From Cellulomonas timonensis (GTDB taxonomy: Bacteria; Actinomycetota; Actinomycetes; Actinomycetales; Cellulomonadaceae), in contig NZ_FCOT01000013.1 in the NCBI RefSeq assembly GCF_900046455.1, positions 558,001 through 622,000 of the forward strand: a DNA stretch of 64,000 nucleotides, in the 5' to 3' direction. The notes below the pieces were generated by a model. That model saw only the letters and a list, made by a program, of their open reading frames with translations. It made no database searches and was not told the origin of the DNA. This document shows, in pieces, positions 1 through 64,000 of this stretch. Numbering within the stretch: the stretch's first letter is position 1; every line of letters starts with the position of its first letter. The translations under genes and the position numbers were made by a program.

Positions 1-744
1 GAGGACGATGGGGCCGCTCTTGCGCTCCAGGCGCACCTGGGTGATCGCAGGGGCGCCCGCGACGCGCTCGACGTCGACGGGGCATCGCAGCGCCTCGGCA
101 AGCCACGCGGCCATGAGGTCCACCGACGGGTGGGTGCTCTCCCCGACGACAAGTGCGCGTTGCACCTCCTCGTAGGGCGGCTGGTCGAGCGTCGCGGCGA
201 TGAGCCCGCGCCACAGTGTCGTGCGGGTCCAGGCGAGGTCCGAGTCACCGTCCGAGTACACCGACGCGAGGTGGCGCAGCGCGTCCGACGGGACGGCGGA
301 GCTGACGGAGTCGGTGATGCGGCGCTGCGCCATCTTGCCGACGGGGTGCTCCGCGGGATTCTCGGGCACCTCGTACGGCCACCACACGACGATCGGCGCG
401 TCGGGCAGGAGCAGCGGGATGACGAGCGTGTCCGCGTGACGGCACAGTGCCCCGGCGGCACGCAGCAGGATCACCTCGCTGGCGCCCGCGTCGCCGCCCA
501 GGCGGATCTGCGCGTCGAGCGAGGCGGGCGCGTCGCCGGGCTGGTCGAGGAGCACGATGATGCGGCACGGGTGCTCGCGGCTGGCCTGATTGGCCGCGGC
601 GATCGACTCCTCGGGGTCGTGCCCCGCGGCGTCGATGATGAGCGTGAGCACGCGCCCCAGGGCCACGGCGCCGCCCTCGTCACGAGCCTTCACCAGGCGC
701 TTGTTGATCGCCCGGGTGGTGGTGCCGGGAAGGTCGATGATCAC
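1..744 (-). CDS. opcA: Glucose-6-phosphate dehydrogenase assembly protein OpcA (3' end outside window)
   Basis: OpcA is the actinobacterial/cyanobacterial factor that activates or assembles glucose-6-phosphate dehydrogenase. The product begins (V/M)[19 protein letters not shown], the typical OpcA N-terminus, and later shows the family block LLLPDAPIVVWWP. It has 248 codons in the window and no stop, so the C-terminus lies to the left. The start is GTG, whose first four bases (GTGA) contain the zwf stop, so the two are translationally coupled. It is the fourth gene of tkt-tal-zwf-opcA, the standard actinobacterial pentose phosphate operon; a 6-phosphogluconolactonase gene would be expected next. 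Assignment is firm from sequence and context. Confidence 0.95.
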   Translation of the reverse strand, partial: MIIDLPGTTTRAINKRLVKARDEGGAVALGRVLTLIIDAAGHDPEESIAAANQASREHPCRIIVLLDQPGDAPASLDAQIRLGGDAGASEVILLRAAGALCRHADTLVIPLLLPDAPIVVWWPYEVPENPAEHPVGKMAQRRITDSVSSAVPSDALRHLASVYSDGDSDLAWTRTTLWRGLIAATLDQPPYEEVQRALVVGESTHPSVDLMAAWLAEALRCPVDVERVAGAPAITQVRLERKSGPIVL

Positions 745-2282
745 GGGATCCTCCAGGCGCGGCCGTCGCGGGCCATCATCTCGTCAGCGGACGCCGGGCC
801 CCACGTGCCAGAGCGGTACGGGTCGGGCTTGCCGTGGGTGGCCCAGTACTCGGTGATCGGGTCCAGGATCTTCCAGGACAGCTCGACCTCCTCGTGGCGG
901 GGGAAGAGCGGCGGGTCGCCCAGCAGCACGTCGAGGATGAGCCGCTCGTAGGCCTCCGGCGAGGACTCGGTGAACGCGTGGCCGTAGCCGAAGTCCATTG
1001 TGACGTCGCGGACCTCCATGGCCGTTCCGGGCACCTTGGCGCCGAAGCGCAGGGTGACGCCCTCGTCGGGCTGCACGCGGATGACCAGGGCGTTCTTGCC
1101 GAGCTCCTCGGTGGCCGTGGACTCGAACGGCAGGTGCGGGGCCTTCTTGAAGACCACGGCGATCTCGGTGACGCGGCGGCCGAGCCGCTTGCCGGTGCGC
1201 AGGTAGAACGGCACCCCGGCCCAGCGGCGGGTGTCGATGTCGACGCGGATCGCGGCGAACGTCTCGGTCGTCGAGCCGGGGTTGAAGCCCTCTTCCTCGG
1301 TGTACCCGGCGACCTTCTCGCCGCCCTGCCAGCCCGCGGAGTACTGACCGCGCGAGGTGTGCTTGCCCAGGTCCTTCGGCAGGCGCACCGCTGAGAGGAC
1401 CTTGGTCTTCTCAGCGCGCAGGCCCTCCGCGTCGAAGGAGACGGGCTCCTCCATCGCGGTCAGCGCGAGGAGCTGCAGCAGGTGGTTCTGGATGACGTCG
1501 CGCGCGGCGCCGATGCCGTCGTAGTAGCCGGCGCGGCCCCCGATGCCGATGTCCTCGGCCATCGTGATCTGCACGTGGTCGACGTAGTTGGCGTTCCAGA
1601 TCGGCTCGAAGAGCTGGTTCGCGAACCGCAGGGCGAGGATGTTCTGGACCGTCTCCTTACCGAGATAGTGGTCGATGCGGAACACGTCATCGGGCCGGAA
1701 GACCTCGGAGACCACGGCGTTGAGCTCGCGCGCGCTCTCCAGGTCGTGGCCGAAGGGCTTCTCGATGACGACCCGGCGCCAGGTGCCCTCGCGGGGCTGG
1801 GACAACCCGGATCGCGCGAGCTGGCGGCACACCACCGGGAAGGAGCTCGGGGGCACCGACAGGTAGAACGCGTGGTTCCCCTCGGTGCCGCGCACCTCGT
1901 CGAGCTCGTGCACGGTGTCGCTGAGCCGGTCGAAGGCCGCGTCGTCGTCGAAGGAGCCCTCCACGAAGCGGATGCCCTCCGCGAGCTGGCGCCATGTCGC
2001 CTCACGGAACGGGGTGCGCGCGTGCTCCTTGACGGAGTCGTGCACTATCTCGGCGAACTGCCGCGTGTCCCAGTCGCGGCGCGCGAAGCCGGTGAGCGCG
2101 AAGCCGGGCGGCAGGAGGCCGCGGTTGGTGAGGTCGTAGACCGCCGGCATGAGCTTCTTGCGCGCGAGGTCGCCGGTGACGCCGAAGATCACCAGGCCGG
2201 AGGGGCCGGCGATCCGGGGCAGCCGCCGGTCGCGCGGGTCCCGCAGTGGGTTGTGCTCGGCGGTGACGTCGGCCGGGCTCAC
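741..2282 (-). CDS. zwf: Glucose-6-phosphate 1-dehydrogenase
   Basis: Oxidises glucose 6-phosphate to 6-phosphogluconolactone with NADP(+), the first step of the oxidative pentose phosphate pathway in the cytosol. The 513-residue product has the normal family length. The Rossmann motif [11 protein letters not shown] lies near residue 30 and the active-site signature RIDHYLGKE near residue 200. The frame stays open well upstream, but conserved sequence starts at [15 protein letters not shown], where a GTG overlaps the tal stop in a GTGA junction; I take that as the start. The gene is coupled to tal upstream and to opcA downstream. Confidence 0.96.
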
Positions 2283-3400
2283 CGAGCCACCTGGCCGAGG
2301 CCGGTGGAGACGGTGGCCAGGAGCTGGTCCCAGCTCGCCACGAACTTCTGGACGCCCTCGACCTCGAGCTGTGCGGTCACCTCGTCGAGGTCGACGCCCA
2401 GCGCGGCGAGGTCCGAGACGACCTGGGCGGAGGCCTGCTGCGAGCCGGACACGGTGTCCCCGGCCACCTCGCCGTGGTCGGCGAAGGCGAGCAGCGTGGC
2501 CTCGGGCATCGTGTTGACGACCCCCGCGACCACGAGCTCCGACACGTAGAGCGTGTCGGGGTAGGCCGGGTCCTTGACGCCGGTGGAGGCCCACAGCGGG
2601 CGCTGCGGGTGGGCGCCGCGCTCGGCGAGGCCCTGCCACCGGTCGCCCGCGACGACCTCCTCGTACAGCCCGAACGCCAGGCGGGCGTTCGCGATCGCCG
2701 CCTTGCCCCGCAGCGCGGCGGCCTCGGGCGTGCCGAGGGCGTCGAGCCGCGGGTCGATGGCGGCGTCCACGCGGGAGACGAAGAACGACGCGACCGAGCC
2801 GATCGTGCGCAGGTCGTAGCCGTTGTCGTGGGCGCGCTCGAGGCCTTCGAGGAACGCGTCCAGGACGGCCGCGTAGCGCTCGAGCGAGAAGATCAGCGTC
2901 ACGTTGACGCTGATCCCCTCGGCGAGCACCGCGGTGATCGCCGGCAGGCCCTCGAGGGTCGCCGGGATCTTGATGAAGACGTTGGGGCGGTCGACGGCAG
3001 CCCAGAGGGCCTTCGCCGAGTCGATCGTGCCCCGGGTGTCATGCGCGAGGCGGGGATCCACCTCGATCGAGACCCGACCGTCGACGCAGTCCGTCGCGTC
3101 GTACACGGGACGCAGCACGTCGGCCGCCTCCCGCACGTCGTCGGTCGTGATCGCGAACACTGCCGCGTCGATGTCGGCGCCGGCGGACGCGAGCTCACCG
3201 AGCTGCGCGTCGTAGGCGTCGCCCTTCGCGAGCGCGCTCGCGAAGATCGACGGGTTGGTCGTGACCCCGACGACGTGGAGGTCGGCGACGAGCCCCGCCA
3301 GGTTGCCCGTGCGGAGCCGCTCGCGCGACAGGTCGTCGAGCCACACCGCCACGCCGGCCCTGCTGAGCCGGTCGAGCGGGTTGGTGGTGGCCTCGGTCAT
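2279..3400 (-). CDS. tal: Transaldolase
   Basis: Transfers a dihydroxyacetone unit between sugar phosphates in the non-oxidative pentose phosphate branch. The 373-residue product has the length of the long actinobacterial transaldolases. The Schiff-base lysine lies in [16 protein letters not shown] around residue 145, and [13 protein letters not shown] marks the N-terminal phosphate-binding strand. I chose the ATG giving [16 protein letters not shown] because AGGAAGGGG lies just upstream and the seven residues before it have no family resemblance. It lies 30 bp after tkt and shares GTGA with zwf. Confidence 0.96.
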
Positions 3401-3430
3401 GGTGGATCCCCTTCCTCGCATGGCGGGCTA

Positions 3431-5605
3431 TCAGACGATCTGGTCGCCGGTCCCGCTCTGCGTCGGCGTCCCCGCGTCGGAGGCCGGCGCGTGCTGGCCG
3501 CGTGCCGCGGCGATGGACTCGTGCGCGGCCTCGGCGACGGCCTCGGCCGTGATGCCGAACTCCTGGTACAGGCGCTCGTAGTCCGCCGAGGCGCCGTAGT
3601 GCTCGAGCGAGATGACCCGACCGGCGTCGCCGACGAGGCGGTGCCAGGGCAGCGCGATCCCGGCCTCGACGGCCACGCGGGCGCGGACCGACGACGGCAG
3701 GACCTGCTCGCGGTACGCCTCGTCCTGCTCGGCGAACCACTCGAGGCTCGGGGCGGAGACGACGCGCGTGGCGACGCCCTGCGCCTCGAGGGCCTCACGC
3801 GCGGCGACCGCGAGCTGGACCTCGGAGCCGGTGCCGATGAGGATGACGTCCGGCGTGCCGGTCGACGCCTCGAGCAGCACGTAGGCGCCGCGCTCGACGC
3901 CGTCCGTGGTGGCGTAGCCGTCCTCGCCGCGCGGGAACGTGGGGACGTTCTGGCGGGTGAGGATGAGGCCGACGGGGCCGTGCGGGCGCTCGAGGATCGC
4001 CTTCCAGGCCGCTGCCGTCTCGTTGGCGTCGGCCGGGCGGACGATGTCCAGGCCCGGGATGGCGCGCAGCGCGGCGAGGTGCTCCACCGGCTGGTGCGTG
4101 GGGCCGTCCTCGCCGAGCCCGATCGAGTCGTGCGTCCACACGTAGACGACCGGCACGCCCATGAGCGCCGCGAGGCGCACGGAGCCGCGCATGTAGTCGC
4201 TGAACGTGAGGAACGTGCCGCCATAGGGCCGCGTGAGGCCGTGCAGCGCGATGCCCGACAGGATCGAGCCCATCGCGTGCTCACGGATGCCGAAGTGCAG
4301 CGTGCGCCCGTAGGGGTTGCCCGCGAACTCCTTCGTGGAGCGCTCCGTGGGGAGGAAGGACGGCTCGCCCTTCATCGTGGTGTTGTTCGAGCCGGCGAGG
4401 TCGGCGGAGCCGCCCCACAGCTCGGGCAGCGGCTCGGCGAGCGCGGAGAGCACCTCGCCGGAGGCGGCGCGGGTGGCGATGGCCTTGCCGGCGGGGAACG
4501 TCGGCAGCGCGGCGTCCCAGCCCTCGGGCAGCTTGCCCTCGACGAGCCGGTCGAGCAGGGCCGCCCGGTCCGGGTTGGCGGCGCGCCAGGCGTCGTACTT
4601 CGGCTGCCACAGCTCCTTGGCGGCCTTCGCGCGCGCGGCGACCTGGCCGCGGGTGTGCGCGATGACCTCGGGGTCGACGTCGAAGGACGTGTCGGGGTTG
4701 AAGCCCACGACCTCCTTGAGCGCGCGGACCTCGTCGGCGCCGAGCTTGGAGCCGTGTGCGCTGTGGCTGTTCTGCTTGGAGGGCGACGGCCAGGCGATGA
4801 TCGTCCGCAGCCCGATGAAGGACGGGCGGTCGGTGACCTGCTTGGCGGCCTCGATCGCGGCGTTCAGCGCGTCGACGTTCTCGGTGTAGCCGTCGTCGCC
4901 CGCGGTCCAGTCGACGAACTGCACGTGCCAGCCGTAGGCCTCGTACCGCTTGAGGACGTCCTCGGTGAAGGCGATGTCGGTGTCGCCCTCGATGGAGATG
5001 TGGTTGTCGTCCCACAGCACCACGAGGTTGCCGAGCTGCTGGGTGCCGGCGATCGAGGAGGCCTCGCTGGTGACGCCCTCCTGCAGGTCGCCGTCGGAGG
5101 CGATGACGTAGACGAAGTGGTCGAACGGGCTCTCGCCGGCGGGGGCCTCGGGGTCGAGCAGGCCGCGCTCGCGACGCGCCGCCATGGCGAAGCCGACACC
5201 GGACGCGAGGCCCTGGCCGAGCGGTCCGGTGGTGATCTCCACACCGGTGGTGTGCTTGTACTCGGGGTGGCCCGGGGTCTTGGAGCCCCAGGTGCGCAGC
5301 GCCTCGATGTCCTCGATCTCGAGGCCGTAGCCCGCGAGGTAGAGCTCGAGGTACTGCGTCAGGCTCGAGTGGCCCGCGGACAGGATGAAGCGGTCGCGGC
5401 CGAGCCAGCTCGGGTCGGCGGGGTCGTGCTTCATCACGTTCTGGTAGAGCAGGTACGCCGCTGGGGCAAGGCTGATCGCGGTGCCGGGGTGGCCGTTGCC
5501 GACCTTCTCCACGGCATCTGCGGCCAGGACACGCACCGTGTCCACTGCCTTCTTGTCGAGCTCGCTCCAGCCGACTGACTGGGCCTCGGGGGCCTTGGCG
5601 TTCAC
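3431..5605 (-). CDS. tkt: Transketolase
   Basis: Thiamine-diphosphate enzyme that moves two-carbon ketol units between pentose phosphate and glycolytic sugars. The 724-residue product carries the full set of motifs: GNGHPGTAISLAPAAYLLYQ at the N-terminus, ASDGDLQEGV in the ThDP/metal region, and HDSIGLGEDGPTHQPVEH in the pyrimidine-binding domain, followed by the C-terminal domain. The start is a GTG (NAKAPEAQ follows) preceded by GAGGTGCG. It is the first gene of the pentose phosphate operon and is divergent from ctaB across 325 bp. Confidence 0.97.
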   Translation of the reverse strand: MNAKAPEAQSVGWSELDKKAVDTVRVLAADAVEKVGNGHPGTAISLAPAAYLLYQNVMKHDPADPSWLGRDRFILSAGHSSLTQYLELYLAGYGLEIEDIEALRTWGSKTPGHPEYKHTTGVEITTGPLGQGLASGVGFAMAARRERGLLDPEAPAGESPFDHFVYVIASDGDLQEGVTSEASSIAGTQQLGNLVVLWDDNHISIEGDTDIAFTEDVLKRYEAYGWHVQFVDWTAGDDGYTENVDALNAAIEAAKQVTDRPSFIGLRTIIAWPSPSKQNSHSAHGSKLGADEVRALKEVVGFNPDTSFDVDPEVIAHTRGQVAARAKAAKELWQPKYDAWRAANPDRAALLDRLVEGKLPEGWDAALPTFPAGKAIATRAASGEVLSALAEPLPELWGGSADLAGSNNTTMKGEPSFLPTERSTKEFAGNPYGRTLHFGIREHAMGSILSGIALHGLTRPYGGTFLTFSDYMRGSVRLAALMGVPVVYVWTHDSIGLGEDGPTHQPVEHLAALRAIPGLDIVRPADANETAAAWKAILERPHGPVGLILTRQNVPTFPRGEDGYATTDGVERGAYVLLEASTGTPDVILIGTGSEVQLAVAAREALEAQGVATRVVSAPSLEWFAEQDEAYREQVLPSSVRARVAVEAGIALPWHRLVGDAGRVISLEHYGASADYERLYQEFGITAEAVAEAAHESIAAARGQHAPASDAGTPTQSGTGDQIV

Positions 5606-5930
5606 CGCACCTCATTCCCGCCCGGGCCTCTTGCGCCCAGGGCGTTGGATCGAACTGTCCGGCAGCCCGTCGATGGACGCCGGCCACGAGCTGTGCTCAG
5701 CCCGGAAACGGGCGCGTGGCTTACTCGTGAGGTTCGACCCTATCTCGCTTGGGAGGTCGTGGAGTGAACGCTCTCAGATCTTGGTAAGCGCTTTCCGCCT
5801 GATTCTCCGGCCAATGTCACACCTGCCGCGGCCCGCCGGACGCGGCGGAAGGCCTGTCCTGTCGGGCAGCGCCGTAGCATGGGCATCCGACGAAGGTCCC
5901 GCTTTGCTGAAGAACGGAAGTCCGTAGCGC
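5606..5930. other. Divergent tkt/ctaB intergenic region
   Basis: No supportable gene lies here; short open frames overlap on both strands. It must hold the promoters of both operons. On the plus strand TAGCAT at 5875-5880 fits a TANNNT -10 box and would put transcription about 44 bases before ctaB. On the minus strand TAGGGT (reverse complement of bases around 5731-5736) could serve tkt. A LacI-type palindrome lies between them and is listed separately. Promoter calls are inference. Confidence 0.5.
5783..5796. promoter_or_regulatory. LacI-type operator-like palindrome GGTAAGCGCTTTCC
   Basis: Fourteen bases that form an inverted repeat with one mismatch pair and a central GCGC, the layout of LacI-family and catabolite-type operators. 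It sits between the candidate tkt and ctaB promoters, so a sugar-responsive repressor could act on the pentose phosphate operon. No cognate regulator can be named from this window. Confidence 0.35.
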
Positions 5931-6977
5931 GTGCGCACCACGAGCCCAGCCCCCCTGGATGATGCCGGGGCGTCCGCCCGAGCAGCGGGAGACTGGCGAC
6001 CTCCTGTCGAGGCCAGCGCACCCGCCGGCGCCGTCGCGCGGCCCGCCGTCGTGCCGCCGCTCGACGCCAGTCGCGACTCGCAGTGGTGGCAGTCCGCGCG
6101 CCGGACTCTCGCCAACTACGTCTCGCTCACCAAGCCGCGCGTCATCGAGCTGCTCCTGGTGACCACCATCCCGACGATGATCCTCGCCGAGGGCGGCTTC
6201 CCGTCGATCGGCCTGATGCTCGCCACGCTGATCGGCGGGGGAGCGGCGGCCGGCGCCGCGAACTCCTTCAACTGCTACCTCGACCGCGACATCGACGAGG
6301 TGATGAACCGCACCAAGCGGCGGCCGCTCGTCACCGGTGAGATCACCCCGCGCGCCGCGCTCGTCTTCTCCTGGATGCTCGCGATCATCTCGCTCGCCTG
6401 GCTCGCGCTGCTCGTCAACGTCGCTTCCGCGGCGCTGACCGCCCTAGCGGTGCTGCTGTACGTCGTCGGCTACACGATGATCCTCAAGCGGCGCACCCCG
6501 CAGAACATCGTCTGGGGCGGAGCCGCCGGCTGCATGCCGGTGCTCATCGGCTGGTCCGCCGTCACCGGCGGGGTCTCCTGGGCCGCGGTGCTGCTGTTCG
6601 GCGTGATCTTCTTCTGGACGCCGCCGCACTACTGGCCGCTGTCGATGAAGTTCCGCCGCGACTACGCCGCGGCGAATGTGCCGATGCTGCCCGTCGTGGC
6701 CGCGGACACGAAGGTCGCGCGGCAGATGATCGCGTACACGATCGCGATGATCGCCTGCTCGCTGCTCCTGATGCCCGTCGCGGGGATGACCTGGGTCTAC
6801 GGCGTGCTCGCGCTGGTGCTCGGCGGCTGGTTCCTCGCGTCATGCATCGGCCTGTACCGGCGGGCCCTCGACCCCTCGCGCGGCAAGCTCGGCGCGATGA
6901 AGGTCTTCCACGCCTCGATCACCTACCTCACGCTGCTGTCCGTCGCGATCGCGGTGGATGTCTTCCTGCCCCTCTGA
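5931..6977 (+). CDS. ctaB: Heme O synthase (protoheme IX farnesyltransferase)
   Basis: Membrane UbiA-family prenyltransferase that adds a farnesyl group to heme b, giving heme O for cytochrome oxidase. The prenyl-diphosphate/Mg site is [14 protein letters not shown] (N-x3-D-x3-D), followed by the second conserved block [16 protein letters not shown]. Several hydrophobic spans follow. The product has 348 residues, with a roughly 55-residue Ala/Pro-rich N-terminal extension before [17 protein letters not shown]. The GTG start is the only plausible upstream one, but a later start cannot be excluded. Divergence from tkt is common in actinobacteria. Confidence 0.95.
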
Positions 6978-6990
6978 CGAGGGTCGGGCG

Positions 6991-7974
6991 ATGTCCGAGA
7001 AGGCGCTGCAGCGGATCCTGCAGGACTACCTCGCCCATTTGACGGTCGAGCGCGGGCTCTCGCCGCACACCCTCTCCGCGTACCGACGGGACCTGCTGCG
7101 CTACCTCGACCACCTCGCGGCGCGCGGCCGGGAGCTCCCCGGCGACGTCACCGAGGCCGACGTCGAGGACTTCGTCACCGTGGTGCGCACCGGCTCGGAC
7201 GGGCGCAGCGCGCTCTCGGCCTCGTCCACCGCGCGCAGCGTCGTCGCGGTGCGCGGGCTGCACCGCTTCTGGGCCCTCGAGGGCCTGACGGGCAGCGACG
7301 CGGCCAGCGCCGTCAGGCCCCCCGCGCAGCCCAAGCGGCTGCCCAAGGCGATCTCCACCGCCGACGTCGAGCGACTCCTAGAGGCCGCATCGGCAGGGGA
7401 GGGCGCGATCCCGCTGCGCGACCGCGCGCTCCTCGAGCTCGTCTACTCCACGGGCGCGCGCATCTCGGAGGCCGTGGGCCTCACCGTCGACGACCTCGAC
7501 CTGACGCCCGGGCGGGGCGCGGTGCGCCTGCTCGGCAAGGGCGACAAGGAGCGCATCGTCCCGGTGGGCTCCTATGCGATCGAGGCCGTCGAGGCCTACC
7601 TCGTGCGCTCGCGCCCGGCGCTCGCCGCCGGGGGGCGTGGCGTCCCCGCGTTGTTCCTCAACACGCGTGGCGCCCGGCTCAGCAGGCAGAGCGCGTGGGC
7701 GGTGCTGCGCGCCGCCGCCGAGCGGGCGGGGCTGCCCGCCGCCGCGCACATCTCGCCGCACACGCTGCGCCACTCCTTCGCGACCCACCTGCTGGCGGGG
7801 GGCGCCGACGTCCGGGTGGTCCAGGAGCTGCTCGGGCACGCGTCGGTGACCACGACGCAGGTGTACACGCTGGTGACACGCGACACGCTCCGCGAGGTCT
7901 ACGCCACGGCACACCCGCGCGCGATCCGGCGCGGAGAGCCGTCGGCAGCGCGGACCCCGGCTCCCGCGTCCTAG
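6991..7974 (+). CDS. xerD: Site-specific tyrosine recombinase XerD
   Basis: Chromosome-dimer resolution recombinase acting at dif with XerC. The 327-residue product has the SAM-like core-binding domain ([21 protein letters not shown]) and a catalytic domain with the conserved residues: Arg in STGARISEA (about 156), Lys in [10 protein letters not shown], His/Arg in [14 protein letters not shown] (about 257-260), His in [13 protein letters not shown], and the nucleophilic Tyr at its end (about 291). The start is the ATG of MSEKALQR, 13 bp after ctaB; an in-frame upstream ATG lies inside ctaB and adds no conserved residues. It heads the segregation block that follows. Confidence 0.95.
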
Positions 7975-8027
7975 GAGTCCTCCGGGCGTGTCCGGGATGT
8001 CGCAGCCGCATGGCGCGCGCGCTCCGG

Positions 8028-8033
8028 TAGGTT
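8028..8033 (+). promoter_or_regulatory. TAGGTT -10 element, probable leaderless start of parA
   Basis: TAGGTT is followed by exactly six bases and then the GTG start codon. A -10 box ends six or seven bases before the transcription start, so the mRNA would begin at the GTG and carry no leader. The same hexamer and spacing precede the XRE gene at 59266. No Shine-Dalgarno sequence is visible here, which supports the reading. Confidence 0.6.
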
Positions 8034-8039
8034 GTCAGC

Positions 8040-8906
8040 GTGGCAACCGAGCAGATGACCGAGATGGAGCTCGACCCCGTCGGTCGACCCCTGCCGCGCT
8101 TCCCCGAGCCCGCGCCGCTGGCCTCGCACGGCCCGGCCCGCGTCATCGCGATGTGCAACCAGAAGGGTGGCGTCGGCAAGACGACCACCACGATCAACCT
8201 CGCGGCGGCTCTCGCCGAGGTCGGCCGCCGGGTGCTCATTGTCGACTTCGACCCGCAGGGCGCGGCCTCCGTGGGCCTGGGCATCAGCCCGCACGAGCTG
8301 GAGCGCACGGTCTACAACTTGATGATGGAGCGCAGCGCCTCGCTCGCCGAGGTGGTGCGCAGCACCGACATTCCGAACCTCGACCTGCTGCCGGCCAACA
8401 TCGACCTCTCGGCGGCCGAGGTGCAGCTCGTCTCCGAGGTGGCCCGCGAGTCCATCCTGGCCCGGGTCCTGCGGCCCGCCCTCGACGACTACGACGTGAT
8501 CCTCATCGACTGCCAGCCCTCGCTCGGGCTGCTGACCGTCAACGCTCTCACGGCGGCCCACGGCGTCCTCATCCCGCTGGAGTGCGAGTTCTTCGCGCTG
8601 CGCGGCGTCGCGCTGCTCGTGGAGACCATCGAGAAGGTGCGCGACCGCCTGAACCCGCGCCTCGAGGTCGACGGGATCCTCGCCACCATGTACGACTCTC
8701 GGACGCTGCACGCCCGCGAGGTCGTGGCACGGGTGCACGAGGCCTTCGGCGACACGCTGCTGCAGACGGTCATCGGGCGCACGGTGAAGTTCCCGGACTC
8801 CTCGGTCGCGGCGGAGCCGATCATCACCTACGCGTCGAACCACAGCGGGGCGAGCGCCTACCGGCAGCTCGCGCGCGAGCTCATCGCCCGTGGCGACGCC
8901 GCCTAG
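8040..8906 (+). CDS. parA: ParA/Soj-family chromosome-partitioning ATPase
   Basis: Deviant-Walker ATPase of the ParA family. The motif NQKGGVGKTTTTINLAAALA (about residue 40) has the signature lysine, followed by LIVDFDPQGAASVGLGI (Walker A') and VILIDCQPSLGLLTVNAL (Walker B). The product has 288 residues. No parB follows; the partner genes are scpA and scpB, the usual context of this second actinobacterial ParA paralogue, so it probably works with the SMC-ScpAB complex rather than as the oriC-proximal ParA. The GTG start lies six bases after a -10 box. The 3' end overlaps scpA by 17 bp. Confidence 0.92.
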   Translation: MATEQMTEMELDPVGRPLPRFPEPAPLASHGPARVIAMCNQKGGVGKTTTTINLAAALAEVGRRVLIVDFDPQGAASVGLGISPHELERTVYNLMMERSASLAEVVRSTDIPNLDLLPANIDLSAAEVQLVSEVARESILARVLRPALDDYDVILIDCQPSLGLLTVNALTAAHGVLIPLECEFFALRGVALLVETIEKVRDRLNPRLEVDGILATMYDSRTLHAREVVARVHEAFGDTLLQTVIGRTVKFPDSSVAAEPIITYASNHSGASAYRQLARELIARGDAA

Positions 8907-9837
8907 CCTGGTCGCCGAGGCGCCCGCTGCCCACGAAGCCGCCCAGCAGGCGGCAGCCCCCACCGGCGGAGACATGCCCTCGCCGTCGGGGACCAGCCCG
9001 TTCGAGGTGCACCTCGACAACTTCAGCGGACCGTTCGACCTGCTGCTGGGGCTGATCTCGAAGCACAAGCTCGACATCACCGAGGTGTCCCTCGCCCGGG
9101 TGACCGACGAGTTCATCGCCCACATCCGCGCGGCCGAGCGCGCCGCCGCCGCCGGGGGCAAGTCCTGGGACCTGAGCCAGGCCAGCGAGTTCCTGGTCGT
9201 CGCGGCGACGCTGCTGGACCTCAAGGCGGCCCGCCTGCTGCCGCAGGGCGTGGTCGAGGACGCCGAGGACCTCGAGTTGCTCGAGGCGCGCGACCTGCTG
9301 TTCGTGCGGCTGCTGCAGTACCGCGCCTACAAGGTGGTCGCCAGGGACATCGGCGAGCGGCTCACCGCCGAAGGGCGCAGGTTCCCGCGCTCGGTCACCC
9401 TCGAGCCGCAGCTCGCGGCGCTGCTTCCGGAGCTGGTGTGGCAGATCGGCCCCCAGCAGCTCGCCGCGCTCGCCGCGAGGGCGCTGGCCCCCAAGGCCCC
9501 GCCGCCGGGCGTGGACCTCAGCCATCTGCACGCCCCGGCCGTGTCGGTGCGCGAGCAGGCGGGGCTGCTGGTCGAGCGGCTGCGGCGCGGCGGCTCCGCG
9601 ACCTTCCGGGCCCTGACCGCCGACGCGGACTCCACCCTCATGGTGGTGTCGCGCTTCCTCGCGCTCCTCGAGCTCTTCCGCGAGGGCGCCGTCGGATTCG
9701 ACCAGGTCACGCCGCTCGGCGAGCTCACCGTGCGGTGGACCGGCGCCGAGGACGGCGAGGTGCTCGTCTCCGACGACTTCGACGTGGCGGATCTCACAGC
9801 CGGCCCCAGCACCACCCCCCAGGAGCCCGACGCATGA
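8890..9837 (+). CDS. scpA: Segregation and condensation protein A (kleisin)
   Basis: Kleisin subunit that bridges the SMC heads in the bacterial condensin. The product contains FEVHLDNFSGPFDLLLGLIS and KHKLDITEVSLARVTDEF, the diagnostic N-terminal ScpA block, and a C-terminal winged-helix region (FRALTADADSTLMVVSRFLA). The GTG start overlaps the end of parA and gives 315 residues; an internal ATG (MPSPSGTSPFE, 84 bp later) would also leave the whole conserved domain intact. The stop overlaps the scpB ATG. Confidence 0.94.
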   Translation: MATPPSLVAEAPAAHEAAQQAAAPTGGDMPSPSGTSPFEVHLDNFSGPFDLLLGLISKHKLDITEVSLARVTDEFIAHIRAAERAAAAGGKSWDLSQASEFLVVAATLLDLKAARLLPQGVVEDAEDLELLEARDLLFVRLLQYRAYKVVARDIGERLTAEGRRFPRSVTLEPQLAALLPELVWQIGPQQLAALAARALAPKAPPPGVDLSHLHAPAVSVREQAGLLVERLRRGGSATFRALTADADSTLMVVSRFLALLELFREGAVGFDQVTPLGELTVRWTGAEDGEVLVSDDFDVADLTAGPSTTPQEPDA

Positions 9838-10502
9838 GCCAGACCCCTCCCGACCTCGACGCGCTGAGCGCGCCGGACGCTGACGGCCCGGCGGTCGAGG
9901 CCGACGAGCTCGCCTTCGACGTCGACGACCTGCCGGGTGGCGCGCTCGCCGCCCTGGAGGCCGTGCTGATGGTCGCTGACGAGCCGATCCCGGCGGTGCG
10001 CCTGGCATCGGTCCTCGCCCTGCCCACCGACCGCGTCGAGGGCCTGCTGGAGGCGTTGGCCGCGGAGTATCGCGGCGAGCACGGGGGCAGGATGCGCGGT
10101 TTCGAACTGCGGCATGCGGGGGCCGGCTGGCGGATCTACTCGGCGTCGGCGTTCGCCGAGGTCGTCGGGCGGTTCGTGCTCGAGGGCCAGACGTCGCGGC
10201 TGACACAGGCGGCGCTGGAGACTCTGGCGGTGATCGCCTACCGGCAGCCGGTCACCCGCGGGCAGGTCTCGGGGGTCCGCGGGGTCAACGTCGACGGGGT
10301 GGTCCGCACGCTGACGTCGCGCGGACTGGTGGCTGAGGCGGGCTCCGATCCGAGCACTGGCGCCGTGCTCTACGAGACCACGGGATACTTCTTGGAGCGG
10401 ATGGGGCTCGCGAGCCTGGATGAGCTGCCTCCACTTGCGCCCTATCTGCCGGACTTCGACGCGCTCGAGGGCGTGGACATGGCGAACAGGGAGACACGAT
10501 GA
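9834..10502 (+). CDS. scpB: Segregation and condensation protein B
   Basis: Winged-helix partner of ScpA in the SMC complex. The 222-residue product shows ALEAVLMVADEPIPAVRLAS at the first winged helix and LTQAALETLAVIAYRQPVTR followed by GVRGVNVDGVVRTLTSRGL at the second, which are the classic ScpB signatures. It starts at an ATG inside the ATGA junction with scpA and ends in an ATGA junction with rluB, so the block is tightly coupled. Confidence 0.95.
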   Translation: MSQTPPDLDALSAPDADGPAVEADELAFDVDDLPGGALAALEAVLMVADEPIPAVRLASVLALPTDRVEGLLEALAAEYRGEHGGRMRGFELRHAGAGWRIYSASAFAEVVGRFVLEGQTSRLTQAALETLAVIAYRQPVTRGQVSGVRGVNVDGVVRTLTSRGLVAEAGSDPSTGAVLYETTGYFLERMGLASLDELPPLAPYLPDFDALEGVDMANRETR

Positions 10503-11422
10503 GCACTGAGGGACGACGAGGCGGCGCCGCGGGCGCAGGCCGTGGACGTGACGGCGGCGGGCGCGCGGGGGCCCCGCGCGGAGCAGGCGGGGGTCGGAGC
10601 GGCCAGCAGCGTCCAGCACGCGCGGGACAGCCGGGACGACCGGCGCGCGCCAAGGCGCCGGCACGCGCCGCCGAGCCGCCGCGCGACGTGCACGACCCCG
10701 AGGGCGTGCGCCTGCAGAAGGTGCTCGCGACGGCCGGGCTGGGCTCGCGCCGCGCGTGCGAGGACCTCATCACGGCCGGCCGGGTGACGGTGGACGGGGT
10801 GCCCGTCATCGAGCTCGGCGTGCGGGTCGACCCGGCGAAGGTCGCGATCCACGTCGACGGGATGCGCGTGCAGCTCGACACCTCGATGGTGACGATCGCG
10901 CTGAACAAGCCGCTGGGCGTGGTCTCGACGATGCACGACCCCGACGGGCGCCCGTCGCTCGCCGAGTTCGTGAAGAACCGCGAGGAGCGGCTCTTCCACG
11001 TGGGCCGGCTCGACGCCGAGACCGAGGGCCTGATCCTGCTGACGAACGACGGCGAGCTGGCGAACCGCCTGGCGCACCCGTCGCATGAGGTGCCCAAGAC
11101 GTACTTCGCGGAGCTCGAGGGACGGGTGCACCCGTCGCTCGGCAAGCAGCTGCAGAAGGGCATCGAGTTGGAGGACGGCCTCGTCACGGTCGACAGCTTC
11201 CGGATCGTCGACCAGACCGCGCAGGCGAGCCTCGTCGAGCTGGTGCTGCACGAGGGGCGCAACCGCGTGGTCCGGCGCATCTTCGAGGAGGTGGGCTTTC
11301 CGGTGACGCGCCTGGTGCGCACGCAGATCGGCCCGATCAAGCTCGGCGACCTGCGCCCGGGGCGCACCCGCGTGCTCGGCAAGACGGAGCTGGGCACCCT
11401 CATGGCGCTGGTGGGAATGTGA
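10499..11422 (+). CDS. rluB: 23S rRNA pseudouridine synthase, RluB/RsuA family
   Basis: Converts a uridine in 23S rRNA to pseudouridine. It begins with about 60 residues rich in Gly, Arg and Ala that are probably disordered and may bind RNA. An S4 RNA-binding domain follows (VRLQKVLATAGLGSRRACED), then the catalytic domain with the nucleophilic Asp in GRLDAETEGLILLTND near residue 170. The product has 307 residues. RluB versus RsuA/RluE specificity cannot be settled by eye; the position after scpB favours the usual actinobacterial RluB-type gene. It is ATGA- and GTGA-coupled to its neighbours. Confidence 0.92.
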   Translation: MSTEGRRGGAAGAGRGRDGGGRAGAPRGAGGGRSGQQRPARAGQPGRPARAKAPARAAEPPRDVHDPEGVRLQKVLATAGLGSRRACEDLITAGRVTVDGVPVIELGVRVDPAKVAIHVDGMRVQLDTSMVTIALNKPLGVVSTMHDPDGRPSLAEFVKNREERLFHVGRLDAETEGLILLTNDGELANRLAHPSHEVPKTYFAELEGRVHPSLGKQLQKGIELEDGLVTVDSFRIVDQTAQASLVELVLHEGRNRVVRRIFEEVGFPVTRLVRTQIGPIKLGDLRPGRTRVLGKTELGTLMALVGM

Positions 11423-12534
11423 CCCAGGCGGTCGCGACCCAGGGCCCGGTGCGCGTGGTCGGCACCGGGCTCCTTGGCGCGTCCGTCGGTCTGGGCCTGG
11501 CCACGCGCGGGGTCGACGTCGTGCTGCACGACCCGTCGCGCACCGCGCTGGCCCTGGCCCGCGACGTGGGCGCCGGCCGCCCGGCCACCTCCGACGACGC
11601 CGCGCCGGCCCTGGTGGTCGTCGCGGCGCCACCGGACGTGACCGCTGACGTGGTGCGGGCCGAGCTGGCGGCGTGGCCGCACGCCGTGGTGACCGATGTC
11701 GCGAGCGTGAAGGGCTATGTGCTCGACGAGCTGCGCGAGTCCGGCGCCGACCTGAGCCGTTACGTGGGCTCCCACCCGATGGCCGGCCGTGAGCGGTCCG
11801 GGCCTGCCGCCGCCGTGCCCGACCTGTTCGTCGGGCGGCCCTGGGTGATCGCGGACTCCGGGGCGTCGTCCACGCAGGCGCTGCTCACCGTGCGCGCGCT
11901 CGCCGTCGACCTCGGCGCGATACCCGTGGAGATGGACGCGCAGGCGCACGACGAGGCCGTGGCGCTCGTGTCGCATGTGCCGCAGGTGGCCTCGAGCCTC
12001 GTCGCGGCCCGCTTGCGCGACGCCAGCGAGCCCGCGCTGGGGCTCGCTGGGCAAGGACTGCGGGATGTGACGCGGCTCGCCGCGAGCGACCCCGCGCTGT
12101 GGACGTCGATCCTGGCCGCGAACGCCGAGGCCGTCGCGGCGGTGCTGCGGGACCTGCGCACCGACCTCGACGTGGTGATCGAGGCGCTCGATCAGGCCGC
12201 GGCGGCCAACGGCCCCGAGACCGTGGAGCTCGGCGCCCTCGCGAGCATCGCGCAGGCCATCGGCCAGGGGAACACCGGCGTCGCCCGGGTCCCCGGCAAG
12301 CACGGTGGCGCCGCGCGCGTGTACGAGGTCGTCACTGCGCTGGTCCCCGACGTCCCCGGCGAGCTCGCGCGCCTGCTGGCCGACGTGGGCGAGGCCGGCG
12401 TGAACCTGGAGGACCTCCAGCTCGAGCACTCAGCCGGCCGCCCCGTCGGCATGGCGTCGATGTCGGTGCTGCCCGGACGGTCCGAGCACCTCGAGGCGGA
12501 GCTCAGTGCCCGCGGATGGAGACTGGTGAGTTGA
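11419..12534 (+). CDS. tyrA: Prephenate dehydrogenase
   Basis: Oxidative decarboxylation of prephenate to 4-hydroxyphenylpyruvate in tyrosine synthesis. The NAD-binding motif VVGTGLLGASVGLGLATRG opens the 371-residue product. The conserved SHPMAGRERSG block and ALVSHVPQVASSL helix follow in the catalytic domain. A C-terminal ACT-like region (VPDVPGELARLLADVGEAGV, from about residue 309) suggests feedback control by an aromatic amino acid. The GTG start overlaps the rluB stop. It is coupled to cmk downstream. Confidence 0.94.
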   Translation: MTQAVATQGPVRVVGTGLLGASVGLGLATRGVDVVLHDPSRTALALARDVGAGRPATSDDAAPALVVVAAPPDVTADVVRAELAAWPHAVVTDVASVKGYVLDELRESGADLSRYVGSHPMAGRERSGPAAAVPDLFVGRPWVIADSGASSTQALLTVRALAVDLGAIPVEMDAQAHDEAVALVSHVPQVASSLVAARLRDASEPALGLAGQGLRDVTRLAASDPALWTSILAANAEAVAAVLRDLRTDLDVVIEALDQAAAANGPETVELGALASIAQAIGQGNTGVARVPGKHGGAARVYEVVTALVPDVPGELARLLADVGEAGVNLEDLQLEHSAGRPVGMASMSVLPGRSEHLEAELSARGWRLVS

Positions 12535-13274
12535 GCACGGAACCTCAGGACGGCACGCGGCGCCAGCAGGCGATCGTGGTCGCGATCGACGGCCCCTCGG
12601 GCTCGGGCAAGTCCAGCGTGTCGCGCATGGTGGCCGAGCGGCTCGGGCTCGCGTTCCTGGACACCGGGGCGATGTACCGCGCGGCGACGTGGTGGTGCCT
12701 CGAGCAGGGTGTGCCCCTCACCGACACCGAGGCTGTGGCCGCGCTCATCCGCGACCTGCCGCTGTCAGTCGGGGTGGACCCGGCTGGGCCGACGGTGCAC
12801 GTGGGCGGGACGGACGTCGGCGAGGCGATCCGCACCACGGCGATCTCCTCGGCGGTGAGCGCCGTCGCCACGAACCTGGAGGTGCGCGCCGAGCTGGGCC
12901 GTCTGCAGCGCGAGGCCATCGCCGCGGAGCGCGTGCCGCAGTCGTTCTCCCACGGGCGCGGGATCGTCGCCGAGGGCCGGGACATCACCACGGTGATCGC
13001 CCCGGACGCCGACGTGCGCATCCTGCTGACCGCCAGCGAGGAGGCGCGGCTCGCCCGCCGGGCCAAGGAGGTGCACGGCAGCGCGGACGCCGAGGCGGTG
13101 CAGGCCACCCGCGACCAGGTGCTGCGACGCGATCGGGACGACTCGACGGTGTCGACGTTCCATGTCGCGGCCGACGGCGTCGTCACCGTCGACTCATCAG
13201 ACCTCGACCTGGAGGAGACCGTGCAGGCAGTGCTCGACGTCGTGGCCCAGGTCTCCGGGCGGGCAGCCCGATGA
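12516..13274 (+). CDS. cmk: Cytidylate kinase
   Basis: Phosphorylates CMP and dCMP with ATP. The P-loop is GPSGSGKSSVSR near residue 25, followed by LAFLDTGAMYRAATWW and GRDITTVIAPDADVRILLTA, both diagnostic of Cmk. The ATG chosen lies 19 bp inside tyrA and gives 252 residues. An in-frame TTG at 12531, which overlaps the tyrA stop as TTGA, is a realistic alternative that would remove only five residues. A preceding open frame is antisense-free noise of tyrA. Confidence 0.93.
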   Translation: METGELSTEPQDGTRRQQAIVVAIDGPSGSGKSSVSRMVAERLGLAFLDTGAMYRAATWWCLEQGVPLTDTEAVAALIRDLPLSVGVDPAGPTVHVGGTDVGEAIRTTAISSAVSAVATNLEVRAELGRLQREAIAAERVPQSFSHGRGIVAEGRDITTVIAPDADVRILLTASEEARLARRAKEVHGSADAEAVQATRDQVLRRDRDDSTVSTFHVAADGVVTVDSSDLDLEETVQAVLDVVAQVSGRAAR

Positions 13275-13996
13275 GCGCCGACGCCACCGCGCGGACAGCC
13301 GCCCCGCGGGACGCCACGGGCATACCCGACGAGCGGCAGGCCCGGCGGGGCCACGCGCTGGGCAAGCTCTTCGCGCACGTCATGTGGAACACCGAGGTGA
13401 TCGGCGCGCACCATGTGCCCGCTGACGGCCCGGTGCTGCTCGCGGCCAACCACTCAGGCGTCGCCGACGGCCCGGTGCTCGTGGGCGCCTCGCCGCGCCC
13501 CTCGCACGTGCTGATCAAGGCGTCGATGTTCACGGGCCCCGTGGGCGCCGTGCTGCGCAGCGCGGGCCAGATCTCGGTGGACGGCGATGGCCGCTCATCC
13601 CTCGCCACAGCGTTGGGCGTGCTGCGCCGCGGCGGCGTCGTCGGGGTGTTCCCCGAGGGCAGCCGGGGTCGCGGCGACATGGCCGACGCCCGCGCGGGTG
13701 TGGCCTGGCTGGCGATCAACGGCGCCGCCCGCGTGGTGCCCGTGGCTGTGCTCGGCACCCGCCGCACGGGGGAGGCCGTCGGCCGGCTGCCGGGGTTCCG
13801 GCGGCGTCTGGTCGTGGAGTTCGGGGCGCCGCTGACCTTGGAGCGTGCGCCCGGGACGTCGGGCCGTGCCGCCGTCGCGCAGGCCAATGAGGCGATCCGC
13901 GTCGCGATGGTGGCGCTGGTGGCCGACGCGGCCGAACGGGCTGGCCTCCCGCTGCCCACCGACGACCCCCACAGCGAGGCGCGGGCAGCGCATTAG
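13271..13996 (+). CDS. 1-acyl-sn-glycerol-3-phosphate acyltransferase (PlsC family)
   Basis: Membrane-associated acyltransferase that makes phosphatidic acid. It carries the catalytic HX4D motif in NHSGVADGPVL near residue 60 and the second family motif FPEGSRGRGD near residue 126. The product has 241 residues, normal for the family. The ATG overlaps the cmk stop (ATGA). Cmk-PlsC-Der is a recurrent order in Actinobacteria, and in some relatives the acyltransferase is fused to Cmk. Substrate chain preference cannot be read from sequence. Confidence 0.9.
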   Translation: MSADATARTAAPRDATGIPDERQARRGHALGKLFAHVMWNTEVIGAHHVPADGPVLLAANHSGVADGPVLVGASPRPSHVLIKASMFTGPVGAVLRSAGQISVDGDGRSSLATALGVLRRGGVVGVFPEGSRGRGDMADARAGVAWLAINGAARVVPVAVLGTRRTGEAVGRLPGFRRRLVVEFGAPLTLERAPGTSGRAAVAQANEAIRVAMVALVADAAERAGLPLPTDDPHSEARAAH

Positions 13997-14017
13997 TCGT
14001 CCGGCCCCCGGGCAGGG

Positions 14018-14023
14018 GAGAAT
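14018..14023 (+). promoter_or_regulatory. GAGAAT -10-like element before der
   Basis: GAGAAT fits the NANNNT pattern of a -10 box and is separated from the der ATG by exactly six bases, the same spacing seen before parA and the XRE gene. It suggests a leaderless der transcript in addition to read-through from the upstream block. It is weaker than the TAGGTT boxes because the first base is not T. Confidence 0.4.
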
Positions 14024-14029
14024 GGGCCC

Positions 14030-15619
14030 ATGACCGAGACCGACCCGACCGCGGGCATGCCCGACGACGCTGCCGCGACGGCAGCCGACACACCCTTGGA
14101 CCCCGCGCACGTCGATCCCGGACCGTCCGACGCCGCACCGTCTGACGCCGCCCCCTCCGACGACTCGTCGGACACCGCACAGTCGGATGCCGCGCGCGAG
14201 GAGGCCCTGCGCGCCGGGCTCGCCGAGTACGACCTCGAGGAGGACGACCTCGCGCTGCTCGAGAGCGAGGCCGCTGCTCAGGCGGGCGAGCCCGGGGGAG
14301 CCCCGCTGCCCGTGCTCGCCGTCGTGGGCCGCCCCAACGTGGGCAAGTCCACCCTCGTCAACCGCATCCTCGGCCGCCGTCAGGCCGTCGTCGAGGACAA
14401 GCCCGGTGTGACGCGCGACCGCGTGAGCTACCCGGCGGAGTGGGCGGGCCGGAACTTCACGCTCGTCGACACCGGCGGGTGGGAGGTCGACGTGCTCGGC
14501 ATCGACGCCCGCGTCGCCGAGCAGGCCGAGGTCGCGATCTCCCTGGCCGACGCGGTGCTCTTCGTCGTCGACGCCACCGTCGGCCCGACGGCCACCGACG
14601 AGCGCGTCGTGCGCCTGCTGCGCAAGTCCGGCAAGCCCGTGGTGCTGTGCGCCAACAAGGTGGACGGCCCGCGCGTCGAGGCCGACGCGACGGAGCTGTG
14701 GAGCCTCGGCCTCGGCGAGCCGCACCCGGTCTCGGCCCTGCACGGCCGTGGCACCGGCGACCTGCTCGACGCCGCGATGGCCGCGCTGCCCAAGGTGTCG
14801 CAGCACGGCTCCGCGATCCCCGCGGGCGGCCCGCGCCGCGTCGCGCTGGTGGGGCGGCCCAACGTGGGCAAGTCCTCGCTGCTGAACAAGATCATCGGCT
14901 CCGAGCGCGTCGTCGTGGACGACGTCGCGGGCACCACCCGCGACCCGGTCGACGAGCTGGTGCAGCTCAAGGGCAAGACGTGGTGGTTCGTCGACACCGC
15001 CGGCATCCGCCGCCGCGTGCACCAGTCGCAGGGCGCGGACTTCTACGCGTCGCTGCGCACGCAGGCCGCCATCGAGAAGTCCGAGGTCGCCGTCGTCCTG
15101 CTGGACGCGTCGGCGAAGCTCACCGAGCAGGACACGCGCGTCATCTCCCAGGCGATCGACGCGGGCCGCGCCATCGTGCTGGCGTTCAACAAGTGGGACC
15201 TGATGGACGAGGACCGCAGGCCGTTCCTCGAGCGCGAGATCGAGCAGGACCTGGTGCAGGTGCAGTGGGCGCCTCGCGTCAACCTGTCCGCGAAGACGGG
15301 CTGGCACGCCGAGCGGCTGGTCCCGGCGATCGAGCGCGCGCTCGCGTCGTGGGAGACCCGCATCCCGACGGGGCGCCTCAACGCGTTCCTCGGCGAGCTC
15401 GTCGCCGCCCACCCGCACCCGCTGCGGGGCGGCAAGCAGCCGCGCATCCTGTTCGCCACGCAGGCGTCGACCTCCCCGCCGCGGTTCGTGATCTTCGCCA
15501 GCGGCTTCCTCGAGGCGGGCTACCGGCGGTTCATCGAGCGCCGCCTGCGCGAGGACTTCGGCTTCGAGGGCACACCGATCGAGATCTCGGTGCGGGTGCG
15601 GGAGAAGCGCAAGCGGTGA
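14030..15619 (+). CDS. der: Ribosome biogenesis GTPase Der (EngA)
   Basis: Tandem-domain GTPase needed for 50S ribosomal subunit assembly. The first G domain has [16 protein letters not shown] near residue 99, DTGG and NKVDGP; the second has [16 protein letters not shown] near residue 274, DTAGIRRR and [11 protein letters not shown]-like domain ends in EKRKR. The product has 529 residues, longer than most Der proteins because of an acidic N-terminal extension of about 95 residues that repeats the unit SDAAP. Such extensions occur in actinobacterial Der proteins. The stop overlaps the next GTG (GTGA). Confidence 0.96.
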
Positions 15620-16734
15620 CCCGTGAGGCGGCCGACGGCGGCGACCCCGCCGTCGGCGCGCCCGCAGGACGGGGCGGGGGTTCGGCCCCGCTCGCCGGGC
15701 GGGCGCTGCTGCTGAGGCCGGGCCTGCCGCGCGACCCCGCCGCGCCCCAGCATCTCGCCGCGTTCCTGGTGGCGACGGTCGTCACGGTGCTGCTCACCCG
15801 CGGGGCGCTGGCGGCCACCGGATACCCGCAAGTCGGCGGCGCCACCCTGCACATCGCGCACGTGCTGTGGGGCGGCCTGCTCCTGGCCGTCGCCGTGGTG
15901 CTGCTGCTGTCCTATGCCGGGCCGGTGGTGCGGCCGATCGGCGCCCTCGTCGGCGGGATCGGGTTCGGGCTGTTCGTCGACGAGATCGGCAAGTTCGTCA
16001 CCGCAGACAACGACTACTTCTACGAGCCGACGGCCTCGCTCATCTACGTGGTCGTGGTGCTGCTGGTGCTGCTCGCCGAGGTGCTGCACGGGCGCCGCGA
16101 GCGTGATCCGAGCGAGCTGCTGGCCGGCGCCGTCGATCGTGCCGTCTCGGGCGTGGTGGGCGGGTTCAGCCCGCGTGCCCGCCGGCAGGCCCGCGCGCTG
16201 GTCCGCGCCGCGGGGGAGCAGCACGGCGCGGCCGAGGTGAGCGCCCTGCTGCGCGTCGCGGAGGACGACCGCGAGGAGCTGCCCGACGTCACGGGCGCCG
16301 TCGCCCGATGGGTCGTGCGGGGCACGTACCGCCTCGTCCGGGCCCGATGGGTGCCGTGGGTGGCGGTGGCGGTGCTGACGGGGACTGCCGTCGCGACGAT
16401 GGGCCGCGGGCTGGCGGCGTGGATCGCCGGCGCCGACGTCCCGGGCTGGGTGGTGGCGGGGGTGCTGCTCTCCGGCGCGGGGTCGGGGGCGGGCTCCGTC
16501 GTCGGCCTCCTCGTGGTGCGCCGCTCCCGCGAGAACGGCTTCGCATGGTTCCGCAGGGCAGTGCTGATCAGCCTGCTGTTGACGCAGATCTTCCTGTTCC
16601 GGCTCGAGCAGTGGGCCGCCGTCGCGGGGCTGCTGGTGGACCTGGTGGTGCTGGGGGTCGTGGCCGCGGAGGGTGAGGTCGCGCGCACCCGCAGGCTCGA
16701 GGCCGGGTCGGGAGCAGCCTCCACGGCGACATAG
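15616..16734 (+). CDS. Conserved membrane protein of unknown function
   Basis: I do not recognise a named family. The 372-residue product begins with about 45 polar and Gly-rich residues and then has hydrophobic spans: [43 protein letters not shown], a soluble stretch of roughly 90 residues rich in Arg and Glu, then [25 protein letters not shown] and a C-terminal pair. The sequence [20 protein letters not shown] between spans is the most conserved-looking part, with acidic residues next to the membrane. Start is a GTG in a GTGA junction with der, so it is co-transcribed. Its end lies inside the regulatory palindrome of the next gene. Confidence 0.75.
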
Positions 16735-16755
16735 ACTCGTCTTGTGTCTATGTCG
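16727..16755. promoter_or_regulatory. Promoter and 10-bp inverted-repeat operator of the GntR gene
   Basis: CGACATAGAC, a 9-base spacer and GTCTATGTCG form a perfect inverted repeat. Inside it TAGACT (16732-16737) is a good -10 box, followed by exactly six bases and a GTG. The repeat therefore covers both the -10 box and the putative leaderless start, which is ideal for autorepression by the GntR protein. There is no T-run after it, so a terminator is less likely. Confidence 0.6.
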
Positions 16756-17422
16756 TCCCCCACCCGGCGCCGCGGCCCCGGCGGCCGAGCGCGCCTACGC
16801 GCACGTCAAGGAGCTGGTGCTCACCGACTCGCTCTCCGGCGGCACGATGGTCAGCGAGGGCGACATCGCCGCCCAGCTGTCCATGAGCCGCACGCCCGTG
16901 CGCGAGGCGTTCCTGCGCCTCGAGTCCGAGGGCTGGCTGCGGCTCTACCCGAAGCGTGGCGCCCTGGTGGTGCCCGTGGCGGCTGGCGAGGCGCAGTCGG
17001 TGGTGGACGCGCGCCTGCTGCTCGAGGTCCACGCCGTCGAGGCGCTGCGGCACCGCGACGACCGCGAGCGGCTGGAGGAGCGCTTGCGCGCGTCGATCGA
17101 GCAGCAGCGGGCCGCCCTGGACCGCGGCGACATCGACGCCTACGCGGAGCACGACACCGAGTTCCACCTGACGATCGTCGCCGCGGGCGGCAACCCGCTG
17201 CTCACCAGCTTCTACGTCACCCTGCGGGAGCGGCAGCGGCGCATGGTCGCCCGGTCGCTGTGGCGCGACGAGGGCCGTGCGCGGGCCTTCGTCACCCAGC
17301 ATGAGCACCTCGCGGCAGCCGTCGGCGCCGGGGCGGTCGCGGAGTTCAAGGTCGCGCTGCGCCGCCACCTCGACCACGCGCACCTGCCCGAGCGGGCCGC
17401 CGCGGCCGTCGACGCACGATGA
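16744..17422 (+). CDS. GntR-family (FCD) transcriptional regulator, apparent frameshift near the start
   Basis: A winged-helix DNA-binding domain (AYAHVKELVLTDSLSGG ... SMSRTPVREAFLRLESEGWL) is followed by a helical FCD ligand domain with VVDARLLLEVHAVEAL and HDTEFHLTIVAAGG. The likely leaderless GTG start (MSMSSP) is one base out of frame with this body. Removing one C from the CCCCC run at 16757-16761 joins MSMSSP to PGAAAPAAERAYAHVK smoothly. As printed, the body could start only at a TTG at 16742 (226 residues) or inside the previous gene. It is either a real frameshift or a base-call error. It overlaps the MFS gene by an ATGA and probably controls it. Confidence 0.8.
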
Positions 17423-18762
17423 CCGCCACCGACCTGCGACCGCCCCCCCAGGAAGCCCACGAGGCCGGCGCCCGCCCCTCGCGCCGCGCCTGGGTCGCGG
17501 TGGCCGCGACGATGGTGGCCGTCGCGTGGGGTGGCAACGAGTTCACACCGCTGCTGGTCATGTACCAAGAGGTGAGCAGCTTCTCCGCCGTGACCGTGTA
17601 CCTGCTGCTGGGCGCCTACGTGCTCGGCATCGTGCCCGCGCTGCTGCTCGGCGGCCCGCTCTCCGACAGGTACGGGCGCCGGCCCCTGCTGCTCCCAGCG
17701 GCGCCGCTGAGCCTGGCGGGGTCGCTCGTGCTGGCCGTCGGCTCCGGCTCGCCGCTCGCGCTCGGCATCGGGCGTGTGCTGTGCGGGGCCGCCCTGGGCC
17801 TGGTGATGGCGGTGGGGTCCACGTGGATCACGGAGCTCTCCGACAAGGCCGGTGACGACCCGCGTGCGGGCGCCCGGCGCGCGTCGCTCGCCCTGACCCT
17901 CGGGTTCCTCGTGGGCGCCGGTGTCGCGAGCGTGCTCGCCCAGTGGGGCCCGTGGCCCGCCCACACCGCCTACGTGCTGCACGCCCTGCTGACCCTCGCC
18001 TCCGGCGCCTGGCTCCTGAGGGCGCCCGAGACCCGGCCGGCGGCGGACGCCGCACGAAGGCCGCTGCGGGACGACCTGCGCATCCCCGCGGCCGGCCACC
18101 GCCGGTTCCTCCGAGTCGTGCTGCCGCTCGCCCCGTGGGTCTTCGGCTGCGCCGGCTCCGCCTACGCCGTGCTGCCCAGCCTCATGCGGGAGCACTCCGG
18201 GGGGATGCCCATCGCGTTCTCCGGGCTGCTCACCGTGCTCACGCTCGGCTGCGGCATCGGCATCCAAGTGCTCGGGCGGGCCATCGACAGCGAGCACAGC
18301 GCCCGCGCCTCGGTGGTCGCCCTGGCGATCATCGCCGTCGGGATGGGGCTCGGCGCCTACGCCAGCGCCCGGCTCACCCTGGTGGGCACACTCCTCGCCG
18401 CCGCCGTCCTCGGCATGGGGTACGGGCTCGCGCTCGTGGCGGGGCTCAACGAGGTGCGCCGCATCGCCGGCCCCGACGATCTGGCCGGGCTCACCGCCGT
18501 CTACTACTCCGTCGCCTACGTGGGCTTCTTCATCCCCGCGGCCCTGGCCGTCCTGGCCGGGTGGTGGAGCTACCCGCAGATGTTCGCCGGGGGATTGGCC
18601 ATCGCGCTCGGCTGCCTCGCCGTGGTCGCCACCGCGTGGCGGGCCCACCTGCCCGCCGCAGCCCCCGTGACGCTGGCCACACCCGACGTCGTGACCAGCA
18701 TGGGGATCAGCGGGGGAGACGCCCACAGCACGGGCGGCGGACGAGAGACACCCGTTCGGTGA
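17419..18762 (+). CDS. MFS transporter
   Basis: Twelve-helix type permease of 447 residues. The family signature loop between helices 2 and 3 is GGPLSDRYGRRPLLLPAAP, and helix 4 carries LGIGRVLCGAALGLVMAVG. The N-terminus is a short cytosolic tail (TATDLRPPPQEAHEAGARPS). The ATG overlaps the stop of the GntR regulator, a pairing that usually means the regulator senses the transported compound. I cannot tell import from export or name the substrate; drug-type efflux is a reasonable guess. Confidence 0.85.
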   Translation: MTATDLRPPPQEAHEAGARPSRRAWVAVAATMVAVAWGGNEFTPLLVMYQEVSSFSAVTVYLLLGAYVLGIVPALLLGGPLSDRYGRRPLLLPAAPLSLAGSLVLAVGSGSPLALGIGRVLCGAALGLVMAVGSTWITELSDKAGDDPRAGARRASLALTLGFLVGAGVASVLAQWGPWPAHTAYVLHALLTLASGAWLLRAPETRPAADAARRPLRDDLRIPAAGHRRFLRVVLPLAPWVFGCAGSAYAVLPSLMREHSGGMPIAFSGLLTVLTLGCGIGIQVLGRAIDSEHSARASVVALAIIAVGMGLGAYASARLTLVGTLLAAAVLGMGYGLALVAGLNEVRRIAGPDDLAGLTAVYYSVAYVGFFIPAALAVLAGWWSYPQMFAGGLAIALGCLAVVATAWRAHLPAAAPVTLATPDVVTSMGISGGDAHSTGGGRETPVR

Positions 18763-18764
18763 GG

Positions 18765-18770
18765 TAGAGT
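18765..18770 (+). promoter_or_regulatory. TAGAGT -10 box for tRNA-Pro
   Basis: TAGAGT lies 23 bases before the mature tRNA and is the only good -10 match in the short gap after the MFS stop. The leader contains a small hairpin (GTTCCC-AC-GGGAAC, 18777-18790) that could be part of the precursor. No clear -35 box is visible. Confidence 0.45.
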
Positions 18771-18793
18771 CTCCGTGTTCCCACGGGAACGTT

Positions 18794-18867
<74 letters not shown>

Positions 18868-18880
18868 CAGAGAAAGTCCA

Positions 18881-18924
18881 GGCCAGCGGCTCCTCGGAGG
18901 TATCCGAGGAGCCGCTGGCCTTTT
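18881..18924 (+). terminator. Intrinsic terminator after tRNA-Pro
   Basis: A perfect 17-bp stem (arms 18881-18897 and 18904-18920) with a 6-base loop AGGTAT, followed directly by TTTT. It begins 13 bases after the tRNA and is the strongest classical terminator in the window. Confidence 0.92.
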
Positions 18925-19148
18925 GTCGTTGATGACCTCCGCGCGCGGTCGCCCGTCGGCGGCATCGTGGCCGAGGCGGCTCTCGCTGGGCCCATGCGCG
19001 GACCGGACGCGCGGCGCCCCACCGACGGGGACGGGCGTGCGGTCGCGCCGACCACCGGGTCTCTCGCCCAGGGCTCTCGGGGCCCTGCTGGACTGGTCGC
19101 GCGTCGGCGCCGAGTGCCAGGGGCGCTGGGAATGCGCTTCCACCGGGG
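18925..19148. other. Intergenic stretch without a recognisable gene
   Basis: Between the tRNA terminator and the first LacI operator nothing convincing is visible. Several short frames are open on both strands, but none has a ribosome-binding site or family motif. It may be remnant DNA at the core/accessory border next to the tRNA gene. Confidence 0.5.
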
Positions 19149-19162
19149 TGATACCGGTGTCA
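19149..19162. promoter_or_regulatory. LacI operator O1 (TGATACCGGTGTCA)
   Basis: One of four related 14-mers around the lacI-like gene and the ABC importer. It has the central CG and the TGA-AC/GTGTCA half-sites, with one mismatch (T for C at position 4). Its centre is 127 bp upstream of the centre of O2, a distance that allows DNA looping. Confidence 0.7.
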
Positions 19163-19229
19163 TACTGGCGGGCCTCGAACGGCGTCCCGCCCACCAGGGT
19201 CCACCGATACCATCGGGGCGTGGCCGGAG

Positions 19230-19259
19230 TTGGCACCGCTCGGCTTGTGCTGCTAACAG
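19230..19259 (+). promoter_or_regulatory. Candidate promoter of the first LacI-family regulator
   Basis: TTGGCA (19230-19235) and TAACAG (19254-19259) are separated by 18 bases. Transcription would begin near 19266, just before operator O2, so bound repressor would block its own gene. The -10 box is imperfect. Confidence 0.5.
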
Positions 19260-19275
19260 GGCTCGACAGGAGGTC

Positions 19276-19289
19276 GGACACCGATGTCA
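19276..19289. promoter_or_regulatory. LacI operator O2 (GGACACCGATGTCA) overlapping the start codon
   Basis: It has the same design as O1, O3 and O4. The ATG of the regulator lies inside the operator, and AGGAGG is directly upstream, so bound repressor would cover the promoter-proximal transcribed region. This indicates autoregulation. Confidence 0.72.
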
Positions 19290-20330
19290 GAAGCGTCTCG
19301 TGAACCGCGCTACGCGACGATGCGCGACGTGGCGGCGGTGGCCGGAGTCGGCGTCAAGACGGTCTCGCGCGTGCTCAACGGCGAGCCCAATGTCTCGGAC
19401 GAGCTGAGGGAGCGCGTGAAGCGTGCCGCGGAGGCGCTCAACTACGAGCTCAACGTCTATGCGGGGGGGCTGCGCCGTTCGGGTGCTCGCACCAACGCGA
19501 TCGGGCTCATGCTCGAGAGCGTGGACGACGCGTTCTCCGCCGCGATCCACCGCGGTGTCGAGACGGTGATGCGGCGGCACTCGATCATCGTGCTCGCGCA
19601 GAGCTTCGAGGAGGACGCGGACCGCGAGCGCACCGTGGTCAAGGAGTTCTTGCGGCGGCGTGTCGACGGGCTCATCCTCACCACCGTCTCCCGTGACCAG
19701 GCGTACCTGTCGGCGGAGGCGGCGCGGGGCACGTCGATCGTCTTCGTCGACCGGCCGGCCGTGTCCGTCGCCTTCGACTCGGTGGTGTCGTGCAACTACG
19801 ACGGCGCCGTCGCGGCGACGCGCCACCTGTTGCAGCACGGGCACCGCCGGCTCGCCTACGTGGGCGGTGATCACGAGATCTGGACCCTGCGGGAGCGTCA
19901 GCGCGGCTTCTTCGCCGAGCTCGACCGGTGGGGCGTGCCCCCGACGGAGGCCATCGGACTCACCGGCGTCCTCGGCGAGGAGGGCGCGCGGATGGCCGTG
20001 CACAGGATGCTCGACGGCGCGCAGCCGCCGACGGCGATCTTCGCGGCACACAACCGCATGATCGTCGGGACCCTGCGCGCGCTCCATGAGCGCGGAGCGC
20101 AGCACGAGGTGGCGTTGGTCGGGTTCGACGACGTCCAGCTGTTCGACCTGCTCGAGCCTGGCGTGAGCGTCGTGGCGCAGGATCCTCATCGGCTGGGCGA
20201 GCTCGCTGCGGAACGGCTCCTGGCGCGGATGGCGCGGAACCAGCTCGAGCTCGCGACGCTGACTGTCCCGACCACGCTGATTGAGCGCGGTTCGGGCGAG
20301 ATCCCGGGGCCGTTCGCCCCCGACGCCTGA
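19284..20330 (+). CDS. LacI-family transcriptional regulator (importer locus)
   Basis: The N-terminal helix-turn-helix reads MRDVAAVAGVGVKTVSRVLN (residues 13-32), with hinge helix and a periplasmic-binding-like sensor domain after it (NAIGLMLESVDDAFSAAIHRG; LVGFDDVQLFDLLEPGVSVV). The product has 348 residues, normal for the family. AGGAGG lies nine bases before the ATG. Four operators of one design flank this gene and the importer operon, so this protein very probably represses both itself and the importer and is released by a sugar or glycoside. The effector cannot be named. Confidence 0.93.
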   Translation: MSEASREPRYATMRDVAAVAGVGVKTVSRVLNGEPNVSDELRERVKRAAEALNYELNVYAGGLRRSGARTNAIGLMLESVDDAFSAAIHRGVETVMRRHSIIVLAQSFEEDADRERTVVKEFLRRRVDGLILTTVSRDQAYLSAEAARGTSIVFVDRPAVSVAFDSVVSCNYDGAVAATRHLLQHGHRRLAYVGGDHEIWTLRERQRGFFAELDRWGVPPTEAIGLTGVLGEEGARMAVHRMLDGAQPPTAIFAAHNRMIVGTLRALHERGAQHEVALVGFDDVQLFDLLEPGVSVVAQDPHRLGELAAERLLARMARNQLELATLTVPTTLIERGSGEIPGPFAPDA

Positions 20331-20532
20331 GCACCTGACCGCCCGCATGTGAGCCTCGCGCTCGCCGGGCATGCGCGTCAGCCCTCGGGAGCCGGCGTCC
20401 GGCGCGGGGGTCCCCTCGCGGCCGCGTCCGCCTTCGCGTCGCTTTGGCGCCCGTGCGCGCCCGTGTCGCTCGCTCGCGCGAACGCCGTCGCGGCAGCGTG
20501 GCCTCGTCCTCATCGCGCCCGGGCCCCTGCTC

Positions 20533-20546
20533 TGACACCGCTGTCA
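20533..20546. promoter_or_regulatory. LacI operator O3 (TGACACCGCTGTCA)
   Basis: It matches the consensus TGACACCGNTGTCA. Its centre is 112 bp upstream of O4, so both operators could be held by one tetrameric repressor across the promoter. Confidence 0.75.
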
Positions 20547-20606
20547 ATGGGTAAGTCACGGTTGGCATGCTTTGCGATGAAATGCCGTGCCTCTGAGTTC
20601 GGAAGT

Positions 20607-20634
20607 TTGACATGCGAGCCTCGCGGGGTAATCT
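20607..20634 (+). promoter_or_regulatory. Sigma-70-type promoter of the importer operon
   Basis: A perfect -35 box TTGACA (20607-20612), a 16-base spacer and TAATCT (20629-20634) as -10. The predicted transcription start, near 20641, is directly upstream of operator O4, so repressor on O4 would block initiation or early elongation. Confidence 0.75.
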
Positions 20635-20644
20635 CGCTCCTGCA

Positions 20645-20658
20645 TGACACCGTTGTCA
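20645..20658. promoter_or_regulatory. LacI operator O4 (TGACACCGTTGTCA)
   Basis: It matches the consensus in full and lies right after the predicted +1 of the importer promoter, the classical repression position. Confidence 0.78.
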
Positions 20659-20778
20659 GTCCCACGGTCGCGAGGTTGCGGCTTCGGCGGGATGGCGATC
20701 TATGAGGCGTCCTGCGGTCAGTGAAGACCCGAAGGACTCGGGGATCGATGCGGATCCCGGGAGGAGAGGTGACGTTTC

Positions 20779-21702
20779 ATGGTCGGCTATCTCGTCAGGC
20801 GGCTGTTCTTAGCCGTCTTCGTGTTGTGGGGCGTCGCCACGGTGGTCTTCCTCATCGTCCGGGTCGTCCCCGCCGACCCGGCGCTGCTCATCGCCGGCTC
20901 GGACGCGCCAGCTGAGCAGCTGGCCCAGATCCGTCAGGACCTCGGCCTCGACCAGTCGCTGCTCGTGCAGTACGGCAGGTTCCTGGGCGGCGCCGTCACC
21001 GGCGACCTCGGCCAGTCGTACTCCATGAAGCAGCCGGCGGTGAGCCTCATCGGGCAGGTGCTGCCGAACACCGCGCTGCTCGCGGTCCTGGCCTGTGCGG
21101 TGGCCCTGCTGCTCGCGTTCCCGCTGGGCCTGATCGCGGCGCTCCGCGCGAACCGCGCCGTCGATCGCGTGGTGACCACGGGCTCGCTCTTCACCCAGGC
21201 GCTGCCGAACTTCTGGATCGGCGTGGTGCTGCTGCTGGTGTTCTCCCGGACGCTCAAGTGGCTGCCCAGCGTCGGGCTCGACGGGCCGAAGAGCTTGATC
21301 CTGCCGACGATCGTGCTGGCCCTGCCGTTCGTCTCAGTCCTCACCCGGATGATCCGCAACGGCCTGCTCGAGGTGATGGGCGAGAGCTACATCCAGACCG
21401 CACGCGCCAAGGGCCTGCCGGAGCGGATCGTGATCTTCCGGCACGCCGTCCGCAACGCCGCGATCCCCGTCATCACGATCGTCGGCCTCCAGTTCGGCAC
21501 CCTGCTCGGCGGAGCAGTCGTCACCGAGTCGGTGTTCTCGTTCCCGGGCATCGGCCGGCTCCTCGTGACGTCCATCCAGCTGCGTGACTACAACGTCGTG
21601 CAGGCCTGCGTCCTGGTGATCGCCGCCGTCTTCGTCATCATCAACCTCGTCGTGGACCTGATGTACGGGTTCCTCGACCCTCGAGTGAGGCTCGCCAAGT
21701 GA
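20779..21702 (+). CDS. ABC transporter permease, DppB/OppB type
   Basis: First membrane subunit of a peptide/nickel/opine-class (family 5) importer. The product has 307 residues and starts MVGYLVRRLFLAVFVLWGVA, the usual first helix. The EAA loop, which contacts the ATPases, reads YIQTARAKGLPERIVIFRHA, and FSFPGIGRLLVTSIQLRDY is the family C-terminal block. A strong GGAGGAG site precedes the ATG. It is the first gene of a five-gene transporter operon under the four-operator LacI control. In such sugar contexts family-5 importers often carry oligosaccharides or glycosides rather than peptides. Confidence 0.93.
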   Translation: MVGYLVRRLFLAVFVLWGVATVVFLIVRVVPADPALLIAGSDAPAEQLAQIRQDLGLDQSLLVQYGRFLGGAVTGDLGQSYSMKQPAVSLIGQVLPNTALLAVLACAVALLLAFPLGLIAALRANRAVDRVVTTGSLFTQALPNFWIGVVLLLVFSRTLKWLPSVGLDGPKSLILPTIVLALPFVSVLTRMIRNGLLEVMGESYIQTARAKGLPERIVIFRHAVRNAAIPVITIVGLQFGTLLGGAVVTESVFSFPGIGRLLVTSIQLRDYNVVQACVLVIAAVFVIINLVVDLMYGFLDPRVRLAK

Positions 21703-22592
21703 CCGCCGCCGCACCTGTCCTCGCCGTCAACGCGACGATGCGCCGGGCCCGTCGGGCCCGGCGGGGCGTCAAGACCCGGATCATCGCGCCGCTCGTCGTG
21801 ATCGGCCTGATCATCGTCGGCGCCATCGCGGTGCCGATCGCCTTCGCCTTCGACCCCTTGCAGGCGGACCTTCTGGCGCGTCTGGCGCCACCCGGGGCCG
21901 TGATGTCGGACGGCAGCACCGCCCTGCTCGGCACCGACCAGATCGGGTCAGACCTGTTCGCGCAGATCATGGCCGGAGCCCGCGTCTCGCTCCTCGTCGG
22001 CGTCGCGACGCTCGCCATCTCGGGCCTGGTCGGCGTCGCCCTGGGGCTGCTCGCCGGCCACTTCGGCGGATGGATCGACGCGACGCTGATGCGAGTCGCC
22101 GACATCCAGCTGGCGTTCCCGTCCATCCTGCTCGCGATCCTCATCGCCTCGGTGCTCGGCCAGGGCGTCGGGAACATCATCATCGTCCTGTCGATCTCCA
22201 ACTGGGTCGTTTTCGCCCGGGTGGCCCGCAGCCAGGTTCTCTCGCTGAAGAACCGCGAGTACGTCGAGGCGGCGCGCACCCTCGGCGCCGGCAATTGGCA
22301 CCTGATGTTCCGCACGTTGCTGCCGGGGTGCATGGCGCCCGTGATCGTCGTGGCGACCACCCAGTTCGCCCAAGTGATCCTCACGGAGGCGTCCCTGTCG
22401 TTCCTCGGCGTCGGCGTCCCGCTCGGCACCCCGAGCCTGGGCAGCACGATCTTCAACGGCACGCAGTACCTCTCCACCGCCTGGTGGATCTCCACCCTCC
22501 CCGGCGTCGTGCTCGTGATCCTCATGCTGGCCTTCGGGATCCTCGGCGATGCCCTCCGCGACAAGTACGACCCGACGCTCCGGAGCGCATGA
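21699..22592 (+). CDS. ABC transporter permease, DppC/OppC type
   Basis: Second membrane subunit of the same importer, 297 residues. It has the DppC-type N-terminal helix after an Arg-rich tail (ARRGVKTRIIAPLVVIGLII), the sequence LLGTDQIGSDLFAQIMAGARVSL characteristic of the family, and the EAA loop YVEAARTLGAGNWHLMFRTL. The GTG start overlaps the stop of the first permease gene (GTGA), and the end overlaps the ATPase start (ATGA). Confidence 0.93.
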   Translation: MTAAAPVLAVNATMRRARRARRGVKTRIIAPLVVIGLIIVGAIAVPIAFAFDPLQADLLARLAPPGAVMSDGSTALLGTDQIGSDLFAQIMAGARVSLLVGVATLAISGLVGVALGLLAGHFGGWIDATLMRVADIQLAFPSILLAILIASVLGQGVGNIIIVLSISNWVVFARVARSQVLSLKNREYVEAARTLGAGNWHLMFRTLLPGCMAPVIVVATTQFAQVILTEASLSFLGVGVPLGTPSLGSTIFNGTQYLSTAWWISTLPGVVLVILMLAFGILGDALRDKYDPTLRSA

Positions 22593-23632
22593 TGACGACC
22601 ACACAGACAGGCCCCCTCAACCCCAGCACGTCCATGAGCGGCGCCCCGCTACTGAGCGTCCAGGACCTGACGGTCGAGTTCTCCACCGCCGCGGGCGTGG
22701 CCCGCGCCCTGGACGGGGTCAGCTTCGAGGTCAGCGCGGGGGAGACCCTCGCCATCCTCGGCGAGTCCGGCAGCGGCAAGTCGACGACCGCGCAGGCGAT
22801 CATGGCGCTGCTGCCCAAGCCGGCCGGCGCGATCACCGGCGGGAAGATCCTCTACGCCGGACGCGACCTCGCCGCCGAGCCGGCGTCCAAGGTGCGCGAG
22901 GTGTGCGGCACCGAGATCGCGATGATCTTCCAGGACCCGCTGTCCTCGCTGAACCCGGTGTTCCGGGTCGGCGCCCAGGTGGCTGAGCCCTTCCGCCGGC
23001 GTCGCGGCATGGGTCGCCGTGATGCCTGGGCGCGGGCGCTCGACCTGCTCAAGCGCGTGGGCATCCCAGACGCGGAGACGCGGATCAACGACTACCCGCA
23101 CCAGTTCTCCGGCGGGCAGCGGCAGCGGATCATGATCGCGATGGCGCTCGCGCTCGACCCGAAGGTGCTCATCGCCGACGAGCCGACCACAGCCCTGGAC
23201 GTCACCGTGCAGAAGCAGGTGATGAACCTCCTGGCGGACCTGCAGGCCGAGACCGGGATGGCGATGGTCCTCATCAGCCACGACCTCGGCGTGGTCGCGG
23301 AGGTCGCCAAGCGCGCCGCCATCATGTACGCCGGCCGGATCGTCGAGACCGGCCCGATCCGGGACATGTACGACCACCCGGCGCACCCGTACACGAGCGG
23401 CCTGCTGGATTCGATCCCGAGCCAGAGCAGCGTCGGCGGGCGGTTGAAGCCCATCGTCGGCTCGCCGCCGAACCTGCTGAACCTGCCGAGCGGCTGCGCC
23501 TTCAACCCGCGCTGCCCGTTCGCGATCGACCGGTGCCGGGAGCTGGCGCCCACGCTGCGCACGCCGGAGGGGTGGTCGGAAGGCCACCAGGCAGCGTGCC
23601 ACCTGTCCGAGGAGATGCTCGCCCATGTCTAG
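22589..23632 (+). CDS. ABC transporter ATP-binding protein, DppD/OppD type
   Basis: First ATPase of the importer, 347 residues. Walker A is [14 protein letters not shown], the ABC signature is [20 protein letters not shown] and Walker B follows as VLIADEPTTALDV. The C-terminal oligopeptide-type extension carries a cysteine cluster (NLPSGCAFNPRCPF ... DRCRE) that in homologues binds an iron-sulfur or metal centre. The first of two adjacent ATGs lies in an ATGA overlap with the permease. The end overlaps the second ATPase by 8 bp. Confidence 0.93.
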   Translation: MMTTTQTGPLNPSTSMSGAPLLSVQDLTVEFSTAAGVARALDGVSFEVSAGETLAILGESGSGKSTTAQAIMALLPKPAGAITGGKILYAGRDLAAEPASKVREVCGTEIAMIFQDPLSSLNPVFRVGAQVAEPFRRRRGMGRRDAWARALDLLKRVGIPDAETRINDYPHQFSGGQRQRIMIAMALALDPKVLIADEPTTALDVTVQKQVMNLLADLQAETGMAMVLISHDLGVVAEVAKRAAIMYAGRIVETGPIRDMYDHPAHPYTSGLLDSIPSQSSVGGRLKPIVGSPPNLLNLPSGCAFNPRCPFAIDRCRELAPTLRTPEGWSEGHQAACHLSEEMLAHV

Positions 23633-24452
23633 CGCCGGGACCACGCCCCTGTTGAGGGTCACGAACCTGAAGGTCGCCTACCCCATCCGCTCGTCGCTGC
23701 TGCAGCGGAAGATCGGGGAGAACGTCGCCGTCGACGACGTGACGTTCGACATCAACCCGGGGGAGACGGTCGGCCTCGTCGGCGAGTCGGGCTCCGGCAA
23801 GTCGACAGTCGCGCGCGCCGTGATCGGGCTGGTGAAGAGCGACGGCGGCCGGATCGAGTTCGAGGGGAATGACATCACCCGTCACTCCCCGCGGCAGCTC
23901 AAGCCCGTGCGCCGGGAGATGCAGATGGTCTTCCAAGACCCGTACGCGTCGCTCAACCCGCGGCTGACGGTCCGGGACCTGATCGCCGAGGCCTGGCGCG
24001 TGCACAGCGACGTCGTGCCGCGCGACCGGTGGACGGCCGAGGTCAAGGAGCTGATGGAGCGCGTCGGACTCAACCCCGACTACTCCGACCGCTACCCCCA
24101 CCAGTTCTCCGGCGGGCAGCGCCAGCGCATCGGGATCGCCCGGGCGCTCGCGCTGCGACCGAAGCTGATCATCTGCGACGAGCCCGTCTCCGCACTCGAC
24201 GTGTCGGTCCAGGCGCAGGTCCTCAACCTGCTCGACGACCTGCAGGACGACCTCGGCCTCGCTTACCTGTTCATCTCGCACGACCTGTCGGTCGTCGAGC
24301 ACCTGTGCGACCGGGTGCTGGTCCTGCACCACGGCGTCGTCGCCGAGGAGGGCTCCGCGCGAGAGGTCTTCGACCACCCGCGCGACGACTACACCCGCGC
24401 GCTGCTAGCCGCCGTGCCCGTGGCCCGCCCCTGGCTGGAGCCCTCGTCCTGA
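23625..24452 (+). CDS. ABC transporter ATP-binding protein, DppF/OppF type
   Basis: Second ATPase of the importer, 275 residues. Walker A is [16 protein letters not shown], the signature is [18 protein letters not shown] and Walker B ends in [14 protein letters not shown]. The N-terminus ([21 protein letters not shown]) is the OppF-type insertion before Walker A. It lacks the long C-terminal extension and cysteine cluster of most OppF proteins, so it is slightly short. It pairs with the preceding ATPase; the binding protein gene follows after 95 bp. Confidence 0.92.
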
Positions 24453-24547
24453 AGCAGTGCCCGAGTTCGAGCGAGCTGTGAGGGACGGCTTCACCAACGC
24501 ACTTTCAACGCATGTCAACAGATGTCACAGAGTCAAAGGAGATGGGA

Positions 24548-26107
24548 ATGACATCCTTCCGCAGAGGGTGGGGCTCAGTCGCAGGCGTTGCGGCCGTCCT
24601 CGCCCTGGTTCTCACGGGGTGCGGCACGGACGGCTCCGGGAGCACTGGCGATGCCAGTGGCCCCGGCGCCGTCGGCGCGGCGCTGCCCGATGACCAGCAG
24701 CACCTCACGTATGTCCTGAACTATGGCTGCACCTCCCTGGACCCCACGGAGAACTTCGACAACTGCCGCATGCAGGTCGACAGCAACGTCCTGCAGGGCC
24801 TGGTGTCGCTGGACAGCGACTCCCAGCCGCAGCCGTTGCTCGCGAGCTCCTGGGAGTGGACCGACGACACGACGCTCGTCTTCACGCTCCGCGATGACGT
24901 GACATTCAGCGACGGCACGCCCTTCACCTCGGCGGATGTCGCGGCCTCCTTCGACCGCTACATCGCGATGCAGTCGGTGCTCGCGACCCAGCTGGCGGTC
25001 ATCGAGTCCTACACCGCCGATGACCCGACCACCTTCACGATCAAGACGAAGAACCCGACGGGGACCCTGATCGGCGTGCTGTCGATGATCTTCATCGGCC
25101 AGGCGGACAACGCCGCCGACGACGCCTACTGGGCCAAGCCGATCGGCACCGGTCCGTTCGCAGTCACCGAGTTCGTGACGAACTCCCACGTCACCCTCAC
25201 CCGGAACGACACCTACTGGGGTGAGCCGGCGAAGCTGCAGACGGTGACGTTCAAGCAGATCACCGACACGAACGGCAAGGTCACGGCGCTCGCCAACGGC
25301 GAGGCCCACGTGATCGCGGGCGTGCCGAGCGACCAGATCTCGACCGTCCAGAACCTGTCGGGCGTCTCGCTCGAGCAGATCCCCAGCTTCACCTACACGT
25401 TCCTGTGGTTCCAGAACAGCCGCGAGCCGTTCACGGACCCGAAGGTGCGCGAAGCCATGTGGGCGGCCCTCGACCTCGACACGATCGTCACGTCGCTGCT
25501 GGGCGAAACGGCCGAGACGATGACCTCGCTCTGCCCTGAGGCGGCCTTCGGGTGCCTCCCGGCGACAGGCGCGCCCTCATATGACCCGGAGCGCGCCAAG
25601 ACCCTGCTCGCTGAGGCTGGCTACGCCAAGGGCTTCACCACCACGATCGACTACAGCACGGCCAACCCGGGCTACGACCAGATCGTGTCCGCGATGGTCT
25701 CGTACTGGAAGGCCGTCGGCATCACCGTGGAGCCGAAGTCCGACGACCAGGCGACCTTCCTGGCCGCCATCGCCAAGCCGGGCAACTACGACATGATCGT
25801 CAACTCGAACCTGACGAGCACCGGTGACGCCGACTTCACACTCAACCGCCTGTACACCTGCGCCGCAGACCGTCTCGGCTACTGCAACGAGGACCTCGAC
25901 GGCCTCCTGGCCCAGGCTCAGCAGACGGTCGACGCGACCGAGCGCTTGGCCGTCTACCAGGAGATCTCCGACCTCCTGGCAACCGACGTCCCCGCCATCG
26001 GGCTGTTCCAGCAGAACACCAACCTGGCGTTTGCCAACACCGTGCAGGGCCTCACGCTCATCCCCAGTGAGAACTACGACTGGAGCACGGTCTACCTGAC
26101 CGAGTAG
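24548..26107 (+). CDS. Extracellular solute-binding lipoprotein, family 5
   Basis: Substrate-capture protein of the importer. The 519-residue precursor begins TSFRRGWGS, then a hydrophobic core and the lipobox LTGC, which puts the lipid-modified cysteine at residue 25; a Gly/Ser linker follows. The SBP_bac_5 signature region includes LLASSWEWTDDTTLVFTLRD and FTSADVAASFDRY. I chose the ATG with AAAGGAG six bases upstream over two earlier in-frame ATGs. Mature protein would hold oligomeric sugar or peptide ligands; WFQNSREPFTDPKVREAM is family-typical. It is the last importer gene, followed by a stem-loop. Confidence 0.94.
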   Translation: MTSFRRGWGSVAGVAAVLALVLTGCGTDGSGSTGDASGPGAVGAALPDDQQHLTYVLNYGCTSLDPTENFDNCRMQVDSNVLQGLVSLDSDSQPQPLLASSWEWTDDTTLVFTLRDDVTFSDGTPFTSADVAASFDRYIAMQSVLATQLAVIESYTADDPTTFTIKTKNPTGTLIGVLSMIFIGQADNAADDAYWAKPIGTGPFAVTEFVTNSHVTLTRNDTYWGEPAKLQTVTFKQITDTNGKVTALANGEAHVIAGVPSDQISTVQNLSGVSLEQIPSFTYTFLWFQNSREPFTDPKVREAMWAALDLDTIVTSLLGETAETMTSLCPEAAFGCLPATGAPSYDPERAKTLLAEAGYAKGFTTTIDYSTANPGYDQIVSAMVSYWKAVGITVEPKSDDQATFLAAIAKPGNYDMIVNSNLTSTGDADFTLNRLYTCAADRLGYCNEDLDGLLAQAQQTVDATERLAVYQEISDLLATDVPAIGLFQQNTNLAFANTVQGLTLIPSENYDWSTVYLTE

Positions 26108-26117
26108 GCCCGGTCGA

Positions 26118-26159
26118 CGGGCGTGGGGACTGTCGCGTCAGCCGGCGTCCCCACGCCCG
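26118..26159 (+). terminator. Stem-loop after the binding-protein gene (attenuator or 3'-protecting hairpin)
   Basis: Perfect 13-bp arms (CGGGCGTGGGGAC and its complement) enclose a 16-base loop, starting 11 bases after the stop codon. There is no T-run, so read-through into the oxidoreductase gene is likely. Such hairpins stabilise the abundant binding-protein message relative to downstream genes. Confidence 0.65.
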
Positions 26160-26211
26160 GGACCGGACGCAGGCAGTGCATCCCCGCTGGTCGAGCAAAG
26201 GAAGTCGCAGC

Positions 26212-27576
26212 GTGTTCGTGTCAGAACCCGGCCGTCAGGCGCCGGTGGTAGGAAGCTACGACGTCATCGTGTGCGGTGGCGGTCCGGCCGGCCTCGTCGC
26301 GGCGACAGCCGCTGCCCGGAACGGGGCCAGAACACTGCTCATCGAGCGGTACGGGTTCGTCGGCGGCATGGCGACGAGCGCCCTGGTCACCCCGATCAGC
26401 GAGTTCCGCCACTACGGCAAGCAGCACATCGGGGGGATCCCCTTCGAGCTGATGGTCGCGGCGGCCGAGCTAGGCGGCGCCGAGGTCTCCCGCGAGAGCG
26501 GGAACTACCCGGTGAACGACGAGATCCTCAAGTTGGCCGCGCAGCGCATGCTGCTCGACAGCGGCGTGACGCTCCTCTACCACTCGTGGTTCTCCGACTG
26601 CGTGACACAGGACGGCAAGGTGACGCACGTCATCGTGCAGAACAAGGCGGGCCGTGTCGCGTACGAGGGCAAGGTCTTCATCGACTGCACCGGCGACGCC
26701 GACCTGGTGCGCGCGGCGGGCTACGAGACGGTCAAGGGCGATGTGCTGCAGCCGGCGTCGCTCTGGTTCCAGTTGGGCGGGGTGGACACCGACGCGTTGG
26801 AGTACCTGTTCGGTGACGCGGTCGACGCGATGCTGCCGGTCTCCGCGGTGATCCGAGACCGGCTCACCGAGCTCCATGGGCAGGGCGTCATCCCGATCTT
26901 CGGGGGCCCGTGGATCAACAGGTTCTTCCATGACGGCATGGTCAGCATCAACCTGCTGCGCGAGGCGACGGACGCGAGCGACCCCGAGTGGTTCACCCGC
27001 ACCGAGTGCAGCATGCGCGAGACCCTGCACCTGATCATCGAGGTGCTGCGAGAGAACTTCCCCGAGTTCAAGGACTGCTGGCTCGCGAAGTCCGGCATCC
27101 AGACCGGGGTGCGCGAGACGTACCACATCGTCGGCGAGTACACGCTGGTGAAGGACGACATCGTGACGCCGAAGGCGTTCCCGGACACGATCGCCAAGGG
27201 CGCCCACGTCATCGACATCCACGCCACCGACAGCACCGAGCAGAACGACATGGTGATCCCGCGGCAGGAGTACAACGTGCCGCTCCGGTGCCTGGTGCCG
27301 CGGGGGAGCGTCAACCTCGTGACGGCAGGGCGATGCCTGAGCGCCGACGGCCCGGGCTTCGGCTCGGTACGCGTCATGGCGACGTGCATGGCCATGGGCC
27401 AGGGCGCGGGAACTGCCGCGGCACTGAGCGTGCGGCACGGCTACAGCATGTCCGCGATGGACGACGCGCTGCTGCGGGAGACGCTCGTCGCGCAGGGAGC
27501 CATCGTCGATTTCGACAACACAGTCAACCCCGGGCAGCCCGTCGCGGTGACGGTCTACCCGGGCGTGCAGAACTAG
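26212..27576 (+). CDS. FAD-dependent oxidoreductase (FAD_oxidored-type)
   Basis: The dinucleotide-binding motif VIVCGGGPAGLVAATAAARNG is followed by LLIERYGFVGGMATSALVTP, a pattern typical of the FAD-dependent oxidoreductases often found in polysaccharide and sugar loci. The GDADLVRAAG block in the middle and GRCLSADGPGFGSVRVMATC near the end complete the FAD site. The product has 454 residues. I chose the GTG with AAAGGAAG seven bases upstream; an earlier ATG has no ribosome-binding site. No signal peptide, so it acts in the cytosol. It lies between the importer and the A1-B1 pair and may oxidise the imported compound; its substrate is unknown. Confidence 0.88.
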   Translation: MFVSEPGRQAPVVGSYDVIVCGGGPAGLVAATAAARNGARTLLIERYGFVGGMATSALVTPISEFRHYGKQHIGGIPFELMVAAAELGGAEVSRESGNYPVNDEILKLAAQRMLLDSGVTLLYHSWFSDCVTQDGKVTHVIVQNKAGRVAYEGKVFIDCTGDADLVRAAGYETVKGDVLQPASLWFQLGGVDTDALEYLFGDAVDAMLPVSAVIRDRLTELHGQGVIPIFGGPWINRFFHDGMVSINLLREATDASDPEWFTRTECSMRETLHLIIEVLRENFPEFKDCWLAKSGIQTGVRETYHIVGEYTLVKDDIVTPKAFPDTIAKGAHVIDIHATDSTEQNDMVIPRQEYNVPLRCLVPRGSVNLVTAGRCLSADGPGFGSVRVMATCMAMGQGAGTAAALSVRHGYSMSAMDDALLRETLVAQGAIVDFDNTVNPGQPVAVTVYPGVQN

Positions 27577-27593
27577 TCAAGGAGAGAGCAAAG

Positions 27594-28523
27594 ATGCAGA
27601 AGTTCCTCAGCTACGACCGCGGCCTCGAGCGGTTCAACCCGCTCGCCCGGGTCATCTGCTACGACGACTTCGACACGGGGTTCAACGGCTGGCTCGACCT
27701 CACGCCGAACTACGTCGAGGAGAACTACGAGTCCTTCGACAGCGTCGTCGACCTGTCGAGCTGGGCGCCGAACCAGCTGAGCTCCGCCTCGATGCGCTTC
27801 GCGTCGTCGCACGGCTCGATGGAGGGCACCTACTCGCTGAAGGTCACGACGGCGCCGACGGGCGGCCCGCACACCGAGCCGCCGCGCAACGGGTCCATGG
27901 GGCACGCGATCAAGCGGCTGTCGCGGTTCGGCAACCCCAAGCTCATCCAGATCGAGGCCTGGTATTCCTACACCCCGGTGCAGGACCGCGAGGGCAAGGG
28001 CGAGGAGGACATCCGCGCGATCGGGTTCTTCTTCGACGTGCAGGACTCCGAGTACCGCTACATGCCGGGCGTGCGCTACGTGAACTCCCTGGGCGGCAAG
28101 CTCGTCAAGAAGTGGCAGTACTACCAGGTCGCCGAGGGGGTCACCCCCGAGGACTGGAACTTCGGCGTCAAGGACGGCTGGTGCGTCCCAGGCGTCGACA
28201 ACCAGTGGTACGGCCGGCGGTTCGAGGACGGCTCGGGCGACGGCTACCAGTGGCTGCCGGGCGGTGAGCAGGACCTCGTCTACAACGAGAGCCCCGACAA
28301 GATCAACTGGATGTACCTGCGCCTGACGGTCGACATCGAGAAGCGCGAGTACGTCGAGCTGCAGAGCGGCGACCAGGTCTTCGACATGCGGGGCATCAAG
28401 CCGACCCTCACGGAGGGCTACGCCTCGATCGACAACCTCATCAACCCCATCTTCTTCATCGAGACCGACTCCGAGCGCTCCGTGAACCTCTACCTCGACT
28501 CCGTCGTGTACTCGGTCGAGTGA
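27594..28523 (+). CDS. Unknown protein A1 (DUF6772-like), paralogue of A2
   Basis: A 309-residue protein with no signal peptide or membrane span. It looks rich in beta strands. Conserved blocks shared with A2 at 33953-34894 are YDDFD-GFNGWLDLTPN, HGSMEG-YSLK, EAWYSYTP-QDR, GEEDIRA, LVYNESPDK-NW, FDMRG, NLINP-FFIETD and YLDSVVYS; about half of the positions look identical. The many Trp, Tyr and acidic residues resemble jelly-roll carbohydrate-binding or lyase folds. I recall similar proteins as DUF6772, unverified. AAGGAGAG lies upstream. B1 follows after 35 bp, the same order as A2-B2. Role unknown; sugar modification or recognition in the cytosol is inferred from context. Confidence 0.8.
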   Translation: MQKFLSYDRGLERFNPLARVICYDDFDTGFNGWLDLTPNYVEENYESFDSVVDLSSWAPNQLSSASMRFASSHGSMEGTYSLKVTTAPTGGPHTEPPRNGSMGHAIKRLSRFGNPKLIQIEAWYSYTPVQDREGKGEEDIRAIGFFFDVQDSEYRYMPGVRYVNSLGGKLVKKWQYYQVAEGVTPEDWNFGVKDGWCVPGVDNQWYGRRFEDGSGDGYQWLPGGEQDLVYNESPDKINWMYLRLTVDIEKREYVELQSGDQVFDMRGIKPTLTEGYASIDNLINPIFFIETDSERSVNLYLDSVVYSVE

Positions 28524-28558
28524 CGACGCACCCCTGACGACACCTGAGAGACGAAGAC

Positions 28559-28882
28559 ATGCAGACAACGAACACCTCCGTCATCGCACGACGGGTCAAG
28601 ATCTCCGACGACTACGCGACCCTTCCCTACGAGGCCGGCTGGGCGAGCGAGGCGGTGACCTTCATTCAGGCCGAGGGCGACCACCCCGACCTGGCCATCG
28701 CGGTCGAGGTCTCGCCCGACGGCATCAACTGGGTCCGACGCACCGGCGCGACGCTGTCCGCCTCGCAGCAGATCGTCGACCTGCCGCTGGCGCAGTTCGG
28801 CAACTGGCTCCGGGTCGTCATCACCGGCGCGACGAGCGAGCAGCCCGCGCGGGTGCTCGTCCACCTCAACCTCAAGGGCTGA
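28559..28882 (+). CDS. Unknown small protein B1, paralogue of B2
   Basis: A 107-residue protein without signal peptide, predicted from its alternating hydrophobic pattern to be mostly beta strand. It shares with B2 (33614-33940) the blocks PYEA-WASEA, EG-HP-LAI, VSPDG--W, FG-W-R and a C-terminal L-LKG. The central SPDGINW resembles the repeats of small beta-sandwich modules. It follows A1 and precedes a sugar dehydrogenase by 6 bp, so it is in the operon. Because A and B genes are retained together twice, I infer the two proteins form one complex or enzyme. Confidence 0.78.
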   Translation: MQTTNTSVIARRVKISDDYATLPYEAGWASEAVTFIQAEGDHPDLAIAVEVSPDGINWVRRTGATLSASQQIVDLPLAQFGNWLRVVITGATSEQPARVLVHLNLKG

Positions 28883-28888
28883 GCGGCC

Positions 28889-30355
28889 ATGGAACGTCTG
28901 GGAGCCCGGGCGCTCGGCTCCCTTCCGCCCGCGGTGGAGGTTCCGGGCTATCTCGACGAGGACTTGCGGATCGGGATCGTGCACTTCGGGGTGGGGAACT
29001 TCCACCGCTCGCACCAGGCGATGTACGTCGAGCGGCTGCTCAATGCCGGGACCGCCCGCGACTGGGCGATCTGCGGGGTCGGGCTGCTGGACCGCGACGC
29101 CCGGATGCGTGACGCGCTCGCCGCGCAGGACGGCCTCTACACGCTGACGCTGCGCGAGCCGGATGGCTCCAACCGGTTCAGTGTCATCGGGGCGATCCGG
29201 CGCTTCATCTACGCGCCCGACGACCCGGCGGCCCTGCTTGAGCAGCTCGCGTCACCGGACGTGCGCATCGTGTCGTTGACGGTCACCGAGGGCGGCTATG
29301 TCAGCGACCCGACGACGGGGCGGTCGCCCCAGGACGACCCCCTGGTGATCGAGGAGGTCGCGGGCGGGCTCGCGCAGCCCCGCACGGCGTTCGGGTGGAT
29401 CGTCGCAGCGCTGCGCGAGCGCCGGCGACGGGGCACCGCCCCGTTCACGGTGATGTCCTGCGACAACATCCAGGGCAACGGCCGCGTCGCGCGGCTGAGC
29501 GTCGAGGGCGTGGCACGTCTCGTGGACGCGGAGCTGGCCGACTGGATCGCCGCCGAGGTGTCGTTCCCGTCCACGATGGTGGACAGGATCACACCGGTGA
29601 CGACGCAGGCGGACATCGACCGCATCGCGACCGAGCTGGGCGTCGAGGACGCCTGGCCGGTGTCGAGCGAGCCGTTCACGCAGTGGGTGATCGAGGACGT
29701 GTTCGCCCACGGGCGGCCGCCTTTCGAGCAGGCGGGCGCCGTGCTGGTCTCCGACATCGACCCCTACGAGGCGATCAAGCTCCGGCTGCTCAACGCGTCG
29801 CACCAGGCGCTCGCGTACATCGGGCAGCTGCTCGGCTACGAGTACGTCCACGAGGCTGTGGCGGACCCGCGCATCGCCGGGTTCGTGCGGGCCTACATGG
29901 AGCAAGAGGCAGTCCCGACGCTCGTGGTGCCCGAGGGCTTCGAGATGGAGGCGTACATCGACGAGCTGTTCGTGCGTTTCGGGAACCCCCATGTGCAGGA
30001 CTTCCTCGCGCGGCTGTCCGTCGACTCGTCGAACCGGATTCCGAAGTTCCTGGTCCCCGTGCTCGCCGATGCCGTGGCGGCGGGCGCGGCGAGCGGGGTC
30101 GGCGCGTCGATCATCGCCACGTGGCGCGCATGGTGCCGCGGCGTCGGTGCGGGGCAGTTCGCTATCGACGACGTGGACGGGGAGGTGCTGGTCTCGGCCG
30201 CCGCGCAGGAGCCCCTCGGCTTCCTCCGGGGCGTCCCGACGCTCACCCCGTTCCTGGACTCGCCCGGCTTTGTCGACGCGTATGCGCGCGCCGCCAACGC
30301 GCTGGAGCAGGAGGGTCCCGGGGCTTTCCTCGGAGCCGTCCTGGTGCAGGAGTAG
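28889..30355 (+). CDS. Mannitol dehydrogenase family oxidoreductase
   Basis: Long-chain polyol/hexonate NAD(P)-dependent dehydrogenase (mannitol, arabinitol, fructuronate or tagaturonate type), 488 residues. The nucleotide-binding start is IGIVHFGVGNFHRSHQAMYV; SCDNIQGNGR and the catalytic block KLRLLNASHQALAY (Lys, Asn and His in K-x4-N-x2-H) are intact. Cytosolic. It interconverts a keto sugar (for example fructose or fructuronate) and a polyol or aldonate; the exact pair cannot be read by eye. It follows B1 and precedes a PfkB kinase, which suggests the product is phosphorylated next. Confidence 0.9.
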   Translation: MERLGARALGSLPPAVEVPGYLDEDLRIGIVHFGVGNFHRSHQAMYVERLLNAGTARDWAICGVGLLDRDARMRDALAAQDGLYTLTLREPDGSNRFSVIGAIRRFIYAPDDPAALLEQLASPDVRIVSLTVTEGGYVSDPTTGRSPQDDPLVIEEVAGGLAQPRTAFGWIVAALRERRRRGTAPFTVMSCDNIQGNGRVARLSVEGVARLVDAELADWIAAEVSFPSTMVDRITPVTTQADIDRIATELGVEDAWPVSSEPFTQWVIEDVFAHGRPPFEQAGAVLVSDIDPYEAIKLRLLNASHQALAYIGQLLGYEYVHEAVADPRIAGFVRAYMEQEAVPTLVVPEGFEMEAYIDELFVRFGNPHVQDFLARLSVDSSNRIPKFLVPVLADAVAAGAASGVGASIIATWRAWCRGVGAGQFAIDDVDGEVLVSAAAQEPLGFLRGVPTLTPFLDSPGFVDAYARAANALEQEGPGAFLGAVLVQE

Positions 30356-30359
30356 GGCG

Positions 30360-31310
30360 ATGGTCAGCGGCAGAGACGCGAGGATCCCCGGGCTGGCGCA
30401 GGCCGTCTTCGTGGTCGGCGAGGCGCTCGTCGACGTGACCGTCGACGCTGACGGCGTCGAGCGTCGACAGCCGGGCGGCAGCCCGATGAACGTCGCCTTC
30501 GGGCTGGCGCGGCTGGGCGTGCCCGCGCGGCTGTTGAGCTCCATCGGCGACGGCCTCGACGGCCAGCGCATCGCCGCGCACCTGCGGTCGGCCGGGGTCA
30601 AGCTCGACGACGTGTCGGTGGAGCCCGGAGCGGTGACGTCCACGGCCTCCGCGACGCTGGACGCAGAGGGCATCGCGTCGTATTCGTTCGATCTGCGGTG
30701 GGACCTTCCCACCGGCGGCAGCGTGCCGACCGAGTGCGGTGTGATCCACACGGGGTCGATCGGAGCGGTGCTCGCGCCAGGCGCCGATCGCGTGCTGGAG
30801 CTCTTCAGGTCGGCGTGCGCCGATGTGATCCGCTCGTTCGACCCCAACGTCCGCGCGGCCATCACTCCGGATCGCGTGGCGGTGCTGGAGCGCGTCGAGC
30901 AGTTCGTCAGCATCACCGACGTGCTCAAGCTCAGCGACGAGGACGCGCAATGGCTCCACCCCGGCAAGGACGAGGAGTTCGTCGCGGACTGGGCTCTCGG
31001 CCTGGGAGTCAAGCTCGTCGTCATGACGCGGGGCGCGCGGGGGTGCACCGTCTCCACCCCGTCGCACCGGATCACGCAGGACGCCATCCCCACCCAGGTG
31101 GTGGACACCATCGGGGCAGGCGACGCGTTCATGTCGGGGCTCTTGGCCGGGCTGTCCCGGTGGGGCTTGTTCGACGCGCTGCGTGGCGACGGCGTCAGCG
31201 TCGGCGACCTCAGCAGGCTCGCCGAGCTCGCCACGCGAGTCGCGTCGCTGACGGTCGCGCAGGCAGGCGCGCAGCCGCCGACCTGGGCTGAGGTCCGCTC
31301 GGCTGCCTGA
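30360..31310 (+). CDS. PfkB-family carbohydrate kinase
   Basis: Ribokinase-fold sugar kinase of 316 residues. The substrate motif near the N-terminus is GGSPMNVAFGLARLG and the anion hole with catalytic base is DTIGAGDAFMSGLLAG. VVGEALVDV is the first strand. Fructokinase or 2-keto-3-deoxygluconate kinase activity would both fit the preceding dehydrogenase. ATG lies 4 bp after that gene's stop. A convergent terminator separates it from the AraC gene. Confidence 0.88.
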   Translation: MVSGRDARIPGLAQAVFVVGEALVDVTVDADGVERRQPGGSPMNVAFGLARLGVPARLLSSIGDGLDGQRIAAHLRSAGVKLDDVSVEPGAVTSTASATLDAEGIASYSFDLRWDLPTGGSVPTECGVIHTGSIGAVLAPGADRVLELFRSACADVIRSFDPNVRAAITPDRVAVLERVEQFVSITDVLKLSDEDAQWLHPGKDEEFVADWALGLGVKLVVMTRGARGCTVSTPSHRITQDAIPTQVVDTIGAGDAFMSGLLAGLSRWGLFDALRGDGVSVGDLSRLAELATRVASLTVAQAGAQPPTWAEVRSAA

Positions 31311-31317
31311 GCACGCG

Positions 31318-31357
31318 CACGACGCCGCGTCGTCCCCGAGGGCGGTGCGGCGTCGTG
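31318..31357. terminator. Stem-loop between convergent PfkB and AraC genes
   Basis: Arms CACGACGCCGC (31318-31328) and GCGGCGTCGTG (31347-31357) are perfect complements around an 18-base loop. Placed between convergent stops, it can end transcription from both sides. No strong T-run on either strand. Confidence 0.6.
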
Positions 31358-31369
31358 CTGTCGTGGCGC

Positions 31370-32284
31370 CTACGCGCGGGCCGACGCGCGGTGCTGGCGG
31401 GGCGTGACGCCGTACGCCTGGAGGAACTGCCGGTTGAAGTTCGACAGGTTGCTGTACCCGACGGCTCCCGCGATCGCGGCGACTGTGTCGTCGGTCCGCT
31501 CGAGCAGCCGGCAAGCCTGGGTGAGCCGCAGCTGACGGACCATGTCGGTGAACGTCTGACCGCTGCCCGCCTTGAAATAGCGAGAGAACGCGGACTCGCT
31601 CATCGCGGCCCGCCTCGCGGCCTCGTGCAGGCTCACTCCGCTGGTGAGGTTGTCGAGGATGTAGTCGATCGCGCGGCTGATGAGCTCCGAGTCGGCTCCT
31701 CCCAGGGGCGGCAGCCAGCCGCGGACGACAGGCTTCTGCTCGCCCGCCGGGCCTGCGGCGAGGATGCGGAGCATGTCGAGCACGCGCACGACGCGTTCCA
31801 TTCCAGGATCGGCGTCGCGGACCGCCAGGAGGGCTGTGGCTCCACGCGCGGCCGTGTCGCCCTGGAACTCGATGCCGTGCGCGGATCGGCTGAGCAGCGA
31901 GTCGAGTGTCCGCAGCTCGGGCATGGCGGCCTGGCATCCCCGGATCCACGTGTCGCTGAAATGCAGCACGGCGTGCGTGTCGTCCAGCACCTCGTTCTCG
32001 CCGTGGTCGGCGATCCAGTGGTGCGGCAGGTTCGGGCCGACGAGCACGAGCTGCCCGGGGTGGTAAGCGTCGACGACGTCGCCGAGGACGTAACGACCAC
32101 TCGACCGCAGGATGAGGTGGAGCTCGTACTCGGGGTGGAAGTGCCAGCCCGCGAAGGGGTGCGGGTCTTCGTGGACATAGAAGCGGAACGACGCGACGGG
32201 GTCGCCAGCGATCACCTCGCGCACAGCCCTGCGGCGCAGCGTTCCCACGGCGCGTGACTCGAGGGCCGTTGCGGTGGCATTCAT
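31370..32284 (-). CDS. AraC-family transcriptional regulator
   Basis: An N-terminal cupin sensor (FRFYVHEDPHPFAGWHFHPEYE, GRYVLGDVVDAYHPGQLVLV) is followed by a double helix-turn-helix AraC domain, with VSLHEAARRAAMSESAFSRY in the first and AIAGAVGYSNLSNFNRQFLQ in the second, ending TPRQHRASARA. The product has 304 residues from the ATG of MNATATALESRA; an upstream ATG adds 17 non-conserved residues. Divergent from the zinc dehydrogenase gene, which it may activate; a sugar is the likely ligand. The cupin His residues (HFHPEYE) are typical of sugar-sensing AraC proteins. Confidence 0.9.
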   Translation of the reverse strand: MNATATALESRAVGTLRRRAVREVIAGDPVASFRFYVHEDPHPFAGWHFHPEYELHLILRSSGRYVLGDVVDAYHPGQLVLVGPNLPHHWIADHGENEVLDDTHAVLHFSDTWIRGCQAAMPELRTLDSLLSRSAHGIEFQGDTAARGATALLAVRDADPGMERVVRVLDMLRILAAGPAGEQKPVVRGWLPPLGGADSELISRAIDYILDNLTSGVSLHEAARRAAMSESAFSRYFKAGSGQTFTDMVRQLRLTQACRLLERTDDTVAAIAGAVGYSNLSNFNRQFLQAYGVTPRQHRASARA

Positions 32285-32357
32285 GGTGCGATTCTTCACT
32301 GATGCCGTCTCGCCAGCAGCGACGACTGGCCGCAACGGCGCAAGAGAGTATCGGAAG

Positions 32358-32380
32358 CGCGCATCGTGGAGCGATGCGCG
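32358..32380. promoter_or_regulatory. Inverted repeat in the AraC/dehydrogenase intergenic region
   Basis: CGCGCATCG and CGATGCGCG flank TGGAG. It lies in the 181-bp divergent gap and could be a regulator site or part of an mRNA leader. Which protein binds it is unknown; AraC proteins usually prefer direct repeats. Confidence 0.35.
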
Positions 32381-32465
32381 GTAGCGCCCACGCAGCCACG
32401 ATGTGAGGACAGGCCCTCAGAGATGTGGGCGGGTCGTGTCACAGCGAGAACAGGTTGGGTGAGAT

Positions 32466-33511
32466 ATGAGCGCGACGATGCGCCAGGTGCTGGTCGCACG
32501 GTTGAACGAGGTCACGGTGATCGACTCCGCGATCCCCGAGCCGGGCCCGGGCGAGGTGCGGGTGGCGGTCGCGCTCGCGGGCATCTGCGGCTCCGACACC
32601 CACGCGGTCGCGGGGCACCACCCGCTGCTGGGCCCGCCGTACCTGCCGGGCCACGAGCTCGTCGGGAGGGTCGAGGAGGCCGGCGCCGGCGCGGACGCCT
32701 CGCTCGTCGGCAGTCGCGTGGTCGTCAAGCCCAACGTCGACTGCGGGGAGTGCGTCAACTGCCGTGCCGGGCGCAGCAACGCCTGCCAGGAGCTCCAGTG
32801 GATCGGCTGCGACCCCTCGGGCGCCCTGCCCGGCGGGATGGCCCAGTATGTGGTGGTCCCGGAGCGCAACGTCTTCCCGGTGCCGGACGAGGTCTCTGAC
32901 GTGGACGCCGTGCTCGTCGAGTGCCTCGCGACGCCCGTCCACGCCGCGCGCATTGCGGGCGACCTCACCGGCGCGAAGGTCGTCGTGATCGGCGCGGGAC
33001 CATCGGGCTCTTCTCGGTCATCGCGGCGCGTCGTGCTGGCGCGGGCGTGATCGTCGTCTCTGACCCCGTGCCCGCCAAGCGCGACCGCGCGTTGGGCCTC
33101 GGCGCGGACGCGTCCGTCGACGCGGCGGCGCCCGACTTCACCGCAGCGGTGCACGAGGCGCTCGGCGGGCTGGCAGATGTCGTCTTCGACTGCGTCGGCA
33201 TCGAGGCGTCGATCCGGCAGTCGGTCGAGGTGCTGCGGCGCGCGGGCACGCTGCTCATCGTCGGCGTGCCGCCGCGGGACGGCGTCGTGCCGTTGCCACT
33301 CTTCCAGGACTGGGAGCTGCGGATCCAGGGGTGCGCCAACTACACGCCCGAGGACATCGAGACTGCTATCGCGATCGCCGTGGACGGCGGCCTGCCGGGC
33401 GATGACATGGTCAGCGCCACCTCCCCGGTCGAGGAGGCCGTGGCGGCCTTCGCGGCGGCTGCCCTCGGCCCCGCGGGCAGGGTCGTGATCGCGCCCGACC
33501 CCTCGTCCTGA
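32466..33511 (+). pseudogene. Zinc-dependent alcohol dehydrogenase, interrupted by a one-base frameshift
   Basis: Medium-chain dehydrogenase of the threonine/sorbitol type. Frame one gives the catalytic zinc region (AGICGSDTHAV, PGHELVGRVEEAG) and the structural-zinc loop CGECVNCRAGRSNAC, then reaches the Rossmann motif VVVIGAG and drifts into nonsense. Frame two continues from TIGLFSVIAARRAGA to the normal end (VVFDCVGIEASIRQSVEVL, VIAPDPSS). Inserting one base between 33001 and 33002 restores VIGAGPIGLFSVIAA. The full protein would have about 349 residues. It is either a sequencing error or a very recent inactivation, as all else is intact. Divergent from AraC. Confidence 0.88.
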
Positions 33512-33554
33512 CGCGGCCCGCCCGGGCGCCCGCCGCGCCCGGGGTGCTCACACG

Positions 33555-33592
33555 CGACAGGGCCGTCTCGTCCGGACGAGACGGCCCTGTCG
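33555..33592. terminator. 38-bp perfect palindrome, bidirectional terminator
   Basis: Two 19-base arms meet without a spacer. On RNA it would form a long GC-rich hairpin with a tight loop. It lies between the convergent dehydrogenase gene and B2, so termination from both sides is the likely role. Confidence 0.75.
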
Positions 33593-33613
33593 TCATGTGT
33601 GCGTGCTGGCGCG

Positions 33614-33940
33614 TCAGCCCTTGAGTTCTAGGCGGATCAGCACTGTCGCCGGCTCGTCCGGAGTGGCGCCCTCGAGGCGCAGGCGGATCCAGGTGCCGAA
33701 CCGCGCCATCTCGACGTCGATGAGGTCCTGGTCGGCCCGGAGCGTCACAGGGTCGCCGCGGTCGAGCCAGTCGACGCCGTCCGGCGACACCTGCGGCTGG
33801 ATGGCCAGCTGTGGGTGCGGTCCCTCCGTGCGGACGAAGAACAGCGCCTCGGACGCCCAGGCGGCCTCGTAGGGGTGGGTGCCGAACCCGGCGGTCAGGA
33901 CTGCTCGGCGCTCGACGAGCGTGGTGGCGGAAGTCAGCAT
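33614..33940 (-). CDS. Unknown small protein B2, paralogue of B1
   Basis: A 108-residue beta-rich protein similar to B1 throughout: PYEAAWASEALFFVRTEG, VSPDGVDWL, ARFGTWIRL and the terminal LELKG. No signal peptide or membrane span. GAGAGGAGATCACC precedes the ATG, a strong ribosome-binding site. It lies 12 bp after A2 on the same strand and is the last gene of its operon, ended by the 38-bp palindrome. Function unknown; retention with A2 in both copies indicates a joint role. Confidence 0.78.
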   Translation of the reverse strand: MLTSATTLVERRAVLTAGFGTHPYEAAWASEALFFVRTEGPHPQLAIQPQVSPDGVDWLDRGDPVTLRADQDLIDVEMARFGTWIRLRLEGATPDEPATVLIRLELKG

Positions 33941-33952
33941 GGTGATCTCCTC

Positions 33953-34894
33953 TCAGGCGTGGGGCGCGCGACCGGTCGAGTACACGACGGAGTCGAGGTA
34001 CATGAAGACGCGGCGGTCGGTGTCGGTCTCGATGAAGAAGACGGGGTTGATCAGGTTCGTGATGCCGTCGTACGGGGCCGCTGGCGTCGTCGGCACGCCG
34101 CGCATGTCGAAGGTGCGGCCCAGGCTCTGGAACTCGACGTACTCGCGCAGCTCGAGGTCGACGAGGAGCCGCATGTACAGCCAGTTGAGCTTGTCGGGGC
34201 TCTCGTTGTAGACCAGCTTCTGGTCGCCGTCGGGAACCCACCGGAACCCGTCCGCCGAGCCGTCCGGGTAGCGCCGGCCGCACCAGATGGCGTCGATTCC
34301 CGGGGCCTCCCACCCCTCGGGGCTGCCGGTCCACTGCTCACGGGTGACCTCGTCGGGGGTGTGGAAGTACTGCCACCGCTTGACCTTCGTCCCGTTGACG
34401 GAGTTGACGTAGCGGATGCCCGGCTGCCACCGGTGGCTCTCGTCCTGCACGTCGAACCACATCCCGAACGCGCGGATGTCCTCCTCGCCGGTTCCCCAGC
34501 GGTCCTGCTCGGGTGTGTAGGAGTACCAGGCCTCGAGCTGGATGTACCGATGGTCGTCGTCGGTCCGCGAGAGCCGCTTGATCACGGTGCTCATGGCGCC
34601 GTTGACCGGGGGCTGCTCGTACGGCCCGGCGCTCGGCCGGGTCGCGAGCTTGAGCGAGTAGTTGCCCTCCATCGAGCCGTGCCCGGCGGCGAACCGCATC
34701 GGGGCCGCGCTGATCATCGACGGCCCCCATGAGCCGAGGTCGAGCTGGGACGGCTGGGACTGGAATCCCTCGCGGACGAAGTTCGGCGTGAGGTCGAGCC
34801 AGCCGTTGAACCCGCGGTCGAAGTCGTCGTAGACCATGACCTTCTCCAGCGGCTTGAACTTCTCGAGTCCTCGTTCGTGGACGATGAGCGCCAT
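33953..34894 (-). CDS. Unknown protein A2 (DUF6772-like), paralogue of A1
   Basis: A 313-residue protein without signal peptide, co-linear with A1. Both start with a short motif (ERGLEKFKPLEKV here) followed by YDDFDRGFNGWLDLTPNFV, and end FFIETDTDRRVFMYLDSVVY. It is about half identical to A1 by eye, so the duplication is old or the copies came from different sources. GGAG lies nine bases before the ATG. It is transcribed from a strong promoter covered by an operator, divergent from the second LacI regulator. Function unknown; the match to DUF6772 is from memory. Confidence 0.8.
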   Translation of the reverse strand: MALIVHERGLEKFKPLEKVMVYDDFDRGFNGWLDLTPNFVREGFQSQPSQLDLGSWGPSMISAAPMRFAAGHGSMEGNYSLKLATRPSAGPYEQPPVNGAMSTVIKRLSRTDDDHRYIQLEAWYSYTPEQDRWGTGEEDIRAFGMWFDVQDESHRWQPGIRYVNSVNGTKVKRWQYFHTPDEVTREQWTGSPEGWEAPGIDAIWCGRRYPDGSADGFRWVPDGDQKLVYNESPDKLNWLYMRLLVDLELREYVEFQSLGRTFDMRGVPTTPAAPYDGITNLINPVFFIETDTDRRVFMYLDSVVYSTGRAPHA

Positions 34895-34916
34895 CGCTCG
34901 GTCTCCATTGCTGTCG

Positions 34917-34930
34917 GTAAATGGATTTAC
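34917..34930. promoter_or_regulatory. Operator GTAAATGGATTTAC at the A2-B2 transcription start
   Basis: Perfect 6-bp arms around GG. It covers the expected +1 of the minus-strand A2 promoter and lies 71 bp before the second LacI regulator. Its length and symmetry fit a LacI-family site, different in sequence from O1-O4. Confidence 0.65.
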
Positions 34931-34935
34931 TTGTC

Positions 34936-34965
34936 AAAGTACAGAGAGCCCGACAACAGTGTCAA
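34936..34965 (-). promoter_or_regulatory. Sigma-70-type promoter of A2-B2
   Basis: On the minus strand TTGACA (34965-34960) is followed by 18 bases and TACTTT (34941-34936). The predicted start near 34929 is inside the operator. The -35 region also carries a GACA-N4-TGTC element (34952-34963) that resembles half of the O1-O4 design but has a different centre. Confidence 0.7.
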
Positions 34966-35000
34966 CCGCCGGGCCGCGGGCCTGGGGGAGCGGAGAGGCT

Positions 35001-36062
35001 ATGACGTCGGTGCAGGGCAAGGACGGAATCGGCGAGGGCCGGCGTCCCGCGCGGATCCGGGATGTGGCGGCCCGCGCGGGGGTGTCCCCGGGGCTCGTGT
35101 CGCGCCTGCTGAACAACGACCCGACCCTCACCGTGCGGCCGGAGACGCGCGCGCAGGTGATGGAGGCGGTGCTGGAGCTCGACTACGTGGCCAGCTCGGC
35201 AGCGGCATCGCTCCGGCGCAACCGGGCCGACGCGCTCGGGCTCGTGCTGGACCGCGTCACCAACCCCGTCTTCGCCGACGTGGTCCATGGTGCGGAGGAG
35301 GCCGCCACCGAGCTCGGCTGCGGGCTGCTCATCCTCGACGCGGAGGAGGTCGCCCGCGATCCGGCCTTTCTGACAGAGGTCGTCAAGTCGCGCCGGGTCG
35401 ACGGGCTCCTCCTCCAGGGCGGGTACGGCCCGGACGCCGGTCTCCTCGCGCGGTTCTCGGCCGAGATCCCCAGCGTCATCGTCAACAGCCCGGGGAACGA
35501 CGCCGCGTCCGGCGTCAGCCTGGAGGACGAGGCGGCGACAAGGCTCGCCACCAGCCACCTGATCCAGCTCGGCCACGGGGAGATCGCCTTCGTCGCCGGC
35601 GCGCCGGGCGTCGCGTCCGACACCCGCCAGCATGGCTTCACGGAGGCGCTCCGGGATGCCGGTCTGGAGGCCCGACCGGACAGGATCCTCGGGGGCGGGT
35701 GGCATGCGGAGGACGGCCTCCAGGCCGTCAGGGCGTCGCTCACGTCCTCGAGCCCGGTGACCGCCTACGTCGCCGCCTCGCCAGTCGTCGCGCTCGGCGT
35801 CGTGTCCGCGCTGGTCGAGGCGCACGTCCGGGTGCCCGAGGACGCGTCAGTCGTCGGGATCCACGACCCGTGGTTCGCCCCGTACCTGATCCCGGCGATG
35901 ACCACTGTCGCACTCCCGCTCTTCGAGCTCGGGCGGCGGTCGGTGCTGCAGCTGATGGCGCACCTGCAGTCCGGGAAGCCTCCGGAGGTCGTCATCACGG
36001 ACCCGGCGCCACGGCTCGTCGTCCGTGGCTCCACGGCTCCTCCGAGATCTGCTCGGGCGTGA
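35001..36062 (+). CDS. LacI-family transcriptional regulator (A2-B2 locus)
   Basis: Helix-turn-helix IRDVAARAGVSPGLVSRLLN (residues 19-38) with a full periplasmic-binding-like sensor domain (ALGLVLDRVTNPVFADVVHG, ELGCGLLILDAEE, DASVVGIHDPWFAPYLIPAM). The product has 353 residues from the ATG that follows GGGGGAGCGGAGAG; the frame is open upstream but those residues overlap A2 on the other strand. It is divergent from A2-B2, with the operator between them, so it most likely represses A2-B2 and itself. Effector unknown. Its sequence is clearly different from the first LacI protein. Confidence 0.92.
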   Translation: MTSVQGKDGIGEGRRPARIRDVAARAGVSPGLVSRLLNNDPTLTVRPETRAQVMEAVLELDYVASSAAASLRRNRADALGLVLDRVTNPVFADVVHGAEEAATELGCGLLILDAEEVARDPAFLTEVVKSRRVDGLLLQGGYGPDAGLLARFSAEIPSVIVNSPGNDAASGVSLEDEAATRLATSHLIQLGHGEIAFVAGAPGVASDTRQHGFTEALRDAGLEARPDRILGGGWHAEDGLQAVRASLTSSSPVTAYVAASPVVALGVVSALVEAHVRVPEDASVVGIHDPWFAPYLIPAMTTVALPLFELGRRSVLQLMAHLQSGKPPEVVITDPAPRLVVRGSTAPPRSARA

Positions 36063-36072
36063 TCACGGGGCG

Positions 36073-36401
36073 CGGCCAGCTCTTCTTCCGTCATCACCTC
36101 GGATGTCGCCGCGGGGTCCCCACCGAGCAGGCGGACGACGGCGTTGGTGGAGGCTGACAGGATCCAGACCACCGGGCGCATCAGGGTCGCGAAGCGGTCC
36201 ATGGGCTGCCCGACCAGCAAGGCGACGATCTCGGAGTGTTGCAGCGCGAACCTCTTGGGCGCCAACTCGCCTAGGACCAGTGACAGATAGGCGATGACCA
36301 GGGTGAGGCCGATCAACGCGATCGGTTGCGCCGGCGGGGACGCCTCCGACAAGGATGAACACCAGGACCAGCCTGACGTTGAACAGCGTGTCCGCGTCCA
36401 T
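36073..36401 (-). pseudogene. Relic of a CNNM/TlyC-type (DUF21, hemolysin-family) membrane protein
   Basis: The start MDADTLFNVRLVLVFILVGG matches the first helix of CNNM-type proteins. A frame change then leads to ALIGLTLVIAYLSLVLGELA, PKRFALQHSEIVALLVGQPM, DRFATLMRPVVWILSASTNA and LLGGDPAATSEVMTEEEL, the second half of the DUF21 domain. Roughly 80 residues between these parts are missing, and the CBS pair and the CorC_HlyC domain are absent because the sequence stops at the LacI gene end. It is a deletion remnant. The following 170 bp, up to the MFS gene, hold nothing recognisable. Confidence 0.8.
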
Positions 36402-36574
36402 CAGGCGTCCACCCGCGCACACCGCGGCTCGTGGTGGACGCGCGGACCGCTGGGGCCATCCATGGCATGCAGGTCAACGAGACGCGCAGCATGCCGTCAA
36501 CCGAGTGGGGGAGCGGGCGGCGTGGCGCCGTGCGGATGCCCCAGGTGAACGGGTGGACTGGTCGCGCGGCTGGG

Positions 36575-37969
36575 TCAGGTGATGCGGGGAGGGCGCGGAA
36601 CCGCGATGAGGGAGACTGCCGCCGCGACGGCGGCGGCCCCCGCGGCGAAGCCGAAGGCCTGCTGGAATCCGGTGTCGCCGCCTGCGACCAGGCTGAGCGC
36701 GGCGATGCTGGACACGGTGGCGACGCCGATGGAGGCGCCGAACTCGTGGAATGTGCTGAGCAGGCCTGAGGCGATCCCCGCCTCCTCGGGGCCGATCTGG
36801 CCGAGGGCCGTGGCCGACGCCACCACGAACAGTGCGCCGATGCCGAGGGCCCCGAAGCTGACCCCGAGGGTGATGGCCGCCGTGTGGGGCCAGATGGCTG
36901 GCACGAGCAGGCCGGCGGCGGCGATCACCATGCCGAGGGCCCCGAGTGCGCGGGCGCCCAGGCGGGCGATGAGGCGTCCGGCGAGACTCGCGCCCGCCAT
37001 GGTGGCCACCGCGATGGGCAGGAACAGCGCGCCGGTCGCCAGCGGGCCGTGTCCGGCGGACTGCTGGAAGAAGAAGGTGCCGAGGAAGAACACGGCGACC
37101 CTCAGGGCGGTGGCGATGAGGATCACGAACACCCCCGCGGCCACGGGGCGGCGGGTCAGCAGGCCGAGGTCCATGAGCGGGGAGGCCGCGGTCTTCTGCC
37201 GCCAACCGAACAGCAGGTACAGCACCACTGCGGCGACAACCGCGAGGAGCGTCTGCGCGTCCGCCCATCCCGCCTCGCCCACGGTGGTCAACGCGTAGAT
37301 CGCCGAGCCCGTCGCCCCGGTCACCAGCAGGGCGCCCAGGATGTCGAGCGCGGGCCGTGGGCCAGCGGCGCGCGGCAGCGGCGGGAGGACGCGGGGGAGC
37401 GCGGCCAGCACGAACAGGCCGAGGGGGATGTTGAGGAAGAACACCCACGGCCAGCCCGGGCCGGCAGTGATGAGCCCGCCCAGCAGCACGCCGACAGCCG
37501 CGCCGCCGCCGCCGAGGGCGGACCAGATGCCCAGGGCCCGGTTGCGCTCGTCACCAGAGAACAGCCGCACCACCACCGCGAGTGCGGCGGGCGAGAGCAT
37601 CGCCGCGCCGAGGCCTTGGGCGACGCGGCCGGCGAGCAGCGCAGTGCCGTTGTCGGCGACTCCCGCCAGCAGCGAGCCAGCCGTGAAGGTGAGCAGCCCG
37701 GCGTAGACGATCGGCTTGGAGCCGAACAGGTCCGCGCTGCGCCCGCCCAGCAGCATGAGCCCGCCGAAGGTGAGGGTGTAGGCGGCGACCACCCATGTCG
37801 CCGCCTCGCGTGACAGGTCGAGGTCGGCGCTCATCTGCGGCAGGGCGATCGCCACGACTGTGACGTCCAGGATCAGCATGAACTGCGCGACGCCCAGCAG
37901 CGCGAGCGCCAGCCAGCGCTTGGGGTCAACCCCTTCGCGGGCCACCGCTTGCGTCCTCGTGGTCGCCAT
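36575..37969 (-). CDS. MFS drug exporter, DHA2-type (14 helices)
   Basis: A 464-residue permease with motif A GGRSADLFGSKPIVYAG and motif C LGGGGAAVGVLLGGLITAGPG, plus LDVTVVAIALPQMSADL in helix 1, all typical of the DHA2 (EmrB/QacA) drug:H(+) antiporters. The ATG was chosen because GGAGGAG lies just upstream; the open frame begins 14 residues earlier. It is a single-gene unit with no adjacent regulator. Substrate unknown. Confidence 0.88.
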   Translation of the reverse strand: MATTRTQAVAREGVDPKRWLALALLGVAQFMLILDVTVVAIALPQMSADLDLSREAATWVVAAYTLTFGGLMLLGGRSADLFGSKPIVYAGLLTFTAGSLLAGVADNGTALLAGRVAQGLGAAMLSPAALAVVVRLFSGDERNRALGIWSALGGGGAAVGVLLGGLITAGPGWPWVFFLNIPLGLFVLAALPRVLPPLPRAAGPRPALDILGALLVTGATGSAIYALTTVGEAGWADAQTLLAVVAAVVLYLLFGWRQKTAASPLMDLGLLTRRPVAAGVFVILIATALRVAVFFLGTFFFQQSAGHGPLATGALFLPIAVATMAGASLAGRLIARLGARALGALGMVIAAAGLLVPAIWPHTAAITLGVSFGALGIGALFVVASATALGQIGPEEAGIASGLLSTFHEFGASIGVATVSSIAALSLVAGGDTGFQQAFGFAAGAAAVAAAVSLIAVPRPPRIT

Positions 37970-38069
37970 CGCTCCTCCTAAGCCGTACGGATGTGTCCGA
38001 GTTCCTCTCACCGTAACTCAGACACTGATGTACGGGAAGTGGTTGCGCGGCGGCCACTACACTCTCCGG

Positions 38070-38660
38070 ATGCCACAGCGCCATGCCCTCGTCGCCGGTC
38101 TCGCGCCGATCGGAATCGGACTCGGGGTCGGGTCGCTCACCTCGCTACTCCAGACGAGTGCGGACTTCCCCTGGCTCGCCCTCGTCAACGCGGTCAGCCC
38201 GTGGCTGACGACGGCCTTCGCCGCCGGCGCCCTCCAGCGGAGGCTGTCCGCCGCGACGTGGGCCGGACTGGCCGCGACGGTCATGCAGGTGATCGGCTAC
38301 TACGCCACCGCCGAGGCCCGGGGCTTCGGCGTCAATCTCGAGTGGGTGGCGATGTGGGCCGTGTGCGCCATCGTCGGCGGCCCGCTGTTCGGCGCAGCCG
38401 GGCACGCCTGGCGGCGTGGCCGCCCGTTCGGCCTCGGGGCCGCCGCCCTGGTCGCCGCATGGGCCAGCGAGGCGGTGATCGCGTACCAGCTCCGCCTGGG
38501 CTACACGTCGAGCGCCGTGCTGTTCGGCGTCATCGCCGTGGTCCTCGCGCTCGCGCTCGGGAGGCATCGGGCCCAGTACGGCCGCATGGCGGCGTGGCTC
38601 GTGCCCGCGCTCATGGCCGGCGCGGCCGGGCACGCGGTGCTGGGCGTTGTCGCGGGCTGA
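38070..38660 (+). CDS. Small multi-span membrane protein of unknown function
   Basis: A 196-residue hydrophobic protein with about six to seven spans, for example ALVAGLAPIGIGLGVGSLTS, WVAMWAVCAIVGGPLFGAAG and VLFGVIAVVLALALG. It resembles small actinobacterial proteins I recall as DUF6518, unverified. The start (MPQRHALVAG) is uncertain because no good ribosome-binding site is seen; a second in-frame ATG is 42 bases upstream. It stands alone between the exporter and the deaminase gene. Confidence 0.65.
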   Translation: MPQRHALVAGLAPIGIGLGVGSLTSLLQTSADFPWLALVNAVSPWLTTAFAAGALQRRLSAATWAGLAATVMQVIGYYATAEARGFGVNLEWVAMWAVCAIVGGPLFGAAGHAWRRGRPFGLGAAALVAAWASEAVIAYQLRLGYTSSAVLFGVIAVVLALALGRHRAQYGRMAAWLVPALMAGAAGHAVLGVVAG

Positions 38661-38729
38661 GTCTGAACTGGAGTAGGTGGTCGGTGGCGCGCGACGGCCG
38701 CCTCGGGAGGCCGACGCGGGCCGACCGGG

Positions 38730-39221
38730 TCAGGCGAGGTGCGGGAACCGTGCACGGTGCAGTGCCTTGACCTCCTCCGTGAGCTCGTCGGCCGGGCCGT
38801 CGACCACGGCGCCCGGGACCACCTGCGTGATCGGCAGCGGCGCCACGGGCCCGGCGCGGCAGCCCCACTCGGTGAGCCACTGGGTGAGCTGCTGGGAGGA
38901 CGCCGCGTAGACGATCCTGCCGAGCCCGACCCAGCCGTGGCTCGCCGCGCACATCGGGCAGTGCTCACCGGAGGTGTAGACCGTGGCCGCCGCCCGCTCG
39001 GCGGGGGTCAGGTGGGCGGCGGCCCAGCGGGAGATCTCGAACTCGGGGTGGCGGGTCTCGTCGCCGCCCTTGACCCGGTTGCGGTCCTCGAAGAGGGTCT
39101 CGCCCGCGGCCGAGACGAGCACCGAGCCGAAGGGCTCGTCGCCGTCTTCGAGCGCCTCCCTGGCCAGCTCGACGCAGCGGCGCAAATTTCGCAGGTCATT
39201 CGTGTCGATGTTGATGCCCAT
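38730..39221 (-). CDS. Nucleoside/guanine-type deaminase (CDA fold)
   Basis: A 163-residue zinc deaminase. The family motifs are RHPEFEISRWAA (His and the catalytic Glu; Pro replaces the usual Ala between them) and EHCPMCAASHGWVGLGRIVY (the two zinc Cys). DGDEPFGSVLVSAAGETLFE is the standard first hairpin. The C-terminal sequence fits guanine/CMP-type nucleobase deaminases better than tRNA adenosine deaminase, but the substrate is uncertain. The ATG with GAGGATGG upstream was preferred over one ten codons earlier. Confidence 0.88.
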   Translation of the reverse strand: MGINIDTNDLRNLRRCVELAREALEDGDEPFGSVLVSAAGETLFEDRNRVKGGDETRHPEFEISRWAAAHLTPAERAAATVYTSGEHCPMCAASHGWVGLGRIVYAASSQQLTQWLTEWGCRAGPVAPLPITQVVPGAVVDGPADELTEEVKALHRARFPHLA

Positions 39222-39282
39222 CGGGCCATCCTCGCCTGAGCCGCGCCGCATCCCGGATTGGAATCGCTGGAGCGGGCGTCGC

Positions 39283-40470
39283 TCAGGCGCTGAGCGCCGC
39301 GGTGGGCGAGGTGCGGGCCGCCCGGACCGCCGGCAGGAGGCCGGCGATCGCCCCGACGGCGACCGTGACCGCGACGGCGGCGACGAGCACGGCAGGGGGG
39401 ATCGCCACCCGCCAGCCGTTGGCCTGCGCCGCGACCAGCGTCACGACCCAGCCCAAGACGACTCCGGCCAGCCCGCCGTACGCCGACAGCAGGACCGCCT
39501 CGAGGAGGAACTGCAGCCGGATGTGCCGCCGGGTCGCGCCGAGCGAGCGTCGCAAGCCGATCTCGCGGCGGCGCTCCAGGACGGAGATGACCATCGTGTT
39601 CGCCACGCCGATCCCGCCGACGACCAGCGCGATCGAGCCGACGCCGATGAGCAGCCCGGTGAAGGCCTGATCGACGGTGTTCTTCGCGGCCAGCGCGTCG
39701 GAGGGGCGGCTGACCTTGACCTCGCTCGGAGAGCGCGGGCTGAGGGTCGGGGGCAGGAGCTCCCGCACCTCGGCGACGGAGGCGTCGAGCGACCGCTCAT
39801 AGACCGTGGTCGGCTGGCCGGTGTGCCCGAAGAGCTCCCGGGCGATCGGCTCGCCGATGAGCGCCGTCGAGTCGAGCTCAGGAGCCAGGGGTGGCGAGTC
39901 GAGGATGCCGACGACGGCGAACCGGTGCTCGCCGAGCCAGACGAGCTGCCCGGGGCCCTGGACGCCGAGCCGCTCGGCGGTGGTCCGGCCGAGCACGGCA
40001 GTGGGGAACTGCGCCGTCGCCTCGTTGAACCATGCCCCGTTGAGGATCTGGGCGCCGGTCGCCTCGAGCAGGTCCAGATCCGCTGCCACGACGCTCAGGC
40101 CACCGGTGCGCGAGCGCTCGATGTGCTCACTCCGGTAGACGTTGACGGAGTCGAGGGTGGTGGTGGAGCCCGCGTGGAGCACGCCGGGAACTCGGCGGAT
40201 CAGGGCGAGGGACGTCTCTGGCAGAGGCGCCTCCTGGCCGAGCAGGTCCGTTCCGCCCTGCACGGTGAGCAGGTTGGTGCCGAGCTCCGCCAGCTTGTCT
40301 TTGACGAGGGCCTGGCTGGACGTCGAGATGCCGATCACCGAGATCATCGCGGCGATCCCGATCGCGATCCCCAGCGACGAGAGCACGGCCCGCATGGGCC
40401 GCGCGCGCAGGCCATGGGAGCCCAGGGCGAGCAAGTCGCGCGGGCGCAGGCGAGAACGGGGGGCGCTCAT
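39283..40470 (-). CDS. ABC transporter permease, MacB/FtsX type
   Basis: A 395-residue permease with an N-terminal helix (MRAVLSSLGIAIGIAAMISVIG), a periplasmic-type extracellular domain and three C-terminal helices (LLIGVGSIALVVGGIGVANT and others). NTMVISVLERRREIGLRRSLGATRRHI is the FtsX signature (written here as NTMVISVLERRREIGLRR). It overlaps the ATPase gene by ATGA. Together with the adaptor and ATPase it forms a tripartite mechanotransmission exporter for antimicrobial peptides, macrolides or lipoproteins. Confidence 0.92.
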   Translation of the reverse strand: MSAPRSRLRPRDLLALGSHGLRARPMRAVLSSLGIAIGIAAMISVIGISTSSQALVKDKLAELGTNLLTVQGGTDLLGQEAPLPETSLALIRRVPGVLHAGSTTTLDSVNVYRSEHIERSRTGGLSVVAADLDLLEATGAQILNGAWFNEATAQFPTAVLGRTTAERLGVQGPGQLVWLGEHRFAVVGILDSPPLAPELDSTALIGEPIARELFGHTGQPTTVYERSLDASVAEVRELLPPTLSPRSPSEVKVSRPSDALAAKNTVDQAFTGLLIGVGSIALVVGGIGVANTMVISVLERRREIGLRRSLGATRRHIRLQFLLEAVLLSAYGGLAGVVLGWVVTLVAAQANGWRVAIPPAVLVAAVAVTVAVGAIAGLLPAVRAARTSPTAALSA

Positions 40471-41156
40471 GCGGCGACGCCCCTCTCGTCGGCGACGACC
40501 TCGCCATCGCGCAGGCGCACGCGACGTGGCATCCGCGCGGCGAGCGCCAGGTCGTGGGTGATCACCACGACAGTGGTGCCGGCGTCGGCGAGCTCGCCCA
40601 GCACCTGCATCACCGCGTCGCCTGATCTCGTGTCGAGGCTGCCGGTGGGCTCGTCGGCGAGAAGCAGCCGGGGGTCGCCGATCACCGCGCGCGCGATCGC
40701 CACCCTCTGGCGCTCGCCTCCGGAGAGCTGGTGCGGGTGGTGGTGCAACCTGTCGCCGAGGCCGACGCGCTCCAGCGCGGACGCGGCACGCCGCCGGCGC
40801 TCACGGCGCGGCGTCCCGGTGTACAGCAGCCCGGTGGCGACGTCGTCGAGCGCGGTGACGCCGTCCGAGAGGTGGAACTGCTGGAAGACGAAGCCGATGG
40901 TGTGGGCGCGCAGCGCTGACAGGTCGGCGTCGTCCATGCGTGTCACATCGTGGCCGGCGATCCGTGTGGTTCCCGACGTGGCCTGGTCGAGCGACCCGAC
41001 GATGTTGAGCAGGGTGGTCTTGCCGGAGCCGCTCGGCCCGACGATCGCGAGGATCTCACCCTCCTCGACCATGAGGTCGACGCCGTTCAACGCCACAGTG
41101 GGCGGGGAGCCGTAGCTGCGGGTCACCCCGCGGAGCTCGACGATGGCGTCGCTCAC
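40467..41156 (-). CDS. ABC transporter ATP-binding protein, MacB/LolD type
   Basis: A 229-residue ATPase. Walker A is GPSGSGKTTLLNIVG, the signature is QLSGGERQRVAIARAV and Walker B is LLLADEPTGSLDTRSGDAV, the block typical of the MacB/LolD group. The GTG start overlaps the adaptor stop (GTGA). It drives the FtsX-like permease that follows. Confidence 0.94.
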   Translation of the reverse strand: MSDAIVELRGVTRSYGSPPTVALNGVDLMVEEGEILAIVGPSGSGKTTLLNIVGSLDQATSGTTRIAGHDVTRMDDADLSALRAHTIGFVFQQFHLSDGVTALDDVATGLLYTGTPRRERRRRAASALERVGLGDRLHHHPHQLSGGERQRVAIARAVIGDPRLLLADEPTGSLDTRSGDAVMQVLGELADAGTTVVVITHDLALAARMPRRVRLRDGEVVADERGVAA

Positions 41157-42244
41157 TTCGCCACCACCACCGTGTCGCCCTCGGAGAGATCCCCGCCCAC
41201 CACCGCGACGAGCCCGTCGGCGAAAGCCCCGAGCTCGATCGAGACCCGCCGGGAAGCCGTCCCGTCCTGGGACGCGTCGCCGCGTGTGACCTCTACGGCG
41301 AACCCGCCGCCCGGCTCGGCGAGGAGGGCGATGACGGGCACGAGCAGCAGGTCGGCACCCTTGTTCTGGGTGAGCAGGACGGTCACGGAGACGTTGTCGA
41401 GCCCGTCGGCGGCCTGTGGATCGTCGAGCGCGATGGTGAGCGGGATCTTCAGCGACGTCCCGGTGGCGCCGTCGCGCTCGACGGGCGCGCCCGCCGCGAC
41501 GACCACGCCGGTGGCCGGCGCCCCGCCAGGAAGCGCGAGCGTCACCGCGGTCCCCAGCGGGGCCAGGGCCTGCTGCGACGTGTCGAGGAAGACCTGCACC
41601 TCTTTGACCGTCTTGGTGACGGCGAGGAGCTCGGGCCCGGCCTCGTCCCCGACCTGTGCCTTCGCCTCCTGGACCCGCACATCGGCGGGGGAGAAGACGA
41701 CCTGGCCGACGTCGATCGTCCCGGTCTGCTCCAACCCGAGGGACTTCTGCCACCGCTTGACCGCTGTGGCCGTGGCGTGGGTGAATTTCTGGTCGGGCGA
41801 CTGGCGGAGGAACCCGAGCGCGGACAGGTTCTCCTCGAGTTGGCGCACGTCCGCCCCGTCCTTCATCCCGCTGGCGAACGCCCGCCATGCGGGCTGCTCC
41901 CCACGCATGAGGACGACGGGCGCGTCGTTGACGCGGAAGAGCTCCCCGCCGGGGGCGACGGTCGTGCCGACGGCCGGCAGGGCGGTCACGACTCCGGTGA
42001 GCGACGTGCCCAGCTCGCGAGGGGAGCCATGTGCCAACGTGCCTGGCACGCGCACCTGCTCGACCAGGTCGCCGCGGGTGACGGTGGCGGTCTCGACGGC
42101 GATCGGCTCGGCGCGCGGCGGCGCGGCGGGTGTGCGGGCCATCATGGCGGCCGTCGTCACGGCGGCGACAGTCACGACGCCCACGACGACGAGGACGGGG
42201 GCACGCCGCGACCGACGTCGCGTCGGGGTGAGGTCGCGCGTCAT
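41153..42244 (-). CDS. Efflux adaptor (HlyD-like) with peptidoglycan-binding domain
   Basis: A 363-residue membrane-fusion-type protein: an N-terminal anchor helix after an Arg-rich tail (RRAPVLVVVGVVTVAAV), a barrel domain (VTRGDLVEQVRVPGTLA), and a peptidoglycan-binding-like helix set inserted in the middle (VRQLEENLSALGF, ATATAVKRWQKSLGL). The C-terminal part is a beta barrel. In Gram-positive bacteria this adaptor type replaces the outer-membrane-linked MacA. It overlaps both neighbours by four bases. Confidence 0.88.
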   Translation of the reverse strand: MTRDLTPTRRRSRRAPVLVVVGVVTVAAVTTAAMMARTPAAPPRAEPIAVETATVTRGDLVEQVRVPGTLAHGSPRELGTSLTGVVTALPAVGTTVAPGGELFRVNDAPVVLMRGEQPAWRAFASGMKDGADVRQLEENLSALGFLRQSPDQKFTHATATAVKRWQKSLGLEQTGTIDVGQVVFSPADVRVQEAKAQVGDEAGPELLAVTKTVKEVQVFLDTSQQALAPLGTAVTLALPGGAPATGVVVAAGAPVERDGATGTSLKIPLTIALDDPQAADGLDNVSVTVLLTQNKGADLLLVPVIALLAEPGGGFAVEVTRGDASQDGTASRRVSIELGAFADGLVAVVGGDLSEGDTVVVAK

Positions 42245-42759
42245 CTGGACGAGTCCTGCGCATTCGCCTCAGCGGAGCATGCGTCGACGATCTCTGGGTC
42301 GACGTCGGAGGAGAACGCCGACGTCATGCCGGAGCCCTTGACCGGGTCGGGGAAGTCGATGCCGGCCTCGCGCATGCAGGAGGCGAAGACGAGCTGGGAC
42401 TCGAACACCTCCTCCTCGGTCGGCAGGGTGTCGTCGACGGGCGCGTCGCCCACCTCCTCGACGCAGGCCGCGTACGCGAGGTCGAGTTCCGCCACGTCGA
42501 ATTGTGAAATATCCACCGACGGGACGGAGCCGCCTTCTTCGGCGCCCTGTGTCAGATCGAATCCCGCGTCATTCATGCAATCGTCGAAATCCTCTCGCCA
42601 TTCATTGATCGACATCTCGAAAGAGCCGCTATCGGTTTGCCCACCCGTCTCCTCAGCGGGGGAGCAGGCGGCCAGGCCCATGGCGAGGACCGCGCCAGAC
42701 ACGACTGCGAGAGAGCGGTCGATGGCACGGCGGCGGGACGGGGAGGGGCGGAATCTCAT
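42241..42759 (-). CDS. Secreted lipoprotein of efflux operon
   Basis: A 172-residue precursor with a lipobox (GLAAC; Cys32). The mature part contains two similar motifs, DCMNDAGFDLTQ and SCMREAGIDFPDP, and four Cys outside the lipobox (in DDCMND, YAACVEE, FASCMRE and VDACSAE). The CM-x2-AG-x-D pattern is frequent in small actinobacterial lipoproteins next to such exporters. Role unknown; substrate sensing or capture is inferred. The central bases are less GC-rich than the flanks. The ATG of MRFRPSPS was chosen because the signal peptide starts there. Confidence 0.8.
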   Translation of the reverse strand: MRFRPSPSRRRAIDRSLAVVSGAVLAMGLAACSPAEETGGQTDSGSFEMSINEWREDFDDCMNDAGFDLTQGAEEGGSVPSVDISQFDVAELDLAYAACVEEVGDAPVDDTLPTEEEVFESQLVFASCMREAGIDFPDPVKGSGMTSAFSSDVDPEIVDACSAEANAQDSSR

Positions 42760-42834
42760 GGCGCGTGATCCTCGGGTAGAGGGAGCCGAGGCCGGTCGGC
42801 CAGGGCGGGCCCACTCCATCAGGCGCGCGGTTGC

Positions 42835-42864
42835 GGGAAGGTAAAGCGGGCGCTTTACCTTCCC
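42835..42864. promoter_or_regulatory. 30-bp perfect palindrome between efflux operon and two-component genes
   Basis: Arms of 14 bases (42835-42848 and 42851-42864) flank GG. It contains GGTAAAGCG and its complement. It lies in the divergent gap, close to the promoter of the response regulator, so it is a strong candidate binding site; it could also form an RNA hairpin. No T-run. Confidence 0.6.
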
Positions 42865-42886
42865 TTAACCCCCTGCTTGTTAGAAT
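42854..42886 (+). promoter_or_regulatory. Response-regulator promoter with direct repeat TTTACC-N5-TTAACC
   Basis: TTTACC (42854-42859) and TTAACC (42865-42870) repeat with an 11-bp period, the usual form of an OmpR-family site, and end ten bases before the -10 box TAGAAT (42881-42886). It suggests autoactivation in place of a -35 box. Inference. Confidence 0.5.
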
Positions 42887-42934
42887 TCGAGGCCGTCGGC
42901 GACCGCCGACGAGTCGTGAGCAAGGAGTCAATGC

Positions 42935-43600
42935 GTGCGGGTCCTGATCGTCGAGGACGAGGAGTTCCTCGCCGACGCGCTCCGCGCGCGCCTGGCGATG
43001 GACGCGATCGCCGCCGACGTGGTGGGCGACGGAGACGCCGCGCTGGCCGCCGTCGAGGTCAACGACTACGACGTGGTGCTGCTCGACCGCGACCTGCCGG
43101 GCGTGCACGGCGACGACGTCTGCCGCGCGCTCGCCGCCGACCCCCAGAGCCCGGCTGTCCTCATGCTCACCGCAGCGGGGCGGCTCGACGATCGCGTGGG
43201 AGGGCTCGAGATCGGCGCCGACGACTACCTGGCCAAACCGTTCGAGTTCGCCGAGCTCATCGCCCGGCTGCGCGCGCTCAACCGTCGCCAGTTCACCTCG
43301 CGCCCCCCAGCGCTCGAGCGGCGGGGTGTCCGGCTCGACCCCTTTCGGCGCGCGGTGGTGAGGGACGGCAGGCCCGTGCTGCTCACACCCAAGGAGTTCT
43401 CGGTGCTCGAGCTGCTGTTGCGCGCGGACGGCGGAGTCGTGAGCGCCGAGCGCCTCCTCGAGAAGGCCTGGGACGAGAACGCGAACCCGCTCACCCAGTC
43501 CGTCAAGGTGACGATCAGCACCCTGCGCCGCAAGCTCGGCGACCCCACGATCATCACGACAGTCCCGGGGGCCGGCTATGCCGTCGCCGACCACGACTGA
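42935..43600 (+). CDS. OmpR-family response regulator
   Basis: Receiver domain with acidic pocket VEDEE, phospho-acceptor Asp51 in VVLLDRDLPG and Lys in YLAKPFEFAE; C-terminal winged helix (LTPKEFSVLELLL, VKVTISTLRRKLGDP). The product has 221 residues from a GTG start preceded by AAGGAG. It overlaps the sensor kinase gene and is divergent from the MacB-like efflux operon, which it probably controls. Confidence 0.94.
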   Translation: MRVLIVEDEEFLADALRARLAMDAIAADVVGDGDAALAAVEVNDYDVVLLDRDLPGVHGDDVCRALAADPQSPAVLMLTAAGRLDDRVGGLEIGADDYLAKPFEFAELIARLRALNRRQFTSRPPALERRGVRLDPFRRAVVRDGRPVLLTPKEFSVLELLLRADGGVVSAERLLEKAWDENANPLTQSVKVTISTLRRKLGDPTIITTVPGAGYAVADHD

Positions 43601-44825
43601 GCCCCGGGGTGCGGCGCCGGTGACGCGCCGCTACCGGGCGACGGTGCGCACGCGGCTCGCGCTGACCTGCGCGGCGCTGCTCACCGGCGCCGGTGTCGTC
43701 ATGCTGGCCATCGTCAACCTCTTCATGCGCGTCGTGCCCACCTACGACCTCGTCTCGGCGACATCGTCGACACCCGCGTTGACGGCCCCGCCCAGCGTGA
43801 CGGAGCCGGTTCCCGACGGTGTGGAGCCGACGGCGGCGGCGATCGCGACACCGGCGAACGAGCTGGTCGTCACGTCGACCGACCAGCTCCTGAACGTGCT
43901 CCTCATCGCGTCCGTCGTGGTGCTCCTCGTGCTGGCGGTCATCGGCGTCGCGGTGGGCTGGGTCGTCGCCGGGCGGATGCTCAAGCCGCTGAAGCACATC
44001 AGCGGCGCCGTCCGCCAAGCAGCGCGCGGGGATCTGCGGCACCGCATCAGAATGACCGGGCCCCGCGACGAGATCTCCGAGTTGGCCGCGGACTTCGACG
44101 ACATGCTCGCCCAACTCGAACGCTCATTCGCCGCGTCGACCAGGTTCGCCTCGAACGCCTCCCACGAGTTGCTCACACCGCTCGCCACCACGAGGGCGAT
44201 GCTGGACGTCGCGATCGCGCAGCAACCGGCCGCCGCGGACGCGCAGCCCGACACGGGCGTCGACCGGGCGTTGCTCGGCCGGCTCAGGGCCATGAACGAG
44301 CGGAGCATCGAGACAGCCGAGGCGCTGCTCGACCTCGCCCAGATCGAGACGTCGACCGCGAAGGCCGAGCAGGTCGACCTCGCACAGGTGGCTGCGGAGG
44401 TCGCGCAGGCCTGCGCCCACGAGGCCGCCGCGAAGGGGATCACGGTCACCCTCGACCTCGGACCCGCACTGATCGACGGGGAGCCCGTCCTGGCGCGCCA
44501 GCTCCTCACCAACCTCCTGCAGAACGCGATCCGCCACAACGCGCCCGGGGGGTTCGCCAGCGTCACCACGGGACCCGCCGGGCCAGGCCTGGGCGCCAGC
44601 GTGCGCGTGGAGAACAGCGGCCCCCGCCTCGAGGCCGACGCCGTGGCGGCGCTGGCGGAGCCCTTCGCCCGCGCGGGACGACGCCCCTCGGCCTCGTCGA
44701 CGCGCGGCCATGGGCTGGGCCTGTCGATCGTCTCCGCGATCGTCACCCGGTTCCAAGGGGACCTCGTGCTCGAGGCGCGATCTGCCGGAGGGTTGCTGGT
44801 CGTCGCGACCTTCCCGGCGCGCTGA
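43578..44825 (+). CDS. Sensor histidine kinase
   Basis: Two membrane helices (LALTCAALLTGAGVVMLAIV and LLIASVVVLLVLAVIGVAVG) flank a short extracellular loop of about 60 residues rich in Thr and Pro. A HAMP domain (GRMLKPLKHISGAVRQAARG) leads to the H box SNASHELLTPLATTRA (His near residue 195), the N box LLQNAIRHNAPGG and the G box GHGLGLSIVSAI. The ATG overlaps the regulator gene by 23 bp; an in-frame GTG at 43620 is an alternative. The very short sensor loop fits kinases that sense antimicrobials at the membrane, matching the divergent exporter. Confidence 0.93.
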   Translation: MPSPTTTEPRGAAPVTRRYRATVRTRLALTCAALLTGAGVVMLAIVNLFMRVVPTYDLVSATSSTPALTAPPSVTEPVPDGVEPTAAAIATPANELVVTSTDQLLNVLLIASVVVLLVLAVIGVAVGWVVAGRMLKPLKHISGAVRQAARGDLRHRIRMTGPRDEISELAADFDDMLAQLERSFAASTRFASNASHELLTPLATTRAMLDVAIAQQPAAADAQPDTGVDRALLGRLRAMNERSIETAEALLDLAQIETSTAKAEQVDLAQVAAEVAQACAHEAAAKGITVTLDLGPALIDGEPVLARQLLTNLLQNAIRHNAPGGFASVTTGPAGPGLGASVRVENSGPRLEADAVAALAEPFARAGRRPSASSTRGHGLGLSIVSAIVTRFQGDLVLEARSAGGLLVVATFPAR

Positions 44826-45086
44826 GGCCCCACCGCCTGCGGGGCGCGTCGGTCCCAGATCGTCACCCGGCATTCCGGCCGCGCTCGGGATCGAGGCGCC
44901 GACTCATGCGCTTTCGGCATTTCCTCATGCCATTGCGCGGTTCCTAGATTCGAGCCAGCAGATCAGGCCGGGCATATCTCGGGTCCGGGCGCCCCGACGG
45001 CGGGGCGGTCGAATCGGGCAGAACAGCCTGATCGCGAAGTGGATGTCACCGCAGACGTCCGGATCGATTCGAGAGGAACCCGGCAG

Positions 45087-45998
45087 ATGCCTAACACCAA
45101 TTTCGTGAACTGGCCGAACTTCGCCCAGATCAAGGAGATGTTCAAGGAGCACTTCGTCATGGACCAGCGCGAGGACGGAGTCGTCACCGTGCGCATGCAC
45201 GTGAATGACGGCCCGTTCATCTGGTCCATGGAGCTCCACGACGCGATCGGCAAGATGTGGCGGATGCTCGGCACCGACCGCTCGACGGAGATGATCATCT
45301 TCACGGGCACCGGCGACGTCTGGGTCACGGACTTCGAGAAGGAGAGCTGGCTCCCCGAGGGCAACGACACGGTCAACACGCGCTACGACCACATGTTCGT
45401 CGACGGCCGCCGGATGCTGATCGCGCAGATCCAGGACGTCGAGGTCCCGACGCTCGGCGTGCTGAGCGGCTCGGGCGGGCACACCGAGCTCGCGCTGTGC
45501 TGCGACCTCGCGATCGCCGCTGACGACATCACGATCCTCGACCCGCACATGCTGGTCGGGAACGTGCCCGGCGACGGCATCCACTCGTGCTTCTTCCAGC
45601 TCATGCCGTACCGCCAGGCCGTCTGGTACCTGCTCACCGGCGACAAGATGACCGCCGAGCAGGCGCTGCAGTTCGGGCTCGTCTCCGAGCTGGTGCCGCG
45701 TGAGCGCCTCATGGACCGCGCGTACGAGATCGCCGACATCCTCATGGCGCAGAACCGCTTCACGCGGCGGCTCGCCACGCAGGTCATGCGCCGCGGCTGG
45801 AAGCAGCGCATCGTCGACGACCTGGACATGACGTTCGGCACCGAGTGCTTCGGAATGTACTGCGACTCGCACGAGCACTCGAACATGCAGTCGATGAACG
45901 ACTACATCGGCATCAAGCCGGATTACAAGGGCAATGTCGCCCTGCCGGCGGACGTGGACGTCGAGGCGATCGCCAAGCGGGCTCGCGAGGCCAACTGA
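45087..45998 (+). CDS. Crotonase-family hydrolase resembling 6-oxocamphor hydrolase
   Basis: A 303-residue crotonase-fold protein. The oxyanion-hole strand is PTLGVLSGSGGHTELALCCD, followed by DPHMLVGNVPGDGIHSCFFQ, where the PGDG-H element recalls 6-oxocamphor hydrolase, a retro-Claisen enzyme that opens beta-diketones, better than enoyl-CoA hydratase. The start ATG has GAGAGGAA upstream; an ATG 16 codons earlier has none. The 261-bp gap before it contains GGCAT-N6-ATGCC (44916-44931), a possible regulator site. It is the first gene of the 45-57 kb catabolic cluster. Substrate is inferred: a cyclic or linear 1,3-diketone. Confidence 0.8.
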   Translation: MPNTNFVNWPNFAQIKEMFKEHFVMDQREDGVVTVRMHVNDGPFIWSMELHDAIGKMWRMLGTDRSTEMIIFTGTGDVWVTDFEKESWLPEGNDTVNTRYDHMFVDGRRMLIAQIQDVEVPTLGVLSGSGGHTELALCCDLAIAADDITILDPHMLVGNVPGDGIHSCFFQLMPYRQAVWYLLTGDKMTAEQALQFGLVSELVPRERLMDRAYEIADILMAQNRFTRRLATQVMRRGWKQRIVDDLDMTFGTECFGMYCDSHEHSNMQSMNDYIGIKPDYKGNVALPADVDVEAIAKRAREAN

Positions 45999-46007
45999 CC
46001 CGTGGCT

Positions 46008-46033
46008 CGGGGGCGGTCCTGCCACCGCCCCCG
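46008..46033. terminator. Stem-loop between convergent crotonase and LysR genes
   Basis: CGGGGGCGGT and ACCGCCCCCG pair across a 6-base loop, ten bases after the crotonase stop. A bidirectional terminator is likely, though the T-run is poor. Confidence 0.65.
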
Positions 46034-46053
46034 GGTCCCGAATCGGGCCACAT

Positions 46054-46920
46054 TCATTGGCTGATCATTGTCAGGAAGTTGGCGAGCGTCTGCTGCTCGT
46101 TGTCCTTCCGGTAAATACCGACGATGTCGAACCTCGTGTCGGCGTCGGCCAGCTCGAACACGCGGAAACGGAAGTCGCGGTGGGAGGAGTCGATCATGAC
46201 TTTGGGGACGATTGTCACCCCGGAGCCCAGGTCCACCCGCAGCACAGCCGTGTGGGTGTTCGGGACGAGCTCCACCGAGGTCGCCTGGCCCGCCGCCCGC
46301 AGCTTGGCCAAGACCGGGGGGTCGACGTGACGCGGCACGATCAGCGGCAGCCGCGCGAGCTCGGCGACGGGCATCGGGTCGGGTCCCGTGTACGGGTAGT
46401 CGTGGCTCATCACCACCACGAAGTGGTCGGTGCTGATGGTCCTCTGCACGATCAGGTCGTTGTGCGGGACGCCGAAGTCGAGCGTGATCGCGAGGTCGTA
46501 GACGCCGTGCACGATGCTGTCGCACAGGTCGTCGAACGGGATGTCGTCGATGCGCGTGTTGACGTTCGGGTAGGCGGCGGCGAACTTCTTCGCGACCGGC
46601 GCGAACGCCGGCCCGAAGTTCGCGACGGTGGCGATGCCGAGCTGTCCGACGGCCCCCGACTTGGCGGCCTCCATGAGCTGGCGGACGTTCTCGTGGTGGC
46701 GCAGCAGCAGGTCGCAGTGCTCGAACAGCAGGTTGCCGGCGTCGGTGAGGCTCACGTTGCGGGTGTCCCGGACGAAGAGCTGGACGCCGAGCGACCTCTC
46801 CAGGCTGGCGATCTGCCGGCTCAGCGCGGGCTGGCCGATGTAGAAGTGCTCCGCCGCGCGGCTGAAGTTCCGGTAGATCGCGACGAACTGGAAGTACCGC
46901 AGGGCCATCAGGTCCATCAC
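46054..46920 (-). CDS. LysR-family transcriptional regulator
   Basis: The N-terminal winged helix reads ALRYFQFVAIYRNFSRAAEH, FYIGQPALSRQIASLERSLG, then VQLFVRDTRNVSLTDAGNLL; the effector domain follows (GQLGIATVANFGPAF, DFGVPHNDLIVQRTI). The product has 288 residues. It is convergent with the crotonase gene and divergent from the butyrate-kinase-like gene, so it probably activates the catabolic operon. A CoA ester or keto acid is the likely effector. Confidence 0.92.
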   Translation of the reverse strand: MMDLMALRYFQFVAIYRNFSRAAEHFYIGQPALSRQIASLERSLGVQLFVRDTRNVSLTDAGNLLFEHCDLLLRHHENVRQLMEAAKSGAVGQLGIATVANFGPAFAPVAKKFAAAYPNVNTRIDDIPFDDLCDSIVHGVYDLAITLDFGVPHNDLIVQRTISTDHFVVVMSHDYPYTGPDPMPVAELARLPLIVPRHVDPPVLAKLRAAGQATSVELVPNTHTAVLRVDLGSGVTIVPKVMIDSSHRDFRFRVFELADADTRFDIVGIYRKDNEQQTLANFLTMISQ

Positions 46921-46941
46921 TTGCTCCTTGCTCTCCCGCGA

Positions 46942-46966
46942 TGCCGGGTCAGCTCTGTCCCCGGCA
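46942..46966. promoter_or_regulatory. Candidate LysR site TGCCGGG-N11-CCCGGCA
   Basis: Perfect 7-bp arms with an 11-base spacer in the 86-bp divergent gap between LysR and the kinase gene. The T-N11-A-like geometry matches LysR recognition sites. Inference only. Confidence 0.5.
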
Positions 46967-47006
46967 GCGCGCCGCGCGCCGCCACATCTGCCGGAAGGTT
47001 CCCCCG

Positions 47007-48131
47007 ATGAGCCGGATCCTCACCATCAACTGCGGGTCCACGTCGACGAAGGTCGCCGCCTTTGACGACGACGTCCTGCTGGCGAAGACCTCCCTGGACG
47101 TCCCACTGGCCGATTTGGCGACGATGCCGAAGGTGCTCGACCAGACCGGGTACCGCACTGCCCAGGTCCGAGAGTTTCTCGCCGCCCACGACCTCGATCC
47201 CGGGACGATGGACCTGGTGGTGGCCCGTGCGGGCACGATCCAGCATGTCCGCCACGACGGGGCGTACGAGGTCAACGACCTCATGGTCGCCTCGCTGACG
47301 CACGCCCCCGCGGCGCAGCACGCCTCGACCCTGTCCTGCCTGATCGGCCGCGACCTGGTCGAGGGCACGGGCGTCCCGGTGATCGTCTACGACCCGACAT
47401 GCGTGGACTCGGTGGACCCGATCGCCAAGGTCACCGGCGTCCCCGGCATCGTCAACCTGCCCGTCTACCACCTGCTCAACCCGAAGGCGGCGGGCCACAC
47501 GTACGCCGCGTCGATCGGACGCTCCTACGCGGACCTCAACCTGGTCATCGTCCACCTCGGTGGCGGCGTGACGATGGCGTTCCACGACCACGGCCGCGTC
47601 GCGGACTGGATCTACGACGACGGCGGACCGATGTCCCCGACGCGGGCGGGCGCCATCCCCACCCGGCTGCTGGCCGACTTCGTGCACACGTCGGGCATGT
47701 CGCACTCCGAGCTGCGGATGTTCCTCGCCGGGCGCTCGGGACTCGCCGCGCACCTCGGCACGAACGACGTCCGCGAGGTCGAGGCCCGCATCGCCGCGGG
47801 GGACGCCGAGGCCGAGCTGGTCTACCGCGCGATGGCGTACGGCGTGGCCAAGGGCATCGGTCAGCTCTCCGTGATCCGGGCCGGGCAGGTCGACCAGGTC
47901 ATCCTCACCGGCGGGATCGCCCACTCCGAGATGTTCACCGGCTGGGTCCGCGACCTCGTCTCCTGGATCGCCGGCGTCACCGTCCTACCGGGCGAGCAGG
48001 AGGCCGAGGCGCTGGCCGCCGGGGGGCTGCGGGTGCTGCGCGGCGAGGAGGACCTGCACCCCTACGACGTGTACCCGCCGGGCTACAGCTCCATCGAGGA
48101 GCTCGTGGCGCGCCCGACCTTCCTGGCCTAG
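47007..48131 (+). CDS. buk: Butyrate kinase-like acyl kinase (acetokinase family)
   Basis: A 374-residue ASKHA-fold kinase that makes ATP from an acyl phosphate. RILTINCGSTSTKVAAFDD is the phosphate-1 motif; NLVIVHLGGGVTMAFHDHGR and DDGGPMSPTRAGAIPT are the butyrate-kinase type blocks, and VILTGGIAHSEMFTGWVRD is the adenosine motif. Length and motifs fit butyrate or branched-chain acyl kinase rather than acetate kinase. ATG chosen by the conserved start, with GGAAGG upstream. With the phosphotransacylase two genes on, it gives a Ptb-Buk pair. The true acyl group could be butyryl, isobutyryl or longer. Confidence 0.88.
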   Translation: MSRILTINCGSTSTKVAAFDDDVLLAKTSLDVPLADLATMPKVLDQTGYRTAQVREFLAAHDLDPGTMDLVVARAGTIQHVRHDGAYEVNDLMVASLTHAPAAQHASTLSCLIGRDLVEGTGVPVIVYDPTCVDSVDPIAKVTGVPGIVNLPVYHLLNPKAAGHTYAASIGRSYADLNLVIVHLGGGVTMAFHDHGRVADWIYDDGGPMSPTRAGAIPTRLLADFVHTSGMSHSELRMFLAGRSGLAAHLGTNDVREVEARIAAGDAEAELVYRAMAYGVAKGIGQLSVIRAGQVDQVILTGGIAHSEMFTGWVRDLVSWIAGVTVLPGEQEAEALAAGGLRVLRGEEDLHPYDVYPPGYSSIEELVARPTFLA

Positions 48132-48193
48132 CGCGCCGGCGCGCTCCCACCCCCACTCATCGCGCTACTCGAACTCACACTGAAGGAATCCCC

Positions 48194-49057
48194 GTGGACA
48201 TCAGCGACAAGGTCGTCCTGACCGCAGCGCTCACCGGCGCCGTCACCCCCAAGGCCGTCAACGAGAACATCCCCATGACCCCGGAGGAGATCTCCGAGGA
48301 CGCGTACCGCGTGTGGCAGGCGGGCGCCTCGGTCGTGCACTTCCACATGCGCGACGACGAGGGCCTGGGGACGATGGACAAGGAGCGCTTCAAGCGCACC
48401 CTCGACCTGCTCGCGACGAACCACCCCGACTGCGACGTCGTCGTCAACTGCACCACCGCGGGCGACAACCGCGCGGGCTACGCCGAGCGCCTCGCGCACC
48501 TGCCGTACGTGCTGCCGGAGATCGCGACGTTCGACGCCGGCTCGTTCAACTGGACGCCCGACGGCATCTTCGACAACGGGCCCGCGTTCCTCGACGAGCT
48601 GGGCCGGCTGACGAAGTCGCTCGGCATCAAGCCCGAGTACGAGATCTTCGACACGGGGATGATCGGCAACGTCGCCTACTACGCGAAGCAGGGGCGACTC
48701 GAGGCGCCGTTCCACTTCCAGTTCGTCCTCGGCGTGCTGGGCGCCATGAGCGCGACGGTGGAGAACCTCGTCTACCTCAAGGGCCTGCTGCCCGCGGACT
48801 CCACCTGGTCGGCTTTCGGCATCGGCCGCGACCACCTCAAGATCATGTACGCCACGCTCGCGCTCGGCGGGCATGTGCGGGTGGGCCTCGAGGACAACGT
48901 GTACTACTCGCGGGGCGTCAAGGCCACCAACGTGTCGCTCACCGAGCGGGCCGTGCGGGTCATCCGCGAGTTCGGCAAGGAGGTCGCCACCCCCGACGAG
49001 GCCCGCCAGATCCTCTCGCTGCCGCGGCCCGCGCTGCGCGACCAGCAGGCCCGCTGA
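48194..49057 (+). CDS. Beta-keto acid cleavage enzyme (BKACE, DUF849 family)
   Basis: A 287-residue zinc-dependent TIM-barrel enzyme. BKACE proteins condense a beta-keto acid with acetyl-CoA, giving acetoacetate and a shorter acyl-CoA. The zinc motif is SVVHFHMRDDEG (His49 and His51 from the GTG start), VNCTTAGDN is the substrate block, and VGLEDNVYYSRG carries the third zinc ligand (Glu). AAGGAA precedes the GTG. The beta-keto substrate is unknown: the family includes 3-keto-5-aminohexanoate and triacetate enzymes. It lies between kinase and phosphotransacylase genes. Confidence 0.9.
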   Translation: MDISDKVVLTAALTGAVTPKAVNENIPMTPEEISEDAYRVWQAGASVVHFHMRDDEGLGTMDKERFKRTLDLLATNHPDCDVVVNCTTAGDNRAGYAERLAHLPYVLPEIATFDAGSFNWTPDGIFDNGPAFLDELGRLTKSLGIKPEYEIFDTGMIGNVAYYAKQGRLEAPFHFQFVLGVLGAMSATVENLVYLKGLLPADSTWSAFGIGRDHLKIMYATLALGGHVRVGLEDNVYYSRGVKATNVSLTERAVRVIREFGKEVATPDEARQILSLPRPALRDQQAR

Positions 49058-49059
49058 GC

Positions 49060-49986
49060 ATGTTCACGACCTTCGCCGAGCTCAAGGCCCACGCCCTCGC
49101 CACCCTGCCCGCGCAGCGGTGCGCGGTGGCGGGGGCCGCCGACGACCACGCCCTCGAAGCCGTCTTCGCGGCGGCGGGGGAGGGCTTCGTGTCGCCTGTC
49201 CTCATCGGGCCCGCCGACGAGGTCCGCGCGAAGGTCGAGGCGCTCAACCCCGCGTCCGAGCACCAGATCGTCGACTGCCCGGCCGACCAGAACCCGGCCG
49301 CCATCGCCGTGGAGCTCGTGCGGGCGGGACAGGCCGACTTCATCCTCAAGGGCAGGATGCAGACGCCTGACCTGCTGCGCCCGATCCTCCACAAGGCCAC
49401 CGGGCTCAACGACCACGGGTTCATCACCCACTTCGGGCTCATGCAGATCGCCGGCTACCCGAAGTTGCTGGGGATGAGCGACAGCGCCGTCATCCCGCAC
49501 CCCTCGCTCGCGGACAAGAAGCGGATCGTCGAGGTCGGCGTCGCGACGCTGCGCAGGCTCGGGGTCGCCCGGCCCGTGGTCGCGGCCCTCTGCGCGAGCG
49601 AGACGGTGTCCGAGAAGATGCCCGAGACCCTCGACGCGCGGGCGCTCGCGGACATGTCCGCGGCCGGCGAGTTCGGGGACGCGGTCGTGCTCGGGCCCAT
49701 CTCGTACGACCTGGCCACGAGTGCCGCGTCGGCCGCCATCAAGGGCTATGACAGCCCGCACAGCGGCGACGTCGACATGCTCCTGGTTCCCCAGATGGTC
49801 GCGGGGAACATCATGAGCAAGATCTGGAACGCCGACGAGCGCAACGTCCTCGCCGGCTGCCTGGTGGGCGCCCGGGCGCCGGTGGGGCTCACGTCCCGCA
49901 GCGCCTCGATGGCCGAGAAGCTCGCCTCCCTCCTGCTGTGCAGCATCCTCGCGGCTGCCGGCCCCCTCCCGACATCGGAGTCGTGA
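49060..49986 (+). CDS. ptb: Phosphate acyl(butyryl)transferase-like protein
   Basis: A 308-residue phosphotransacylase-family enzyme: FILKGRMQTPDLLRPILHKA, GFITHFGLMQIAGYPKLLGM, SDSAVIPHPSLADKK and DMLLVPQMVAGNIMSKIWN. The last block matches the phosphate butyryltransferase branch rather than acetate Pta. It converts acyl-CoA and phosphate into acyl phosphate, the substrate of the kinase encoded just upstream, so the pair can yield ATP. It starts 2 bp after the BKACE stop. Confidence 0.87.
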   Translation: MFTTFAELKAHALATLPAQRCAVAGAADDHALEAVFAAAGEGFVSPVLIGPADEVRAKVEALNPASEHQIVDCPADQNPAAIAVELVRAGQADFILKGRMQTPDLLRPILHKATGLNDHGFITHFGLMQIAGYPKLLGMSDSAVIPHPSLADKKRIVEVGVATLRRLGVARPVVAALCASETVSEKMPETLDARALADMSAAGEFGDAVVLGPISYDLATSAASAAIKGYDSPHSGDVDMLLVPQMVAGNIMSKIWNADERNVLAGCLVGARAPVGLTSRSASMAEKLASLLLCSILAAAGPLPTSES

Positions 49987-49987
49987 C

Positions 49988-51193
49988 ATGACCCTGCCCG
50001 CACCCGACGACGTGGTCGTCGTCGGCGCCGCCCGCACCCCGAACGGACGCCTCAAGGGCGCGCTCGCCTCGGTCTCCGCCGTGGAGCTCGGCGCCGTGGC
50101 CATCCGCGCGGCCCTCGCGCGGGGCCGCGTCGAGCCGGACGAGGTCGACGCCGTGGTCATGGGCCACGTGCTCCAGGCCGGGCTCGGCCAGGCGCCCGCC
50201 CGGCAGGCGGCGATCGCCGCCGGGCTCGGCTGGGACGTGCCTGCCGTCACGGTGAACACCGTCTGCCTGAGCGGCCTCACCGCGATCATCGACGCCGTCC
50301 GCAGGATCCGGTGCGCCGACGCCGACGTGGTGGTGGCCGGTGGCATGGAGTCCATGAGCCAGGCGCCCCATCTGCTGATGGGATCGCGCGCCGGCTGGAC
50401 CTTCGGGGACGTGACGGCCGTCGACTCGATGGCCAACGACGGGCTGTCCGACGCGTGGAGCCACGAGGCGATGGGCCTGGACACCGAGCGCCGTACCGCC
50501 GAGCACCCCGCGAGCCGCGAGGAGCAGGACGCGATCGCGGCCCGCTCCCACCGGCTCGCCGCCCAGGCATGGGCCGATGGGGTCTTCGACGCCGAGATCG
50601 CCCCCGTGGTGGTCGTGGGCCGCCGGGGGGACACGGTGGTCGACACCGACGAGGGCATCCGCCCGGACACCACCGTGGAGGCGTTGGCGCGGCTGCGCCC
50701 CGCGTTCGCGCCCGACGGCACGCTGACCGCCGGCAACTCGTCCACGATCAACGACGGGGGCGCCGCGGTGGTGCTCACCACCCGGGGGGTCGCCGCGGCG
50801 CGCGGCTGGGACGTGCTCGCGACGGTGCGGGCGCACGCGCAGGTCGCCGGGCCCTCGCCCGCGCTGGCCCCGCAGCCCGGGAACGCGATCCTGCGCGCGC
50901 TCGACCTCGAGGGCTGGACGCCACGGGACCTGGACCTGCTCGAGGTCAACGAGGCCTTCGCCGCCGTGGCGGTGCACGCCGTCCGGCAGCTCGGCGTGCC
51001 GCTCGAGAAGGGCAACGTGCACGGCGGCGCGATCGCCCTCGGCCACCCGCCCGGGCAGTCCGGTGCGCGCCTCGTCGTGCACCTTGCCCATGAGCTGGCG
51101 CGGCGCGGCGCGGGGCGCGGCGCGGTGGCGCTGTGCGGCGGCACCGGGCAGGGCGACGCGCTGCTGCTCGAGGCCTGTGGGGCCGGGCGATGA
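49988..51193 (+). CDS. Acetyl-CoA acetyltransferase (thiolase)
   Basis: A 401-residue thiolase with all catalytic residues: nucleophilic Cys in VNTVCLSGLTAII, His in ALGHPPGQSGARLV, and the second Cys in VALCGGTGQGDALLLEA. The usual GHP-x-GASG block reads GHPPGQSG here, a mild variation. Degradative direction, acetoacetyl-CoA plus CoA to two acetyl-CoA, is inferred from the CoA transferase that follows. It shares ATGA with CoA transferase subunit A. Confidence 0.93.
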   Translation: MTLPAPDDVVVVGAARTPNGRLKGALASVSAVELGAVAIRAALARGRVEPDEVDAVVMGHVLQAGLGQAPARQAAIAAGLGWDVPAVTVNTVCLSGLTAIIDAVRRIRCADADVVVAGGMESMSQAPHLLMGSRAGWTFGDVTAVDSMANDGLSDAWSHEAMGLDTERRTAEHPASREEQDAIAARSHRLAAQAWADGVFDAEIAPVVVVGRRGDTVVDTDEGIRPDTTVEALARLRPAFAPDGTLTAGNSSTINDGGAAVVLTTRGVAAARGWDVLATVRAHAQVAGPSPALAPQPGNAILRALDLEGWTPRDLDLLEVNEAFAAVAVHAVRQLGVPLEKGNVHGGAIALGHPPGQSGARLVVHLAHELARRGAGRGAVALCGGTGQGDALLLEACGAGR

Positions 51194-51846
51194 CCAAGCA
51201 GATCTCGCGGGAGGGCGCGGTCGCGCTGCTCCACGACGGCATGACGGTGATGATCGGCGGGTTCATGGGCTGCGGCAACGCGCACCACCTGGTGCAGGCC
51301 ATGGTCGACTCCGGCGTCGGCGACCTGACGCTCATCGCCAACGACGCCTCGATGCCCGGGTACGGCCTCGCGAAGCTCGTCGAGCACGGGCGGCTGCGCA
51401 AGCTCATCGCCTCCCATGTGGGGCTCAACCCGCAAGTCGCCCTGCTCATGAACTCCGGCGGCCTGGAGGTCGAGCTGGTGCCGCAGGGCACGCTCGCCGA
51501 GCGGATCCGCTCCGGGGGAGCCGGACTGGGCGGGGTGCTCACGCCCACCGGCCTCGGGACGCCGGTGGCCGAGGGCAAGCCCGTGGTCGAGGTGGACGGG
51601 CGCCAGTACCTCCTGGAGGCCCCGCTCCGCGCGGACGTCGCCCTCATCAACGGGTACCGCGTCGACCCGGTGGGCAACGTCTGGTACCGCGGCGACGCGC
51701 GCAACTTCAACCCCGTCATGGCGACGGCGGCAGACCTGGTCATCGTCGAGGCCGACCACCTCGTGGGGCTGGGCGACATCCCGCCAGAGGACGTCGTCAC
51801 CCCCGGCGTGCTCGTCGACCACATCGTCGAAGGGGGCGCGCTGTGA
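51190..51846 (+). CDS. 3-oxoacid/acetoacetate CoA-transferase, subunit A
   Basis: A 218-residue class I CoA-transferase alpha subunit. LLHDGMTVMIGGFMGCGNAH carries the CoA-binding glycine loop; later GGLEVELVPQGTLAERIRSG and KPVVEVDGRQYLLEAPL are the family blocks. It activates a free keto acid, probably acetoacetate, with CoA taken from an acyl-CoA. The ATG overlaps the thiolase stop. It is coupled to subunit B through GTGA. Confidence 0.92.
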   Translation: MTKQISREGAVALLHDGMTVMIGGFMGCGNAHHLVQAMVDSGVGDLTLIANDASMPGYGLAKLVEHGRLRKLIASHVGLNPQVALLMNSGGLEVELVPQGTLAERIRSGGAGLGGVLTPTGLGTPVAEGKPVVEVDGRQYLLEAPLRADVALINGYRVDPVGNVWYRGDARNFNPVMATAADLVIVEADHLVGLGDIPPEDVVTPGVLVDHIVEGGAL

Positions 51847-52514
51847 GCGTCACGACCATGGACCGCACCGCCCTCAAGGAGTTCATCGCGCGCCGCGTGG
51901 CCCGCGAGCTGCGCGACGGCGACTTCGTGAACCTGGGCATCGGGCTGCCGACGCTCGTCCCGGACCACCTCCCGGCCGGGGTGCGGGTGACCTTGCAGGC
52001 CGAGGTCGGGATGGTCGGCGCCGGGCCCGCGCCCGCGACCGACGACGACAAGCGGTACGTCGTGGACGCCGGCGGGCAGCCCGCGTCCCTCAACATCGGC
52101 GGCGCGTACATCGACTCGGCGACCTCCTTCGGCCTCATCCGCGGCGGGCACGTCGACGCCACGGTGCTCGGGGCCCTGCAGGTGGACGCCGAGGGCAACC
52201 TCGCCAACTGGATCATCCCCGGGAAGATGGTCCCGGGGATGGGCGGCGCGATGGACCTGGTGGTCGGCGCCCGCCGCGTGATCGTGGCGATGGAGCACAC
52301 CCAGCGCGGCGCCCCCAAGATCCTGCGGCGCTGCACGCTGCCGCTCACGGCCGTCGCCTGCGTCGACCTGATCGTCACCGAGCTGGGCGTCTTCGACGTG
52401 GGAGACGCGGGCTTGGCCCTCGTGGAGATCAACCCCGACGTGTCAGTCGACGACGTCAGAGCCGCCACCGCCGCCCCCTTCCGGGTGGCTGAGCCACTGG
52501 TCTCGATGGTGTGA
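51843..52514 (+). CDS. 3-oxoacid/acetoacetate CoA-transferase, subunit B
   Basis: A 223-residue beta subunit. DGDFVNLGIGLPTLVPDHLP is the family N-terminal motif; the catalytic glutamate lies in LQAEVGMVGAGPA (usual form SENG-x2-G, here AEVGMVG). GALQVDAEGNLANWIIPGKM and MGGAMDLVVGARRVI complete the signature. The start is a GTG overlapping the subunit A stop. With subunit A it feeds acetoacetyl-CoA into the thiolase. Confidence 0.92.
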   Translation: MSVTTMDRTALKEFIARRVARELRDGDFVNLGIGLPTLVPDHLPAGVRVTLQAEVGMVGAGPAPATDDDKRYVVDAGGQPASLNIGGAYIDSATSFGLIRGGHVDATVLGALQVDAEGNLANWIIPGKMVPGMGGAMDLVVGARRVIVAMEHTQRGAPKILRRCTLPLTAVACVDLIVTELGVFDVGDAGLALVEINPDVSVDDVRAATAAPFRVAEPLVSMV

Positions 52515-52603
52515 CCAGCCCGCCCTCGGGCAACCCAGCGCCGGGACCCCCATCCCGCAGACAACGCCAACGCCTCTACAACGAAGTGGAAAGGGAATCC
52601 CCC

Positions 52604-53935
52604 ATGTCAGTAGCCCCTGCGACGAAGGCCCCGCCCTCGCGGGACACGTCACTGAGTTTCGGAGCGCGGCACTGGTCGATCATCGGCATCGAGGGCCTGC
52701 TCATCTGGCTCGCCGCCGGCGCCCAGGTGCACGGCCTGAACGTCATCACCCCGACGCTGTCGGCTGAGTACGGCATCGACAACAACACACTCCTCGCCTG
52801 GGCCACCCCCGCGGCCCTCGGCGGCGTCCTCGGCGGCTACGTCGTCGCCAAGACCTGCGAGCGCAAGGGCGCGAGGCTCAACATCCTCGCCTCGCTGCTC
52901 GTCTGCGGTCTCGCGTTCGGCCTCATCGGCGTGCTCGGCGGCACGATCCCAGGCTTCTTCGCGATGTTCTTCCTGGTGAACTTCTTCGGCTCGGGCTTCG
53001 GCTATGTCGGCGGGCTCAACCTCATCAGCAACTGGTTCCCGCGGAAGAAGAACCTCGCGCTGGGCTTCGTCACCATGGGCCAGACCATGTCGACGGCCAT
53101 GTTCGTCCCGATCCTCGCGTGGGCGCTGGGCCTGTTCGGGGTCAAGGGCGGCTTCTGGTTCATGGCCGCGATCATGTTCGTGATGATCCCGATCGTCTAC
53201 TTCTTCGTGCGGGACTACCCGGAGCAGTACGGCAGGACGCCGGACAACCTGCCGATGACCCCCGAGCAGATCGAGGCGTCCCGCACGTCCGTCACCACGG
53301 CCCGCCCGTCCTTCAGCACGCGCCAGCTCCTGAAGATGAAGGACGTGTGGCTCATCGCCCTGGGCTCCGGCGGCGTCTACATCATGCTCACCGGCATGCT
53401 CTCGCAGATGGTGCCGCGGCAGATCGCCATGGGCATCGAGCAGGGCCAGGCCATCACGAACCTGTCGATCGCGGCGTTCATCGGCGTCCCCGGCGCGTTC
53501 ATCTGGGGCTGGCTCGGCCAGCGGTTCAGCTCGCGCAACATCCTGCTCGTCTACACGAGCTGGTGGATGACGGCGATCCTGATCAACACCTTCTTCGCGC
53601 TGAACCCCGTCACGCTGTGGATCTCGCTGATCATGATCGGCTTCAGCTTCGGCGGCGCCACGAGCCTGACCACGTCGATCGTGGCGGACAAGTTCAAGCG
53701 GAGCGACTTCGTGGGCGCCTTCGGCGTCATCCAGCCCCTGCAGGGCTGCCTGCGCTCGTGCTCGTTCGCGATCCTCGCCTTCGGCATCGCGAACCTGGGC
53801 GGCTACACCGGCGCCTACAGCCTGCTGCTGGGCATCGGCGTCCTCACGTTCATCTTGTTCTTCCTGGTCAAGCCCGCCCCGATCTCGCAGGACGAGCTGG
53901 AGACCGACGTGGCCGTCGAGGCCGCCGCGGTCTGA
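52604..53935 (+). CDS. MFS transporter, oxalate/formate-antiporter (OFA) type
   Basis: A 443-residue permease with 12 spans. NVITPTLSAEYGIDNNTLLA and FGSGFGYVGGLNLISNWFPR are typical of the OFA and monocarboxylate group. AAAGGGAA precedes the ATG of MSVAPATKAPPSR. Its place inside the catabolic operon suggests uptake of the acidic substrate or exchange for an acid product such as acetate or a short-chain acid. It has a hydrophilic C-terminal tail with several acids. A stem-loop separates it from htpG. Confidence 0.85.
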   Translation: MSVAPATKAPPSRDTSLSFGARHWSIIGIEGLLIWLAAGAQVHGLNVITPTLSAEYGIDNNTLLAWATPAALGGVLGGYVVAKTCERKGARLNILASLLVCGLAFGLIGVLGGTIPGFFAMFFLVNFFGSGFGYVGGLNLISNWFPRKKNLALGFVTMGQTMSTAMFVPILAWALGLFGVKGGFWFMAAIMFVMIPIVYFFVRDYPEQYGRTPDNLPMTPEQIEASRTSVTTARPSFSTRQLLKMKDVWLIALGSGGVYIMLTGMLSQMVPRQIAMGIEQGQAITNLSIAAFIGVPGAFIWGWLGQRFSSRNILLVYTSWWMTAILINTFFALNPVTLWISLIMIGFSFGGATSLTTSIVADKFKRSDFVGAFGVIQPLQGCLRSCSFAILAFGIANLGGYTGAYSLLLGIGVLTFILFFLVKPAPISQDELETDVAVEAAAV

Positions 53936-53963
53936 CCGCACCTGGTCCGACCACAGCACCACC

Positions 53964-53999
53964 CGCTCGCCGGCGGCCCCTCGCGGCCGCCGGCGAGCG
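53964..53999 (+). terminator. Stem-loop between transporter gene and htpG paralogue
   Basis: Perfect 15-bp arms (53964-53978, 53985-53999) around CCTCGC, starting 28 bases after the transporter stop. There is no T-run, so partial termination or message protection within the operon is more likely than full termination. Confidence 0.6.
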
Positions 54000-54019
54000 C
54001 CCCAGCAAGAGGAGCACCC

Positions 54020-55912
54020 ATGACCTCCCACACCACCACCCTCGCCGCGCAGACCGGAACCCTCGCGGTGGACGGCGGCAACCTCTTCACGATCCTCAAG
54101 GAGTCCCTCTACGAGGAGAGCGACATCGTCTTCCGCGAGCTCGTCGCGAACGCCGCCGACGCCATCGCCAAGCGCCGGGCGGCCGGGGCCGACATCGCGG
54201 GCACGGTGGTCGTGGGCATCGACCCCGAGGCGGGGACGATCACCGTCGAGGACGACGGGATCGGGATGGACCGCGACGAGGTCGACAGGTACATCAACCA
54301 GATCGCCCTGTCCGGCACGCAGCAGTTCGTCGCCGAGAACCAGGGCGAGGCGGTCACCATCGGCCACTTCGGCGTGGGCTTCTACTCGGCCTTCATGCTC
54401 GCGGACACCGTGGAGATCCACTCCCGGCCCGCCAGCGGCGCCCCGGCGGTGCGCTGGACCGGCAAAGCCGACATGACGTGGCGGATCGACGCGGGCGAGC
54501 GCGCGGCCACGGGCACTGCCGTCGTCCTGCGCGCGGGGCCCGCGTCCCCGTACCTCGCCGACCCGCAGCGCGTCGTGGCGGCACTGGAGAAGTTCTTCCC
54601 GTTCCCGCACGTGACGATCCTGGTGCGCGGCCCCGGGCTGGAGGCGGTCGTCGGGGACGCCAGCCCGGTGTGGCGACGCCCCGCCGAGCTCGTCGCCGAC
54701 GAGGAGATGCGGGCCTTCTACCGCGCGCACTTCGACGAGCCCGCCGACCCCGTGGGATGGGTCCGCGTGGAGTCCGTCGACCTGGGCCTGCGCGGCGTCG
54801 TGTTCTACCGGGACACGGCCGGCGGCGCCGAGGCCATCGACGGGCGCGCGAGCGTGCTCAGCCGCGGCGTGCGGATCGAGGCTCCCGCGGGGATGATCCC
54901 CAAGTTCGTCGGGCTCCAGCACCTCGTCCTCGAGTGCGACAGGCTGCCGCTGGTCGTGTCCCGCGCCCAGGTGCGCTCGGGCTCCGGCGATGACGACGTG
55001 CCCGCCCTGGTGAGCGAGTGCCTGAGCCAAGAGCTGGCGATCGCCCTGCACGACCTGTTCACCGGCGATCGCGCGCGGTACGAGGCGCAGTGGGACGAGC
55101 TCGCCCCCTTCGTGAAGTACGGGGTGCTCACCGACCGCGTCTTCGCCTCCGTGATGACCCGCAAGGTGCTGTTCACGACGCTCACCGGGCAGCGCGTCAC
55201 CGTCGGGGAGTACCTCGACCGCGTGACGGAGCGGTTCACCGGGACGGTCTTCTACACGTCCGACCCCATCGGGCAGGCCCCCTACGTCAGCGCCTTCCGC
55301 TCCGCGGGCGTCCCCGCGCTCGTGCTCGACCACGTCATCGACTCCGCGATGATGCAGCGGCTCGAGCTCGTGACCAAGGACATCGTCTTCATGCGGCTCG
55401 ACGCGGACGTCGCCCGGGTGCTCGCCACCGGGTCGCAGGTCGAGTCGCAGGCCGAGTCGCAGGCCGACGACCGGGCGGCCGCCGCGCGCGTCGTCGCGCT
55501 GTTCGAGGAGGTCGCCCAGCGGCGACTGCCCCAGGCGACGGTCACCGCCCTGCGCCTGCTGGCCCCGGAGCTGTCGGTGCTGCTCACCGTCGACGAGGTG
55601 CAGCGCCGCATGGACGAGCTCCGCCAGATGAACAGCCTGGTCACCGGGCGCCTGGGCGACGGCCCCGCCGCGCCGCGCACGCTGCTGGTGAACCTCGCCA
55701 GCCCGCTCGTCGGCGGGCTCGCCGCCGCTGACCCGGCACGCGCGGCGCTGGTCGCCGAGCACCTCGTCGACCTCGCGCTACTCGGGCAGGACGAGCTCAC
55801 CTCCGACGACCTGCTGGCCTTCCTGGCCCGCAGCGAAGACCTGCTGGCGGGCCACCTGCGCGCGCCGGCCCTCGCACCCGCACCCGCCTCCGCCTCCGCA
55901 GAACAGGAATGA
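54020..55912 (+). CDS. htpG: Hsp90-family chaperone (HtpG paralogue) in a catabolic operon
   Basis: A 630-residue Hsp90. The GHKL ATP site is FRELVANAADAIAKRRAAG (catalytic Glu and Asn), DDGIGMDRDEVDRYINQIA, and GHFGVGFYSAFMLAD; the middle domain contains RGVVFYRDTAGGAEAIDGRA and a catalytic-loop Arg region (PLVVSRAQVRSG). No charged linker, as in bacterial HtpG. The C-terminus ends in Ala/Pro-rich residues. AAGAGG lies upstream. It sits between a transporter and a thiolase gene, which is unusual. I infer a dedicated chaperone for an oxygen- or fold-sensitive cluster enzyme, unproven. Confidence 0.92.
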   Translation: MTSHTTTLAAQTGTLAVDGGNLFTILKESLYEESDIVFRELVANAADAIAKRRAAGADIAGTVVVGIDPEAGTITVEDDGIGMDRDEVDRYINQIALSGTQQFVAENQGEAVTIGHFGVGFYSAFMLADTVEIHSRPASGAPAVRWTGKADMTWRIDAGERAATGTAVVLRAGPASPYLADPQRVVAALEKFFPFPHVTILVRGPGLEAVVGDASPVWRRPAELVADEEMRAFYRAHFDEPADPVGWVRVESVDLGLRGVVFYRDTAGGAEAIDGRASVLSRGVRIEAPAGMIPKFVGLQHLVLECDRLPLVVSRAQVRSGSGDDDVPALVSECLSQELAIALHDLFTGDRARYEAQWDELAPFVKYGVLTDRVFASVMTRKVLFTTLTGQRVTVGEYLDRVTERFTGTVFYTSDPIGQAPYVSAFRSAGVPALVLDHVIDSAMMQRLELVTKDIVFMRLDADVARVLATGSQVESQAESQADDRAAAARVVALFEEVAQRRLPQATVTALRLLAPELSVLLTVDEVQRRMDELRQMNSLVTGRLGDGPAAPRTLLVNLASPLVGGLAAADPARAALVAEHLVDLALLGQDELTSDDLLAFLARSEDLLAGHLRAPALAPAPASASAEQE

Positions 55913-55920
55913 GAAGCACC

Positions 55921-57072
55921 ATGAGAGACGCCGTCATCGTCGGCTACGGCCGGTCCGCCATCGCGAAGGCCGGCAAGGGCAGCCTCGCCGCGGTGCACCC
56001 CGTGGACTTCGGCGCCGAGGTGCTGCGCGCCGTGATCGAGCGGGTCGAGGGGCTCGACCCGGCGGACATCGACGACGTGGCCGTCGGCTGCGCCATCCCC
56101 GAGACCACCATGGGCCTCAACGCCGCGCGCCACATCGTGCTGCGGGCCGGGCTGCCGCACACGGTGTCCGGCTCCACCGTCAACCGGTTCTGCTCGTCCG
56201 GGCTGCAGGCCATCGCCCACGCGACGGCCCTGGTCCGCTCCGGCATGGCCGACGTCATCGTGGCCGGCGGCGTCGAGCACATGACCACGCCCGTGCTGAG
56301 CGACGCGCCCCAGTACGCCAACCCGTGGCTCGTGGAGAACACCGACGCCTACATGTCGATGGGGGAGACGGGCGAGAACGTCGCCGCGCGCTACCGGCAG
56401 TCCCGTGCCGAGCTCGACGCGCTCGCCGTGCAGAGCCACGCGCGCGCCGCCGCCGCGGTCGCCGACGGCCGCTTCGCCGAGCAGATCGTGCCGGTCACCG
56501 GGCGCCGCCCGGACGGCTCCGCGTTCGAGCTGACCACTGACGAGGGCATCCGCCCCACCACGAACCTGGAGTCCCTCGCCGGGCTGCGGCCCGCCTTCGC
56601 CGAGGACGGGCTCCTCACCGCGGCCACATCGTCACAACGCAGCGACGGCGCGGCCTTCGCCGTGGTCATGTCCGCGGAGCGCGCCGCGGCGCTCGGCATC
56701 CGCCCCATCGCGCAGATGACGGGGTTCGCGGTGGCCGGCCTCGACCCCGCGTACATGGGCATGGGGCCCGTCCACGCGATCCCCAAGGCCCTCGACCAGA
56801 TCGGCCTGCGGACCACCCAGATGGACGTGATCGAGCTCAACGAGGCGTTCGCCTCGCAGGCGCTCGCGGTGGTCCGCGAGCTGGACCTGGACCCGGAGGT
56901 GGTCAACCCGAACGGCGGCGCGCTCGCGCTGGGCCACCCGCTGGGCGCCACGGGCGGGGTCCTCACCTGCAAGGCTCTGGCCGAGCTCGAGCGGACCGAC
57001 GCGACGCATGCGCTGGTCACCATGTGCGTGGGCGGCGGGATGGGCGCCGCGGGGGTGTTCGAGCGGCTGTAG
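55921..57072 (+). CDS. Thiolase (acetyl-CoA acyltransferase), second copy
   Basis: A 383-residue thiolase with Cys in VNRFCSSGLQAIAHAT, His in GGALALGHPLGATGG and the second Cys in MCVGGGMGAAGVFERL. It is more like the FadA/FadI degradative 3-ketoacyl-CoA type than the first thiolase in the window. I took MRDAVIVGYGR as start because GAGAAG precedes it; an ATG four codons earlier overlaps the htpG stop. The presence of two unlike thiolases suggests two cleavages of a longer 3-keto acyl chain. Confidence 0.92.
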   Translation: MRDAVIVGYGRSAIAKAGKGSLAAVHPVDFGAEVLRAVIERVEGLDPADIDDVAVGCAIPETTMGLNAARHIVLRAGLPHTVSGSTVNRFCSSGLQAIAHATALVRSGMADVIVAGGVEHMTTPVLSDAPQYANPWLVENTDAYMSMGETGENVAARYRQSRAELDALAVQSHARAAAAVADGRFAEQIVPVTGRRPDGSAFELTTDEGIRPTTNLESLAGLRPAFAEDGLLTAATSSQRSDGAAFAVVMSAERAAALGIRPIAQMTGFAVAGLDPAYMGMGPVHAIPKALDQIGLRTTQMDVIELNEAFASQALAVVRELDLDPEVVNPNGGALALGHPLGATGGVLTCKALAELERTDATHALVTMCVGGGMGAAGVFERL

Positions 57073-57123
57073 GGGCATGGCAGCCGGCGCGACCCGCCTC
57101 GGGTGTGCGGCCCGCACGTGCCC

Positions 57124-57167
57124 ATGACGACGAGGCCCGGACCGATCGGCCCGGGCCTCGTCGTCAT
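57124..57167. terminator. Bidirectional stem-loop between thiolase and flavoprotein genes
   Basis: Perfect 17-bp arms (57124-57140 and 57151-57167) with a 10-base loop, between convergent genes. The stem is GC-rich, and a short T-rich stretch follows on neither strand. It likely ends both transcripts. Confidence 0.7.
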
Positions 57168-57194
57168 TCGGCGGCTCGCGCCGCGGTGATCACG

Positions 57195-59123
57195 TCAGAT
57201 CGCCAGGCCCGCCTGGAAGCCCGTGTGCACGGCCTCGGCGACCTTCGCGGGCTGCACCGCGTCGCCGACGACGTGCAGCTCGGCGACCCGGCCGGCCAAC
57301 GCGTCGGCGAGGGCTGTGTTCGAGCGCACCCCGAACGCGGTGATGACGGTGTCCGCCTCGATGCGCTCGTCGCCGTCCGGTCCCTTGACCTGCACGGCGC
57401 CCGGCTCGACAGCAGTGACCACGTGGCCGGTGAGGAGCCGCACGCCCTGCTCGGCGAGCTGGCGCAGCAGGGCGACCCGGTTGTAGACGACCATCGTGGG
57501 AGCGATCGCCTCGGCCATCTCGACGACCGTCACCTGGTGGCCGTCGCGGGCGAGCTCGAGCGCGGAGTCCACGCCGGAGAGGCCGCCGCCGCACACCACC
57601 ACGCGCTTGCCCACGGGCGCCCCGCGGTGGAAGGCGAGCACGTCGACGACGCCCGGGGAGTCGATGCCGGGGATGCCGGGCGCCATGGGCGTCGAGCCGG
57701 AGCCGACCACGACGGCGTCCGCCTCCAGGATCTCGGGGGAGTCGGGGCCGAGCTCGCGCTCGAGGTGGACGCGCACGCCCAGCTCGTCGAGCTCGCCACG
57801 CCACCAGTCGATCATCCGGTGCAGCTCGCGCTTGAAGTCGGGCGTCGCGGCGGGCTCGAGCACCCCGCCGATGGCGTCGGTGCGCTCGTACACGTCGACG
57901 TCGTGGCCGCGGACGGCGGCCACCCGGGCGGCCTCGAGCCCGGCGGGGCCGGCCCCGACGACGGCGACCCTGCGCCGCGTGGGCGCCGGCAGCAGCACCC
58001 GGTCGGCCTCATGGCCGGCCTGTGGGTTCACCGCGCACTCGACGCCGCAGCCGCGCACGACGTTCCCGATGCACAGCTCGTTGCAGCGGATGCAGGGCCG
58101 CACCGTGGACGCGCGGCCGGCGCGCACCTTCGCGGGCAGGTCCGGGTCGGCGATGAGCATGCGGCCGAAGCCGATGAAGTCGGCGATGCCGTCCCGCAGC
58201 GCCTGCTCGCCGAGTTCCGGCGTGAGGTTGCCGCAGACCGCGACGGGGATGTCGAGGTCGGGCTTCACGGCGGCCGCGTCGGGCAGGTAGACGCCGTCGC
58301 CCATGTAGTACGACGGGAACGACCAGTCGACGGCCTCGTAGGAGCCGGCGTCGACCAGCAGCACGTCCAGGCCCGCGTCCTGCAGGATCCGGGCCATCTG
58401 GCGGGACTCCTCGACCTCGCGGCCGCCCGGGAACTGGTGCCTGACGGTGATGCGCATGGACAGCGGGAACGCGTCGCCCGCCTCCTCGCGCACGATCCGC
58501 ATCATGTCCGTGGGGAACCGCAGGCGATTCTCCAGGCTGCCGCCGTACTCGTCGGTGCGGCGGTTCCACGTCGAGGACATGAACTGGTCGGTGAGGTAGC
58601 CGGTGTGGGCGTGCAAGTCGATCGCGTCGAACCCGCATTCCAGCGTGCGGCGCACCGCGGCGCGGAACTGCTCGAGGATCGCCCCGATCTGGTCAAGGCT
58701 CAACTCGCGGCAGCGCTGCGACGGGTCCGCCAGGATCGTGTTGTCCGACGCGGAGAACGACGGGCCGCCGTCGGGCCCCACGGGCATGACCCGGCCCATG
58801 CCCGGGGTGAGGTTGGCGGCGATGAGTGCGCCCGCCTTGTGCACCTGCGCCACCGCGTCGCGCAGAGGCGCCACCTGGTGGTCCGCCGAGATCGAGATCA
58901 CCGACGGGTTGGCGATCTCCGAGACCGTCTGCGTCTGGATGGACTCGGTGATCAGCAGGCCGACGCCGCCCCGCGCCCGGGCCAGCCAGTAGGCCAGCCC
59001 CACGTCGGAGATGGTGCCGTCGGGGTGGGTGGTGTGCGTGCCCATCGGGGGCATGAACATGCGGTTCGGCAACTCGAGGGAGCCCCAGCGGGCCGGCTCG
59101 AGGAGCCGCGGGAAGTCAGACAT
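57195..59123 (-). CDS. Old yellow enzyme/2,4-dienoyl-CoA reductase-like iron-sulfur flavoprotein
   Basis: A 642-residue enzyme of FadH type. Residues 1-360 form an FMN barrel (LPNRMFMPPMGTHTTHPDG; HAHTGYLTDQFMSS). The 4Fe-4S ligands are CIRCNELC and a fourth Cys in RGCGVECAVNP (C-x2-C-x3-C-x11-C), near residue 340. The FAD/NAD half has VAVVGAGPAGLEAARVAAVRG near residue 383 and VVVCGGGLSGVDSALELARD. The ATG MSDFPRLLEPARWG was chosen; the frame is open far upstream. Convergent with the catabolic operon, divergent from XRE. Substrate unknown: an enone or a dienone, possibly an aromatic diol, would fit. Confidence 0.88.
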   Translation of the reverse strand: MSDFPRLLEPARWGSLELPNRMFMPPMGTHTTHPDGTISDVGLAYWLARARGGVGLLITESIQTQTVSEIANPSVISISADHQVAPLRDAVAQVHKAGALIAANLTPGMGRVMPVGPDGGPSFSASDNTILADPSQRCRELSLDQIGAILEQFRAAVRRTLECGFDAIDLHAHTGYLTDQFMSSTWNRRTDEYGGSLENRLRFPTDMMRIVREEAGDAFPLSMRITVRHQFPGGREVEESRQMARILQDAGLDVLLVDAGSYEAVDWSFPSYYMGDGVYLPDAAAVKPDLDIPVAVCGNLTPELGEQALRDGIADFIGFGRMLIADPDLPAKVRAGRASTVRPCIRCNELCIGNVVRGCGVECAVNPQAGHEADRVLLPAPTRRRVAVVGAGPAGLEAARVAAVRGHDVDVYERTDAIGGVLEPAATPDFKRELHRMIDWWRGELDELGVRVHLERELGPDSPEILEADAVVVGSGSTPMAPGIPGIDSPGVVDVLAFHRGAPVGKRVVVCGGGLSGVDSALELARDGHQVTVVEMAEAIAPTMVVYNRVALLRQLAEQGVRLLTGHVVTAVEPGAVQVKGPDGDERIEADTVITAFGVRSNTALADALAGRVAELHVVGDAVQPAKVAEAVHTGFQAGLAI

Positions 59124-59253
59124 CGTGTGCGCCTTTGCGAACGGGGACGTGATGCTCCTCATCGTGCTCGGCGTACGCCCAGGCCAGGCCGGACCTTCGT
59201 CCGTGCGGCGTGACTGGGTGTGCCGCACCCTCCCTTCCGCACGGGGATCGCCG

Positions 59254-59259
59254 TAGGTT
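59254..59259 (+). promoter_or_regulatory. TAGGTT -10 element, probable leaderless start of the XRE gene
   Basis: TAGGTT is followed by six bases and ATG, the same hexamer and spacing as before parA. No Shine-Dalgarno sequence is seen, so the message probably starts at the ATG. Confidence 0.6.
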
Positions 59260-59265
59260 GCTGCC

Positions 59266-60120
59266 ATGACAGCGCCGACCCTCGCCGATTTCCTGCGTGC
59301 GCGACGCGACGCCACGACGCCCGCGAGCGTGGGCCTGCGCAGCGGCGAGCGGCGACGCGTCCCCGGCCTGCGCCGCGAAGAGGTGGCGATGCTCGCCGAC
59401 ATGAGCGTCGACTACTACATCCGCCTCGAGCAGGGCCGGGAGAGCGGTCCGTCCGGGCAGGTCCTCGACGCCCTCGCCGCAGCCCTCGACTTGGACGACG
59501 ACGGACGCGGGCACCTCTACCGGCTTGCCGGGCTCGCGCCGCGCCCGCGGGCGGACCGCTTCGCCGAGCGCGTCGACCCCGAGCTGCTCCGCCTCATGGA
59601 CTCCTGGACCGGGACGCCCGCCCTCGTCATCAACTCCGCCTACGACGTGATCGCGGGGAACCGGCTCGGCAACGCCCTGTTCGGCGGCTTCCCCGTGAGC
59701 CGCAACCTGATGGAGAAGGTGTTCCTGGACCCGGACTCCCGCAGCTTCTATGCCGACTGGGAGGCGGCAGCCGCGAACGCCGTCGCGGGATACCGGCTGG
59801 CGGAGGGCCGGTCACCGGACCATCCCCGGATCCGCGCGGTCGGCGACAGGCTGCTGGTGACGAGCCCCGACTTCGCCCGCCTGTGGACCGAGAACCGCGC
59901 TCGCGGCAAGCGGCTCGAGACCAAGCGGTTCGTCCATCCCGCCGTGGGGGAGATGACGCTCTCGATGCACACCTTCGACGTCGCGGCCGCGCCCGGGCAG
60001 CAGCTGCTGTGCTACCAGGCTGAGCCGGCCAGCCGCAGCGCCGACGCGCTCAGCCTGCTCGGCACGATCGCCGCCTCGGGCGCCCCCGGGTGGGCGGATG
60101 CCCGCTCGTCCGCCTCGTAG
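59266..60120 (+). CDS. XRE-family regulator with MmyB-like ligand domain
   Basis: A 284-residue protein. An N-terminal helix-turn-helix of MmyB type (LADFLRARRDATTPASVGL, VPGLRREEVAMLADMSVDYY, IRLEQGRESGPSGQVLDALA) leads into a PAS-like ligand-binding domain (DSWTGTPALVINSAYDVIAG, NRLGNALFGGFPVSRNLMEK). Such proteins are often repressors of a divergent oxidoreductase gene, which here is the flavoprotein. Ligand unknown. Confidence 0.9.
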   Translation: MTAPTLADFLRARRDATTPASVGLRSGERRRVPGLRREEVAMLADMSVDYYIRLEQGRESGPSGQVLDALAAALDLDDDGRGHLYRLAGLAPRPRADRFAERVDPELLRLMDSWTGTPALVINSAYDVIAGNRLGNALFGGFPVSRNLMEKVFLDPDSRSFYADWEAAAANAVAGYRLAEGRSPDHPRIRAVGDRLLVTSPDFARLWTENRARGKRLETKRFVHPAVGEMTLSMHTFDVAAAPGQQLLCYQAEPASRSADALSLLGTIAASGAPGWADARSSAS

Positions 60121-60255
60121 CGGCTACAGGCAGGCCGAGGGCGGTCCGGTCACCAGGGTGCGGCGCTCCTAGTCACGGGGCGGCCTTCATCGCCGGCCGG
60201 GGCTCGGTGACAGTGGAGGGGCACGACCTAGCCCACCACCAGCGAAGGAACGGAC

Positions 60256-60546
60256 ATGACCGCACATCCCTATCCAGGCCTCTGGTCGACCGACGACGGG
60301 CACATCCGCCACCGGTTGCTTCCGGACGGCCGCTACGACGAGGCGCGCGGCGACCGCGAGCACGCCTACCGGGGCCAGTACTGGATCGAGGGCGACCACA
60401 TCGAGTACCTGGACGACACGGGGTTCACCGCCGACGGCGACTTCATCGACGGCGTGCTGCACCACGCCGGCATGGTGCTGCGCCGGCAGTCGGACCTCAC
60501 CACGACCACCGACGAGGGGACCCGCCATGCCGGCACCGCTTCCTGA
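60256..60546 (+). CDS. Atu4866-domain small protein
   Basis: A 96-residue protein. The core GLWSTDDGHIRHRLLPDGRY, DEARGDREHAYRGQYWIEGD and HIEYLDDTGFTADGDFIDGV matches the Atu4866 family, a small beta-rich fold with no known activity. GAAGGAA precedes the ATG. The 3' end overlaps the amidohydrolase start by 20 bp, so they are coupled. Small Atu4866 proteins often stand next to XRE/MmyB regulators and oxidoreductases. Confidence 0.85.
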   Translation: MTAHPYPGLWSTDDGHIRHRLLPDGRYDEARGDREHAYRGQYWIEGDHIEYLDDTGFTADGDFIDGVLHHAGMVLRRQSDLTTTTDEGTRHAGTAS

Positions 60547-61906
60547 CCTCACCGGGGCGCCGACTCCCACGCTCCTCTTCACCGGCGGCGCCGTGATCAC
60601 CGGCTCAGCGACCGTCCCCGACCTCGAGCGCGGTGACGTGCTGGTGCACGACGGCGCCATCGTCGCCGTCGGAGAGGACCTGCGACGGCGGCCCGAACTA
60701 GCCGGCCTCGTCGGCGAGGCGCTGAGGGTCGACGCCCGCGGCCGGATCATCGCGCCCGGCTTCGTCGACACGCACCGCCACGCCTGGCAGGCGCAGATGC
60801 GCCGCAGCATCCCCGACGTCACCGACCTGATGTCCTACGTCACCACGACGCTGGCCCGTACCGCCCCGGCCTACACGCCTGAGGACATGCTCGTCGGGAC
60901 GCGGCTGGCGGCGCTCAGCGCGATCGACTGCGGCATCACCACGCTGCTCGACTTCTCGCACAACTCCCGCAGCGCCGCCCACACCGACGCCGCGATCCAG
61001 GCGCTCGCCGACAGCGGCATCCGCGGGGTCCACGCGTCCATGGCCCCGCACTTCGGCGACTGGGACGAGCAGTGGCCCGGCGACCTGGAGCGGGTCGTCT
61101 CCCGGTACCAGGGCAGCGAGGGCGGCCGGCTCACGGTGCGGCTGGCGGCGTTGGCCACGGACGAGATCGCCGGGCAGCGCCTGGCGTACGGGTCCGCGCT
61201 CGGCGCTGTGGCGCGGAGCCTCGACATCGGGGTCAGCATCGACGCCGTCTTCGGGGACGCCTCGTCGGCCGCCATCCTGGACTGGGCCCGTGACGGCCTA
61301 CTCGGTCCGTCCGTGACCCTGATCCACGCCACCGGGCTGAGCGACGACGCGTGGAAGGCCATGGGGGACCTCGGGGCCACGGTGTCGCTGGCCCCGACGT
61401 CCGAGCCGCAGATCGGCCTCGAGTCGGGCGTCCCGGCCATCGACGAGGCGCTGGCCGCGGGCATCCGGCCAGGGCTGAGCATCGACGTCGAGGTGGCGCT
61501 CTCCGGCGACATGTTCACGCAGATGCGCACGCTCCTGGCGATCCAGCGCATGCGGGCCGTCGAGAGCTCGATGGGCGCCCCCGCCCAGCGCATCACCACG
61601 CGTGACGTGCTCGACTTCGCCACGCTCCAGGGGGCACGCACCCTCGGGCTCGGCGACCTCACGGGCTCGATCGAGCCCGGCAAGCGCGCCGATCTCCTGC
61701 TGGTCAACGCCCAGTCGATCAGCATGATGCCGCTGAACGACGCGATCGGCGCCCTCGTGCTCGGGGCTGCCGCAGGGGACGTCGAGGCCGTGCTCGTCGA
61801 CGGGATCCCCCGCAAGTGGGCCGGTCGGCTCGTCGGCGTCGACCTCGACGCGCTCGTCGAGGACGTCGAGGCCTCCCGCGACCGCATCGTCCGACGAGTC
61901 GGCTGA
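60527..61906 (+). CDS. Amidohydrolase (TrzA/AtzA-like, metal dependent)
   Basis: A 459-residue amidohydrolase-superfamily enzyme. The metal motif HxH is in DTHRHAWQAQMRRSIPD near residue 81, a further His is in VTLIHATGLSDDAWKAMG, and the metal Asp is in GLSIDVEVALSGDMFTQMRT. ARTLGLGDLTGSIEPGKRADL is the C-terminal family block. Members deaminate or dechlorinate ring heterocycles or cleave cyclic amides. The ATG is inside the Atu4866 gene. Substrate unknown. Confidence 0.88.
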   Translation: MPAPLPDLTGAPTPTLLFTGGAVITGSATVPDLERGDVLVHDGAIVAVGEDLRRRPELAGLVGEALRVDARGRIIAPGFVDTHRHAWQAQMRRSIPDVTDLMSYVTTTLARTAPAYTPEDMLVGTRLAALSAIDCGITTLLDFSHNSRSAAHTDAAIQALADSGIRGVHASMAPHFGDWDEQWPGDLERVVSRYQGSEGGRLTVRLAALATDEIAGQRLAYGSALGAVARSLDIGVSIDAVFGDASSAAILDWARDGLLGPSVTLIHATGLSDDAWKAMGDLGATVSLAPTSEPQIGLESGVPAIDEALAAGIRPGLSIDVEVALSGDMFTQMRTLLAIQRMRAVESSMGAPAQRITTRDVLDFATLQGARTLGLGDLTGSIEPGKRADLLLVNAQSISMMPLNDAIGALVLGAAAGDVEAVLVDGIPRKWAGRLVGVDLDALVEDVEASRDRIVRRVG

Positions 61907-61914
61907 CGGCGTGC

Positions 61915-61942
61915 GTCCGGTCGGGCCCCGGCTCGACCGGAC
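61915..61942 (+). terminator. Stem-loop after the amidohydrolase gene
   Basis: GTCCGGTCG and CGACCGGAC pair around a 10-base loop, directly after the stop. It likely ends this operon; the GC content of the DNA falls soon afterwards. Confidence 0.65.
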
Positions 61943-62021
61943 CTCCGTTGCCGCCCACACACCTCCGCTAGTAGTGGGGCGATAAGCGCTCGTGCTCAGA
62001 GCCCAGCAATAACTAGTGATT

Positions 62022-64000
62022 TCAGCTCAAGTAGGTCGACAGGTAGTTTGTGAGGTCCTTTTCCACGAGGACACGCCAGTGCTCGACGATATCCTTGTCA
62101 TAGTAGTCAGACAAGGTCTTTTTGAGGCGGCTCAACTCAACCTGCGACGGGACGTCCTTCCGCTCGAATAGTTCGATTGGCGAAGCGCCAGCGATCTCTC
62201 GGCCTCGGTTGAGGTGGCGTATCATGGGGTTCAGAACGCCTTCGATGATGTAGTTGTGCAGAGAAGCGGTCAGTTCGATAGTATTCGTCGATCCGAGCAG
62301 CGTCACTTCTGACTTGCCGTTCGTCAGGAACCTTGGGATGGACGCGAAATCCATATTCAGTTTGAGATACTCGCTCACTGAGCGGGTGGCCCATCCTGCG
62401 CCCCCCTCAAACAAGCAGAACTCGCTCTTAAGGAAGTTCTTGCTGGTCATGTAGAAGATTAGCGTGTTCGAGCTTGTAATGCTCTCTTTAATTACGCTAC
62501 TCAACGATCGTTCGTCGAGCGATTGCTCGATGGCCCCGATGCGTGACGTAAAGAAGATCTCGTCCAAAGTCGCGCCGCGAGCACGTAACACTTCATCGAT
62601 GAATTGCGCAAAGGCCTTGTCGGCGCTCGCGTGCGATATGAACACCCGAAAATCTTGTTTGACAGGCAGGTCTCCCTGGATTTTGTTCGTTATCACCACT
62701 TGGAGTTCATCCCTGGTCGCCTCGGGTATCTCCGGATGGTGCGCAAGGTCCTGTTGGAGTTGGTCCGAAAAGTGGCGCTTCGCTACTGACCCTTGGCGTG
62801 CCTTTTCCTCGGAGACCTCAGCCGATATCTTCGCTGCCAGGGCGGTTCTTCGTTGGATCAATGCCCGCACAATTGGCCGAACGAGGGCCTTTAGGAGTGT
62901 GATTCGACCGTCGGTTTCGTCGAAGTCCTGTCGGTTTGAGGTCGCTATGTCCGGCAATGAATCGTCGTCCAGCAAGTCGAAGGAAATCTCGCCCTCGATG
63001 TAGTTTGCGTATGTTCCAGTGATGCCCAACTGGGTGAGTAGTCGGTCGCTCGCGAGTTTACCCCGAACGTACACGCGAATCTGGGCGGGATTGTAGTACT
63101 TGTTCTTTGTGAAGCGCGGGTCGTTCCGCTTGGCGTCCTCGTTCTCAATGGTGGCGTGTACTCCGATCCATCCAGTGAGGGTGTATTTAACCTCGTCGTA
63201 CGTCTGGTTTGACCGATCAACGAGTTGCGCAATCTCGCTCCACGCCTCATCATCGGGCGGGTCTGAAGGAAAACCGCTTAGCGATTGCCCGCACTCGTAT
63301 AGCCCGCCGGGTAGCCCGCGTGCTGGTACCTGTACCGAGGCGGAGGTGCTTGAAAGTTCCGGTGGCCTGACCGTGGTGTCTGGGAAATGTCGCGCTATCT
63401 CTACAAGGTTGCCGTAAGCTACGCTCTTCTCAACAGCCTGATAGCCAGGCTTCGAATTGGCTGTGCGTACCCATAGAAGTATCTGCGGCAACGTATTCGA
63501 GGGTAGTAGAAACTGGTTTGCCAGACGTGAGCCTAGAGAACTCATAGACTGTGGGCCGTATCCCGTAAGGTCAACATCCAACATTAGTAGGCGGGTGCCA
63601 GACTTTAGGGAGAGCCAGAGGTCATCATTTTCGGTCGCTGGTGTCGTGGCGCTTGCCGTGAGTTTGGGGCTCTCGCTGTCACTGACCACCCCCTCGCGAG
63701 CGTCGAGTTCCCAAGAGCTTGAGCCGCCCTCCAGGTGTCGCGTCTGTAGATAGAACCGGCGAGACAAGAACAAGGCTGCGAGCTTTCCGATGCCTTTGCG
63801 CCCTTTAACTGTGCTAGCGCTCGTGTTCCCGCCCATCCTTGCGTGTTCGCGTTTGTTGAAGCCAACCTTCACGTAGTTTGAGATGTCCGCACGGCTCATC
63901 CCTGACCCGTCGTCGATCACCTCGACGATTGCTTTGGATTTGTCCCTAACGTCGATATAGACGTATACGTTCCGCGCTCCGGCGTCGAGTCCATTTGCAA
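62022..64000 (-). CDS. GHKL ATPase with C-terminal TIR domain (5' end outside window)
   Basis: The frame enters from the right edge with NGLDAGARNVYVYIDVRDKS, followed by EVIDDGSGMSRADISNYV (GHKL D-x-G-x-G) and VKGRKGIGKLAALFLSR, a MORC/Hsp90-like ATP site. A middle domain of some 350 residues follows (HFPDTTVRPPELSSTSASVQ, WIGVHATIENEDAKR, ISFDLLDDDSLPDIATSNRQ). The C-terminal TIR domain (about 62325-62655) has DFRVFISHASADKAFAQFID and NFLKSEFCLFEGGAGWA, whose Glu occupies the catalytic position of TIR NAD hydrolases. The visible part has 659 codons. GC is far lower than elsewhere (28 of 60 bases at 62461-62520), so it was probably acquired horizontally. A role in phage defence is inferred. 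Confidence 0.82.
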   Translation of the reverse strand, partial: ANGLDAGARNVYVYIDVRDKSKAIVEVIDDGSGMSRADISNYVKVGFNKREHARMGGNTSASTVKGRKGIGKLAALFLSRRFYLQTRHLEGGSSSWELDAREGVVSDSESPKLTASATTPATENDDLWLSLKSGTRLLMLDVDLTGYGPQSMSSLGSRLANQFLLPSNTLPQILLWVRTANSKPGYQAVEKSVAYGNLVEIARHFPDTTVRPPELSSTSASVQVPARGLPGGLYECGQSLSGFPSDPPDDEAWSEIAQLVDRSNQTYDEVKYTLTGWIGVHATIENEDAKRNDPRFTKNKYYNPAQIRVYVRGKLASDRLLTQLGITGTYANYIEGEISFDLLDDDSLPDIATSNRQDFDETDGRITLLKALVRPIVRALIQRRTALAAKISAEVSEEKARQGSVAKRHFSDQLQQDLAHHPEIPEATRDELQVVITNKIQGDLPVKQDFRVFISHASADKAFAQFIDEVLRARGATLDEIFFTSRIGAIEQSLDERSLSSVIKESITSSNTLIFYMTSKNFLKSEFCLFEGGAGWATRSVSEYLKLNMDFASIPRFLTNGKSEVTLLGSTNTIELTASLHNYIIEGVLNPMIRHLNRGREIAGASPIELFERKDVPSQVELSRLKKTLSDYYDKDIVEHWRVLVEKDLTNYLSTYLS

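Follow-up and report, generated by a model that had tools for sequence, protein, structure and literature searches.

The window, i.e., the whole 64,000-nucleotide stretch of Cellulomonas timonensis DNA that was analyzed (contig NZ_FCOT01000013.1), carries at 19-36 kb a sugar locus with two copies of a two-gene unit, whose larger and smaller products are hereafter called A and B. The locus runs from a LacI-type regulator through an Opp-type importer, a family-5 binding protein, a FAD_oxidored flavoprotein, A1, B1, a mannitol-dehydrogenase-family enzyme and a PfkB kinase, and continues with an AraC regulator, a zinc dehydrogenase, B2 and A2 on the minus strand, and a second LacI regulator. The GC content is about 0.67-0.75 over most of the window and falls to 0.55 at 62001-64000. 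The features of the locus are as follows:

19149..19162, plus strand: operator-like site TGATACCGGTGTCA, 5' of LacI 1 (motif search)
19276..19289, plus strand: operator-like site GGACACCGATGTCA, spanning the LacI 1 start (motif search)
19284..20330, plus strand: LacI-type regulator 1, 5' of the importer operon (PF00356, E 2.2e-16)
20533..20546, plus strand: operator-like palindrome TGACACCGCTGTCA, before the importer operon (motif search)
20645..20658, plus strand: operator-like palindrome TGACACCGTTGTCA, before the importer operon (motif search)
20779..24452, plus strand: OppB, OppC and two ATPases of the importer, first genes of the A1-B1 operon (open frames and permease clusters; ATPases named by eye from the sequence)
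24512..26107, plus strand: family-5 solute-binding protein (clusters with a scanned SBP_bac_5 protein)
26176..27576, plus strand: FAD_oxidored (PF12831) flavoprotein, directly 5' of A1 (Pfam)
27594..28523, plus strand: A1, 309 aa, DUF6772 (PF20562), 311.5 bits (Pfam)
28559..28882, plus strand: B1, 107 aa, DUF6385 (PF19912), 29.8 bits, cut-off 26.8 (Pfam)
28889..30355, plus strand: mannitol-dehydrogenase-family oxidoreductase, first gene past B1 (mannitol dehydrogenase 1lj8, E 2.6e-117)
30372..31310, plus strand: PfkB-type sugar kinase (top NCBIfam model fructokinase, under its cut-off; start codon uncertain)
33614..33940, minus strand: B2, 108 aa, second DUF6385 protein, 31.7 bits (Pfam)
33953..34894, minus strand: A2, 313 aa, second DUF6772 protein, 323.7 bits (Pfam)
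34917..34930, no strand given: second palindrome GTAAATGGATTTAC, just before A2, occurring once in the window
34951..34964, minus strand: operator-like site TGACACTGTTGTCG, between A2 and LacI 2 (motif search)
35001..36062, plus strand: LacI-type regulator 2, divergent from A2-B2 (Pfam, scanned from 34998)

Pfam matches and open frames bear out the arrangement described in an earlier note on this DNA, with A1-B1 on the plus strand after an FAD oxidoreductase (which ends 17 bp before A1) and A2-B2 on the minus strand, divergent from a LacI gene. All four genes are intact in the open-frame check, and order and spacing class are shared as had been proposed, A preceding B with gaps of 35 bp (A1-B1) and 12 bp (A2-B2). 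The copies had been judged about half identical by eye; alignment gave 181/306 identical residues (59%, E 2e-138) for A1 and A2, and 51/108 (47%, E 2e-38) for B1 and B2, a likeness that on the sequences is homology, not chance. A single gene misread as two was ruled out, A and B being separate frames each with its own start. Between the pairs, the zinc alcohol-dehydrogenase gene (32466-33511, plus strand) is split over overlapping open frames 32466-33050 and 32921-33511, being either frame-broken or affected by a sequencing error.

A search of the 4.06-Mb genome yielded these two A and two B matches and no further ones. In the A tree, where two long-branched clades are possibly joined falsely, the closest relatives of the window A proteins are those of Actinomycetota, and A1 and A2 pair with different copies from Micromonospora rubida. 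A recent local duplication was therefore set aside: barring transfer of the entire locus, the duplication seems to predate that split.

Regarding regulation, TGACACYGYTGTCA-like palindromes gave eight strand matches at five places in the window against 0.75 expected, an optimistic chance figure because the motif was chosen by eye after viewing the sequence. Their positions suggest that both pairs may answer to one regulator and share one regulon, and LacI 2 may be the regulator that uses the separate palindrome at 34917-34930. In the M. rubida locus (L059), intergenic sites of this kind occur at 196, 309 and 11345, the last lying between B2 and a LacI gene and not before A2; only 6 of the 82 other loci have any such intergenic site.

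Both proteins belong to families that are numbered in Pfam and uncharacterized: A to DUF6772 (311.5 and 323.7 bits against a cut-off of 27) and B to DUF6385. Hence, of the undescribed module inferred in the earlier note, the uncharacterized function stands, while the families themselves were already on record. At E values up to 1, the DUF6772 profile matched 88/88 aligned A homologues and the DUF6385 profile 87/87 B homologues (several under the curated cut-off), and neither A nor B had another Pfam match. NCBIfam gave no match for either protein, single-sequence and profile searches of the PDB turned up no convincing hit (the best E values being 0.13 and 1.8 with A, and 0.74 and 0.017 with B), and profile scans of the homologues added only scattered weak chance matches; thus, no characterized family covering A and B was found in Pfam, NCBIfam or these scans. 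Neither family is named in the literature searched (full text of a limited collection).

The A1 model (pLDDT 92.1) is nearly all beta and matches the ConA-like lectin/glucanase jelly roll, and B1 is modelled as a small jelly roll (pLDDT 96.8), both by fold comparison with matches drawn from VIA-align lists. A has a large set of near-invariant polar residues and B its own invariant residues, many invariant charged residues being kept among sequences down to about 30% identity. A simple hydropathy test, not equivalent to a trained signal-peptide predictor, upheld the reported lack of a signal peptide: none of the gene models examined (95 for A, 48 for B) showed a hydrophobic N-terminus, and the top 19-residue mean hydropathy in any A protein was 1.93. 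The B models were only 48 because the home-made gene caller missed many B genes (both, in locus L107).

The pairing of A with B is stronger than could be seen from the window sequence alone. Over all loci, 114 distinct A sequences were collected and four fragments excluded. Of the remaining 110, 108 have B on the same strand no more than 2.5 kb away; it follows A by at most 120 bp in 94, lies farther downstream (by up to about 1.4 kb) in 8 and stands upstream of A in 6. The two copies without their own same-strand B are from spirochaetes, on contigs with another B (L066 and L070); one of these contigs (L070, 2056-12175) carries three divergent A genes and two B genes. The possibility that A commonly occurs without B is therefore not borne out in this set. 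The B profile used was seeded from the two window B proteins only and extended by iteration through the loci's open frames, and with it B adjoins A almost everywhere. In the scan of the species-genome collection, the best 80 of 244 confirmed matches supplied 77 loci, so that this set leans towards the query.

With the Pfam profiles, A was found in 16 and B in 11 of 394 genomes of the class, and in 13 and 6, respectively, of 191 Chloroflexota genomes; all 22 B places of both samples (16, including the two in the window, plus 6) adjoin an A place. PF19912 misses or under-scores many B partners in these samples, and at class loci where Pfam missed B the purpose-built profile recovers it, with no exception listed. 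Records containing full-length A come from about ten phyla (Actinomycetota, Pseudomonadota, Acidobacteriota, Chloroflexota, Bacteroidota, Spirochaetota, Deinococcota, Latescibacterota, Gemmatimonadota and Poribacteria); several of these records are metagenome bins whose labels may err. Among viral contigs, 31 pattern matches to A were seen and none was confirmed.

Two complete pairs are kept in twelve loci, window included. In 23 of these 24 units, by reading of the trees, the closest outside B has as its neighbor an A from the clade to which the closest outside A also belongs (the exception is the L070 unit at 11249), indicating that partners stay together. The two A proteins of one locus are 59% identical in the window and 61% in M. 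rubida, and each is sister to its counterpart from the other genome (both forks 100/98). Across the remaining ten loci they are 30-35% identical, and nine of these loci, which are all actinobacterial, draw their second A from one separate clade; the two-pair arrangement thus exists with different second pairs.

Distance matrices of A and B correlated at 0.81 over 86 pairs, against at most 0.09 in 500 permutations, a value to which shared species history contributes. It is very unlikely, in our judgment, that A and B merely travel together in sugar operons and form no complex. Such a reading would draw on the six upstream and eight distant B genes, on the two A copies lacking their own B and on the species history within the mirror-tree correlation, but the pairing holds in 108/110 cases across about ten phyla while the other genes of the loci differ widely. 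We consider it probable that A and B together make up a cytosolic enzyme of sugar processing.

The neighborhoods place the pair in carbohydrate loci. The neighbor scan covered 141 of 245 neighbor genes from 53 dereplicated loci (the nearest ones, of 120-650 aa; 25 of 89 families listed) and found 26 ABC permeases, 11 FAD_oxidored proteins, 11 LacI-type sensor domains (8 with a LacI DNA-binding domain), 9 SBP_bac_1, 7 SBP_bac_5, 7 MFS, 5 mandelate-racemase-type, 4 SDR and 3 GFO_IDH_MocA proteins, and 2 mannitol dehydrogenases. In many loci CUT1 importers, MFS or SSF transporters, or FadR/GntR regulators replace the family-5/LacI set, so the suggested constant company of LacI regulators and family-5 importers did not hold, and a general link to family-5 importers is contradicted by the locus survey. 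By contrast, pairing, neighbors and hydropathy strongly support A and B being a single conserved cytosolic unit within carbohydrate loci, and there is good support for a two-protein cytosolic module serving imported saccharides.

Within 7 kb, the 83 loci contain FAD_oxidored in 18 cases, mandelate-racemase-type proteins in 13, mannitol-dehydrogenase-type in 10, SDR in 8, the lactate-racemase family in 6 and a 3-keto-disaccharide hydrolase in 1, counts that are not independent since near-duplicate loci (e.g., L076 and L077) are present. Pectate-lyase-like proteins and sulfatases were each seen in seven loci. In 65/83 loci, some of them on short contigs, no FAD_oxidored turned up within 7 kb. 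The gene beside A1 is the sole strong full-length match in the window genome (the next listed is partial, 2.2e-9); among 19 genomes, several hold many members, which makes the link to A-B less telling there, and one Sphingomonas genome (L045) has A-B and no strong match (best 2.1e-9). FAD_oxidored is consequently a frequent, not a necessary, partner. The same Sphingomonas locus encodes, at 12344-13597, a 418-residue protein between an MFS transporter and a transaldolase-family enzyme, with no Pfam match at 1e-6.

In the window, the mannitol-2-dehydrogenase-like gene is directly followed by the PfkB kinase (28889-31310, plus strand), an adjacency suggesting that a polyol or fructose unit is released. 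Five of seven plasmid records were examined, and four annotated alphaproteobacterial stretches place a mandelate-racemase-type gene immediately ahead of, or close to, A and B, together with CUT1 importer, SDR and FadR-type genes; no product listed in their incomplete gene tables is named a glycosidase. There, A is annotated as "DUF6772 family protein" in three stretches and as hypothetical in one, and B as hypothetical in all four. A Chitinophaga barathri locus (L065, 1824-17326) comprises SusC-size frames, a SusD protein, BNR_2, a NanM-SSF fusion, A, B and a 3-keto-disaccharide hydrolase.

One alternative to the reading favored below is a cytosolic sugar enzyme of a different type (mutarotase, epimerase, lactonase or isomerase) acting on a free or oxidized monosaccharide, and not on a glycosidic bond, which would suit the sugar-acid type neighbors (the mandelate racemase, SDR and lactate-racemase families counted above) and the NanM-like kelch/SSF protein that precedes A in the Chitinophaga locus. 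We regard this as rather unlikely, given three loci of Brachybacterium and Ruania (L048, L055 and L057) in which the block consists of importer, esterase-like protein (a call resting on one scanned cluster member), A, B and LacI, with no other recognized cleavage candidate among the genes scanned. Nine more genes from part of their flanks, none a recognized glycosidase, encode two phosphotriesterase-family proteins, an exporter, a GATase1-like protein, an AAA protein, a C69 peptidase, a laminin-G surface protein, a LytR-type protein and an aldo/keto reductase. Across the survey, the absence of a glycosidase was judged on 141/245 neighbors and 25/89 families, and one could lie elsewhere.

ConA-like folds are very often only lectins, and by analogy binding without catalysis is the strongest non-enzymatic alternative. 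A system for comparison is YesU of Bacillus subtilis (1oq1, DUF1961 family), for which we know of no B partner. YesU is reported as a glycan binder (PMC6120924). Kinship of A with DUF1961 was rejected, with no Pfam match and an hhalign probability of 0.1 (against 6 sequences). The prophage proteins XepA and YomS (6i56 and 6i5o), at 9% and 6% identity in the fold match, have to our knowledge no sugar-locus link. A purely binding role, in which A-B would hold imported saccharides as a cytosolic lectin-like sensor, carrier or chaperone and aid the regulator or enzymes, is, like the monosaccharide enzyme, rather improbable here: the invariant charged residues are, in our judgment, more than a plain lectin seems to need, and A-B stays while regulators and importers vary between loci. 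In this context, we infer processing rather than sensing.

The nearest working analogy is offered by the C-glycoside eliminases (beta-eliminases or deglycosidases), although A-B fails the defining features tested. We take DgpBC and CarBC to be relatives of the PuCGE type. PuCGE and its relatives are described as heterodimers that act after FAD-dependent sugar oxidation, with a Mn TIM barrel as large subunit and a small subunit that helps build the substrate pocket (PMC10628242). A-B resembles them in its large and small proteins and in the FAD-type flavoprotein gene nearby, but differs in that A is all-beta with DUF6772 as its only Pfam match, B matches only DUF6385 and not CGDB (PF19906) at E up to 1, and the window flavoprotein is FAD_oxidored and not of the pyranose-oxidase family. 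CGDB matched none of 148 genomes of the class sample, which shows little because the control also matched nowhere.

A second comparison is offered by the 3-keto-disaccharide hydrolases (PF06439, DUF1080), whose fold we take to be ConA-like. They are reported to act on oxidized sugars beside a sugar dehydrogenase and to be single-domain proteins, one with a putative signal peptide (PMC9007349). A-B shares with them a logic and, as modelled, the fold, not sequence; kinship of A was rejected (no Pfam match; hhalign probability 0.2 against 11 sequences).

Tentatively, we favor A-B as a two-protein cytosolic enzyme cleaving a glycosidic or similar bond, with flavin oxidation as a preceding step in some loci. 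The importer would take in a glycoside or oligosaccharide and, in some loci, the FAD_oxidored flavoprotein would oxidize the imported sugar. A, the predicted ConA-like jelly roll, might be the catalytic or sugar-holding subunit, and B, the 107-residue jelly roll, a partner completing or gating the site; together they would convert the product, most probably through cleavage of a glycosidic (or similar) bond. The released unit would then enter the mannitol-dehydrogenase/kinase branch in the window or a mandelate-racemase-type/SDR branch elsewhere, and both window pairs may belong to one regulon and serve related substrates or consecutive steps. A broader version, in which DUF6772-DUF6385 would form a new class of heteromeric ConA-fold cytosolic glycoside-cleaving enzymes, acting partly on flavin-oxidized sugars as a convergent counterpart of the C-glycoside eliminases in about ten phyla, with two divergent pairs dividing substrates or steps in some loci, is decidedly speculative and we hold it unlikely.

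In brief, two numbered families that are apparently unstudied in the literature searched constitute one genomic unit. DUF6772 and DUF6385 thus offer a testable pair, with an attached oxidoreductase in some loci, for a sugar-processing step that sits in loci with no recognized glycosidase among the genes scanned. If A-B is indeed an enzyme, it would represent a new two-subunit kind built on a lectin-like fold.
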